A stretch of DNA of 46,086 nucleotides from an uncultured SAR324 cluster bacterium (lineage in GTDB: Bacteria > SAR324 > NAC60-12), in the NCBI GenBank assembly GCA_902562015.1, contig CACERX010000006.1, positions 1 to 46,086 on the forward strand, written 5' to 3'. Of the stretch, positions 1 through 46,086 are shown piece by piece (positions within the stretch are counted from its first letter, which is position 1; every line of letters begins with the position of its first letter). Position numbers and translations under genes: made by a program. The notes below the pieces were generated by a model that did no database searches, was not told where the DNA came from, and saw nothing but the letters and a program-made list of their open reading frames with translations.

Positions 1-738
1 CCAGTTCGTCTGGCAACAACTACAAGTACAGATAACTCTGGACTGATCAAGGAGCTATTGCCTTATTTTGAAAAGGAAACCGGTAATGAGCTACTTGTTA
101 TAAGCGCAGGCACAGGACAAGCACTGCGGATGGGACAGGATGGGAATGTTGATGTTCTCTTGGTTCATGAACCTGAGGCAGAAAAAAGATTTGTTCAGGC
201 AGGATATGGAGTAAACAGGCGAGCTGTGATGTATAATGATTTTGTTTTTGTCGGACCAGAGTCTGATCCTGCAGGAATTAAGGGTGAAAGTGATGCAATA
301 AATACTCTCAAAAAAATATTCATTGGAAAAAATGTTTTCATATCAAGAGGTGATGATTCCGGAACACACAAAAAGGAACTTGTTTTATGGGAAAAAGCAG
401 GACTTAAACCGCATAAATCATGGTATCGTGAGGCAGGTCACGGGATGGGACGTGTTCTTCAAATAGCTGATGAATTGAATGCCTATACGATTGTTGACAG
501 AGGAACCTGGTTGGCTTTTAAATCAAAACTTTCATTAAAATTATTGGCCGATGGAGACAAGAGACTTCATAACCAATACAGCATCATTGCAGTTAATCCG
601 GCTCGACATTCAGGAATAAATTATTTGGGAGCAATGTCCTTGATTGCATGGATCACATCAATTGGTGGTCAAGAAAAAATCGAAAATTTTCGAATAAATG
701 ATCAGATACTATTCATACCAGTTGCAGTGAGAAATTGA
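1..738 (+). CDS. tupA: Tungstate/molybdate ABC transporter substrate-binding protein, 5' end missing
   Basis: This is the periplasmic oxyanion-binding component of a TupABC-type importer. The reading frame is open from the first base of the window, so the start codon and signal peptide lie upstream; 245 residues are visible. The visible N-terminus carries the family's LATTTSTDNSG segment, followed by GTGQAL, VDVLLVHEP, VMYNDFVFVGP and SRGDDSGTHKKE, all typical of TupA/WtpA-like proteins that bind tungstate or molybdate through Thr/Ser hydroxyls. The permease gene starts one base after the stop codon, and the ATPase follows, so the three form one operon. Selectivity for tungstate over molybdate is assigned from family resemblance and cannot be settled from sequence alone. 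Confidence 0.9.
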   Translation, partial: PVRLATTTSTDNSGLIKELLPYFEKETGNELLVISAGTGQALRMGQDGNVDVLLVHEPEAEKRFVQAGYGVNRRAVMYNDFVFVGPESDPAGIKGESDAINTLKKIFIGKNVFISRGDDSGTHKKELVLWEKAGLKPHKSWYREAGHGMGRVLQIADELNAYTIVDRGTWLAFKSKLSLKLLADGDKRLHNQYSIIAVNPARHSGINYLGAMSLIAWITSIGGQEKIENFRINDQILFIPVAVRN

Positions 739-739
739 A

Positions 740-1441
740 ATGGAAGGAATACTATTTACTTCTAAGAAAGCTTTACATTTGCTGGTGGCTGGAGATACAG
801 AGCTATGGTCTATTGTTATACTTTCGTTTTCGGTTTCCCTCAAAGCAATCGTACTGACCACTCCTCCTGCTATGCTGATTGCATATTCACTCGTTAATGG
901 TAATTTCCCTGGAAAAAGAGTAATTCTTGCTGTATTTAATTCACTTCTATCTGTACCTACCGTTGTAATAGGATTATTCCTTTATGTCATGTTCACAAGG
1001 CAGGGGCCATTTGGTGATCTTAGGCTATTGTTTTCCCAAACTGCAATGGTTATAGGCCAGATTCTTCTTTGCTTCCCCATTCTGGTGGCTTTAGGTTTCG
1101 CAACTATTAATGCTGCGGATCCCAGAGTTCGTGAAACTTCCATAACTTTAGGTGTGCCTTGGTGGTATACCATTCTAACAGTATTATATGAAGTACGATT
1201 TGGATTACTTGCAGCGGTGTTGACTGGCTTTGGCAGAATTATTTCTGAGGTAGGTATTTCTATGATGGTAGGAGGTAATATCTTAGGTTATACTCGAAAT
1301 ATTACCACTGCAATAGCATTAGAAACCAGCAAAGGAGAATTTGCACAGGGAATAGCACTGGGGATAGTTTTATTAGCTCTGGCGTTTGTGTTAACAACTT
1401 TTCTTACTTATGTACAAGGAAAACAGGGAATGAGCAAATGA
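740..1441 (+). CDS. tupB: Tungstate ABC transporter permease
   Basis: A 233-residue inner-membrane permease with about five or six hydrophobic segments. The segment FGRIISEVGISMMVGGN, followed by TRNITTAIALETSKGEFA, matches the cytoplasmic coupling-loop region of TupB-type permeases that docks on the ATPase. It starts one base after tupA and its last codons overlap the tupC start by four bases, so translation is probably coupled. There is no clear Shine-Dalgarno sequence before its ATG, which also fits coupling. The length is normal for TupB. The whole-family assignment is secure; the transported oxyanion is inferred from the adjacent binding protein. Confidence 0.9.
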   Translation: MEGILFTSKKALHLLVAGDTELWSIVILSFSVSLKAIVLTTPPAMLIAYSLVNGNFPGKRVILAVFNSLLSVPTVVIGLFLYVMFTRQGPFGDLRLLFSQTAMVIGQILLCFPILVALGFATINAADPRVRETSITLGVPWWYTILTVLYEVRFGLLAAVLTGFGRIISEVGISMMVGGNILGYTRNITTAIALETSKGEFAQGIALGIVLLALAFVLTTFLTYVQGKQGMSK

Positions 1442-2088
1442 TCCAACCTCTGGTAGTTTTTCGTGGTATAGAAAAAACTTTTGCCGAAGCGAAAATTCTT
1501 AGGAACGTGGATATTTCTTTGTATCCTGGGAAATGTATTTTGCTTACTGGAAATAATGGTTCTGGAAAAACTACATTACTTAAGATAATAGCTGGACTTG
1601 AAACACCATCTCATGCAGAAATTGCATTTTCTGGTAAAATTCAAAGCTGGAAAAGTACTATACGAAGTGTTCGAAAAGAAATTATTTACTTGCACCAGCA
1701 GCCATATTTGCTAAGTGGTACAGTTGAATCAAATGTTTCTTATGGCTTACGCTTTACTAGTTTAAATCGCAAACAAATTCGTGAATTGGTTAAAGAAGCA
1801 CTTGAGTGGGCCGGACTGGCAAATGTAGCAAAACATCAGGCAAAAACCTTATCCGGAGGAGTGCAGCAGCGAGTAGCCTTTACCAGGGCCTGGATATTAA
1901 ACCCTAAAGTCCTATTACTTGATGAACCTTTGGCCAATATGGATATTGAATCACGTGAACAGGCCTTGGATTTATTAAAACGCATGAAATCTGACGGTAT
2001 GTCTATAGTCATAACAAGTCATGATGCTAATATTATGGATGGTCTGATAGATAGTCATTTTAGTCTTTCAGACGGCAAACTGGATTAA
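1438..2088 (+). CDS. tupC: Tungstate ABC transporter ATP-binding protein
   Basis: A 216-residue ABC ATPase that powers the importer from the cytoplasmic face. All nucleotide-binding motifs are present: Walker A GNNGSGKTT at residues 38-46, Q-loop HQQPYLL, signature LSGGVQQR, Walker B VLLLDEP and the switch histidine in ITSHD. It lacks the C-terminal molybdate-binding (TOBE) extension seen in ModC, which agrees with TupC, usually a short ATPase. Its ATG overlaps the tupB stop in an ATGA arrangement. A 71-base gap separates it from mobB on the same strand, so metal uptake and cofactor maturation may be co-transcribed. Confidence 0.9.
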   Translation: MIQPLVVFRGIEKTFAEAKILRNVDISLYPGKCILLTGNNGSGKTTLLKIIAGLETPSHAEIAFSGKIQSWKSTIRSVRKEIIYLHQQPYLLSGTVESNVSYGLRFTSLNRKQIRELVKEALEWAGLANVAKHQAKTLSGGVQQRVAFTRAWILNPKVLLLDEPLANMDIESREQALDLLKRMKSDGMSIVITSHDANIMDGLIDSHFSLSDGKLD

Positions 2089-2159
2089 AGGCTATTATTT
2101 TTCAAATTGAATTTCTTAAAGAATCATTTTCAAAGATTATCATTATTTAACAACATAAA

Positions 2160-2684
2160 ATGAATCAGCAAATTCCCCCCATGCTTGGATTTTGTGCTTA
2201 TAGCGGAACAGGTAAAACAACCCTTCTTACTAAGTTGATCCCTGTTTTAGGAGATATAGGTTTGAAAATTGGATTGGTCAAACACGCACATCACTTATTT
2301 GATATAGATCAGCCGGGTAAAGACAGCTATGAACTGCGCAAGGCAGGTGCCTGTGAAATGTTGGTAGCTTCGACAAAAAGATGGGCTCTGGTGCATGAGT
2401 CGCCTGATAGAAGTAATAAACACTCACTGAATGAACTGCTTCCTCATTTATCCCTTGAGGAACTTGATTTAGTTCTAGTAGAAGGATTTAAGCATGAACC
2501 GCTTGCGAAGATTGAACTTCATAGACCTAGTTTAGGAAAGCCCTTTCTATTTCCGAAAGTCAAAGGTGTGGTTGCTATAGCTACTGATGAACCACCAGTT
2601 GAAAAAATTAAACTTCAGATTCTGGATTTAAATAAAATAGATGAAATTGCAGAATTCATAGTAGAGCGATTTTTAAAAAAGTGA
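2160..2684 (+). CDS. mobB: Molybdopterin-guanine dinucleotide biosynthesis adaptor MobB
   Basis: A 174-residue P-loop protein. The Walker A motif lies in GFCAYSGTGKTTLL (residues 10-23), followed by KIGLVKHAHH with the conserved Lys-His pair, then LVLVEGFKHEPLAKIE, all diagnostic of MobB. MobB binds GTP and assists MobA in attaching GMP to molybdopterin to form the bis-MGD cofactor used by DMSO-reductase family enzymes such as formate dehydrogenase. Its position after tupABC and facing fdhD supports a role in maturing a Mo/W formate dehydrogenase. The start is the ATG in AACATAAAATG with no Shine-Dalgarno sequence. A run of six C lies near the start (2175-2180). Confidence 0.9.
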   Translation: MNQQIPPMLGFCAYSGTGKTTLLTKLIPVLGDIGLKIGLVKHAHHLFDIDQPGKDSYELRKAGACEMLVASTKRWALVHESPDRSNKHSLNELLPHLSLEELDLVLVEGFKHEPLAKIELHRPSLGKPFLFPKVKGVVAIATDEPPVEKIKLQILDLNKIDEIAEFIVERFLKK

Positions 2685-2765
2685 AGTTAACTTAATGTTC
2701 TACTGTGGAAAAAAATTATCAGTAGACTGCTATTAGTATAAATCTTAGAATTCTTAATTTTTTAA

Positions 2766-3686
2766 TCATCTGCTTAATTCAGCCCCACGCCTCCTATCAT
2801 TCTCGGATGATTCTTCACTAATTTCAGAAGTATTGAAGCGCGAACCGGTTTTTTCTATAGGCTTTGCGTCATAAATCACTGTTTCAGCACCATTGTATAC
2901 TAAAAAGTGTTTTCCTGCTGCTCTGGAAATTGTGGTAACCCCCAGCCTTTGAGAGAGTTCAAGACCCATTTTTGTGATTCCTGCACGTGAAAATAAAATG
3001 GGTATGCCCATTTTAGCAACTTTGATAATCATTTCTGAAGTAAGTCTTCCGGTTGTATAAAAAAGCTTGTCAGAACCGTCTATCTCTTCCAAAAGCATAT
3101 AACCTGCAATAGCATCAGTTGCATTGTGTCTCCCGACATCTTCAATAAATTTCTCAATATTTTCATCTATGCACAAAGCACAACCATGAACAGCACCTGA
3201 TTTTTTATAAACTTCATTGTATTCTCGGATATTTTTCAAAAGTCTGTAGAATGATGATTGACGTAAAGCGGGAGCATTCAGTTTAATGTTATCTAAATCC
3301 TCCATCATGTCACCAAATACGGTACCTTGTCCGCAGCCAGAAGTTACTGTGCGCTTTCCTAATCTTTTCTCTAAATTACTAATTCCTCCGTTGGTTACAA
3401 CAACAGCAGATTCGATATCCCAGTCAACTTGAATTGATTTTAAATCATTTTTTTTCTTTATAAATCCCTGATTATATAGATATCCAATAACAAGTAGTTC
3501 TGGATTTTTACCAAGAGTCATCAAGGTAACTATTTCCTGTTTATCAATATAGAGTGTTAGTGGTCTCTCTCCTGTTATGTGAGTTTCTCGAGTCCTACCA
3601 AATTCATCAAATACTTTGACAGGATAAGATGCTTCTATACCGGCAGATGAAAGTTCGGGGTAGGATCTTTTATTTTTTTTATTCAT
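2766..3686 (-). CDS. fdhD: Formate dehydrogenase accessory sulfurtransferase FdhD
   Basis: A 306-residue FdhD. In the family, this protein transfers sulfur from a cysteine desulfurase to the Mo/W cofactor of formate dehydrogenase and binds the cofactor. Family blocks visible are TSGCGQG, EDVGRHNATDAIAGY, LFYTTGRLTSEMI, ILFSRAGITKMGLELSQ and GVTTISRAAGKHFLVY. The classic motif of E. coli has two cysteines (CxxC), but here only the first is present in TSGCGQG; a different CxxC pair occurs downstream in VHGCALC. The C-terminal 25 residues are Ser/Glu/Arg-rich and look like an extra tail. It converges on mobB. No formate dehydrogenase catalytic gene lies in the window. Confidence 0.92.
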   Translation of the reverse strand: MNKKNKRSYPELSSAGIEASYPVKVFDEFGRTRETHITGERPLTLYIDKQEIVTLMTLGKNPELLVIGYLYNQGFIKKKNDLKSIQVDWDIESAVVVTNGGISNLEKRLGKRTVTSGCGQGTVFGDMMEDLDNIKLNAPALRQSSFYRLLKNIREYNEVYKKSGAVHGCALCIDENIEKFIEDVGRHNATDAIAGYMLLEEIDGSDKLFYTTGRLTSEMIIKVAKMGIPILFSRAGITKMGLELSQRLGVTTISRAAGKHFLVYNGAETVIYDAKPIEKTGSRFNTSEISEESSENDRRRGAELSR

Positions 3687-3760
3687 TGAGTTAATAAAGT
3701 AACTGGGTAATGATTCGTTTAAATCTCAGATTTAATAATTCTAATCTTCAAAATACGTTT

Positions 3761-5029
3761 TCATCTTTCACCCTTACTACTAATGAAATTTTCATGAAGC
3801 ATTATTAAATAACGTTCTATTATAGGTACTATGCACTGTGCGGTCAAAGTGGGAAAAATATCAAATGCATGTTCCACTAATGGTAAATTCAAAATAGCAC
3901 AATTCTTTGAATTTTGTGCCTTAAGACCATCGAAGAAATTTTTAGCTTCGTTAACTGAAATCAAAGCGTCTGTATCTCCCTGAACCAGCAAAAAAGGGGG
4001 ATTCTCAGATGAAATCCAGTTTGCAGGAGTGATTTTCCTAAAATTATCAGGCTTGGTTTTAGGAGTTCCACCGCAGACAATCTCTAACAGTTTGGCTTTG
4101 GCAGGATAAAGTTTTTCATCATTAAATGGTTCACTGAATTCGTATACTCCGTACAAGGAAACGCATCCCTGAATACTTGTATCAGCCTTTTCAAATCCCG
4201 GCTGAAATTCCGGCTGATTTTGTGTGAGAGCCATTAATGACGCCAAATGACCTCCAGCTGAACCTCCGCTTACTACAACAAATCCTGGATCAACTCCATA
4301 CTTTTCAGCGTTTTTTCTGATCCAATTAAGAGCTCGCTTTATGTCAATCAAATGTTCAGGAAAAACTATTTCTGGACTGAACCTGTGAACCGCTGAAAAA
4401 CATACCCATCCTTGTGCGGCCATGTGCGACATAAATAATGCTGCTTGCCTTTTACTACCGCTGATCCATCCTCCGCCATGGATTTGCAGAATTGCCGGAA
4501 GAAATTTTTTTGAGCTTCTTGGACGGTAAATATCCAGTTTAAGCTTTAAATCATTTTCCTGATGAAATTCTTTATCTACTATTATCTCTATCCTCGGATC
4601 ATCAAAAATTATATTAGGGTTTAACCAACTGTACCAGTTAATTTCATATATGCTTTCAGGAGACCTGAAGTTTGATTCAGCATTATTCCAGCTATTACCC
4701 AACTGCTGTTCCATTTTCTTGTCAAGACTTGGTGGTGAATTAAATATAACCCATAGACGAAGTATTAAGGCGCACCATCCGGTAAGATGCAAAATAAGTC
4801 CTGTCCAGCCTATTGGGTGGCTGAAAATATCAAAAAATGAAAAAAATAGAAGGATGCCGGTATTAAGAAGGATCCATTGAGGAAGCAAGTCACCAATCAG
4901 CCACCCAGTTGCATAAGATAAAAGTATTGCTGGAACTGAGGAGCTACTTCTATTTGTCAGTGGACTGAAAACATTTAGAGTTAGTAAAACTGACCCCAAT
5001 GTCCAGATTATGAAGAAAATTGTGACCAT
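3761..5029 (-). CDS. Alpha/beta hydrolase (HSL/carboxylesterase-like) with N-terminal membrane segments
   Basis: A 422-residue protein. Roughly residues 1-100 form three or four hydrophobic segments that should anchor it in the inner membrane. The rest is an alpha/beta-hydrolase of the hormone-sensitive-lipase type: oxyanion motif IHGGGWISG, nucleophile elbow VSGGSAGGHLAS (Ser nucleophile), acidic residue in VQGDTDALIS and catalytic His in LVEHAFDIFP. The probable reaction is hydrolysis of a carboxylic ester; the substrate is unknown. No operon partner is obvious: fdhD lies 74 bases downstream on the same strand and rpsI upstream. The ATG start is preceded by no Shine-Dalgarno sequence. The membrane module is not part of the usual cytosolic HSL-type esterases. 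Confidence 0.8.
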   Translation of the reverse strand: MVTIFFIIWTLGSVLLTLNVFSPLTNRSSSSVPAILLSYATGWLIGDLLPQWILLNTGILLFFSFFDIFSHPIGWTGLILHLTGWCALILRLWVIFNSPPSLDKKMEQQLGNSWNNAESNFRSPESIYEINWYSWLNPNIIFDDPRIEIIVDKEFHQENDLKLKLDIYRPRSSKKFLPAILQIHGGGWISGSKRQAALFMSHMAAQGWVCFSAVHRFSPEIVFPEHLIDIKRALNWIRKNAEKYGVDPGFVVVSGGSAGGHLASLMALTQNQPEFQPGFEKADTSIQGCVSLYGVYEFSEPFNDEKLYPAKAKLLEIVCGGTPKTKPDNFRKITPANWISSENPPFLLVQGDTDALISVNEAKNFFDGLKAQNSKNCAILNLPLVEHAFDIFPTLTAQCIVPIIERYLIMLHENFISSKGER

Positions 5030-5083
5030 GCGGCTTTTTTAAAGCGATGCAGAGCCTCACATAACTTTCTGATTAATTTAATG

Positions 5084-5117
5084 AAAAGGAGGGAAACTAC
5101 TAGTAAATTCAGTTTCC
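5084..5117 (-). terminator. Probable terminator after rplM-rpsI
   Basis: Read on the minus strand downstream of rpsI, a seven-base stem GGAAACT / AGTTTCC (5111-5117 and 5092-5098) encloses a twelve-base loop and is followed by CTCCTTTTC, a short, imperfect U-rich tail. The position, about 40 bases after the rpsI stop, fits an operon terminator. The weak T-run keeps confidence moderate. Confidence 0.4.
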
Positions 5118-5154
5118 GCTCTTGCTTTGAAGATGTTCGTTAAAATAAGTATGT

Positions 5155-5556
5155 TCAGCGTTTGGAATATTGATATTTTTTTCTGGCACCCGGTTGTCCG
5201 TATTTTTTTCTTTCAACTTTTCGGGAGTCACGAGTCAGCATACCTTCTTTTTTTAAAGCTCCACGGGAATCTTCCATAGCAAGAAGAAGTGCTCGAGATA
5301 TTCCATGCCGAATAGCACCTGCCTGACCTGATAAGCCGCCTCCATGGACATTCACTATGATATCAAATTTTTGAAGAGAATCAGTAATCTCTAATGGTTG
5401 GCGCAAGATCATTTTGAGGGTGTCTCTGCCGAAATATTTTTCAAGTGGTCGTTTGTTCACAATAATATTTCCTTCACCAGGTCTTAGGTAGACCCGGGCA
5501 ACGGAGTCTTTTCTACGTCCAGTACCGTAATACTGTACAGTTGCAGATTTTGCCAT
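5155..5556 (-). CDS. rpsI: 30S ribosomal protein S9
   Basis: A 133-residue S9. Family features are the N-terminal [16 protein letters not shown], the central [21 protein letters not shown] and the basic C-terminus ending [16 protein letters not shown], whose last residues contact P-site tRNA in the ribosome. The ending SKR matches the near-invariant C-terminus of bacterial S9. It follows rplM with a three-base gap, the standard L13-S9 operon. Its ATG has no Shine-Dalgarno sequence and probably relies on coupling to rplM. Length is normal. Confidence 0.97.
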
Positions 5557-5559
5557 TTA

Positions 5560-6003
5560 TCAAATATTCAATGGTTGGGGTTCCTGAGACTCATGAGGAT
5601 GCGTTGAGCCTGCATAAACTTTTAAACGAAGGAGAGTGCGTCTGTTTAAAGCATTTTTTGGCATCATTCCTTTAACTGCTCCCTCTATAATGCGCTCAGG
5701 ATGTTTTTTCTGTAATTCATAAAATTTGGTACTCTTAATCCCTCCAGGATATCCTGTGTGCCGATAATACATTTTATCTTCATTTTTATTACCACTGACT
5801 AGAATTTTTTCAGCGTTAACCACAATCACAAAGTCACCCGTGTCTACGTGAGGAGAAAAAATTACTTTATTTTTCCCTCTAAGTGTATCGGCTATTTTTG
5901 TCGCCAAACGCCCTAACGTCTTACTTTCAGCGTCTACTATCCACCAGGCTCTGTTGCAGGTACCGTTATAAAAATCTTCTTTTTTGGCGAATTTTGTTTT
6001 CAT
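5560..6003 (-). CDS. rplM: 50S ribosomal protein L13
   Basis: A 147-residue L13, an early-assembling protein of the large subunit. Diagnostic segments are [46 protein letters not shown] and the motif around [13 protein letters not shown]. It is first in the two-gene L13-S9 operon. No strong Shine-Dalgarno sequence is seen before ATG (TTTATAATG). About 155 bases separate it from the regulator gene upstream on the same strand, leaving room for its own promoter, but I could not pick a confident promoter or an autoregulatory leader structure. Confidence 0.97.
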
Positions 6004-6158
6004 TATAAACTTATGATCTATTTCATCTGTATTCGTTGAATAAATTTATTAATATTGGAAGAGGGTTTTTTTATAAATCACACAAAGTATTGCCTGTTTT
6101 AAGTTATTATACAAGATCATTATAATTATTGTAATAAATAAATAAAAGTGAAGAAAAT

Positions 6159-7571
6159 TTAAGCAACAACTACTTTATTCCTTCCTCTTGCTTTACCAGC
6201 GTATAAACATTCATCAGCTCTTTTCAACAAAAGTTCTTTGGTGTCTGCATCATCAGGATATGTTGCAACACCAAAAGTACAAGTTAGATTCCCCATTGGC
6301 TGTTGCTTTTGGAACTGTATATTCTGATCAGAAATTGCCGAGCAAAGCTTGTTCCCAATCAGTACTGCATTTTCCTTAGAGCAATTTGGAAGGATAACAA
6401 CAAATTCTTCTCCACCAAACCTGGCTGCCAAGTCACCTCTTCGAATACTGTTTTTAAGAATTGATGCAATGCTGACCAGTACAATATCTCCCATCTGATG
6501 TCCATGTGTATCATTGTAATATTTAAAGTGGTCAACGTCGGCCATAATTAATGAAAAAGGCTTATTTTCTTCAGGAAAAATGGTAACCAGTGCATCGAGG
6601 AATTCGTCCAAACTTCTGCGGTTTGCCAATCCCGTAAGTTTGTCTGTATCTGCTTCGATTAATACCTGCTTAAGTTCTTTTTGGAGATAATAGTCATTTC
6701 TAAATTTCTTAAGTGCATGCTGCAGATCAAATTCAGAAAATGGTTTTTTTAAGAAGTCTGTTACACCAAGTCCTGAAAGAAATATCCGATTATTCTCTTT
6801 TCTACAAAATCTACTGATTACCATAATTGGTGCAGAAAATGAGTTGCAGATTTCAGTAATTTTTTCATTCAAGTTATTTATAGTTTTGTCTCCATTTAAG
6901 TTCTCGGGGTCAATAATCAGGAGGTCAAAACTATTTTCAAGTGGATTCCCAACAAAATTCTTAAAAGACTTAATTTGAATTACATTTGCCTTGTTCCATA
7001 TTTTTACAAGCGTGGAACTGATAAGTGCAGGTGTCTTTTTTTCAGTATCCAAGATACCAATTAGTGCCGATGAATCTCTCTTTGATCGGAGATTGTTTTT
7101 CAATAGAGACTGAGCTGTAGCATGTTTAAGTTTCTCTGAGAGTATGTGGGAAAATATAAGATATGCGACAGAAACTTTAGTGTCATCATTGTCTGCTTTG
7201 AACTTGTGATAAGGGAAAATTACAACTTTTGATAGTTTTTCTGAGATTATATCAGCAAAGTGGTTTGATTCACCCGTAATGACAGATAATTCGCCTACCA
7301 AATCACCGGGGTTATTGAGGCGCATAACAAATTGTCTCTTAGATCTTACTGCAAGGGAACCTTCCAGCAGAACAATTAACTCCGGAGAATTGCTTTGATC
7401 TTTATGAATAAGATACTCGTCAGCATTCAAAGTGATCAATTCACTGTGACGAAGAATTTCTTTGATATGGGAATTACTTACTTTACGAAAATATCTACCT
7501 CCCCCGATAATTTTTGCATAATTATTAATTTCAGAAGAGTTTTTGGGAAAGGAAAGACGTTTACGTTGCAT
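6159..7571 (-). CDS. Diguanylate cyclase with cyclic-nucleotide-binding and receiver-like domains
   Basis: A 470-residue three-domain regulator. Residues about 30-145 form a cNMP-binding (Crp-like) beta-barrel with the phosphate-cassette-like stretch NPGDLVGELSVITGES. Residues about 170-290 look like a response-regulator receiver: a candidate phospho-acceptor Asp in FDLLIIDPEN and the conserved Lys in FLKKPF, though overall it is divergent. Residues about 300-470 are a GGDEF domain with TDKLTGLANRRSLDEF, the active signature GGEEF and an inhibitory RxxD site (RRGD) five residues before it, so it should make cyclic di-GMP with product feedback. No signal peptide or membrane segment is seen; it should be cytoplasmic. 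The next gene downstream is rplM. The input signals are unknown. Confidence 0.9.
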   Translation of the reverse strand: MQRKRLSFPKNSSEINNYAKIIGGGRYFRKVSNSHIKEILRHSELITLNADEYLIHKDQSNSPELIVLLEGSLAVRSKRQFVMRLNNPGDLVGELSVITGESNHFADIISEKLSKVVIFPYHKFKADNDDTKVSVAYLIFSHILSEKLKHATAQSLLKNNLRSKRDSSALIGILDTEKKTPALISSTLVKIWNKANVIQIKSFKNFVGNPLENSFDLLIIDPENLNGDKTINNLNEKITEICNSFSAPIMVISRFCRKENNRIFLSGLGVTDFLKKPFSEFDLQHALKKFRNDYYLQKELKQVLIEADTDKLTGLANRRSLDEFLDALVTIFPEENKPFSLIMADVDHFKYYNDTHGHQMGDIVLVSIASILKNSIRRGDLAARFGGEEFVVILPNCSKENAVLIGNKLCSAISDQNIQFQKQQPMGNLTCTFGVATYPDDADTKELLLKRADECLYAGKARGRNKVVVA

Positions 7572-7698
7572 TAGGATCTTTCTTGACTTTCATCTAGGTT
7601 GTTGCAGTCTTTGTTAATACAGAGTTTAATAAAGTATATTGTTTCAAAAAAACTATGCCATGAATCAAAAGCAATCTCAACATATAGAGTAAGAAGGA

Positions 7699-8430
7699 AT
7701 GTTGCCAATTTTGGGTATTGTACTTGTTCCAGGAATTCTCTGGGGATGGTTGTTTTACCATTCTCAGCGTTACAAAAAAGTATCCCTCCCGTTGTTGTTG
7801 GTATTATTTGTCGGTGGAATGACAAGCGGTTTTTTGGCTTTGTTACTGAATCATGCTATTGAAAAATATACACTATTTTGGCCGTATGCTTCTGTTCCTC
7901 AGATTGAATTATTTGGCAAATCAATTCCTCTATTTGCTTCAGGTTTTTGGTTTCTTGTGGGATTTAATGAAGAATTTTCAAAATTGATTGTTTTATTGGC
8001 CGTAGTTTATCCGAGTCGTCACCTTGAGGAACCATTTGATGGGATTCTCTATGCTGCCTTAGTCTCTTTAGGGTTTGCAACAATGGAGAATTTTTACTAT
8101 TTGGACCAGTTTGGTTTAGCTGTTGTAACTACCAGATCGGTGATAACCATTCCCGCTCATGCTTTCATGAGTGTACCAATGGGTTATTTTGTAGCAAAAT
8201 CTCGCATGCAGTTGGATCAAGGAAAAATAATAAAAAACAGAAATTATTTGCCAATGATCATAGTACTACAAGGTTGGATAATTTCTGCTTTTATGCATGG
8301 ACTTTATGACTTTTTATTGTCAATGAGGATGGAGAGAGTAGCATATTTACAAATAATTTTGATGGGAGTAATAAGTTTTTTACTTGTGAAATTTGCGTTA
8401 AAACTGAGTAAGACTAAGTTGAAAAATTAA
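7699..8430 (+). CDS. PrsW-family intramembrane metalloprotease
   Basis: A 243-residue polytopic membrane protein. PrsW-family (CAAX-protease-related) motifs are present in order: the glutamate pair in NEEFSKL, the EPFDGILYAALVSLGFATMEN block with its conserved Glu-Asn, AHAFMSVPMGYF and the later FMHGLYDFLL with His. Such proteins cleave membrane substrates such as anti-sigma factors in Bacillus; the substrate here is unknown and no anti-sigma gene is adjacent. AAGGA lies directly before the ATG, too close for a good ribosome site. The gene is divergent from the diguanylate cyclase and its stop is one base from the stop of the convergent HD gene, so there is no room for a separate terminator. 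Confidence 0.85.
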   Translation: MLPILGIVLVPGILWGWLFYHSQRYKKVSLPLLLVLFVGGMTSGFLALLLNHAIEKYTLFWPYASVPQIELFGKSIPLFASGFWFLVGFNEEFSKLIVLLAVVYPSRHLEEPFDGILYAALVSLGFATMENFYYLDQFGLAVVTTRSVITIPAHAFMSVPMGYFVAKSRMQLDQGKIIKNRNYLPMIIVLQGWIISAFMHGLYDFLLSMRMERVAYLQIILMGVISFLLVKFALKLSKTKLKN

Positions 8431-8431
8431 T

Positions 8432-8989
8432 TCAATCAAATGTACTCAGAGGCTTGCTTATAACACTACTTACCATCGGTTCAAAATGCTCTAAGGGTAG
8501 AGTGTCGTAATCAGGATCGAATGAAGATTGATCCCATTTATAACAAAAATCCACACAAGACTTATAATATGGGTGATCTATGTATTTTTCACGAACATTG
8601 CGGTCTTTATCAAGATGATGAAAATAGTAGTAACCTTGGAAAAGTCCATGGTGCTTCAGAATCCAATAATTTTGTTTACTAATGTATGGACGTAGAATAG
8701 AGGCAGCAACCTGGCTGTGATTCTGTGGAGCCAAGACATCTCCGATGTCATGCAAGAGAGTACAAACAATTGTTTCTTCATCTGCGCCATCTCTTTCTGC
8801 TCTTGTGGCAGATTGAAGAGAATGAGTATATCGGTCAATCTTGTATCCCATTTTTTCCCCTTGCATTTGTTTTAGTATTTTAAGCAGAGTGTCCGGTACC
8901 CCATTAAGGCAATCATTATACAGAGGTGTAAGGAAAGCATATTCTTCAGCAGTACCGTCTTCCATTTTTGTGAAACCGACAGTTTCCAT
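8432..8989 (-). CDS. HD-domain protein, PhnZ/TmpB-like candidate diiron oxygenase
   Basis: A 185-residue HD-domain protein. A possible six-ligand set can be read: His56 (RYTHSLQSA), His80-Asp81 (LLHDIGD), His91 (NHSQVAA), His114 (LKHHG) and Asp153 (YKWDQSS). The order His, His-Asp, His, His, Asp and the late Trp-Asp resemble the mixed-valent diiron oxygenases PhnZ, TmpB and MIOX rather than a phosphohydrolase, though hydrolase activity cannot be excluded. A real ribosome site, GGAG six bases before ATG, supports the start. It is the last gene of the minus-strand block that begins with carnitine dehydrogenase, separated from the class II aldolase by 174 bases. Function is not proven; the substrate is unknown. 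Confidence 0.7.
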   Translation of the reverse strand: METVGFTKMEDGTAEEYAFLTPLYNDCLNGVPDTLLKILKQMQGEKMGYKIDRYTHSLQSATRAERDGADEETIVCTLLHDIGDVLAPQNHSQVAASILRPYISKQNYWILKHHGLFQGYYYFHHLDKDRNVREKYIDHPYYKSCVDFCYKWDQSSFDPDYDTLPLEHFEPMVSSVISKPLSTFD

Positions 8990-9163
8990 AATATCTCCAG
9001 AATTTGAATTAGTTGTTCCTCTTTTTAAGAATAAATCTCAAATAATTAACTACTGAAAATTTTACTGGATTTCCATCCTAGACTTTTACCTAGATAGAAA
9101 TTCAGTCTAAATGACATAGTTTTAATATTATAAATATATCAATTTAATTAATTCAATAATTAA

Positions 9164-9886
9164 TCAGTCACGATAAGATGGCTCCTCTTCATCAAGAAGA
9201 GCTTTAAGATTATCAAAAAAAATAATGCTTAGATCCGGATAATTTTCAAGTTCTAAAGCTGTTTTTTCAGCGATTTTGTCCGATAGTATTCTCAGTGGCT
9301 TTTGAGTCCATAGGGATTTTATATATGTTTCAGCCGCTCTTTCAAAATAATAGAATCGATTAAAAACGTCTGCGACATCTGCACCGATCACAAGTACTCC
9401 ATGGTTCCCCATTATCATCACTTTTTTTAAAGGGTCATTGAGCATTGCAGCACATCTTTCACCCTCTTCTTCAAAGGCCAGCCCTCCATAATTTTCGTCA
9501 ATCACGTAACGGTTGTAGAACGATGCCGCATTCTGATCAATTGGAGGCAGGTTGCTGTCATCAAGAGAGGCAAGCACAGTGGAATAAATCGGGTGAGCAT
9601 GCAGTACACAGACTGCATGGGGACAGTTCCGATGTATTGCCCCATGCAAACCCCAGGCTGTAGGATCAGGGCCTAGGGGATCATTAATGTCAGGAGGAGC
9701 ATTTGCATCCAGCAGCAGGAGATCACTGGCTTTAATACGGCTGAAATGTTTTATCGGATTAATTAAAAACTTGGTTCCTTCCTTATTAACGGCAAGGGAC
9801 AAATGATTAGCTATAGCTTCATGCATTCCCATGCGTGCTGTCCAGCGGAAGGCACATGCTAAATCAATGCGTTCTTTTTGATACAT
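9164..9886 (-). CDS. Class II aldolase/adducin family protein
   Basis: A 240-residue member of the zinc-dependent class II aldolase fold (fuculose-phosphate aldolase/adducin head). Visible family blocks are GMHEAIANHLSLAV, the zinc-binding HAHP in VCVLHAHPIYSTVLASL and the third ligand in MGNHGVLVIG. Members cleave phosphorylated sugars, act as decarboxylases or are uncharacterised; many catabolic clusters carry one of unknown substrate. Neighbours are an MDR oxidoreductase upstream and the HD protein downstream, on the same strand as the carnitine genes, so a catabolic role is likely. There is no Shine-Dalgarno sequence before the ATG (CTAACATAATG). Confidence 0.85.
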   Translation of the reverse strand: MYQKERIDLACAFRWTARMGMHEAIANHLSLAVNKEGTKFLINPIKHFSRIKASDLLLLDANAPPDINDPLGPDPTAWGLHGAIHRNCPHAVCVLHAHPIYSTVLASLDDSNLPPIDQNAASFYNRYVIDENYGGLAFEEEGERCAAMLNDPLKKVMIMGNHGVLVIGADVADVFNRFYYFERAAETYIKSLWTQKPLRILSDKIAEKTALELENYPDLSIIFFDNLKALLDEEEPSYRD

Positions 9887-10010
9887 TATGTTAGGCTATC
9901 ACCGGCAATTTGAAGATATATCTTATAATCTCCCTTGGAAATAAGTATTCATTAGAATAAAAAAAATATAGCTTGAAACGCGTTAAAACTGATTGTTTTA
10001 TTAAAAACAC

Positions 10011-11030
10011 TTAATTAACGCGAACAACCAGTTTGCCAAAGTTTTTGCCATCAAACAGTCCAATAAAAGCTTCAGGAGCATTCTCAAGTCCATCTACAAT
10101 GTCCTCTAAATAGTGCAACTTTCCCTGCTTAACCCATTTTGCCAGCTGCTGTAATGCTTCTTTTTCTTGGTTTGCGAAATCCCATACAATAAAACCCCTA
10201 AAAGTCAGTCGTTTGACAAGGATACTTCTCATTAGTGAAGGAATTAAATTTGGCCCAGATGGAAGTTCTGTTGAATTGTAAGCTGATATTATTCCGCAAA
10301 CCGGAATCCTAGCAAAGTCATTAAGCAGAGGTAAAACAGAATCAAGTACTTTCCCTCCAACATTTTCAAAATAGACGTCAATTCCTTCTGGACAAACTTG
10401 TTTTAGTTCTTCTGAAAATTCACTACTTTTATGATTCAAGCAATGATCAAACTGAAATTTATCGGTTGCATACTTACATTTTTCCTTAGATCCTGCTATC
10501 CCAACTGAGCGCGCGCCCTTAAATTTTGCAATTTGTCCAACTACAGAGCCTACTGGTCCGCAGGCTGATGCAACCACAACAGTTTCACCTTTTATAGGTT
10601 TTCCAATATTCAACAGTCCAGTGTAAGCTGTAACTCCAGGCATACCAAGCACACCCGTCGCGGTTGAAATTGGAGCAATATCAGGATCGACATTTTTCAA
10701 TGTTTTGCCATTGTGTACCCAGTAATCCTGCCAGCCGCCATAACCAAAAACAATGTCTCCAGCCTTTAAATTAGGATCTCTTGATTCAATAACCTTACCC
10801 ACTGTGCCTCCAGTCATAACCTCGTTTATTTCAACTGGTTTAGCATATGATTTGGAGGGACTCATGCGTCCACGCATATACGGATCAAGAGATAAGTAAA
10901 GGGTTTCACATAAAACTTGTCCATCTACTGGCGTTGGAATAGATGTTTCATTTAATAGGAAGTCACTGGCTTTTGGCATTCCGACTGGACGGTTGGCAAG
11001 TAAAATTTGACGATTTGATGATCTGGTCAT
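10011..11030 (-). CDS. NADP-dependent medium-chain dehydrogenase/reductase (zinc-independent, CurA/LTB4DH-like)
   Basis: A 339-residue MDR-superfamily oxidoreductase. The N-terminus (NRPVGMPKASDF), SLDPYMRGRMS, MPGVTAYTGLLNIG, the nucleotide-binding ASACGPVGSVVGQIAKFKG and FENVGGKVLDSVL are characteristic of the leukotriene B4 12-hydroxydehydrogenase/2-alkenal reductase branch, which reduces alpha,beta-unsaturated carbonyls with NADPH and has no zinc. Length is normal. AAAGGT five bases before the ATG may serve as ribosome site. It lies 104 bases after the BKACE gene. Its role in the carnitine block is unclear: it may detoxify enone intermediates or be an independent passenger. Confidence 0.88.
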   Translation of the reverse strand: MTRSSNRQILLANRPVGMPKASDFLLNETSIPTPVDGQVLCETLYLSLDPYMRGRMSPSKSYAKPVEINEVMTGGTVGKVIESRDPNLKAGDIVFGYGGWQDYWVHNGKTLKNVDPDIAPISTATGVLGMPGVTAYTGLLNIGKPIKGETVVVASACGPVGSVVGQIAKFKGARSVGIAGSKEKCKYATDKFQFDHCLNHKSSEFSEELKQVCPEGIDVYFENVGGKVLDSVLPLLNDFARIPVCGIISAYNSTELPSGPNLIPSLMRSILVKRLTFRGFIVWDFANQEKEALQQLAKWVKQGKLHYLEDIVDGLENAPEAFIGLFDGKNFGKLVVRVN

Positions 11031-11134
11031 TTGGACCTTTACAAAATTAAAAATTATGTAGGTACTTTAGTTATACTTGTTTAATATTTTATTAGTAAAA
11101 TATCGAATTTTTTAATGACTATCAGGAGTCTAAA

Positions 11135-12013
11135 TCAACTTTTTGTTAATCCTAATTTTTCTCTTGTTTGCTGGGGGGTGACAATATTCCCGCCAAGTCT
11201 CTCGATAATCTCCACAGCTCTTTGAACCAATTGTCCGTTGCTAGCTAGTTCTCCTTTTTTGAGATAGAGGTTGTCTTCCAGGCCAACCCTTACATTACCT
11301 CCAAGTATCATGGCCTGTGCAACCATTGGCATTTGCAACCGCGAAATACCAAATCCTGCCCATATGGAATTCTCAGGAAGCATGTTCCTTAGAGCAAGCA
11401 TGTTTTCTGCATTAGCCTCCGCAGTCCAAGGTATTCCCATACATAACTGAAAAAGTGGTGGTTTATCAATTAAGCCTTCCTTGACCAACTGTTTTGCAAA
11501 CCATATTTGACCAAGCTCAAAAACCTCTATTTCCGGTTTCACTCCAAGTTCCTGTATTATTTTTGCCATTTTACGGAGCATATCAGGGGTACTCACGTAT
11601 GCAGTTGAGGAATAATTTTGACTACCACAATCCAGCGTACATATTTCGGGAAGTAGCTTTTTTACATGAGCAAGGCGCTCCTCCGGAGTGGCCATATCTG
11701 TGCCTGGGCCACCCTTGCTGGGATCTTCAGTATCAGGGATAAAATCTCCTCCCATGCCTGCAGTCAAGTTAAGGACAACGTCAGTGTTTGAGGACCTAAC
11801 ACGTTCAACGACTTCCTGATACCACTCAATCTTTCGTCCAGCCTCTCCAGTTTGAGGGTTTCGCACATGAATGTGTGCCACCGCAGCCCCGGCTTCAGCT
11901 GCTTCAATTGCGGCATCAGCTATTTGTTCAGGGGATTTTGGAAGATCAGGATGTTTGTCAGCTGTGTCGCCCGATCCTGTTACTGCACATGTGATGATGA
12001 CTTCATAATTCAT
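11135..12013 (-). CDS. cdhC: BKACE-family beta-keto acid cleavage enzyme, probable 3-dehydrocarnitine:acetyl-CoA transferase/cleavage enzyme
   Basis: A 292-residue BKACE (DUF849) protein. Zinc-ligand histidines are in AHIHVR (His47, His49), with a Glu in [10 protein letters not shown] as likely third ligand. Family members condense a beta-keto acid with acetyl-CoA, releasing acetoacetate and a CoA ester. The next gene upstream is a carnitine dehydrogenase-thioesterase fusion, so the substrate here is most likely 3-dehydrocarnitine, giving betainyl-CoA. The N-terminal [19 protein letters not shown] and [11 protein letters not shown] segments look like the carnitine-specific branch, but I assign the subfamily mainly from context. 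ATG start, no Shine-Dalgarno sequence. Cytoplasmic. Confidence 0.82.
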
Positions 12014-12185
12014 AGATTTTTATTATTATTTGTATGATAAAAGGAACAATCAATTTTTTGTCCCAAACTTTTGAGAGACTATTTTTAGAAAATATCTTAC
12101 ATAGGGTCCACTTTCTTTATGATTAACTTTTATTTAAATCGCCATCTAAAAAATATTTTCTCTAACAAAGTCATGTTCTATATTT

Positions 12186-13679
12186 CTATAAGTTTTTAAG
12201 CTTCATGATGCCTTTTCCAGCATATTCTGGATCTGCCAGATTTTGATGTCCTTCCCAGATTTTTTCAAGTATTTCATAAATAGCCTTGCCCATCTGCACC
12301 GCACGTCCTTTTTCTGTGTTAACATGTAGAAGCATCTGTTCACCTGTAGCCAGATTGTTCCCAGAAGGGGGATGAATCAAGATATGGTTGATCCTGATGC
12401 GTTTTTCATCAAATCCAAGCAGTTGAGTTTCAACAAAAATAGGTTCTGAAGCTCCAACTTCATTCAAATGTCTGATGTGTGTTTCCACTGTGTAAAAAGA
12501 AAAATCCTGCGAGCGGTACTCCTCATCCATACCTATTAAATTAAGCATTGCATCACTGGCATCACTAAAAACTTGGAGATAGCGGCTTTCATTCATGTGT
12601 CCGTTATAATCAAGCCAGTCCGGAGGAACTACCGATTCATATAAGCGTAGCGGTTTAGAAAAGTCAGGTTCACTTTTAAAAACACCAGAATGCGCTTTTG
12701 TATACAGTTTCTCTTCATAGTCTTTCAGTACAGAACCTGCTCCCCAATTATTAAGTTTAAGACTCTGCATTATGGCAACCAGATTTTCGTCTCTGATACG
12801 TTCAAGATCACGAATAGAATGATTACTAGATTGTTTATCAGACTGTTCAACGATTTTATCAATTAAATCCTGATTCAGATCGGGAACATCCATCAGTCTT
12901 GTCCATGGCCAGCTTAAGGTTGGTCCGAACTGCGAAATAAAATGTCGCATGCCTGCTTTACCTCCGGCAATTCGATAGGTTTCAAATAATCCCATTTGTG
13001 CCCAGCGCAGGCCGAAGCCAAAACGTATTGCGTCATCCAATTCCTCGGTTGTTGCAACGTCATCGCGAATCAGCCAGAGTCCCTCTCTCCATGCAGCTTC
13101 AAGTAATCGGTCCGCGATAAAGGCGTCAATTTCCTTACGTAAAATCAAGGGTTTCATTCCAATTTCATGGTAAAATTGTGCGGCACGATCCTTTGATTCA
13201 GTAGATGTCTGCTCCCCACCACATATTTCAATAAGTGGCAGAAGGTATACAGGATTGAAAGGGTGTCCTACCATAAATCTTTGTGGACTCTTCATTCTGA
13301 CTTGAAGTTGAGATGGTTTTATTCCTGAAGTTGAGGAACAAATAAGGGCATTTCCCGGAGCAAATTTATCAATCTCTTCTAGAACTATCCCCTTCAAATC
13401 AGGATTTTCTGGAACACTTTCCTGAATGAACATCATGCCTCTAACAGCATCTTCAATTGTATCAACAAAATACATTTTACCTGGATTTAATAAGGGGGCC
13501 ATCGTTAATTTTGAATAAGCATGCTTTGCGTTTGAGAGTACTTCAGCTAAATTTTGCTCAGCTTCTGCAGAGGGATCGTAGACCCTTACATCAATGCCGT
13601 TTAGTACCAATCGAGCTGTCCAGCCAGCTCCAATTACTCCACCACCAATTATGGCGGCTGTTTTGATTTCTTCACTCAT
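12186..13679 (-). CDS. cdhA: L-carnitine 3-dehydrogenase fused to betainyl-CoA thioesterase
   Basis: A 497-residue fusion. Residues 1 to about 315 form a 3-hydroxyacyl-CoA-dehydrogenase-like NAD enzyme: dinucleotide motif GGGVIGAGW near residue 12, catalytic-region VGHPFNPVYLLPLIEICGG, and RFGFGLRWAQMG. Residues about 335-490 form a 4HBT hotdog thioesterase with the active-site-type motif WLDYNGHMNESRYL. Such fusions are known in carnitine-degrading bacteria such as Sinorhizobium: the first domain oxidises L-carnitine to 3-dehydrocarnitine, the second releases glycine betaine from betainyl-CoA after the BKACE step. The next gene downstream is that BKACE enzyme, so the pathway is complete over two genes. 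An EamA transporter gene lies 23 bases upstream on the same strand. Confidence 0.9.
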   Translation of the reverse strand: MSEEIKTAAIIGGGVIGAGWTARLVLNGIDVRVYDPSAEAEQNLAEVLSNAKHAYSKLTMAPLLNPGKMYFVDTIEDAVRGMMFIQESVPENPDLKGIVLEEIDKFAPGNALICSSTSGIKPSQLQVRMKSPQRFMVGHPFNPVYLLPLIEICGGEQTSTESKDRAAQFYHEIGMKPLILRKEIDAFIADRLLEAAWREGLWLIRDDVATTEELDDAIRFGFGLRWAQMGLFETYRIAGGKAGMRHFISQFGPTLSWPWTRLMDVPDLNQDLIDKIVEQSDKQSSNHSIRDLERIRDENLVAIMQSLKLNNWGAGSVLKDYEEKLYTKAHSGVFKSEPDFSKPLRLYESVVPPDWLDYNGHMNESRYLQVFSDASDAMLNLIGMDEEYRSQDFSFYTVETHIRHLNEVGASEPIFVETQLLGFDEKRIRINHILIHPPSGNNLATGEQMLLHVNTEKGRAVQMGKAIYEILEKIWEGHQNLADPEYAGKGIMKLKNL

Positions 13680-13702
13680 TAATCAAGATTAAAATTTTAT
13701 TT

Positions 13703-14593
13703 TTAAACTATGTGTAATTTACTCTTCCAAAAGACTATCAAATGGGGAATAATCACACCAATCATCACTAGTATTGCACCTGAAGTCTTTGTCCAAGTGA
13801 TATTCTCTTCCAGAAAAATTGCAGCAAAGACAAAACCGAAAGGAATAATTAATACCAGAAGTAAACTTGCCATTCCTAGTGGTATGTCTCTCAAGGCCTT
13901 ATTGTAAAAAAAGAAAGGTAAAGCCAAGGAAAAAATTAAAAATAATAAGGTCATTAATGTCCCGGAAGATGTTCTAAATGTAAGTGTGATATCTCCAAAA
14001 AATAACATGTACAAGGTTAAAAATACTGATGCAGAAATCATCTGGCTTATTGTAACGTAGATTGTAGAAACTTCCGATATCATTATTTTTCTCACCAGCA
14101 ACTGGGTCACAGAAAAAAGGCAGAAACAAATAAACATTAGAAAATTCCCCCACAGGCTGTCTATATTATAAAATTCTTCTATTGAATAAAAATTTGCAAG
14201 CCCATATGCGGCGACTATTGCTCCAATCCAAATAGAATGCTGGATTTTTTCCTTAAATAAAATCCTTCCTAAAATGGATTGCGAGAATGGCAATAGTGCT
14301 ATAATTAAAATAGTATTCGTAGCATTTAGAACTGTAAGGGAATAGTTAAATAAAAGTGAAGTCAGTCCGGGATCAAGAAAACCAAGCAAAAAAGGTTTCC
14401 AGCCAGTCTTTTTTGGGCTGTAACGATAACCGACCATAAAAGAAAAAACCAACAGAATTATTGTAGAAAAAACTGCTCTCATTGAAACCAATTGAGGTAC
14501 TGGTATTTCTTCAAGTGCAATTTTACTTGCCACAGGGTTTATGGACCAAAAAATAATTGCCAAAAAGATGAATGAATATGGACGAAAAAACAT
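13703..14593 (-). CDS. EamA/DMT-superfamily transporter
   Basis: A 296-residue membrane protein with about ten hydrophobic segments in two EamA repeats (roughly residues 5-135 and 145-290). The first repeat has the usual WSINPVASKIALEEIPVPQL near residue 17 and the second ends in the EENITWTKTSGAILVMIGV block. DMT proteins export or import small metabolites; the substrate cannot be read from sequence. It is the first gene of the minus-strand block and is only 23 bases ahead of the carnitine dehydrogenase fusion, so it is a candidate for carrying carnitine or a product. It is divergent from the LysR-type regulator. Confidence 0.85.
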   Translation of the reverse strand: MFFRPYSFIFLAIIFWSINPVASKIALEEIPVPQLVSMRAVFSTIILLVFSFMVGYRYSPKKTGWKPFLLGFLDPGLTSLLFNYSLTVLNATNTILIIALLPFSQSILGRILFKEKIQHSIWIGAIVAAYGLANFYSIEEFYNIDSLWGNFLMFICFCLFSVTQLLVRKIMISEVSTIYVTISQMISASVFLTLYMLFFGDITLTFRTSSGTLMTLLFLIFSLALPFFFYNKALRDIPLGMASLLLVLIIPFGFVFAAIFLEENITWTKTSGAILVMIGVIIPHLIVFWKSKLHIV

Positions 14594-14775
14594 TTGTTAA
14601 ACTTATTTTTTTATTATTGCGAATTAATTTAAATGATGCATATTTATTATTAATTTTTATGGGAAAAAAATATTATTTTTTTTATAATCCTAATTAATCC
14701 AGTATATATCAATTATAAATGAGTATATAAATTTTTATTATTAATCATTTATTATCAAACCCATTAGTCCAATTT
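14594..14775. promoter_or_regulatory. Divergent AT-rich promoter region between EamA and LysR genes
   Basis: These 182 bases separate the start codons of the divergent transporter-carnitine block and the LysR regulator. The sequence is extremely AT-rich with T- and A-tracts. The geometry is the classic one for LysR control of a divergent target. I found no operator (T-N11-A palindrome) or -35/-10 pair strong enough to mark individually. Confidence 0.4.
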
Positions 14776-15690
14776 ATGATTAACTCCCCCCAAACTCCTT
14801 CTTTAAATTTTCTTAATACGTTCGAATCTGTTGCTAGGCATTTAAGTTTCACTCTTGCTGCAAAGGAACTATTTATTACTCAGGCTGCAGTAAGCCATCA
14901 AATTAAGGTCCTTGAAGATTACTTAGGGGCTAAGCTTTTTTTACGTGAGAATCGAAAAGTTTATTTAACATCGGAGGGCCAGAAACTTCTTCCTGCTGTT
15001 GTAAGCGGATTACAAGGTATTTCAGACAGTTTAGATAGCATTCGCAACTATGAAAAAGAAGATACACTTGTCGTCGGAGTTGGATCTTCTTTTTCAGCAA
15101 ACTGGCTTGTTCACCATTTGGGTAAATTTTACCAGAGCTATCCTGATATCAACCTTCATCTTAAAATTTCAAATGATGATCCAGAATTTGAAATTGATGG
15201 TACTGACCTGGCAGTAGTATGGGGGCAGGGTAAATGGTCAAATTATATGTTTGAGCAGCTTATGGAGGTTGAATTTACTCCGGTATGCAGTCCTCATTTG
15301 CTGAAAGAATCGTATCCCCTTACTACTCCGGAAGATTTGATTAACTATCCTCTGCTCGATGTTGAGGGTTACGATGTTTGGAAAGAATGGCTGGAAAAAG
15401 CTGGTATCCCAGAGAAAAAATACAGGAGACGTACAATCATACGTGATTCTAATGTACTGATTCATTCTGCCTTGAATGCTCATGGAATCGCTTTATCTGC
15501 TGTGGGAATTGTGCAGGAATATCTGGACTTGGGAATGCTGTTAAGGCCGTTTGAACTTTCCATTACAGCAGGAGGTTTTATCTATCTGGTTTATCCTGAA
15601 AAATCCCTGAGAAAACCTTTGGTGAATCTTTTCAAGGAGTGGCTTCTTGAGGAAGTGCAAAGGTCTGAAGATTATCCTTCTTCCAAATAA
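14776..15690 (+). CDS. LysR-family transcriptional regulator, GcvA-like
   Basis: A 304-residue LysR regulator. The N-terminal winged helix-turn-helix (residues about 10-68) reads FESVARHLSFTLAAKELFIT then QAAVSHQIKVLEDYLGAKLF, a pattern typical of the GcvA group that controls glycine cleavage and related amine catabolism. Residues about 95-300 form the periplasmic-binding-like effector domain, with LVVGVGSSFSANWLVHHLG at its start. It is divergent from the carnitine block, whose end product glycine betaine feeds toward glycine, so it may control that block; it could equally control the TauE gene 17 bases downstream. Start ATG has no Shine-Dalgarno sequence. A run of six C occurs at codons 4-5 (14786-14791). 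Confidence 0.88.
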   Translation: MINSPQTPSLNFLNTFESVARHLSFTLAAKELFITQAAVSHQIKVLEDYLGAKLFLRENRKVYLTSEGQKLLPAVVSGLQGISDSLDSIRNYEKEDTLVVGVGSSFSANWLVHHLGKFYQSYPDINLHLKISNDDPEFEIDGTDLAVVWGQGKWSNYMFEQLMEVEFTPVCSPHLLKESYPLTTPEDLINYPLLDVEGYDVWKEWLEKAGIPEKKYRRRTIIRDSNVLIHSALNAHGIALSAVGIVQEYLDLGMLLRPFELSITAGGFIYLVYPEKSLRKPLVNLFKEWLLEEVQRSEDYPSSK

Positions 15691-15707
15691 ATGTTTTGAA
15701 AATATTT

Positions 15708-16466
15708 ATGGAATTGGAACTATTGACAGGACTTAGTCCCGGAATGCTTTTATATGCATTTTTGTCAATTTTGATCGCTGCATTTATTCGTGGGTACAGC
15801 GGGTTTGGTTTTTCGGCTCTTGCTGTCACAAGTTTGTCGTTAATTTTGCCTCCTGCCGAAGTGGTACCAACTGCCTTTTTGCTGGAAATAGTAGCCAGCA
15901 TTTTCATGCTTCCAATGGTTTGGAAGTCAATAGATTGGCAAAAGTTGAATTTGCTTGTTCTAGGAGTTCTTTTAGGAACACCCGCGGGAGTATTGTTTTT
16001 AGCGGAGATTCCAGAGGATCCTGTCCGCTTCACTATATCAGGACTTGTTATACTAGCCTGTATATTGCTTTGGAAAAATTTCCGGCTTCAAAATGAGGGT
16101 GGTAAAAGACGATTATTGTTTTTTGGAGGTATTTCGGGTCTGGTTAATGGGGCAGCAGGAATTGGAGGTTTACCGATTGTCTTATTTCTTCTATCCGGAT
16201 CAATCCGTCCTGAAGTATTGAGGGCGACACTTGTGGCTTTTTTATTTTGTTCCGATATTTATGCAACTATAATTTCTGGAAGTCAAAAACTCATCCCAAA
16301 TGAGTTACTTGTGCGTAGCGCTCTTTTTTTGTTTCCTCTAACTATTGGAGTTTTTGTAGGACACCGCGGATTTGTTAAATCATCTCCAGAGTCTTTCCGC
16401 AAATTTGCAATTGGATTGCTAATATTATTATCAGCAGCAGTTATTTCCCGAGGTATTCTAATTTAA
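15708..16466 (+). CDS. TauE/SafE-family sulfite/anion exporter
   Basis: A polytopic membrane protein of about 252 residues with seven or eight hydrophobic segments. The segments IAAFIRGYSGFGFSALAV and GGISGLVNGAAGIGGLPIVL are the two repeated GxxxG-rich blocks of the TauE/SafE family, whose characterised members export sulfite, sulfoacetate or other organosulfur anions. A TTG at 15696 is in frame and would add four residues; I prefer the ATG at 15708 because neither has a ribosome site and ATG is the common start. It is 17 bases after the LysR gene and probably co-transcribed with it. The organosulfur gene dmdA lies 1.1 kb downstream. Confidence 0.83.
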   Translation: MELELLTGLSPGMLLYAFLSILIAAFIRGYSGFGFSALAVTSLSLILPPAEVVPTAFLLEIVASIFMLPMVWKSIDWQKLNLLVLGVLLGTPAGVLFLAEIPEDPVRFTISGLVILACILLWKNFRLQNEGGKRRLLFFGGISGLVNGAAGIGGLPIVLFLLSGSIRPEVLRATLVAFLFCSDIYATIISGSQKLIPNELLVRSALFLFPLTIGVFVGHRGFVKSSPESFRKFAIGLLILLSAAVISRGILI

Positions 16467-16867
16467 AATTAAAAATAAAAAATAATAAACTTATTCAACT
16501 CAGAATTGAAAGTAAGCTCTGCTGTAGTAACCATTTTCTTGTTGAGAAGAATATTTATTTGGATTTGAGAAGAAAGTTGCTTCTAGTGGCTTCCTCAATA
16601 GCATTTAATGAAGTTAAGTATTCAGCTGATAGTTTGAAATTCTTTATGAATTCTGAAATTAATTTTGTAAAGATCATTGACAAAATTGAGGCTATGCTTA
16701 CTGTAGGTCTCAAAATCCAAAATTATTGAAACATTTGATCCGGTAATTTTTCATGTTTCGTCTCTTATAATCTGAAGTCTTTTCTTGACCAATAAAGAAA
16801 TAACCATTATCATACTATTTTATTTTAGTAGTGATTCTGATTTCAACTCATTATAAGGAATAGCAAC
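16467..16867. other. Intergenic region without a recognisable gene
   Basis: About 400 bases between the TauE gene and a small secreted-protein gene. All frames are short; I see no tRNA cloverleaf and no long repeat. The last bases, AAGGAATAGCAAC, hold the ribosome site for the next gene. Upstream TTGACC (16784-16789), in CTTTTCTTGACCAATAAAG, could be a -35 element, but no -10 at proper spacing is convincing. Confidence 0.5.
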
Positions 16868-17314
16868 ATGAGAATCTTTTTGATGGTGGCATTCATGGTG
16901 AGCATTGCTTTTAATAGCCTGTATGCCCAAGATAAAACCTCTCAACTTGGAATAGGTGTTTATGACCTGATCTACAAAAGTACCAATTTCACCGATGTAA
17001 AGTGTGAGAGCTATAAATGTAACTTCGTCTCTGATGACAACATCACCACCATGGAAATGGAAAGGGTAGCTTTCGATTTATTCCTGAAGCGTGACATCAA
17101 CATTATGCTCGACATAAACGTTAATAGTAGCCTCTTCAACTGCAAAGAAGAAGGTCCTTGTAAATCAGGACTGGTAATTCATTACCACAACGATCCTGAC
17201 CTTATTCGTGTTTACATCAAAAATTCGAAGGACTCAATTGAAGCAACTACCAAAGAGGAAATTAAAATTCTCCAAGGTTGGTTGAAAAGAGCAATTAAGA
17301 TCGCAGCCTCTTGA
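16868..17314 (+). CDS. Small secreted protein of unknown function with four cysteines
   Basis: A 148-residue protein that I do not recognise. Residues 1-20 (MRIFLMVAFMVSIAFNSLYA) are a signal peptide with a likely cleavage after Ala-20, giving a mature periplasmic protein of about 128 residues. Four cysteines occur in two pairs, VKCESYKC and FNCKEEGPC, spacing that suits two disulfides. The C-terminus ends in a predicted amphipathic helix (KEEIKILQGWLKRAIKIA). AAGGA eight to nine bases before ATG is a credible ribosome site, unlike most neighbours. It stands alone, with about 400 bases before it and a perfect palindrome six bases after its stop. Codons look richer in C-ending choices than its neighbours, which may hint at higher expression or transfer. 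Confidence 0.72.
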   Translation: MRIFLMVAFMVSIAFNSLYAQDKTSQLGIGVYDLIYKSTNFTDVKCESYKCNFVSDDNITTMEMERVAFDLFLKRDINIMLDINVNSSLFNCKEEGPCKSGLVIHYHNDPDLIRVYIKNSKDSIEATTKEEIKILQGWLKRAIKIAAS

Positions 17315-17319
17315 TCACA

Positions 17320-17347
17320 AGCAAGGCGTTCCTAGGAACGCCTTGCT
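17320..17347. terminator. 28-base perfect palindrome, probable bidirectional stem-loop
   Basis: A perfect palindrome whose half is AGCAAGGCGTTCCT, centred on TA/AG between 17333 and 17334. As RNA it would form a GC-rich stem of at least 12 pairs with a tiny loop. It begins five bases after the stop of the secreted-protein gene. No T-run follows on the plus strand (CCCTCAATATAAAA), so it is not a textbook intrinsic terminator, though transcript-end protection or a dyad binding site is possible. The 266 bases after it, up to dmdA, are AT-rich and show nothing else I can name. Confidence 0.55.
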
Positions 17348-17613
17348 CCCTCAATATAAAAAAAGTTTCTATATCAGAAATTCTTGACTGGTCGTCTGAA
17401 TTTAAGCAACTCCCCCTCAAATTGGTATTAATTCATAAATTGTCCTTGATCTTTACAGGGACTTGAATCTATTATCTCAACTATCAAAAAGTTGATTTTT
17501 TACTGGATTTACAAAAATTACTACCTTTTTAATTTGTGAAAATTAGATTAGTAAACACCAAAGTCATATGTAATAAAAATTAACTCAGGTTCTAAATTTC
17601 AAAAAACAAAATT

Positions 17614-18732
17614 ATGTCACATGAGTTATTAACTTCCAATAGAACCCGTGCCACACCATTTACAAGTCGTGTCGAGGCATGCGGAGTACAAGCCTACACT
17701 GTTTACAACCATATGTTGTTGCCTGCAGTATTTCGTGGGCTTGAAGAAGATTATTGGCATTTATGTGAGGCTGTACAGTTATGGGATGTTTCATGTCAGA
17801 GACAGGTTGAAATTACTGGTCAAGACTCACAAAAACTCGTTCAGTTAATGACTCCCAGGGACATATCCCAAACTGATGTTGGGCAATGCCTATATGCACC
17901 TTTGTGTGATGAAAATGGTCATATGATCAATGACCCAATTTTAATCAAACATAGTCAAAATCATTGGTGGCTTTCTATTGCTGATACCGATGTATTACTA
18001 TGGGCTAAGGGACTGGCAACAGGATTTGGTTTTGATGTTAGGATTCATGAACCGGACATTTGGCCACTTGCAGTACAGGGACCGAAAGCGGAAGAACTAT
18101 GTACTAGGGTTTTTGGTGAAGAAATCAGTAAAATCGGTTTTTTTAGGGGGAAGTGGATGAAATATGGTGCTGCCTCTTTTTTTATTGCACGCTCTGGTTG
18201 GAGTAAGCAGGGTGGATTTGAGATTTATTTAAATGAATTTAGCCTGGGAGAGAAACTTTGGGATGATTTTTTCGAAAAAGGTAAAGACTTGGACGTAGGT
18301 CCAGGATGTCCTAATTTAATTGAACGTATAGAAAGCGGTCTGCTTTCTTTTGGAGCAGATGCTACTTACAAAAATACACCATTTGAATGTGGACTTGAAC
18401 AGTATGTAAGTCTTGAAGCAGACATAGAAAGTTTGAGCATAAATGCACTTAGGAAACAAAATCCAAAGACCAGGCTGGTAGGATTAGTAGTAAATGAGAA
18501 AATTGAACTGGCTGACAGATCTGTATTGGATGAAAAAGATGTTATAGGAGAAATTACTGCTAATACATGGTCACCTAGATATTCAGTCTATCTTGTTTAC
18601 GCAAGATGCGATGCCAATCGAATTGTTGACTTGAATGAGTTGAATTTAAAATCAACCAAAGGTTTAGTTAAGGCTAGGATTACCGATATCCCATTTAATT
18701 TTGTAACTCTTGGGCTTAGTAATCAAAGTTAA
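17614..18732 (+). CDS. dmdA: Dimethylsulfoniopropionate (DMSP) demethylase
   Basis: A 372-residue GcvT-fold protein of the DmdA group. DmdA moves a methyl group from DMSP to tetrahydrofolate, yielding 3-methylmercaptopropionate and 5-methyl-THF. Segments that resemble DmdA rather than aminomethyltransferase are RATPFTSRVEACGVQAYTVY, LEEDYWHLCEAVQLWDVSCQ, RQVEITGQDSQKLVQLMTPRD, ADTDVLLWAKGLATG, PLAVQGPKAEEL, ARSGWSKQGGFEIYL and GCPNLIERIESGLLSFG. Size agrees with the family. The next gene encodes a DmdB-like acyl-CoA ligase, which strengthens the call. The start ATG lacks a Shine-Dalgarno sequence. Alternative: another DmdA-clade demethylase acting on a betaine-like substrate. Confidence 0.82.
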   Translation: MSHELLTSNRTRATPFTSRVEACGVQAYTVYNHMLLPAVFRGLEEDYWHLCEAVQLWDVSCQRQVEITGQDSQKLVQLMTPRDISQTDVGQCLYAPLCDENGHMINDPILIKHSQNHWWLSIADTDVLLWAKGLATGFGFDVRIHEPDIWPLAVQGPKAEELCTRVFGEEISKIGFFRGKWMKYGAASFFIARSGWSKQGGFEIYLNEFSLGEKLWDDFFEKGKDLDVGPGCPNLIERIESGLLSFGADATYKNTPFECGLEQYVSLEADIESLSINALRKQNPKTRLVGLVVNEKIELADRSVLDEKDVIGEITANTWSPRYSVYLVYARCDANRIVDLNELNLKSTKGLVKARITDIPFNFVTLGLSNQS

Positions 18733-18885
18733 ATTTATCTTATTTTATAAATAAACAGATGGTTAGAGGAACAGTATTCCCAAAATATTTTTTTTTTAAA
18801 GTGATGATGATTATGAATGAATTAAAGATTTTTTAAAAATATTAGGGCAAAGTGTTAAAAGATTTTAATTAATTGAAATTGTATT

Positions 18886-20505
18886 ATGAACGATGCATAT
18901 AAAACTCTTGGTTATAATAAGGCCAATTATGTCCCACTTACTCCTATCTCTTTCCTTCACCGTACGGCAGAAATATACGGCGAGAGGGAAGCGATAATAT
19001 ATGGAGATAAACGCTACAACTGGAAAAAGTGCCGAGAACGGTGTATAAGTTTTGCCTCCTCATTAATAAAATCTGGTATCGGATTGGGAGATACTGTTGC
19101 GGTTCTTGCTTTTAATACTCCTGAAATGTTTGAATCGCATTTTGCTGTTCCCATGACAGGTGCTGTACTTAATACAATCAACACCAGACTCGATGCAGAA
19201 ACTGTGGCCTATATTCTTGAGTTTGGTAATGCAAAAGCATTGATAGTAGACCGTGAGTTGTTCCCGTTGGCGAAAAATGCGCTTGCCCAGATTAAGTTAA
19301 AACCTATTTTGATTTTGATTGACGATGACACTGCAGAAGTTAAACCTCCAGTAGATCAAGATTTAATGGATTATGAGGAACTGGTTAACTCAGGAGATCA
19401 GGATTTTATTTGTCCTCAATTAGAGGACGAATGGCAGGCACTTGCGCTTAACTTTACTTCCGGAACAACAGGTCGTCCAAAGGGAGTTGTATATCATCAT
19501 CGAGGTGCTTACCTGATGTCCATGGGAACAGTTGCCGGCTGGGAATTGCCTAGACATCCAAAATATCTTTACTGTGTGCCAATGTTTCACTGCAATGGTT
19601 GGGGACATGCATGGACCATGACCTTAATGGCCGGAACGATTGTTTGTATGCGGAATTTCAGCCCAAAAATTATGTTTGAACTGCTGGAATGTCATCAAAT
19701 AACACATTTTGGCGGAGCACCTGTTGTGCTGAACATGCTGGCCAATGCACCTAAAGAGGAACAAAAGAGTTTTGATTATTCCATTAAGGTTATCACAGCC
19801 GGGGCTCCTCCTCCCGCAAAGGTTCTTGAAAGTATGAAAAAATTCGGATTTGAAGTCATGCATGTCTATGGTTTGACTGAAACTTATGGCCACATACAGC
19901 AGTCATCAATACAAGAAGAGTGGCTGGTAGAAAACCAAACTCGTCAGGCTGAACTTTTGGCAAGACAGGGGGTTCGATTTCCTATGATGGAATCTGTAAG
20001 AGTAATTGATACTCAAACCAAAGATTCTGTTCCTGCCGATGGAGAAACGGTTGGTGAAATTGTGATGCGAGGCAATACAGTCATGAAGGGTTATCTTAAA
20101 AATGACAAAGCAACAGCGGAAGTTTTTGAAGACGGATGGTTTCATAGTGGTGACCTTGCAGTTGTTCAAAGTGACGGTTATATCCAGATTAAGGATCGTG
20201 CAAAGGACATTATAATTTCAGGGGGAGAAAACATTTCTTCTGTGGAAGTTGAAAATGTCCTGTACAAGCATCAAGCTGTTGGTGAAGCTGCGGTCGTGGC
20301 AATGCCTGATGATACTTGGGGCGAAGTGCCTTGTGCATTCATTGAATTGAAACCAGGGGAAAATGCAGAAGCTGAGCAGATTATAGAATTCTGTACAAAG
20401 CACATTGCACGCTTCAAAAGGCCAAAAAAAGTCATTTTTGGTCCTTTGCCAAAAACTGCTACAGGAAAAATTCAAAAGCATGAACTTCGCCAGCGCATAA
20501 TGTAA
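18886..20505 (+). CDS. dmdB: 3-methylmercaptopropionyl-CoA ligase-like AMP-binding acyl-CoA synthetase
   Basis: A 539-residue acyl-CoA synthetase. Adenylation motifs are intact: FTSGTTGRPKGVVYHH, YGLTETYG, HSGDLAVVQSDGYIQIKDR, DIIISGGENISSVEVE and the C-terminal catalytic lysine region KTATGKIQKHELR. Length and overall pattern match DmdB-type medium-chain ligases, which activate 3-methylmercaptopropionate with ATP and CoA. Position 153 bases after dmdA on the same strand supports this as the second step of DMSP demethylation. On sequence alone it could also serve other short- or medium-chain acids. No Shine-Dalgarno sequence precedes ATG (AAATTGTATTATG). Confidence 0.78.
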   Translation: MNDAYKTLGYNKANYVPLTPISFLHRTAEIYGEREAIIYGDKRYNWKKCRERCISFASSLIKSGIGLGDTVAVLAFNTPEMFESHFAVPMTGAVLNTINTRLDAETVAYILEFGNAKALIVDRELFPLAKNALAQIKLKPILILIDDDTAEVKPPVDQDLMDYEELVNSGDQDFICPQLEDEWQALALNFTSGTTGRPKGVVYHHRGAYLMSMGTVAGWELPRHPKYLYCVPMFHCNGWGHAWTMTLMAGTIVCMRNFSPKIMFELLECHQITHFGGAPVVLNMLANAPKEEQKSFDYSIKVITAGAPPPAKVLESMKKFGFEVMHVYGLTETYGHIQQSSIQEEWLVENQTRQAELLARQGVRFPMMESVRVIDTQTKDSVPADGETVGEIVMRGNTVMKGYLKNDKATAEVFEDGWFHSGDLAVVQSDGYIQIKDRAKDIIISGGENISSVEVENVLYKHQAVGEAAVVAMPDDTWGEVPCAFIELKPGENAEAEQIIEFCTKHIARFKRPKKVIFGPLPKTATGKIQKHELRQRIM

Positions 20506-20698
20506 TCTGATTATATTATATGTCTAATTATCCTTCATCTCACAGACAAAACTTAAAAGATTTTTTTACAAGGAGTTAAACTTTAAAAAACATTTGACAA
20601 ATTTAAATTCAGGTGTTAGTGTTCTTTTTTTCCTTAAAAAAAGGGATATTAAATTGAAATAAAAGTCAACTAAAAACATTCTTTGGAAGGAGAAAGCC

Positions 20699-21169
20699 AT
20701 GGAAGTTTCTATGACAGTTAACGGTACCACTTTCACAAACGATGTGGAACCACGTACACTTCTTGTGCATCATTTGCGTGAGAACCTCCGACTTACAGGA
20801 ACCAATGTAGGTTGTGATACTAGCCAATGTGGTGCATGCACCATCCATGTTAATGGAGAGGCAGTAAAATCTTGCACCATGCTTGCGGTTCAGGCAGACG
20901 GTTCAGAGATAACTACAGTTGAAGGATTAGCGAAAGATAATGAGCTTCACCCAGTCCAGAAAGCCTTTTGGGAGAACCACGGCTTACAATGTGGTTATTG
21001 TACACCTGGAATGATAATGGCTGCAGTGGAAATGTTGAAAAATAATCCAAATCCTAATGAAGAAGAAATCAGACATGGACTTGAAGGTAATTTTTGCCGA
21101 TGTACAGGTTATCACAACATTGTTAAATCGGTCAAAGCGGCATCAGTTGCAATGAAAGGAGGTGCATGA
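20699..21169 (+). CDS. coxS: Xanthine dehydrogenase/CO dehydrogenase family iron-sulfur subunit
   Basis: A 156-residue [2Fe-2S] subunit of a molybdenum hydroxylase. The N-terminal plant-ferredoxin-like cluster ligands are in [16 protein letters not shown] plus the Cys of VKSCTML; the C-terminal cluster ligands are in CGYCTPGMI and [10 protein letters not shown]. It passes electrons from the molybdenum subunit to the FAD subunit. AAGGAG seven bases before ATG is a strong ribosome site. It overlaps the large-subunit gene by four bases. The gene order here is small-large-medium, unlike the M-S-L order of canonical CO dehydrogenase operons. Confidence 0.93.
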
Positions 21170-23541
21170 TGGGAAAATATATTGGTGAAAGTGTTTTAAG
21201 AAAAGAAGATCCTAGACTCGTTACTGGAGAAGCCAAATATTTGGAAGATATTCAGTTACCTGGAATGGTTCATGCGGCAGTTAAAAGAAGCGATTATGCC
21301 CATGCAAAGATAAAGAAAATTGATACTTCTGAAGCAGAGAAAATGTCTGGTGTTTTAGGAGTATGGACGGGCAAGGATTTTGAGGATATAAATCCAATGC
21401 CTTGCGCCTGGCAGGCGGGAGGAATTACAAATAATGCTAACACACCCAGAGTATTGGAAATTGATAAAGTGACCTTTACAGGTCAGGGAGTTGCGGTTGT
21501 GGTGGCTGAAGATAGAAGCATTGCCGAAGATGCCATTTCAAAAATTATCGTTGATTATGAGGAATTGCCCGTAGTGGTTAATGCTGAAGATGCAATAAAG
21601 CCTGGAGCTCCTCAACTTCATGAAAATGCTCCAAAGAACATTTGTATGGAATGGGAATGTGGGAATGAGGAGGGGACTGATAAAGCTCTTGGTGAAGCTG
21701 ACGTTGTAGTAAAAGAACAACTTGTGAATCAGCGGCTAATTCCAACCTCCATGGAACCTAGAGGAGCGATAGCGGATTACAAAACTGCTACTGAAGAGTT
21801 TACTGTTTGGATGACATCCCAAGCTCCGCATGTTCATAGATTATTGGCTACAGCTTTTGTTTTTGGAATTCCAGAGACAAAAATGAGGGTTATCGCCGCT
21901 CATGTTGGGGGAGGATTTGGATGTAAAATTTTCCTCTACCCGGAATATTGCTTGGTTGCTGCTCTTGCGAGAAAAATTGAACGGCCAATCAAATGGATGG
22001 AAACTCGTTCCGAAAATTTCCAGGCAACAACTCATGGAAGAGATCACTTAACAGAAATTCAAGTTGGTGCCAAGAATGATGGAACCATAACTTCTTTGAA
22101 GGTAGATACAATAGCCAATTTAGGTGGAACTCTATCGACAATTGCCCCTGGAATTCCTACGACTCTATATGGAAGGTTGCTTTCCGGAACGTATAAATTC
22201 CCGAACATTTATTGTGGTGTTAAAGGAGTGTACACTAATACAGGAATGGTAGACGCCTACAGAGGTGCAGGGAGACCGGAAGCCACTTTTGTAGTAGAAA
22301 GGGCACTGGATCTGGTCGCAAAAAAACTTGGATTGGATGTATTGGATGTTAGAAGGAAAAACTTCATACAAAAAGATCAATTTCCCTATATTCCCTCGGA
22401 TGGAATCACAAAAGGCCTAGCATATGACAGTGGAGATTATGAAAAACCATTAAATAAGGCCCTGGAAATGTTTGATTATTCTCAATTTAGAGATGATCAG
22501 AAAAAAGCACGTAGCGAAGGGAAATACCTTGGTGTAGGATTTTCTACCTACATTGAAGCCTGCGGTGTTGCTCCATCTGCTTGGGTTGGAGTCGCAGAAG
22601 GAGGTGAAGGTTGGGGTGCTGGACTTTGGGAAAGTGCTAACATCCGTGTTCATCTGACTGGAAAAGTTGTGGTTACTACAGGTTCTTCTCCTCATGGTCA
22701 AGGCACTGAAACGACCATGGCACAAATTGCAGCCGATGAGCTGGGTGTTTCATTAGATGATGTAGAAGTTCAGTACAACGATACTTTAGGGACCCCATTT
22801 GGTTATGGGACTTATGGAAGTAGAAGTGCTGCAGTAGGCGGTACTGCTCTCTTCAACGCGGTCAAAAAGGTAAAGCAGAAAGCCGTCAGAATTGGAGCTC
22901 ATATGTTGGAAGCTTCTGTAGATGATGTTATTTATGAAGATGGCAAAATTGGTGTTAAAGGCTCACCGGACCAGAGCAAAACTATCCAGGAAGTCGCAGG
23001 AGCTGCAGCATTGGGTTACAGTCTCCCTGAAGGAGATGAGCCTTTCCTAGATGAAACGGCATATTTCGACCCGCCAAATACAACATGGCCTTTTGGAACT
23101 CATATATGCGTTGTTGAAGTCGAAAAAGAAACAGGTTCTGTAAGGATTAAAAATTATATTGCAGTTGATGATGTGGGTAACGTTGTGAATCCTATGATTG
23201 TTGATGGACAAATACACGGAGGAATTGCTCAAGGCGTTGCACAGGCTCTCTGGGAATCAGGTGAATACAATGACTCCGGTCAGTTGGTTACAGGTTCTCT
23301 TTTGGATTACGCTTTCCCCAGGACTGATTGTCTTCCTAATTTTGAACTCGAACGTACCGTCACTCCTAGTCCTACGAATCCTTTAGGAGTCAAAGGGGTC
23401 GGTGAAACAGGTACGATTGCTTCTACGCCAGCAGTCGTAAATGCAGTTATGGATGCCTTGGAACCGTTTGGAATAACCAATCTGAATATGCCACTTACTT
23501 CACAAAAAATTTGGACCGCAATTAAAAATAAAGGAGCTTAA
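21166..23541 (+). CDS. coxL: Molybdenum hydroxylase large subunit, form II CoxL-like
   Basis: A 791-residue molybdopterin-binding catalytic subunit of the xanthine dehydrogenase family. Features in order: [19 protein letters not shown] at the N-terminus, [17 protein letters not shown] at residues 364-370, [20 protein letters not shown] and the catalytic Glu in VKGVGETG. Form I CO dehydrogenase carries AYxCSFR with the Cys that ligates copper; here the sequence is AYRGAGR, the form II signature, so CO oxidation is doubtful and the physiological substrate is unknown. GGAGGTG before ATG is a very strong ribosome site. It shares an operon with coxS and coxM and lies downstream of dmdB. Confidence 0.9.
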
Positions 23542-24390
23542 ATGTACGCAGCAGATTTTGATTATGTTAAGGCTTCAAGCATTGAAGAAGCCATTTCTCT
23601 CAAAGGATCGAATGATGATTCAAATTTTCTTGCAGGAGGTCATAGTTTGATTCCAGCAATGAAATTAAGACTTAGCACTCCTCAAAAATTAATTGACATC
23701 TCAGGATTAGATGAATTGAAAAATATTTCTGAGAATGGTAATTACATTAGCATTGGTGCTTTATGTACTCACAAACAGTGTGCTGATTCACACATAATCC
23801 AAAATATATGTCCAGCTTTAAGTGATGCAGCTTCTGTTATAGGTGATCCACATGTCAGGAACAAAGGCACCATCGGAGGAGCATTAGCACATTCTGATCC
23901 TCAGGCAGATTATCCTGGGGTGGTCTTAGCACTGAATGCTTCCTTTACTTTAAAAGGAACTTCAGGAGAACGTACGATAGATTCAGTTGATTATTTTACT
24001 GGTCTTTGGGAAACTGCTCTGGGCGAAAATGAGATTTTTGCTGAAGTTAGGATCCCAGTTGATAGTGCCAACGCTAATTCGTGCTATCTCAAGTTTCCGC
24101 AGCCTGCCTCCCGTTACCCGTATGTGGGCTGTGCAGTTGCTATAGATGGGTCTGGAGGAAATTGTTCCGAAGTCCGAGTTGGTTTCAGTGGAGTTTCCGA
24201 GTTCGCTTTTCGTGATAGGGGTGTTGAAGATGAAATAAGGGGAAAGGAACTAAAAGAAGAAACAATTGCATCGGCTTCAGCTAAAGCTGCTGAGGGACGC
24301 AGTGTTCTAAGTGATCATTTTGTTAGTGAGGAATACAGGCGCGCGATGGCTCAAGTTTATGCTAAGCGTGCACTGACAAAGCTTTCTTGA
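23542..24390 (+). CDS. coxM: Molybdenum hydroxylase FAD-binding (medium) subunit
   Basis: A 282-residue FAD subunit of the CoxM/vanillyl-oxidase-fold type. FAD-binding loops are visible as AGGHSLIPAMKLRL (residues about 31-44) and the TIGGALAHSDPQADYPGVVL block near residue 112. It takes electrons from the [2Fe-2S] subunit and passes them to the quinone pool or another acceptor. Its ATG follows the coxL stop immediately, and AAAGGAG at the end of coxL is its ribosome site. No maturation genes (coxD, coxE, coxF, coxG) follow, so insertion of the cofactor must use factors elsewhere. Confidence 0.92.
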   Translation: MYAADFDYVKASSIEEAISLKGSNDDSNFLAGGHSLIPAMKLRLSTPQKLIDISGLDELKNISENGNYISIGALCTHKQCADSHIIQNICPALSDAASVIGDPHVRNKGTIGGALAHSDPQADYPGVVLALNASFTLKGTSGERTIDSVDYFTGLWETALGENEIFAEVRIPVDSANANSCYLKFPQPASRYPYVGCAVAIDGSGGNCSEVRVGFSGVSEFAFRDRGVEDEIRGKELKEETIASASAKAAEGRSVLSDHFVSEEYRRAMAQVYAKRALTKLS

Positions 24391-24404
24391 TCCTATTTTT
24401 AATT

Positions 24405-24436
24405 AATCCCTGTCAATATTAAGAATGACAGGGATT
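24405..24436. terminator. Stem-loop after the cox operon
   Basis: An 11-base perfect inverted repeat, AATCCCTGTCA and TGACAGGGATT, separated by ten bases, lies 15 bases after the coxM stop. This is the right place for a terminator. The plus-strand downstream sequence (CCCCTCAGTTC) lacks a T-run, so it may instead be a Rho-dependent end, an RNA-stabilising hairpin or a processing site. Confidence 0.5.
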
Positions 24437-24504
24437 CCCCTCAGTTCAGTAGCCAGATCATTCCTTGTTATAATTTCTAAAATTAACATTATAAAAATTG
24501 TATT

Positions 24505-25527
24505 ATGATTGATTTACGTAGCGATACGATAACTATTCCTACACCCGAAATGCGGGAAGTAATGCAGCAGGCATTTGTTGGTGATGATGTCTTTGGAGAT
24601 GATCCCACCATGAACAATCTTGAAGCGCGTGTTGCAGAAATTCTTGGTAAAGAAGCCTCAGTTTTCATGCCTTCAGGCACAATGACTAATCAGGTTGCCA
24701 TTCGTACTCACACTGAACCCGGAGATGAAGTTTTGCTTGAACAGAGTGCCCACGTTTATTTTAATGAAGCTGGCGCCACAGCAGCACTTTCGGGTGTAAT
24801 ATGTCGTTTAATCCCTGGTGACAGAGGTGTTTATGGAGCAGAAGATATTGATGCAGCAATCAGGCCGGTAAATGATCATTACCCACGAACAAAACTAGTG
24901 TGTGTAGAAAATACATCTAATCGAGGTGGTGGTAAAGTATGGCCGCTTGAAAAGCTTGCTGAAGTAAAAAAAACTGCCCATGAAAATGGTTTGAAAACTC
25001 ATCTAGACGGTGCACGAATATGGAATGCTGCAGCGGCAATGAATATACCAGAGAGTGAAATTGCAAAACATTTTGATTCATTAAGCGTCTGTTTTTCCAA
25101 AGGACTGGGTGCGCCTGTAGGATCTGCACTGGCAGGAAGTAATGATTTTATTATGGAAGCTAGGCGCTTCAGAAAACAATTTGGGGGAGGAATGAGACAG
25201 GCTGGAATTATTGCTGCAGGTGCTTTATATGCACTTGAAAATAACCGTGAAAGATTAACTGTTGATCATGATAATGCAAAAATGTTGGCAAAGGGACTTG
25301 CTGAAATAAATGGAATTGAAATAAATTCTGATGACGTGGAAACTAATATTATTAATTTCCGTGTGAAAGGAATGAATATACATGTGCTAATAGAGAAACT
25401 TAATAAGCAGGGGACTCATGTTCTTGCAAAAGACAGCATCACGATTCGTGCAGTAACGAATTTAATGGTATCTGAATCTCAAATAAATATTGCATTGGAC
25501 CATGTTAGAAATGCAATGAAATCATGA
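24505..25527 (+). CDS. ltaE: Low-specificity L-threonine aldolase-like PLP enzyme
   Basis: A 340-residue fold-type I PLP enzyme of the beta-eliminating-lyase/threonine aldolase family, which cleaves threonine or allo-threonine to glycine and acetaldehyde. Evidence: N-terminal [42 protein letters not shown], the PLP-aspartate region [11 protein letters not shown] and the Schiff-base lysine in [13 protein letters not shown]. Length is as expected. It starts 115 bases after coxM, with the stem-loop between, so it probably has its own transcript. No Shine-Dalgarno sequence before ATG (AAATTGTATTATG, the same sequence as before dmdB). Confidence 0.93.
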
Positions 25528-25637
25528 ATTGAAAAGCATTTACTTTTACAGAGAATAAAGCATTATCCAAATCGGCGTTTTGACTAATTATTAATCATGT
25601 GATTCTGTATCAGTAACCACCAAAACAATCTATAAAA

Positions 25638-26558
25638 ATGAATTCTCCAAAAATAGGAATATACGCAGCTTCATTGACTCCATTTACTGCCTCTTATGAA
25701 CCTGAAATACCAGTTCTTATCGACCATGTTCGATGGTTGCTTGAAAATGGTGCTGATGGAGTAGCTTTACTTGGTAGTACTGGTGAAGCGAATTCGATGA
25801 CCTTAAAACAGCGGCAATCAATTATTGAACACTCTTCGAGAAAACTGCCAGTAGATCAACTGCTGATAGGAACAGGATCATGCGCACTTCAGGATGCAAT
25901 AAAATTGACTAAGATCTGTATTGATGCAGGGGTTTATGCAGTATTGGTTCTTCCCCCCTTTTATTATAAACCACAAAGTGATGAGAGCGTAATTCGTTTT
26001 TATTCAGAATTAATTGGTACTGTTAATGATTCCAAACTTCGAATTATCTTTTATAATTTCCCAAAATTTACAGGTTATAATTTTGATCATAATGTAATTG
26101 GGGAGATGAAGCAGCGTTTTGGTGAAATAGCCGCTGGAATAAAAGATAGTTCAGGTAACTGGGAAAATATAGAGGGCGTCGCACAAAACGTTAGTGATTT
26201 CAAGGTTTACTCTGGTACAGAGACATTTCTGTTGGAGACCTTGTTAAACGGGGGCGCAGGTTGTATAACAGCAACTGCAAATTTGATAGCAACTGAATGC
26301 CAGCAAGTTTTTCAGGATTGGAAAAATGATGAGCTTGAAGATGCTAAGCAAAAACAGAAAAAACTCACTTCAATGCGTAAGGCGTTTGAAAGTTATCCTT
26401 TCGTCTCAGAACTGAAAAGCATTTTTGCAGATCAGAAAGACTTAAATGAATGGAGACACACAATGCCTCCATTTGGTTTATTGACGAAGGATCAACTGAA
26501 TGTATTAAAAGAAAAAATTGAAGATTTAGGACTTGATTTAAGCAAAAGGCTGAATTAG
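25638..26558 (+). CDS. DapA/dihydrodipicolinate synthase-family aldolase
   Basis: A 306-residue TIM-barrel class I lyase of the DHDPS/N-acetylneuraminate lyase family. The Schiff-base lysine is in AAGIKDSSGNW, the conserved Tyr in RIIFYNFPKFTG and the substrate-carboxylate loop in LLGSTGEANSM (Ser-Thr where DapA has Thr-Thr). Many such genes in catabolic clusters are lyases of keto acids rather than lysine biosynthetic enzymes, and the STGE loop and context with threonine aldolase point away from a housekeeping DapA. The exact substrate cannot be told. Start ATG has no Shine-Dalgarno sequence. A C6 run lies inside the gene (25953-25958). Confidence 0.85.
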   Translation: MNSPKIGIYAASLTPFTASYEPEIPVLIDHVRWLLENGADGVALLGSTGEANSMTLKQRQSIIEHSSRKLPVDQLLIGTGSCALQDAIKLTKICIDAGVYAVLVLPPFYYKPQSDESVIRFYSELIGTVNDSKLRIIFYNFPKFTGYNFDHNVIGEMKQRFGEIAAGIKDSSGNWENIEGVAQNVSDFKVYSGTETFLLETLLNGGAGCITATANLIATECQQVFQDWKNDELEDAKQKQKKLTSMRKAFESYPFVSELKSIFADQKDLNEWRHTMPPFGLLTKDQLNVLKEKIEDLGLDLSKRLN

Positions 26559-26729
26559 CAATTTTTTTTAAGTTGTTTCAAGTTTGTGAAAAAATCTAAC
26601 TACTTGAAAGTATTTTTGGAAAAACGGTCAAATATATGCAAGGAAAAAATTAAGAAACGTAAAACCTAATTTAGAATCATAAATTCATCTTTTATAAATA
26701 CGTTTCGCAACAAGTAAACGGAACAAATT

Positions 26730-27407
26730 ATGACCGAAGAACTTTATCTGGTGGCCTACAAAGACATCGAGCAAAAAGAGATTGACGATTCACTCTGGCT
26801 GAAAGCCATGTCTCACGCAGGGGGTGATAAAACAAGAGCCAAATGGGTATATATAGAATTAAGAGTCGATCAAATGCTCAGAGATCCTTCATTGCGATAT
26901 AGCGCCAGCAGAAAGGTCAGCAAGCCAACTCATCAATCAGGAGCGTATATGATGTGGATCAGTGTAATATTTTTCCTTGCAATTGTAACTGCGGCAGTGA
27001 GCCTTAATTTTGAAAGTTTTACATTTGATTTTAACAAAGGATTCAAATTTTTGGACTTGCCTTCATTACTGCTTGTTTTACCTGTGGCAGTTTTATTTGG
27101 AATATCTGCTACCTCTTGGCGCAGTTTCGGTAGATGCTGGACATATAGTCTTGGAGGGGCAAAGCAGGTCACTATCTCCGGAGCAAATTCTGTTGCAAGA
27201 TGTCTTAAAGTAATGGGAGATGTCTCTTTGATAATGGGGATAATTGGAACTTTTATAGGAACAATATTAATACTGCAGAGAATGCATTCCATTCTTAATT
27301 TAGGACAGCCCTTATCATATGCTGTCATACCTCTGGCTTATGGCGTCTTTTTTAAGCTTCTTACGTATGTTGCAGAACAACGTGTGCGGAATCTCTATCT
27401 GAATTGA
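26730..27407 (+). CDS. MotA/TolQ/ExbB-like membrane protein, orphan
   Basis: A 225-residue protein with a soluble N-terminus (about 70 residues, containing LYLVAYKDIEQKEIDDSLW and AKWVYIELRVDQM) and four hydrophobic segments near 72-92, 110-130, 161-182 and 197-216. The third and fourth, VMGDVSLIMGIIGTFIGTIL and VIPLAYGVFFKLLTYV, resemble the proton-channel helices of MotA/ExbB proteins, including the GxxGT motif, a conserved Pro before the YG pair and the LG loop. Such proteins energise motors or outer-membrane transport with a MotB/ExbD partner, but none is adjacent. The N-terminal segment occurs as a small module in unrelated proteins, as far as I recall. Function is unknown. Confidence 0.65.
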   Translation: MTEELYLVAYKDIEQKEIDDSLWLKAMSHAGGDKTRAKWVYIELRVDQMLRDPSLRYSASRKVSKPTHQSGAYMMWISVIFFLAIVTAAVSLNFESFTFDFNKGFKFLDLPSLLLVLPVAVLFGISATSWRSFGRCWTYSLGGAKQVTISGANSVARCLKVMGDVSLIMGIIGTFIGTILILQRMHSILNLGQPLSYAVIPLAYGVFFKLLTYVAEQRVRNLYLN

Positions 27408-27712
27408 AAAATATTTTATACCCTCCTTTCTTTACAAAAATTAATTTCATCTCTAAATTTGGTTTTTTCAATATAAGCCAACAAATAAAAAAAATTTTGA
27501 CTTTTTGTCGGGAAGTCTGAAAAAATATAGACTTTCATTGTTTACACTGAAACCATATTTAAGTGTATTTAATCAAGTGTGGTGATGGTAATTTTCGTTG
27601 CAAGTGGTTCATCGAGAGATAACTAGGCGTGTATCGAAGCAATTATCAGCTCCGCCGTTAACCCTAACCAGCCTGTTTTTCAGACAGCTGCTGCAAAATA
27701 TTAAAGGTAAAA
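27408..27712 (+). promoter_or_regulatory. Leader and promoter region of rpsA
   Basis: About 305 bases between the MotA-like gene and rpsA. TTTACA (27541-27546) followed after 17 bases by TGTATT is a candidate promoter. Just upstream is a six-base inverted repeat AAGTCT/AGACTT with a ten-base A-rich loop. The 100 bases before the start are more GC-rich than surrounding intergenic DNA. AAAGG (27703-27707) lies five bases before GTG at 27713 and is the best ribosome site for rpsA. A ten-codon frame starting at a GTG ends in TAA upstream, which I consider accidental. Confidence 0.45.
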
Positions 27713-29835
27713 GTGAGTGACCAAGTAAACAAAGCTCCAACCCCCCCCCCCAAACTTCACTAAAAGATACCCTCCCAAAGCCTGATCCGATAGTTTTTTT
27801 AGAAGAAGACGAAGATTTAGATTCACATTATGAAAAAAGTATTCAGGGATTTCAGGAAGAAGAGATTGTTAGTGGTAAAGTAACAGAAATTACAGATGAT
27901 TTTGTAACAGTTGACATTGGATTTAAATCTGATTGCCTAATTGCGTCGAATGAATTCCAAAATAATGAAGGTGTGCTTGAGATTGAAATCGGTGACGCAG
28001 TGGAAGTCTATGTTGAGGCTCTTGAAGCGGACGAGGACGGCGTAACATATCTATCAAAAATTAAAGCAGAGAAGGTCCGTACGTGGGAAAAAATTGGTGA
28101 AATATATGAAGAAGGGGGAATTGTAAAAGGTTCAATTGCTGCCAGAATCAAGGGAGGCCTTTCGGTTGACATTGGCATAAAAGCTTTCCTGCCTGGATCT
28201 CAGGTAGATTTAAGACCAGTAAGAAATCTTGATAAATTGATAGGAGAAGAATTTGATTTTAAGATTTTAAAGTTTAACCAGAAAAGAGGAAATATAGTTC
28301 TTTCCCGGCGTGTATTACTGGAAATTGATCGTGATGAAAAGCGGCTTAAAACACTGGAAATTATAAAAGAAGGGGCCTTGATACAAGGATATGTCAAAAA
28401 CATTACGGATTATGGAGTTTTTGTCGATCTGGGAGGAGTTGATGGATTGCTTCATATAACTGACATGACTTGGGGGAGAATAATACATCCGTCAGAAATG
28501 TTTGAAATCGGCGATGAGGTTGAGGTTGTAGTGCTAAAATATTTTCCTGAAGACCAAAAGGTATCTCTTGGTTTGAAGCAAAAAGCACAGAACCCCTGGG
28601 ATGTCGTGGAAGAAAAGTATTCCGTTGGGACCAAGGTTAACGGTAAAATTGTCAGTCTTACGGAATATGGTGCCTTCATAGAAATAGAGCCTGGAGTTGA
28701 GGGTCTGATACATGTTTCCGAAATGTCATGGACAAAAAAAGTTCGCCATCCTTCAAAAATTGTAGAACTTGGTCAAAAGGTTGAGGCAGTTGTCAAGGAC
28801 CTTGATGTGGAACGAAAAAGAATTTCACTTTCAATCAAAGAAGTACAGGCTAATCCGTGGAAGCTTGCCCTTGACCGTTATCCAGTAGGATGTGTTGTTA
28901 AGGGAAGTGTTAGAAATATTACAGATTTCGGAATTTTTGTCGGACTTGATGAAGGAATTGATGGTTTAGTGCATGTGTCGGATATATCCTGGAAACAGAG
29001 AGAATGTAAGCCTTCAGAGGTGGCCATAAAGGGTGATGAAATTGAAGTGAAGGTACTTAACATTGACGTTGAACAGGAGCGATTGTCTCTGGGGATTAAG
29101 CAGTTAACTGAGGATCCATGGAAAGATCTTGATGAAAAAAATCCTCTTGGGTCTGAAATTACTGGTAGAGTTGTTAATTTGACTGATTTCGGTATTTTTA
29201 TTGAGGTCTTTGATGGAGTTGAAGGTTTGGTTCATATCTCTGAAGTTGATTCAACAATACCGAAAAACAAGGTACATGAGGAATATCCAATAGGATCTGA
29301 AGTTCAAGCAAAAGTTATTAAGATTGATTTGGATGAAAGACGTTTGGGGCTTAGCCTAACAAAAATTATTTCTAAACCTGACTCAGCTGAAAAGGAAGTT
29401 TCAGGGACGGAAAAATCGACAAAAGGCGAAAAAGAGAACCCTGATGAAAAATCTTTAGATTCTCCTGAAAAAACAGAAGAAGCAGTAGAAATAGCATTAG
29501 AATCAAGTTCGAAGCTGGACATTGAAAAAGAATCCGCAGTTAAAGAGAAAAAAAAATCTACAAAAAAGAAAGTAGCTGATGATATTAAAGAAGAAGTATC
29601 AATTCAAAAAACTGAGGAATCTATAAATGATAAATCGAGTGTTCTAGGTAAAAAAACGGATGAAGTTGATTTGGAAGAACAGGAAGATCAAACTTCATCA
29701 GTATCTAATAGTAATGTAGAAACTGTGGGAGAAGTTTTAACCGAGACTCCCCTTCCGGATAAAAAATTGGATGAAGGCACAGGAGAAAAGGGAGGAGACA
29801 AAATAAAAAAACAGGAAGATCAAAAAGATTCATAA
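27713..29835 (+). CDS. rpsA: 30S ribosomal protein S1, reading frame broken at a poly-C tract
   Basis: About 707 codons encode ribosomal protein S1, an RNA-binding protein that brings mRNA to the 30S subunit. Six S1/OB domains are visible, with repeated cores like GIFVGLDEGIDGLVHVSDIS and ISLSIKE. After these comes a Lys/Glu/Ser-rich tail of about 140 residues. The longest open frame starts at a GTG (27973), but homology continues upstream in the same frame (EEEIVSGKVTEITDDF, VDIGFKSDCLIASNEF), back to a stop at 27718 with no start codon. The credible start is GTG at 27713 (MSDQVNKAP), with AAAGG five bases before it, in another frame; the two frames join at the C11 run 27741-27751. Nine or twelve C would restore the gene. 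Confidence 0.85.
27741..27751. repeat. Homopolymer of 11 C at the rpsA frameshift
   Basis: An uninterrupted run of eleven C in an AT-rich genome, within codons 10-13 of rpsA. The upstream frame (GTG 27713) reaches a stop at 27761 just after it, while the S1 frame is open downstream. Runs this long slip in sequencing, replication and transcription, so this is the site of the frame change whichever cause applies. Confidence 0.95.
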
Positions 29836-30183
29836 TCTAAAACTGAAAACCTAGCAAAAAACTGATATTTTTTAGAAAAAAATCAAAGGAAGGCAAGTTC
29901 TGTAAAATAGATTCTTTTCGGGTATTCATATATTGACCTAGTATAATGACTTCTGCTATTACAAAATAAATCGAAAAATATTACAGGTCTTTTTCATGAG
30001 AACTAAGTTTATTTATTATATTTTTTTCAAGATATAATGTTTTTTATTAGTATATTTTTTTAGTAGTGGTAAATTTTCAATTTATGAAAAATACGTTTTT
30101 AAGTAAATCTCAAAACAATAGCTTTAGATTTAAGAGAATGGATACTTTACGGTTTGATTTATGTTTTTTTGAAAAGCTATTGT
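29836..30183. other. AT-rich intergenic region with an 11-base inverted repeat
   Basis: About 350 bases between rpsA and the convergent MlrC gene. No coding frame of note. Near the end, ACAATAGCTTT (30115-30125) and AAAGCTATTGT (30173-30183) form a perfect inverted repeat with a 47-base spacer; the right arm abuts the MlrC stop codon. Long T-tracts occur throughout. After rpsA, TGATATTTTTTAG followed by AAAAAAATCA could form a weak AT hairpin. Confidence 0.5.
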
Positions 30184-31672
30184 CTAGCCCTCAAATACTG
30201 GTCCGTTTGGTCGAATTCGTACCCCTGGGGTAAGGTTTTTCCATGGTAAATTAATAGGATCTGCGATCATTGGGCCGGGTGATTCAGCAACCAAAATGCT
30301 GTGAGCGATTGGAGTAAAATCTGCACGGAAGTGAACGGAGCTTTTATTAACCAAAATTTTCATTTTTTCTGGCTCCACCCCCCCCAATACGATATAGTTC
30401 GCGGTCGAGCATTTGAACCTTGCTTGAGCCGACAACTATGCTTACACCTTCTATCCTTAAGCAGGCAGTGGGGCCTAGACTAATTTTTGCCCCACGCATC
30501 ATAGGTCCTTTAACTGTCAAATTTCCATTACTGAGAGAATCTATGTTAAATGTTCCTTCAAAGGGATGATCCCCAATTGCTGGCTCTCCTCCCAACCCCA
30601 GTGTGATAGTTTCCCCAATTCCCTTTTTGTGTGCTGCTTCTGCAGCTTCAGGGTCAAACAATATTCCAAGTGCAGCGTCACGTGCTTGGTTTGAAAGCAG
30701 CGCACGCAACATTCCTGTGGTGTTGGAGTTACCTCCAGCTCCGGGATTGTCTTGAGTGTCTGCAATCACCACTGGACTTTTAGCGTTCTTGGAAAGTCGA
30801 ATGGCTTCTTTTACTGCTTGATCCGGATTATAGATATCAATCCACCATTCATGCTCTTGTTCGTTAATGTGATCCGTGAGAGCAACAACTGTACTTTCCA
30901 ACTCAGACTGATTAGTACCATAACCCCATACCAAGGCACCACATTCTGGGAAGTCTGCCGCTGGAAATCCTGGTGTGAAAGACATGCTTTTGATACTTCC
31001 ACACTCTAGCGATTTAAGATACTCATATGCCATATTGGCAGGTTTCATATCTGTGCATTGGCCATGCAGTGGAATAAGAAATGGAATTCTCCTACTTGCT
31101 TTAAGAAGCTGATTCCCTCCTTCCATGAAATACTTAAGCAAAAAAGCAGCACGCTCCCCTGTTTCAGCCATGTCCACATGTGGATAAGTTCTGTATGCTA
31201 CCAATATATCAGCCTTCTCAAGCATTAGCTGGGTTACGTTTGCATGAAGATCAAGACTACAAACTATGGGAACACCTTTACCAACTATGGTACGAATTCG
31301 CTTTAAAAGTTCACCCTCACCATCATCAACATGATCCGCTACCATTGCACCATGTATATCAAGATATACTGCGTCTGGTTGAATTTCTGATGTAGCTTCA
31401 AGAATCTTTCCTGCTATGCGTTCGAAAGCATCTTCAGTAACATGAGCTGAGGGACTTGCCGCAGCCCAGATTACAGGAAAAATCTGATGAGGACTTCCGT
31501 GCATTGCGTCAAGAAAACCACCAACAGGAATGTTGATGCCCTTTAGATCAAGTATGTCATTACCGTGGGCCATGCACGGCATTCCTCCACCCTGTACGAA
31601 GTCATCCCACTCTGCTTTTGATGGAGCAAAGGTATTCGTTTCATGTTGAAAACCGGCAATAAGTATTTTCAT
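30184..31672 (-). CDS. M81-family metallopeptidase (MlrC-like), frameshifted near the C-terminus
   Basis: About 496 codons encode an MlrC/M81 protein. MlrC was named for its role in microcystin degradation, but most members have unknown substrates. N-terminal GFQHETNTFAPS, SLDLHANVT (Asp-x-His) and the His of YPHVDM are the conserved and likely metal-binding blocks; DTQDNPGAGGNSNTTG is also diagnostic. The main frame runs to a stop at 30347, ending in IGGGGARKNENFG. The family C-terminus (VEPEKMKILVNKSSVHFRAD then FTPIA) lies in the next frame down to 30184. The two join at a run of eight G (30378-30385 on the plus strand as C); seven G would restore it. I start at the ATG 31672 (MKILIAGFQHE) rather than an in-frame GTG four codons upstream. 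Confidence 0.83.
30378..30385. repeat. Homopolymer of 8 C (G on the coding strand) at the MlrC frameshift
   Basis: Eight C on the plus strand. On the coding strand the run sits between CTATATCGTATT and TGGAGCCAGAA. With seven G the reading is LYRIGGVEPEKMK, matching the continuing family sequence; with eight it shifts to GGGGARKNE and ends within 10 codons. Confidence 0.95.
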
Positions 31673-31799
31673 TTTGAATTGCACAGAAGATACTACTCTC
31701 CTGTTAGTAAGGGATGCAATAATTTATGGATCGAATCTAACCTGCTTTTTTAATAAGAGCTTAGTTTTTCATAAATTAATGAAAGAAAACTGTTGCTAA

Positions 31800-32657
31800 T
31801 CAGAATCCTCGGATTTGAAAAAGCGACTGTTCAACAGCATTGCGAATACGTCCGCTGTCATGCTGGCTGTAGCTTTCTAGCATTTCGATTCCCTGCTTTG
31901 CTTTTAGCAGTCCCAGAATTCGGATTAGTCTCTCAGTAACAAGTAATTCTCCAGATTTTTTTTGTTTCTGGAGTGCAGTTATAGTTGCCTCTATAGCGTT
32001 TCTTCCTAGATTTCTTATAGCTTCAACAACCTGTTCTGCAACTTCTTCATCAGAAAGATAAGGTATCATCAGCGTGGCAACACGGGGATTTTTGATTTGG
32101 CGGAGTATTTCAAATGTATCGCGATTTTCAAAAAAAGAACGTCCCTTTAAAAGTTTGCCAATAGAATCAGCAATTTCAGGACCGATAGAAATTAGCAATT
32201 CCTTATAAGCGGCACGAATTCCACTTTGGCTTGATGAATCATATCTTGACACAATCAAATCTATTGCTGACTTACCATACTCTCTAAAGGCATCTCCCAG
32301 TGCCCTTAACATATCCGAATTGGATGTTGTCGCCATATCAGCAAGATCCTCAATGGCAGGTTCATATTTGACCTTACCCAAATTCCGTACTACTTCACGC
32401 AGAACACGTGCATCAGTTTCAATAATACGTTCATGTAGCGCAGGACCTGCTTGCGGACCTCCAATTGATCCAACTAGCTTTACAGCTCTAAGTCGCACTT
32501 TTGGACTATCATCATCCAGCAAGGAAATAGCCATTTCGAGTGCTTCCTGTTTTTCACCTTGACGGTTAAGCGATTCAGCTTTTTCAATGCTGGAGCATCC
32601 CACGGCAAAAAATGTAATTAAAATTATCCAGACGATATTTTTTCTGATTACAGGCAT
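31800..32657 (-). CDS. HEAT-repeat lipoprotein
   Basis: A 285-residue protein. Residues 1-21 are a lipoprotein signal peptide ending in the lipobox FAVGC, so the mature protein is lipidated at Cys and membrane anchored. The rest is a series of about six HEAT-like repeats, for example DDDSPKVRLRAVKLVGSIGG, DARVLREVVRNLGKV and IKNPRVATLMIPYLSDEEVA, forming an alpha-solenoid for protein binding. AAGGGG seven bases before ATG is a clear ribosome site. It follows the next lipoprotein gene (upstream on the same strand) by 65 bases and they are likely an operon. No enzymatic motif is seen; the partner is unknown. Confidence 0.82.
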   Translation of the reverse strand: MPVIRKNIVWIILITFFAVGCSSIEKAESLNRQGEKQEALEMAISLLDDDSPKVRLRAVKLVGSIGGPQAGPALHERIIETDARVLREVVRNLGKVKYEPAIEDLADMATTSNSDMLRALGDAFREYGKSAIDLIVSRYDSSSQSGIRAAYKELLISIGPEIADSIGKLLKGRSFFENRDTFEILRQIKNPRVATLMIPYLSDEEVAEQVVEAIRNLGRNAIEATITALQKQKKSGELLVTERLIRILGLLKAKQGIEMLESYSQHDSGRIRNAVEQSLFQIRGF

Positions 32658-32722
32658 AAGATTCCCCTTATTATATTAGTAAATATTAAATTATTTTTAA
32701 AAAAAATTATAAAATAACATTA

Positions 32723-34084
32723 TTATTCTTCATCAGGAATTCTTGCAAAAACAAGGTCCGTTAAATCTGGAGCAACAATCGGTTCCTTCGCGTTGATTCC
32801 TTCAGAATCTAGTACTTCCATAATTTTGTCTCCAAGATCCTCCACTTTTCCTGCGTGTCGCACAACGATCGTCACAATTGTAGGTAAAGAATTGTCAAAG
32901 CTTATGTAGCGGAATTCATCATCTTGAATTTGCTTCAGTTTGGTTCTGAGCCTGCGAACCTCCTTGCTTTTAAAATCCTTTAGTACTAGTTCAAAGGCAA
33001 TCAGACGTCTGCCACTGATTGAAATTGTAGACATTTCTTTGATTACTTGGGGGATAAATTCTTTCTGCATTTCATCATAAGTGTCGTTTACAAGACCAGC
33101 AATCATTGCTGAAGTAATCACATTTGGTCCCCCACGTCTCGCAGCATTAATTACCGTATTAGCAAATGCACCTCCTCGTCCTGTAGAGACATTCTTGGCT
33201 GTTACATTCATTGAGAGTGCAAGGTCACCCTTGATATTTCCACTAACGGACATGATATTTACTTCAACCACAACTTTAGCCATCTTTTTTAGCAGACTTA
33301 AACCGGTAGTGTAAAACTGTTCCGCATCCTGGACTTGAGTGGCAAGCAATGCTTTGTCAGCAGGACTTCCAGAAACAATAGCCATGAATTGTTCCTTGGA
33401 AATTTTAGCAAACTCCTTTTTTACTTTTTCATCTGTCTGCATAGATGTTACAGCGTTCCTAAAATCCATTGCACGTAATCCACGCTGATTCAAGTCAGTT
33501 TGAATTTGATTCATCATCGCATCTTCTAAATCCCTGAAGGTAAAACCGGAACCACTGAGATCAATATTTTTTCTGCTGGTAATTACAGGCACCAATGTAC
33601 TGGCACTGTTGTTTATAAGCTTAAGGTCTTTCTGTAGAGCAACCAGGACTTTCTGGCGATTCACCTTGTGAGCTGTATCTAGACCGTAATATTTACCGCC
33701 AAAGATCTTTTTCTCATCATTGACTTCACTGCTGTCAATGTATTTTTGAACATTTTTTGAAAGATATTCTTCTATTTGTTCAAAGTTATTGTTGTAATCC
33801 TCATCAGGCAACAATTCTCGTACCATTGCGTCAACAGCCTGAGTACTGGCTATTTCCATTGCCTTTGCTTTTGCTGCGCGTATGTCATTGCGCTTTATAA
33901 AAGCTTTTGATTTTATGCGGATTACACGGACCCCAGGTGAATCCTCCTTCAGAGAGATCCGCCCGCTCAAATCAGCTAGAGTAAGAAATTCCTCCGGCTT
34001 TGGTTCCTGCTTTTTTGCGGTACATCCGCTTACAAGCATTGTCAGGATCAGTATAGTTGTAATTACAAAGTTTTTATTAAGCAT
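32723..34084 (-). CDS. Lipoprotein of unknown function with repeated alpha/beta domains, FlgT/LPP20-like
   Basis: About 453 residues. From the ATG at 34084 (MLNKNFVITT) a lipoprotein signal ends in LVSGC; an in-frame ATG 15 bases earlier is less likely because AGGGG lies just before the chosen ATG. The N-terminal domain (residues about 40-150) has the pattern of FlgT-N/LPP20-like proteins (AKAKAMEIASTQAVDAMVRE, then a strand pair). A central section contains VVVEVNIMSVSGNIKGDLAL and a Gly/Arg/Ala-rich stretch. The C-terminus (FRYISFDNSLPTIVTIVVRH and following) looks like another small alpha/beta domain. The family link is a guess. It is likely co-transcribed with the HEAT lipoprotein, perhaps as part of an envelope complex. 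Confidence 0.7.
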   Translation of the reverse strand: MLNKNFVITTILILTMLVSGCTAKKQEPKPEEFLTLADLSGRISLKEDSPGVRVIRIKSKAFIKRNDIRAAKAKAMEIASTQAVDAMVRELLPDEDYNNNFEQIEEYLSKNVQKYIDSSEVNDEKKIFGGKYYGLDTAHKVNRQKVLVALQKDLKLINNSASTLVPVITSRKNIDLSGSGFTFRDLEDAMMNQIQTDLNQRGLRAMDFRNAVTSMQTDEKVKKEFAKISKEQFMAIVSGSPADKALLATQVQDAEQFYTTGLSLLKKMAKVVVEVNIMSVSGNIKGDLALSMNVTAKNVSTGRGGAFANTVINAARRGGPNVITSAMIAGLVNDTYDEMQKEFIPQVIKEMSTISISGRRLIAFELVLKDFKSKEVRRLRTKLKQIQDDEFRYISFDNSLPTIVTIVVRHAGKVEDLGDKIMEVLDSEGINAKEPIVAPDLTDLVFARIPDEE

Positions 34085-34404
34085 TTTGGCCCCTGTCATT
34101 TATGAGGAGAATTAATTATTACTTGGAAATCGTTGTAAATTAAGTAAGAAATAAAAATTAGTATATATGTTTGCTGTTAACTTGAATAATTGAAATTCAT
34201 TAAAATTAAAACAATTTATGATTAAATTAAATACAATTATCTAATTTTTGATCCCATTTTGAAAACAATTTTTAATGCCTTGAGATTGCTTCCTCAGAAA
34301 AATCAGATGAAATGGATAAAACAGATTGGTTCGGGATTGCGCATTTTGCTAAAAACTGTGAATCTTGAATGTATCATTTTACATAATTAATTAAAAGGGT
34401 ATAT
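34085..34404. promoter_or_regulatory. AT-rich divergent intergenic region
   Basis: About 320 bases between the divergent lipoprotein operon and the exported-protein/SurA pair; it must hold promoters for both directions. It is almost all A and T in its first half. TTGAAT near 34366 could be a -35 element for the rightward genes, but the -10 is not clear. AAAAGGG at 34393-34399 is the ribosome site for the TTG start at 34405. I see no gene or repeat of note. Confidence 0.4.
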
Positions 34405-35229
34405 TTGTTTTTGACAAGAATTGCAATAATTTATTTTACATTATATGTCTTAATTCCTGTTTATACAGCCGTCGCGTATTATCCTCTAAGCTGGGACGAT
34501 TTAATGTTCCAGATGGAATCTCGTATGAGCTGGAAGCGTTTAAAAATGGAGACCATTGTCCAGGTATTTGATCCTTTTTCTAAAATTGAGGGAAAAGATA
34601 TTCCAGAACATCCTGTTTTAATCCCTTCGAGAGGTTATAAACAGATGATTCATTGGAAAGATGGAGAAGTTTTAGTGGTAGAAACCTACAGCATGAATGA
34701 AGATTTATTACATTTTTACTATGAATTTAAAGAAAGATTAATGTCAGTATCACTCAATGATAATCGAACTTTTGAAGTAGAAGACATTATGCCGCTGCAT
34801 CTTCGTTTTCGATCTAGATATAGTGAAGTTCGAAGCAAAGCGCTGCAGGAAGTTGGAATTTTAAAAAAAGAAATAGCTTATCACGTAAGGCAAGATAATC
34901 ATGTTTTTTTAAGGATAGGAGATTTTGAGTCTGGCCACTATGCGCTTTTGAATCCAAAAACCTATGATTTATCAGTTGTTCACAACAGGATCTGGAAGCC
35001 GGATGCAAGTTGGATTAATTTAAAAATTATTTTCAAAAATTATGAAACATATCGCTGGCAGACTTATCCAAAGGTGACAGAATATTATTGGGATGGACAG
35101 TTGTTTAAGAGAGTGACAGTTAGCAGTGTGAGAACAATTTCTCGTCTTCCAATAAAGAGACTAAATGAACTTGCGACAAAATTACGTTACAAAAAAATTG
35201 CAACTCTCAAATATGACTATGCTCTTTAA
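34405..35229 (+). CDS. Exported protein of unknown function upstream of SurA
   Basis: A 274-residue protein starting at TTG, chosen because AAAAGGG sits five bases before it and no ATG is available near the signal peptide. The first 24 residues (hydrophobic LTRIAIIYFTLYVLIPVYTAV) form a signal peptide or anchor. The mature part is rich in beta-strand-like patterns: VLVVETYSMNEDLLHFYYEF, VFLRIGDFESGHYALLN and VTEYYWDGQLFKRVTVSSVR. I do not recognise the family; a LolA-like lipid-binding fold is possible but unsupported. Its end overlaps the likely start of the SurA-type gene by 17 bases, suggesting a shared operon and a role in the envelope. Confidence 0.72.
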   Translation: MFLTRIAIIYFTLYVLIPVYTAVAYYPLSWDDLMFQMESRMSWKRLKMETIVQVFDPFSKIEGKDIPEHPVLIPSRGYKQMIHWKDGEVLVVETYSMNEDLLHFYYEFKERLMSVSLNDNRTFEVEDIMPLHLRFRSRYSEVRSKALQEVGILKKEIAYHVRQDNHVFLRIGDFESGHYALLNPKTYDLSVVHNRIWKPDASWINLKIIFKNYETYRWQTYPKVTEYYWDGQLFKRVTVSSVRTISRLPIKRLNELATKLRYKKIATLKYDYAL

Positions 35230-36283
35230 TTATATTTTACGTTATCTATTAGTTTTTTGTGGACTTGTTTTTGGAACTATTTTTAACGTACATGCGGAAA
35301 CTATCGTGATAGACCGAATTTATTTGATTGTCAACAGCCAGATGCTAACGCGAAGTGAGGCCCAGGAAGTTAAGTCGGCAATTATGTCTCAAAAATCACC
35401 AGAGGAAAAAACTCAGACTAATTTTAATAAGCAATTGATGATGCAACTGATGCAGGAAATGTTGCTGCTTGACCGAGCAAATGCCTTAAAAATAGTACCG
35501 ATGGAGAATGAAATTGATTCTCGTTTGAACAGTCTTACAGATGAACAGCCACAGTTACTTGATGTATATTCTGAGGAGGATTTAAAAGAACAACTGGTTA
35601 GGGATTTCAAAAAACATCGTGTGATCAGTAGAGAGGTGGACCCAAAAATTCACATTAATTCATTGGAAATTGAAAAATTTTGTTATCAACAAATGCAAAA
35701 TCAAAGAAAAATAGGGCTTGCACAAATACTTTTAAAGGGTTCGGAAGAAGTAATAAGCAAGCATGTTGATACAATTATGCAGGATTTCGAAAATGGTGTT
35801 CCCTTTGAGGAACTGGCAAAGACCTATTCAGCAGATTCAAACGCAAAACAAACAGGAGGTAAGCTCGGAGTGTTTAAGCCTGGAGATTTGCTTGAGGCAA
35901 TTGGTGAAGTTACTAAAACTTTGCAGCCAGGACAAATCAGCGAAATTGTCGAAACAAATATGGGCAAACATCTGCTTTATATATACAAACAAGAATATCC
36001 ACCGGGATTGGATTGCCAAAATCTCTCAGAAGAACAAAGAGCAGAATATTCCAATGGACTATATAAACAAAAACGTGGAATGTTATTATATAATTATCTG
36101 AATGAGCTTTATGCCTGCGCAAATATTGAAATTAAAGACCCGGGCTCTTCAGGACTACCAGAAGTTTTGCCATTGCCGGAAGTCAAGGCAGAAAATGTGA
36201 ATTGCCAGGCTCGCAGGTCAATGGTTATTCCGCAGAAAAAGAAGAAAGACAAAAAGAGAGCTGGAAGGAACGTAAAAGGCTAA
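35213..36283 (+). CDS. surA: SurA-like periplasmic peptidyl-prolyl isomerase/chaperone
   Basis: About 356 residues from the ATG at 35213 (MTMLFNYILRY), which gives a proper signal peptide ending in VHA before ETIV; an ATG at 35165 is in frame but would place 16 polar residues ahead of the signal. The N-terminal SurA domain (IVIDRIYLIVNSQMLTRSEA) is followed by one PpiC/parvulin domain near the C-terminal third: KIGLAQILLKGSEE, PFEELAKTYSADSNAKQTGG, KLGVFKPGDLLEAI and VETNMGKHLLYI. Such proteins fold outer-membrane proteins in the periplasm. Only one parvulin domain is present, against two in E. coli SurA. The tail is very basic (QKKKKKDKKR type). Confidence 0.85.
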   Translation: MTMLFNYILRYLLVFCGLVFGTIFNVHAETIVIDRIYLIVNSQMLTRSEAQEVKSAIMSQKSPEEKTQTNFNKQLMMQLMQEMLLLDRANALKIVPMENEIDSRLNSLTDEQPQLLDVYSEEDLKEQLVRDFKKHRVISREVDPKIHINSLEIEKFCYQQMQNQRKIGLAQILLKGSEEVISKHVDTIMQDFENGVPFEELAKTYSADSNAKQTGGKLGVFKPGDLLEAIGEVTKTLQPGQISEIVETNMGKHLLYIYKQEYPPGLDCQNLSEEQRAEYSNGLYKQKRGMLLYNYLNELYACANIEIKDPGSSGLPEVLPLPEVKAENVNCQARRSMVIPQKKKKDKKRAGRNVKG

Positions 36284-36350
36284 AATAATTTAAGAATATG
36301 TTTTGACAGTTCTGAATTGTAAAATCATAGTACTAAGTGGAATTAGAAAA

Positions 36351-36383
36351 ACTTACATCCAGTTGTCAGCTTAAACTGTAAGT
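36351..36383. terminator. Stem-loop between convergent surA-like and lsrF genes
   Basis: ACTTACA (36351-36357) and TGTAAGT (36377-36383) are perfect inverted arms around 19 bases, which also contain CAGTT and AACTG that could pair. The site is between two convergent stops, right for a bidirectional terminator. No T-run follows on either strand, so confidence is low. Confidence 0.35.
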
Positions 36384-36392
36384 ATATATAAG

Positions 36393-37274
36393 TTAACCAT
36401 TAGCTTTAAGAGAATTGTAAAGTTCAAAAGCTTTTTCTGCACTTTCATTTTCATGGACAACAGACCTTACAGCCTTTATCATGGCGACTGGAGCTTCTGA
36501 TTGAAAGATGTTTCTTCCCATGTCCACACCAGCGGCACCCTGCTGGATTGCGTTGTAAGCCATTTTCAAAGCATTTAATTCAGGAATTTTTTTCCCTCCA
36601 GCAATAACTATTGGCACAGGACAACTTGCCGTGACAGTTTCAAAATCATTTTCTATATAATAGGTTTTGATATAATGAGCTCCTAATTCCGCACATATTC
36701 GGGTTGCAAGCCTGAAATATCTTGCATCACGTACCATGTCTTTGCCTACTGCGGTTACAGCTAAAGTTGGAATTCCGTAACGATTCCCCTGATCAACAAG
36801 CCTGGTCATATTGATAATAGACTGTTTTTCATACTCACCACCTATAAAAACCTGAACAGCCATGGCTGAGACATTCATACGGATTGAATCCTCTATATCC
36901 ACAGCAATTTCCTCGTTGGATAATTCTTTTAGCATACTGGTACCGCCTGAAGCACGCATCACAATGGATTGAGAAAATGAAGGAGGTACGATACTGCGTA
37001 AAATCCCGCGTGTGAGCATAAGTGTGTCTGCGTAAGGAGCGAGAGGCATTATTTTTACGTCTATACGTTCCAGACCTGTGGTTGCTCCTTGAAAATAACC
37101 ATGATCAAAGGCTAGCATTACTGTTCGACCCGTTTTTGGGTTAAAAATTCGGGCCAACCGGTTCTGCATTCCCCAATCGAGCGCGTTCAAACCTTTTAGG
37201 AAAAAAGACTCTGATTTCTGTGGAATGTCAAGGTAGTATTCTTTCGTATCTTTTAATTCGTCTAAATCAGCCAT
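36393..37274 (-). CDS. lsrF: LsrF-like aldolase/thiolase (3-hydroxy-5-phosphonooxypentane-2,4-dione thiolase family)
   Basis: A 293-residue class I aldolase-fold protein that closely resembles E. coli LsrF over its whole length: MADLDELKD start, [77 protein letters not shown]. The Schiff-base lysine region [12 protein letters not shown] is retained. LsrF in enterics is a thiolase-type enzyme of phospho-AI-2 breakdown that makes DHAP and acetyl-CoA. The other lsr genes (kinase, transporter, regulator) are absent here. It is 28 bases after an aldolase/dehydrogenase fusion gene and, two genes back, mtnA, so it is likely to act in a pentose-type salvage route. Confidence 0.87.
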
Positions 37275-37302
37275 TATGTTTTACATATTTAAAATGAGGG
37301 TT

Positions 37303-39327
37303 TTAAATGACACGGTCATTGCCGCCGTCTATAGGAATTTGGGCTCCTGTTGTTTTCGCGAAAACTGGTCCTGCCAAGGCACAGACCATCTGTGCCACTT
37401 CTATTGTTTTAACATCAGATTTCAGAATATTCCTGCTTTTGTATTCTTCTACGGTTAATCCGTAACGCTTTGCTGACCTTTCCAAAGTATTTGAAGTCCA
37501 TAGTCCTGTATCATAGACACAGTCCGGATGAACAATGTTTACTCTTATACCATAACAACCCAATTCAAGAGCCGCAATTCTTGCCAATTGAGTTTGTCCT
37601 GCTTTAGGGACTGAGTATGCAGATGCTCCCGGTCCAGGAGCGGGGACATTCCTTGAGGCTATAAACACAACCGACGGATCAATTCCTTCCTTCAAAAATG
37701 GAACACATTTCTGCAATAATTGCTGAGGTGCAGTTAAATTTGTTTTCAGGCTTTTACTCCACGTGTCATCCTCAAGTTCTTCGATGGTCTGTCCTGCAGG
37801 AAAAGTCCCAGCATTCAAAACAAGAATGTCTATACCACCAAAGTATTGTACAGTTTTTGCCACTGCCTTTGCAATAGAATGTTTTACCGTAACATCACAT
37901 TGAATACCCAATATATGGGTTCTGTTGGATTTAGTATTTTTCGAAAAAATGTCATTTATTTCCGGATTTATATCAAGTCCGACTACAGCCGCACCTAATT
38001 GATTAAAATGTTCAGCACAAGCTAGTCCTATTCCGCTGGCAGCACCTGTAACAATAGCAATTTTACCTTCAAATTCTGGAGGCTGGGATTCTTTTTTTAA
38101 TTTTGCCTGTTGTAATTCCCAATACTCTGCCTCAAAAATATGATCTTCAGAGATTGGTTTCCAGCCTCGGTAATTTAAGGAATTCATATTTTCTGCTTGC
38201 TGGATTGCTTGCACAGTATGCATGACAATATCTGAGATAGTTTCAGTTTCATCAGGGCTTTTTCCGAAGTATAAAATACCTTCTTCAGACCAGACTCCCC
38301 AGCGTGGCGAACTGTCCAGTCGTGTTTGTTTTCCGTCTGTGTGTCGATCAAAATAAGATACATATTTGGATGCAAAGTCTTCAATGTCTTTTTCAACATT
38401 TTTATTTTTAATATAGACCGGAGAAGGTTTGATACGAATCAGATGATCTGAGGTAATAGGACCACGAGTAGAAATCTGTTTTACGTTTGGTAAACTGGAA
38501 AAAAATCGTGCTTCCGGATTGTTATTTAACCTCGCAAGTGAAGCGTTCCCTCGGATAATTGAGACCTTTTTTCTGATACGTGCAAGTTTTCTTAATGTTT
38601 CCTGCTTTAATACTGGCGCAGTTTTCTTAAAATTATTTTTTGGCATGGAAGAAAATTTTTTTAAATATTTTTCTGCAAGCGTAACTGCATTGATCATTCT
38701 TTTATAACTCTCATGTGCTTCAGTACCAAATGAAATTATGCCATGATTCAGCAGAATCATTCCTTCGTATTGTTGCCAGTCCACCTTCTTAGTAATTTCA
38801 TAAACCGTTCGAGCCAGCTTGAAACCTGGCATTACATAAGGAATGATAAGAAAACTGTCACCGTAAATATTCTTAATTAGTTTCTTACCTTTAGGTGTAT
38901 TTGTTAAAGTGACTACAGCATCAGCATGGGTGTGGTCAATCCAGCTAAATGGAATTATAGCGTGTAGAAGAGATTCTACAGAAGGGCGCGGTGCTTCCGG
39001 ATGGGTCATGGCAAGCTGCTGTTCACGTACCAACATCGTGTCGCTGATATCCAAAAGTTCCACCAGCTTCTTCATATGTGCCAGGCGAAGAGGAGTGAAG
39101 TCTGCTGTATCAATTGTGGCTAAATTTCTACCGCTCCCTTTCACGTACAGGATCTCTTCTTCTTCTCCAAAAATGTTTGTTTCATTGATTTTTACTGAAG
39201 TATTGCCACCGCCATGCAGCACTAGTTCTGAATCAAGTCCCAATAGTTGTGAAGAATAAACGCGCAGTAGGAGGGGTTTTTTTTTAAGCCTAGAAGCTAA
39301 TTTATGATCCCAAAGGTTTTTCATCAA
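37303..39327 (-). CDS. Bifunctional class II aldolase / short-chain dehydrogenase fusion (RhaD-RhaE-like)
   Basis: A 674-residue fusion. Residues about 20-230 are a class II aldolase: LHGGGNTSVK, zinc ligands in SWIDHTHADAVVTLT and the third in LLNHGIISFG. A linker of about 170 residues contains a conserved IRIKPSPVYI stretch. Residues about 425-670 form an SDR: cofactor motif KIAIVTGAASGIGLAC, DILVLNAGTFP and the YxxxK catalytic pair in SAYSVPKAGQ. Known fusions of this plan cleave rhamnulose-1-phosphate to DHAP and lactaldehyde and oxidise the aldehyde. The genomic position between mtnA (15 bases upstream) and lsrF (28 bases downstream) suggests a methylthioribulose- or deoxyribulose-phosphate substrate instead. 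Confidence 0.87.
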   Translation of the reverse strand: MMKNLWDHKLASRLKKKPLLLRVYSSQLLGLDSELVLHGGGNTSVKINETNIFGEEEEILYVKGSGRNLATIDTADFTPLRLAHMKKLVELLDISDTMLVREQQLAMTHPEAPRPSVESLLHAIIPFSWIDHTHADAVVTLTNTPKGKKLIKNIYGDSFLIIPYVMPGFKLARTVYEITKKVDWQQYEGMILLNHGIISFGTEAHESYKRMINAVTLAEKYLKKFSSMPKNNFKKTAPVLKQETLRKLARIRKKVSIIRGNASLARLNNNPEARFFSSLPNVKQISTRGPITSDHLIRIKPSPVYIKNKNVEKDIEDFASKYVSYFDRHTDGKQTRLDSSPRWGVWSEEGILYFGKSPDETETISDIVMHTVQAIQQAENMNSLNYRGWKPISEDHIFEAEYWELQQAKLKKESQPPEFEGKIAIVTGAASGIGLACAEHFNQLGAAVVGLDINPEINDIFSKNTKSNRTHILGIQCDVTVKHSIAKAVAKTVQYFGGIDILVLNAGTFPAGQTIEELEDDTWSKSLKTNLTAPQQLLQKCVPFLKEGIDPSVVFIASRNVPAPGPGASAYSVPKAGQTQLARIAALELGCYGIRVNIVHPDCVYDTGLWTSNTLERSAKRYGLTVEEYKSRNILKSDVKTIEVAQMVCALAGPVFAKTTGAQIPIDGGNDRVI

Positions 39328-39342
39328 AGTCGTTTAGATTAG

Positions 39343-40386
39343 TTAAATGTACTTATTATGAAGATTTTCTTTGTATGGAGGCCCTATAATTCCTTTGTCT
39401 GTAATAAGGCCAGTTACTAACTCATTCGGAGTTACGTCAAAAGCAGGATTTTGGGCTTTCATATTTTCAGGTGCCGTTCTCTGCATTCCAAAATTTGTTA
39501 CTTCTTCTGTTTCCCTTTGTTCGATCAGTATATCCTTACCTTGTCTTGTCTTAAAATCAATAGTGGAATAAGGACAAGCAACGTAAAAAGGAATTTCAAA
39601 ATGTCTAGCAATGATAGCTAATCCATGAGTCCCGATCTTATTAGCCACATCCCCGTTAGAAGCTACGCGGTCTGTCCCTGTTATAACCAAATCAATCAGT
39701 CCCTGTGACATTATATGAGCCGCCATATTGTCTGTTAGAAGTGTAACGTCAATACCGGACTGTCTAAGCTCCCAGCTTGTCAAACGAGCTCCCTGAAGCA
39801 AGGGGCGTGTTTCACTGGAGTAAACTCTAAATCTAATCTTTTCACGGTGAGCCAAATACATTGGAGCAGTCGCAGTACCAATACCTGTAGTTGCCAGAGC
39901 ACCTGCATTACAGTGTGTCATTAAACCCATGTCTTTTTCAATCAGTGAAACACCGAATTTACCTATGTCCAGGCAAAGCTGTTCATCCTCATTATGAATG
40001 CGAATTGCTTCTTCCTCCATAAATTTAAATAATTCTTTGGAATCTTTACCAGAAAATGATTTTGCGCATTCTAGCATCCGGTCCAGTGCCCATTTTAAAT
40101 TGACAGCTGTTGGTCGGGCACTGTCCAGATATTCTGCTTTTGTTTTAATTAGCTCGTTGAATCTTTTTTTATTTAGTCCTGTTTTATCTCTAATTCCTAA
40201 AAGTAAACCGTAGGCTCCTGCTACACCAATTGCAGGTGCGCCTCTTACTTTGAGCTGTCTAATAGAATCCCAGACCTGTTCCACAGTTTTCTGCTTTTCT
40301 TCCACTACTTTCTGAGGCAGCATTGTTTGATCAAGGAAGTATAATTCTCCGGCGTCCCAGCGAATGGTCTTAGGTAAGGATGACAT
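39343..40386 (-). CDS. mtnA: S-methyl-5-thioribose-1-phosphate isomerase
   Basis: A 347-residue MtnA. It converts 5-methylthioribose-1-phosphate to 5-methylthioribulose-1-phosphate and in some bacteria also handles 5-deoxyribose-1-phosphate. Conserved catalytic blocks are present: the Cys in LMTHCNAGALATTGIGTA and the Asp in VITGTDRVASNGDVANKIGTH, with RGAPAIGVAGAYGL near the N-terminus. First gene of a tight three-gene operon. No other methionine-salvage genes (mtnB, mtnC, mtnD, mtnP, mtnK) are in the window. Related eIF2B-like proteins share the fold, but the catalytic pair makes MtnA the best call. Cytoplasmic. Confidence 0.93.
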   Translation of the reverse strand: MSSLPKTIRWDAGELYFLDQTMLPQKVVEEKQKTVEQVWDSIRQLKVRGAPAIGVAGAYGLLLGIRDKTGLNKKRFNELIKTKAEYLDSARPTAVNLKWALDRMLECAKSFSGKDSKELFKFMEEEAIRIHNEDEQLCLDIGKFGVSLIEKDMGLMTHCNAGALATTGIGTATAPMYLAHREKIRFRVYSSETRPLLQGARLTSWELRQSGIDVTLLTDNMAAHIMSQGLIDLVITGTDRVASNGDVANKIGTHGLAIIARHFEIPFYVACPYSTIDFKTRQGKDILIEQRETEEVTNFGMQRTAPENMKAQNPAFDVTPNELVTGLITDKGIIGPPYKENLHNKYI

Positions 40387-40524
40387 TTGAGTTTTAATAA
40401 TTATTAAAAAAATTGTTGAAGATTTTTTGATTTAATCGAAGGTTCAGAAAAGATTTAAATAATTCAAATAGTTTACCTGCCTTAAGTAATCCTTTGAACG
40501 GCTTAGACGTTTATTATTTTTGCC

Positions 40525-41694
<1,170 letters not shown>

Positions 41695-41758
41695 TCATTA
41701 TTTTGTTAATTAAGTTTAGTATATTTTTTATTTCAATCTGAAAACAATTAAATACAAG

Positions 41759-43915
41759 TCACATGATCCGATGGAATAACTGGCCGTCCTTAGCCATCTC
41801 CCTTATTTGTTCTGTAGGTTCATATATTTTTCCAAAAGAATTAAGTTTTTCGGTTCTCTTTAGTAATTCATTCAAACCTGCAGAATCAGCCCAACGGAAA
41901 ATTCCACCGCGGAATGGCGGGAACCCAAGTCCGTAAATCAGTCCCATATCAACTTCCATGGGAGTCTCAACTATATTTTCTTCCAAACAGCGAGAACTTT
42001 CCATCAACATTGGAAGCATCATCCTGTAAATGATATCTTCATCGCTGATATCATCGCCTGAGCTTACGTTCAATTCACGGATAAAATTCCCAGTTCCTGG
42101 GTTGATCTCTTTTTTGGGCTTACCCTTCTTGTCTTTTGAATGAATATAAAACCCTTTTTCGTTTTTCTTGCCAAACCAATTCTGTTCAAACATTTTAGAT
42201 ATAATTGTAGGATTCCTACTGCTCAATCGTTCTGGGTACCCTTCAGCCATCACACTTCCAGCATGGAAAGCTGTGTCAATTCCTACGACGTCAAGAAGAC
42301 ATGCGGGACCCATTGGCCAGCCGAATTTTTCCATTACTTTATCAATATGCTCATAATCAACTCCGTCACTCACCAAGCCTGTAAATCCTGCAAAATAGGG
42401 GAACAATACTCTATTTACAAGAAACCCCGGACAGTCATTTACCACAATAGGACTTTTCCCCATTGCAGTTGCAAAAGCAACTGTGGAAGCAATTGTTTCC
42501 TCTGAACTTTTTTCACCACGGATCACCTCAACAAGAGGCATTCTGTGTACTGGATTAAAAAAGTGCATTCCACAAAACTGTTCCGGTCGTTTAAGTCCTT
42601 TAGCCAGTTTTGTAATTGAAATTGTGGAAGTATTTGAAGCAAGGATCGCGTTTTTACTGATAATTGATTCAGTTTCTGACAGTACTGATTTTTTCACACT
42701 TTCTTTTTCTACCACTGCCTCGACTACTATGTCTGCATTGGCAATATTTTCATATGAAATTGTTGGAGTAATTTCAGTCAAAATATTAGTCATTCTCTCT
42801 AATTCCATTTGCCCACGGTCAACACGTTTTTGCATTATTTTAGCAGCCTCCTTCATACCTAAATCCAGCTGAGATTGAGTAATATCCTTCATGGCTATTG
42901 GGATACCTTTGAATGCAGATTGATAAGCTACCCCGCCGCCCATAATACCAGCGCCAAGAACCGCAGAGCGATTTACTGGTCTAGCTATTTTTTTTGAAAT
43001 TTTTGCTTTTTTCTTTAGCAGTTGATCACCTAAAAATAAACCTATTAATGAAGTAGCTTCCGGAGACTTTGCTAGTTCCGCAAATCCTTCTGCCTCAATT
43101 TGCAGTGCCCCTTCAAGTGGGAGATTTGCACCAGCCTGCATGACACCGACAATAGTTAAAGGTGCAGGGTAGTTTGGACCGGCTTTCCCAGCAATGAATG
43201 CACGTGCGGTCTCAAATGTCATCATTGCTTCGTTTTCATTCAACATCAAGGGTTGATGTTTTTCTTTACGTTTTGTTTCCCATTTCAGTTCACCACTAAT
43301 TGCCCTAGCAAGCAGGTCCAAAGAAGCATCCCTTAATATTTCGGGCTCAACCACTGAGTCAATTGCACCAACATTGAGAGCATTTTCTGGATTGTTATCC
43401 TTACCTCCAGCTATCCATTCTATGGCATTATCAGCACCTATGAGTCTTGGCAGTCTTGATGTGCCTCCAAATCCTGGTAGCAACCCGAGTTTAACTTCGG
43501 GTAAGCCGACTTTAGCTTCCGATGAGGCTACTCGATAAGTACATGCAAGGCACAATTCAAATCCTCCTCCAAGTGCAAATCCATTTATCGCGCAGACACT
43601 AGGAATATTTAAATTTTCTAGATTTGAAAAAACCTGCTGGCCGTCTTTTACCCATTGAACTAGAATTTCCAGTGGTTCCTGAAAAGTTCCCAGAAACTGA
43701 TTAATATCTGCACCTACAATGAATGAGTCTTTCCGGCTGGAAATAAGCAGTCCTTTTACAGATTTATCTCTTCCAAGTAGCTTAACTACTTCATCGAGTT
43801 CCTGAAGCGAGTTTTTATCAAACTTATTTACAGATTCATCTTGTGAGTTAAATATAAGCTCAGCAATATTGTTTTCCCCAGTAATGCATTGCAGTGCTTG
43901 GCCGTTATATTCCAT
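41759..43915 (-). CDS. fadB: Multifunctional fatty acid oxidation enzyme (enoyl-CoA hydratase/3-hydroxyacyl-CoA dehydrogenase)
   Basis: A 718-residue two-enzyme protein. Residues about 1-190 are a crotonase: oxyanion and acid residues in ALGGGFELCLACTYRVAS and LPEVKLGLLPGFGGT, hydrating 2-enoyl-CoA. Residues about 310-600 are the NAD-dependent 3-hydroxyacyl-CoA dehydrogenase: AVLGAGIMGGGVAYQSAFKG and the catalytic His-Phe-Phe-Asn region MHFFNPVHRMPLVEVIRG. The C-terminus has the family's LIYGLGFPPFRGGIFRWAD. It is 23 bases after fadE and before fadA. In principle it could also process the DmdB product chain, but the DMSP-specific hydratase DmdD is not separately present. Confidence 0.95.
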   Translation of the reverse strand: MEYNGQALQCITGENNIAELIFNSQDESVNKFDKNSLQELDEVVKLLGRDKSVKGLLISSRKDSFIVGADINQFLGTFQEPLEILVQWVKDGQQVFSNLENLNIPSVCAINGFALGGGFELCLACTYRVASSEAKVGLPEVKLGLLPGFGGTSRLPRLIGADNAIEWIAGGKDNNPENALNVGAIDSVVEPEILRDASLDLLARAISGELKWETKRKEKHQPLMLNENEAMMTFETARAFIAGKAGPNYPAPLTIVGVMQAGANLPLEGALQIEAEGFAELAKSPEATSLIGLFLGDQLLKKKAKISKKIARPVNRSAVLGAGIMGGGVAYQSAFKGIPIAMKDITQSQLDLGMKEAAKIMQKRVDRGQMELERMTNILTEITPTISYENIANADIVVEAVVEKESVKKSVLSETESIISKNAILASNTSTISITKLAKGLKRPEQFCGMHFFNPVHRMPLVEVIRGEKSSEETIASTVAFATAMGKSPIVVNDCPGFLVNRVLFPYFAGFTGLVSDGVDYEHIDKVMEKFGWPMGPACLLDVVGIDTAFHAGSVMAEGYPERLSSRNPTIISKMFEQNWFGKKNEKGFYIHSKDKKGKPKKEINPGTGNFIRELNVSSGDDISDEDIIYRMMLPMLMESSRCLEENIVETPMEVDMGLIYGLGFPPFRGGIFRWADSAGLNELLKRTEKLNSFGKIYEPTEQIREMAKDGQLFHRIM

Positions 43916-43938
43916 TTAATTAGATTAAGTTAGATAGA

Positions 43939-45789
43939 TTAAAAAGTTATTTCAAGTGCATCGAAGTTCTGTTTTTTCCCTCCCTCAAGCAAAGCATGGT
44001 ATTGAGGAATGACAGCTTCTAAAAAGTAACGCGTTGTTTTTAGCTTGTTTGAATAAAAAAGCGCTTTCTCATTTTTCGTTAAAAATTCTGAATCTTCAAG
44101 GTCTTCTATACCTTCTTTTGATCTTATTACTGACAATTTTTCTGATGCTACTATTGCTTGCTGCAACAGAAGCCAGCCTGCTGTTACTGAAGAGATAAAC
44201 ATCAAAAATGGTGTTGCATAAAGTGCTATGGATTCCATACCTCTTTCGTTCAAAATTTCCTGTGTTGACATTGAAGTTTCATAAAGCGATTCACAATAAC
44301 CTTCAAAAATTTTAATTAATCTCCCCATTTCTTCGTGGTCTTTGTGTTCATTTATTAATTCACTGTAATGTCCCATAAGTTGCTGAAAAAGAGCGCCATT
44401 GTTGCGGAGAATTTTTCTGCCGATTAAATCCAGTGCCTGAATATCGGTTGTACCTTCATAAATTGTAGAAATTCTTGCGTCCCGGTATAGTTGTTCAAGA
44501 GGAAAGTCTTTGGTATAACCAACACCTCCTAAAACCTGAAGACCAGTTTGAACTACTTCAAGACCAACCTCTGTACACCAGCCTTTGCACATAGGTGTAA
44601 GCATATCGATCATATTCTGCCGTAGTCCTTTTTCATCATCTGTTTTAGCAATTCTCTCCAAATCGAATTCAAATGCAGTATAATAAATAAGGGCGCGCAT
44701 AGCTTCGACCCTAGACTTCATATTGAACAGATTTAGTCGAACTGCTGGATGTTCAATTATTGATACTCTTTGTGCATTTAAATCACGGATTTTTGAAATG
44801 TTTGTACCCTGAACACGCTCATGTGCATAGGTTTTTGCGTTTTCATATGCAGCTCCACCAAGTGATAATCCAATTAATCCGGTAAAAATTCGTGCTGTAT
44901 TCATCATCTGAAACATAGCAGCAATGCCTTCGCCTTCACTGCCAAGAATCCATCCTAAACAATCATCATTTTCTCCAAAACTCAGAACTGCAGTTGGGCT
45001 TGAATGGATTCCCATTTTATTTTCAATTGATGCAACCGTTACGTCATTCCACTCTCCTAATGAACCGTCATCGTTTACTCTGAAATATGGAACTACAAAC
45101 AAGCTCAAACCTTTTGTTCCATCTGGAGCTCCCTTGACGCGTGCCAAAACAGTATGAATTACATTTTCACCTAAGTCACTATCTCCAGAAGAAATCCAGC
45201 ATTTAGTCCCTTTTATTTTGTATACACCATTACCAACTGATTCAGCGCTTGTTATTCCTGCGCCTACATCAGAACCTGCATGTGGCTCACTCAAACACAT
45301 AGTTCCCGTATAGTGTCCCTGATACATTTTTGCTATGTATTTTTCCTTCAACATTTTTGACCCAAATGTTTCAATCAATTTTGCAGCACCAGAAGTGAGT
45401 CCGAAAAACATCCCTAATCCAAGGTTTGCACCGTTTATTGCTTCACTAACTATTAAACCAATAGTTGCTGGAGCACCCATACCTCCATATTCTTGAGAAT
45501 CAGAAGTTGAAGCCCATCCCAATTCATAAGCCTTTTGATAAGGTTTGTGTAAACATTCTGAAACTTTTACCCTACCATCTTCTATTCTGCAGCCATTACG
45601 ATCACTTTCTGCACGAGTTGGAGAAACCACCTCTATAGCAAAACGTATCCCTTCCTCTACCATCATTTCGAGTGTATCCTGATCAAACTCAGCAAATTTT
45701 TCTGAATTGTTCAGCTTTCCAAGTTTAAGCCATTCTTTGATTGTGAAACTGATATCAGTCTTGTCAAGTGTTAGATCTGTACTACTCAT
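43939..45789 (-). CDS. fadE: Acyl-CoA dehydrogenase, long form with C-terminal extension
   Basis: A 616-residue FAD-dependent acyl-CoA dehydrogenase that introduces the 2,3 double bond. Visible family features: MCLSEPHAGSDVGAGITSAE, KIKGTKCWISSGD, LQVLGGVGYTKDFPLEQLYR and the catalytic-Glu block DARISTIYEGTTDIQALDLI. About 150 residues follow the usual domain, as in the ~600-residue AcdA/DmdC-type branch. It is first in a fadE-fadB-fadA block, which indicates fatty acid oxidation; a role as methylmercaptopropionyl-CoA dehydrogenase (DmdC is of this size) is an alternative, given dmdA and dmdB elsewhere in the window. No Shine-Dalgarno sequence precedes the ATG. Confidence 0.9.
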   Translation of the reverse strand: MSSTDLTLDKTDISFTIKEWLKLGKLNNSEKFAEFDQDTLEMMVEEGIRFAIEVVSPTRAESDRNGCRIEDGRVKVSECLHKPYQKAYELGWASTSDSQEYGGMGAPATIGLIVSEAINGANLGLGMFFGLTSGAAKLIETFGSKMLKEKYIAKMYQGHYTGTMCLSEPHAGSDVGAGITSAESVGNGVYKIKGTKCWISSGDSDLGENVIHTVLARVKGAPDGTKGLSLFVVPYFRVNDDGSLGEWNDVTVASIENKMGIHSSPTAVLSFGENDDCLGWILGSEGEGIAAMFQMMNTARIFTGLIGLSLGGAAYENAKTYAHERVQGTNISKIRDLNAQRVSIIEHPAVRLNLFNMKSRVEAMRALIYYTAFEFDLERIAKTDDEKGLRQNMIDMLTPMCKGWCTEVGLEVVQTGLQVLGGVGYTKDFPLEQLYRDARISTIYEGTTDIQALDLIGRKILRNNGALFQQLMGHYSELINEHKDHEEMGRLIKIFEGYCESLYETSMSTQEILNERGMESIALYATPFLMFISSVTAGWLLLQQAIVASEKLSVIRSKEGIEDLEDSEFLTKNEKALFYSNKLKTTRYFLEAVIPQYHALLEGGKKQNFDALEITF

Positions 45790-46086
45790 AGTATTTAATA
45801 TTTTCTAGGAATCTGGTGTTAGTAATAAGTAAAAATCAAGATGATTAATAACTATCTATATCTAAAATACTCTAAATTAAGGGGAGTAAAAAGATTATGA
45901 GGAAAAATAAATTTAAACGAATTACTCCTGGTACACATTTACATTTGAGTTAATTTTTGTGGTTTGTTAGCAGATTAAAACTAATAGTCCTTATCATCCT
46001 CAAAGATTATGCCAACTTATTTTAATCACAAATAAATATTTTATATTATTGATATTATGTAAGTAAAGTTAAGTTTATCAATTTAC
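45790..46086. other. AT-rich region upstream of fadE, no gene seen
   Basis: About 300 bases. A short frame of 18 codons starts at an ATG at 45897 behind AGGGGAG, but it overlaps an inverted repeat (GGAGTAA with TTACTCC) and has no coding support. The fadE promoter must be here; no strong -35/-10 pair stands out on the minus strand. The right end is truncated by the window edge. Confidence 0.45.

Follow-up and report, generated by a model that had tools for sequence, protein, structure and literature searches.

The operon encodes MtnA, an aldolase/dehydrogenase fusion, and LsrF

The window, a 46,086-nucleotide stretch of contig CACERX010000006.1 from an uncultured SAR324 cluster bacterium, carries three adjacent genes on its minus strand: mtnA (39343..40386, 347 aa), encoding methylthioribose/5-deoxyribose-1-phosphate isomerase, a gene for a class II aldolase/short-chain dehydrogenase (SDR) fusion (37303..39327, 674 aa), and lsrF (36393..37274, 293 aa), encoding a member of the 3-hydroxy-5-phosphonooxypentane-2,4-dione thiolase family. 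The tight same-strand trio described in an earlier sequence-only reading is borne out, as the ORF list places 15 bases between mtnA and the fusion gene and 28 bases between the fusion gene and lsrF. The fusion ORF opens with TTG, directly followed by an ATG at 39324. Since this ATG is the start common to 18 relatives aligned with the window fusion, the first gap more likely measures 18 bases. The three genes are presumably co-transcribed.

In the profile search, MtnA scores 427.4 bits against TIGR00512 (cut-off 279) and also matches PF01008; its nearest solved structures are the MtnA entries 2yrf and 1t9k. The fusion reaches 838.5 bits with NF006196 (cut-off 831) and is composed of a class II aldolase domain (residues 32–221, 38665..39234, minus strand; PF00596) and an SDR domain (residues 419–674, 37303..38073, minus strand; PF00106/PF13561). 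LsrF, which shares 65.6% identity with E. coli LsrF, belongs to NF006081 with 513.6 bits (cut-off 297).

Residues E118, H132, H134, and H195 of the fusion correspond in alignment to the equivalent Glu and His residues of E. coli FucA, are invariant in alignment A1 (19 sequences), and are taken by us to have the catalytic and metal-binding roles of their FucA counterparts. At the sequence level, the aldolase active site looks intact, so that ordinary retro-aldol cleavage would be possible. The SDR triad S558, Y571, and K575 is likewise invariant in A1, as is D452, presumably the NAD-type acidic residue by motif rules. Among the nearest solved SDRs is 4-formylbenzenesulfonate dehydrogenase (TsaC, by its PDB name), and the SDR domain may therefore act on an aldehyde. 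In LsrF, K203 (codon 36666–36668), presumably the catalytic lysine, and H58 are the same in all 62 sequences aligned, that of E. coli among them.

Conserved linkage in the SAR324 phylum

The sequence-only reading proposed a search for the same gene order elsewhere. The order mtnA–fusion–lsrF recurs in seven SAR324-phylum genomes (loci L001, L002, L003, L005, L007, L010, and L121), whose fusions are 63–85% identical to that of the window and which contain no ORF of 80–90 aa or more between the three genes; in L121, the fusion–lsrF gap measures about 0.3 kb. Being kept in seven genomes, the order is not due to chance. Moreover, LsrF exceeds the cut-off in 22 SAR324-phylum genomes, 18 of which have a fusion on the same strand within 5.5 kb. 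These LsrF-associated fusions form two groups of about 31–35% mutual identity. LsrF and fusion lie on separate contigs in G033, G034, and G036, and far apart on one contig in G417, while G012 has an mtnK–mtnA–fusion operon and LsrF on separate contigs. L009 shows the order fusion–Rpe–LsrF. The most extended same-strand block, GntR–mtnK–mtnA–fucU–tktN–tktC–RuBisCO-like–fusion–LsrF, is found in L127 (G049), where mtnK and fucU pass their cut-offs and both transketolase halves, like the RuBisCO-like protein, give family matches that stay below cut-off. Beside this block (L185) lies a sugar-type ABC transporter with an ATPase 34% identical to LsrA.

Salvage and quorum-signal enzymes were sought in 52 SAR324-phylum genomes, all of them relatives of the window's organism. 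MTAP exceeds its cut-off in 30 and MtnK is present in eight. Among the seven trio genomes, MTAP is over cut-off in G005, G007, and G010, just under it in G028, and not found in the window's closest relatives, G001–G003 (1.3–2.0 Mb); MtnK is found in none of the seven. LsrK over cut-off is absent from all 52 genomes, with weaker matches in 21 (best 227 bits vs. a cut-off of 528); none of 14 control genomes passed either. LuxS was found in 0 of 52 genomes and in 5 of the 14 controls. Turnover of AI-2 is therefore unlikely, as the sequence-only reading had supposed, and AI-2 processing by the window operon is weakened as an explanation.

Fusion neighbourhoods across genomes

To place the fusion in a wider context, 8000 candidates were scored in a protein search and 301 fusion relatives were confirmed in a genome scan, the best 80 of which were kept as loci. 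Within 4 kb of the fusion on either strand, mtnA occurs in 31 of the best 80 of 301 loci; five of these 80 carry mtnK together with mtnA (L053, L056, L058, L062, and L080), and in L077 the fusion is linked to mtnP–apt–mtnA. Together with the L127 block, this linkage to mtnA, mtnK, and mtnP answers the question whether mtnP or mtnK accompanies the fusion and supports the salvage of 5-deoxypentoses or methylthioadenosine suggested from the window. Conversely, neighbouring rha genes, named beforehand as a finding that would speak for rhamnulose phosphate, are absent: no rha or fuc gene, judged by similarity to the E. coli rha/fuc proteins only, lies near the fusion in the best 80 of 301 loci, and we reject a rhamnose function of the fusion on this ground. 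A viral origin was also rejected, as no homologue was confirmed in viral contigs.

LsrF is not a constant companion of the fusion. Among 49 of the 64 remaining loci (L021 and 14 others were left out), a single genome carries LsrF at E ≤ 1e-60 and 48 are without it, indicating that LsrF is an addition in some lineages. A fusion gene of this type and a true LsrK gene overlap in the Arcobacteraceae genome L063.

LsrF and dehydrogenases in Verrucomicrobiota

LsrF is present in 43 Verrucomicrobiota genomes, of which 40 neighbourhoods were analysed (G099, G209, and G245 were left out), with genes chosen by blast guidance. SDR genes that lack an aldolase domain stand beside LsrF in eight of these 40 loci. 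In L170 and L171, they share about 54–55% identity with the SDR domain of the window fusion; in L145 and L146 an SDR of the other fusion group lies near LsrF; none of these four loci contains an aldolase match. The aldolase-less SDR ORFs of L146–L149 are 371–414 aa long and extended upstream of the SDR, the extension matching no aldolase domain. In an SDR tree that included seven of the eight (L016, L151, L171, and L173 did not match the motif filter and were omitted), the aldolase-less SDRs require at least two changes. A fusion near LsrF in one genome, L172, carries E118→D, H132→Q, H134→C, and H195→L and has lost the GGGNTS motif; its aldolase domain still scores 35 bits with PF00596, and its SDR is intact.

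A zinc-type dehydrogenase adjoins LsrF in L143, L144, and L174 (Pfam checked in L143), and this replacement of the SDR by another dehydrogenase family is a point for oxidation preceding cleavage. The loci are not always aldolase-free, since separate class II aldolases stand beside LsrF in L143 and L147–L150. In L147, one Verrucomicrobiota genome, LsrF is embedded in a rhaA–aldolase–LsrF–Rpe–SDR–rhaB-like operon. A fusion, related SDR, or zinc dehydrogenase is missing from 24 of the 40 loci, 19 of which have DhaK/DhaL and five of which have neither. An LsrG-like gene of the ABM family, confirmed with Pfam in L164, belongs to three DhaK–DhaL–LsrF clusters, and proteins of ~104 aa beside DhaK in seven loci have no Pfam match (0/7), their identity as VOC proteins being unproven. 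As mtn genes are near LsrF in 0 of the 40 loci, a tie of LsrF to mtn genes beyond SAR324 is rejected, and the evidence for the link comes from this phylum. This result and the rhaA/rhaB-type operon of L147 indicate that the pairing of LsrF with a dehydrogenase is probably not restricted to methylthioadenosine and 5'-deoxyadenosine.

Oxidation followed by thiolysis as a proposed salvage route

Reactions that use S-adenosylmethionine leave 5'-deoxyadenosine and methylthioadenosine as by-products (PMC10986504). The operon probably recycles a five-carbon sugar derived from S-adenosylmethionine, and on balance we favour, with some reserve, a 5-deoxypentose phosphate salvage in which the SDR oxidises and LsrF then cleaves with CoA. 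Substrate, reaction order, and products are deduced from gene families and linkage. The 5-deoxypentose phosphates would arise via 5'-deoxyadenosine, and probably methylthioadenosine too. MtnA would convert 5-deoxyribose-1-phosphate to 5-deoxyribulose-1-phosphate, whose C4 hydroxyl would be oxidised with NAD+ by the SDR domain. The predicted product, CH3-CO-CHOH-CO-CH2OP, is identical in constitution to 3-hydroxy-5-phosphonooxypentane-2,4-dione, on which LsrF is known to act, and LsrF would split it with CoA into DHAP and acetyl-CoA, thereby avoiding the release of acetaldehyde. Epimerisation of the substrate, hydrolysis of the dione, or a parallel DHAP-shunt cleavage may be the task of the aldolase domain. 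E. coli LsrF converts this dione to DHAP and acetyl-CoA (PMC6410053, PMC7828210). Since the C4-oxidised sugar phosphate is the very compound that names NF006081, the chemistry counts for oxidation first. The high identity of the window LsrF to the E. coli enzyme with K203 and H58 retained, the same-strand pairing with a fusion in 18 of 22 SAR324-phylum genomes, the L127 block, and the LuxS, LsrK, and MTAP counts in the 52 genomes also speak for this route. Weighing against it are the intact-looking aldolase site of the window, the 48 of 49 fusion genomes without LsrF, the SAR324-phylum genomes in which LsrF and fusion are apart, the 24 of 40 Verrucomicrobiota loci without such a dehydrogenase, the 0 of 40 with mtn genes, the separate aldolases of L143 and L147–L150, the limitation of the aldolase-dead fusion to a single genome, and the MTAP and MtnK results in the seven trio genomes.

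Alternatively, the fusion may work like RhaEW in a DHAP shunt, which we regard as rather unlikely: the aldolase would cleave 5-deoxyribulose-1-phosphate or methylthioribulose-1-phosphate, giving DHAP plus an aldehyde that the SDR would oxidise, and LsrF would have a side role on another sugar phosphate or as a class I aldolase. The intact aldolase residues of the window agree with such a shunt, as do fusions linked to mtnK/mtnA or mtnP/mtnA in genomes, drawn from several phyla, in which LsrF was not found (for instance L053, L058, L062, and L077) and the conversion of rhamnulose-1-phosphate to DHAP and lactate reported for RhaEW (PMC3870299). However, it leaves unexplained why LsrF and fusion pair repeatedly, in different arrangements and in two fusion groups, and why LsrF and a related SDR stay together at loci whose aldolase is missing or inactivated. 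This persistence favours oxidation before thiolysis, and of the mechanisms offered by the sequence-only reading, oxidation of the sugar phosphate ahead of LsrF thus gains, as a deduction, over an SDR acting on the aldehyde. The NAD+ dependence of RhaEW is also as expected if oxidation precedes cleavage: PMC3870299 describes neither DHAP nor lactate being formed without NAD+, its authors' own reading of this result being a different one.

It is improbable that LsrF handles the AI-2 of neighbouring cells and stands by mtnA and the fusion owing to a shared metabolism of S-adenosylmethionine by-products rather than a common pathway. Its high identity to E. coli LsrF, the LsrK overlap in L063, the LsrA-like ATPase beside the L127 block, and the Verrucomicrobiota DhaK–DhaL–LsrF clusters, three with an ABM-family gene, which could be an AI-2 route, are compatible with this role. 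Against it stand the missing LuxS and over-cut-off LsrK in the 52 genomes, the lack of any LsrA–D-like gene up to four genes away from the fusion in those SAR324 loci of the best 80 of 301 that carry LsrF, and the tight linkage of LsrF with mtnA and the fusion, to which L127 adds mtnK. A rhamnulose-1-phosphate aldolase/dehydrogenase in an operon for rhamnose or another 6-deoxyhexose is highly improbable; the fusion does fall in the wider RhaEW-like group, and L147 combines LsrF with rhaA- and rhaB-like genes, yet the window fusion stays below the TIGR02632 cut-off and the 80 loci have no rha/fuc gene as opposed to 31 with mtnA.

Tentatively, and with more doubt than conviction, we extend the oxidation-then-thiolysis route to a broader proposal in which LsrF is primarily the thiolase of a widespread aldolase-free splitting of ketose-1-phosphates and not a quorum-signal enzyme. 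The ketose-1-phosphate would come from a kinase or an isomerase, such as MtnK/MtnA, RhaA/RhaB, or perhaps DhaKL. Its C4 would be oxidised by a dehydrogenase, be it a fused SDR, a free SDR, or a zinc-type enzyme; Rpe or a VOC/glyoxalase-like protein would, as the epimerase, adjust the oxidised ketose phosphate, and LsrF would yield DHAP and an acyl-CoA, namely acetyl-CoA from 5-deoxypentoses and lactyl-CoA from rhamnose. AI-2 breakdown would then be one use of the module.

The window operon appears to employ a quorum-signal enzyme so that acetyl-CoA, and not a toxic aldehyde, is set free. In the established DHAP shunt, the aldehyde formed can be converted by aerobic E. coli to ethanol alone (PMC10986504). 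Oxidation followed by CoA cleavage, if true, would keep all carbon as DHAP and acetyl-CoA, would explain what LsrF does where it belongs to no quorum-sensing system, and would allow the mechanism of RhaEW-type fusions to be reinterpreted in a testable way. Literature searches, with most subscription papers outside their reach, found nothing joining 5-deoxyribose with LsrF, or deoxyribulose, thiolase, and dihydroxyacetone phosphate; by title, none of the matches listed that name both lsrF and mtnA is on topic.

Comparison with known systems

The DHAP shunt for 5'-deoxynucleosides (PMC10986504) comprises MtnP or Pfs plus MtnK, followed by MtnA and Ald2. The window operon shares MtnA, whose family score is over cut-off, and the predicted end product DHAP, and relatives' fusions are linked to mtnK or mtnP. 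In contrast, the stand-alone FucA-type Ald2 is replaced by an aldolase fused to an SDR, LsrF is added, and acetyl-CoA rather than acetaldehyde is expected. RhaEW, L-rhamnulose-1-phosphate aldolase/L-lactaldehyde dehydrogenase (PMC3870299), has the same two-domain architecture and, as predicted here, a ketose-1-phosphate substrate, whereas the window fusion scores 378.5 bits with TIGR02632 (cut-off 567.75), is linked to mtnA instead of rha genes, and is paired with LsrF. With the Lsr processing of AI-2 (LsrK, LsrG, and LsrF), the operon has in common an LsrF with the conserved lysine and a predicted substrate of the same constitution. It differs in its SAR324 setting, where 52 genomes yielded neither LuxS nor an over-cut-off LsrK, and in the origin of the dione, which here would come from oxidation of a deoxypentulose phosphate and not from isomerisation by LsrG.

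The mtnA, fusion and lsrF genes form one probable operon

The three minus-strand open reading frames described in the sequence-only reading are borne out in position: mtnA (39343–40386), the class II aldolase/SDR fusion (37303–39327), and lsrF (36393–37274) follow one another at distances of 15 and 28 bases. A TTG lies directly 5′ of the ATG of the fusion, and the ATG is the start in 18 aligned relatives. MtnA (TIGR00512) and LsrF (NF006081) score above their NCBIfam cut-offs, and the fusion (NF006196) does so narrowly (838.5 versus 831). The window LsrF shares 65.6% identity with its E. coli counterpart, and K203 and H58 are conserved throughout the 62 sequences compared. In a 19-sequence alignment of the fusion, E118, H132, H134, and H195 of the aldolase domain as well as S558, Y571, and K575 of the SDR domain are invariant. 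E. coli FucA aligns with the fusion at these four aldolase residues, positions with catalytic roles in FucA. Named genomes among the closest fusion relatives are mostly SAR324 cluster bacteria.

The same strand carries fadA, fadB, and a gene of the acyl-CoA dehydrogenase family just upstream of mtnA (40525–45789, minus). They are probably outside the operon, because in loci L001, L002, L007, and L010 a gene on the opposite strand, which judged by eye resembles pyruvate kinase, lies between fadA and mtnA. Elsewhere, the window carries a stand-alone second class II aldolase-family gene (9164–9886, minus; NF005689 “hypothetical protein”, 369.8 bits, cut-off 260), a 3-keto-5-aminohexanoate cleavage enzyme-like gene (11135–12013, minus; 247.8 bits, under the cut-off of 382), and three genes resembling the MoCo-binding, FAD, and iron–sulphur subunits of molybdenum hydroxylases (20699–24390, plus). 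The nearest models of the latter are glyceraldehyde and xanthine dehydrogenase, with the two scanned subunits under cut-off.

LsrF is paired with two groups of fusions in SAR324

Genome-wide statements rest on relatives of the window's organism, “SAR324” denoting the 52 genomes of the phylum that includes G001, the genome from which L001 comes; from the genome scan for the fusion, the best 80 of 301 loci were analysed. With no ORF of 80–90 aa or more allowed between the genes, the order mtnA–fusion–lsrF recurs in other genomes (L001, L002, L003, L005, L007, L010, and L121). L006 stops within LsrF; in L009, a ribulose-phosphate 3-epimerase (TIGR01163, above cut-off) separates fusion and LsrF, as do four genes in L068 and L076. 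Across the SAR324 loci with LsrF, fusion identity drops to 63%, while LsrF holds 88–96%.

MtnA and LsrF exceed their cut-offs in 40 and 22 of the 52 SAR324 genomes, respectively, and the fusion is found at E ≤ 1e-60 in 33. In 18 of the 22 LsrF-bearing genomes, a fusion lies within 5.5 kb of LsrF on the same strand; G033, G034, and G036 have the two on separate contigs, and in G030 the contig ends, so that the distance is not assignable. Six of these 18 (G048, G049, and G052–G055) carry a second fusion group, approximately 31–35% identical to the window's, that of G052 being found by blast but missed at E ≤ 1e-60 in the genome search. As both groups are paired with LsrF, the case for the pairing is not limited to one inherited arrangement. 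In G048, lsrF is split over two frames. Locus L126 has lsrF in two overlapping frames (8533–9413), a frameshift or assembly error.

The trio has a probable link to 5-deoxypentose salvage

Regardless of strand, mtnA lies within 4 kb of the fusion in 31 of the 80 loci, and in 21 of the 56 loci with more than 1.5 kb on both sides. Adjacent rha genes would have spoken for a rhamnulose phosphate enzyme, and rha or fuc genes, sought by similarity to the E. coli proteins, occur near the fusion in none of the 80 loci. Both linked genes that were looked for were found: mtnK, mtnA, and the fusion are consecutive in Sulfurimonas (L053, L058, and L062), Opitutales (L056), and Deinococcales (L080), with MtnK above cut-off in all three loci scanned (L053, L056, and L080), and L077 reads fusion–mtnP–apt–mtnA.

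The most extended arrangement is a single-strand block in L127 (8211–17976 of G049:C51), comprising GntR, mtnK, mtnA, fucU mutarotase, a split transketolase, a RuBisCO-like gene, the fusion, and lsrF; mtnK and fucU score above their cut-offs, and both halves of the transketolase as well as the RuBisCO-like protein match below cut-off. Divergent from this block, L185 holds a sugar-type ABC transporter with a weakly RbsB-like binding protein, then a further MtnA and a member of the glyoxalase family. We assign the L127/L185 cluster to the MTA/5-deoxyribose type. In L126 and L128, a small protein resembling the glyoxalase-family one is encoded between the fusion and LsrF; that of L128 is 46% identical to its L185 counterpart and has no Pfam match of its own.

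MTAP exceeds its cut-off in 30 of 52 SAR324 genomes. Among the seven trio genomes it does so in three and falls just under in G028; it was not found in G001–G003, the window's closest relatives, whose assemblies span just 1.3–2.0 Mb. MtnK occurs in 8 of 52 SAR324 genomes and in none of the seven trio genomes. The proposed place of the trio in 5-deoxypentose salvage is well supported within SAR324.

AI-2 processing had been considered less likely, in agreement with 0 of 52 SAR324 genomes having LsrK above cut-off or LuxS. LuxS is present in 5 of 14 control genomes; LsrK exceeds its cut-off in 0 of 14, i.e. this search had no positive control, and weaker matches occur in 21 of 52 SAR324 genomes (best 227 bits versus 528). 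Both LsrK of E. coli K-12 and the protein of L063 are nevertheless picked up by the LsrK model. In this Arcobacteraceae locus (8001–11551), the fusion overlaps a true LsrK by one base (865.8 bits, cut-off 528); its genome yielded no LsrF at E ≤ 1e-60.

Dehydrogenases, some without an aldolase domain, accompany LsrF in part of the Verrucomicrobiota loci

LsrF exceeds its cut-off in 43 of 288 Verrucomicrobiota genomes, 40 of which were examined for its neighbourhood. Sixteen of the 40 loci have a same-strand dehydrogenase no more than four genes away: a fusion in five, a fusion-related SDR without aldolase domain in eight, and a zinc-type dehydrogenase in three. DhaK or DhaL is near LsrF in 24 loci, 19 of them devoid of such dehydrogenases, and five loci have neither. 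No mtn genes, and no lsrK-, lsrB-, or lsrR-like genes above the threshold used, were found near LsrF in the 40 loci. The eight aldolase-less SDRs share 45–55% identity with the SDR domain in either one fusion group or the other, versus about 32–40% across groups, requiring at least two changes on a tree that includes seven of them. Within the locus, no class II aldolase match was found in L170, L171, L145, and L146, and L147–L150 retain a separate one.

In L172, where the fusion is followed by DhaK, DhaL, and LsrF, neither the GGGNTS motif nor the counterparts of E118, H132, H134, and H195 are left in the aldolase domain, which still scores 35 bits with PF00596 and is joined to an intact SDR. 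This aldolase-dead fusion is from one genome. In the taxonomic order of L172, 11 of 177 genomes match its fusion at E ≤ 1e-40; the ten other members have open frames of 657–721 aa, and that of L056, the sole one aligned, has the aldolase residues. A protein of ~104 aa, with no Pfam match, is encoded near DhaK-DhaL-LsrF in seven Verrucomicrobiota loci (L151, L154, L158, L159, L163, L166, and L182).

Oxidation may precede thiolytic cleavage

According to two reports, LsrF converts 3-hydroxy-5-phosphonooxypentane-2,4-dione with CoA to DHAP and acetyl-CoA (PMC6410053, PMC7828210); the NF006081 family name gives the same substrate. Oxidation of 5-deoxyribulose-1-phosphate at C4 would produce this dione, which LsrF would cleave with CoA into DHAP and acetyl-CoA. 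Since the C4-oxidised sugar phosphate would be the LsrF substrate, structure formulas and gene linkage suggest that MtnA, SDR, and LsrF make up a complete route, with LsrF acting on its established substrate. We consider oxidation followed by thiolysis the best-supported reading, at slightly better than an even chance; the literature matches listed, with coverage excluding most subscription journals, contained no report of it. The rival, an ordinary DHAP shunt run by a fusion of the RhaEW type, retains substantial weight: the window's aldolase domain looks intact, and thus a parallel or ordinary retro-aldol reaction may take place. LsrF occurs in 1 of 49 further fusion genomes searched and is therefore an optional addition.

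The gene contexts of L147 and L145 suggest that the LsrF–dehydrogenase module serves several ketose-1-phosphates. L147 (3482–10770), from a Verrucomicrobiota-phylum genome, holds in a row rhaA, a class II aldolase, LsrF, Rpe, an SDR, and a rhamnulokinase (rhaB)-like gene below cut-off, a rhamnose-type operon; in L145, a lyxose isomerase-family gene adjoins LsrF. RhaEW, a characterised relative of the fusion, gave neither DHAP nor lactate without NAD+, which its authors read as a requirement of dehydrogenase activity for aldolase activity (PMC3870299). Oxidation before cleavage fits the RhaEW result equally well.
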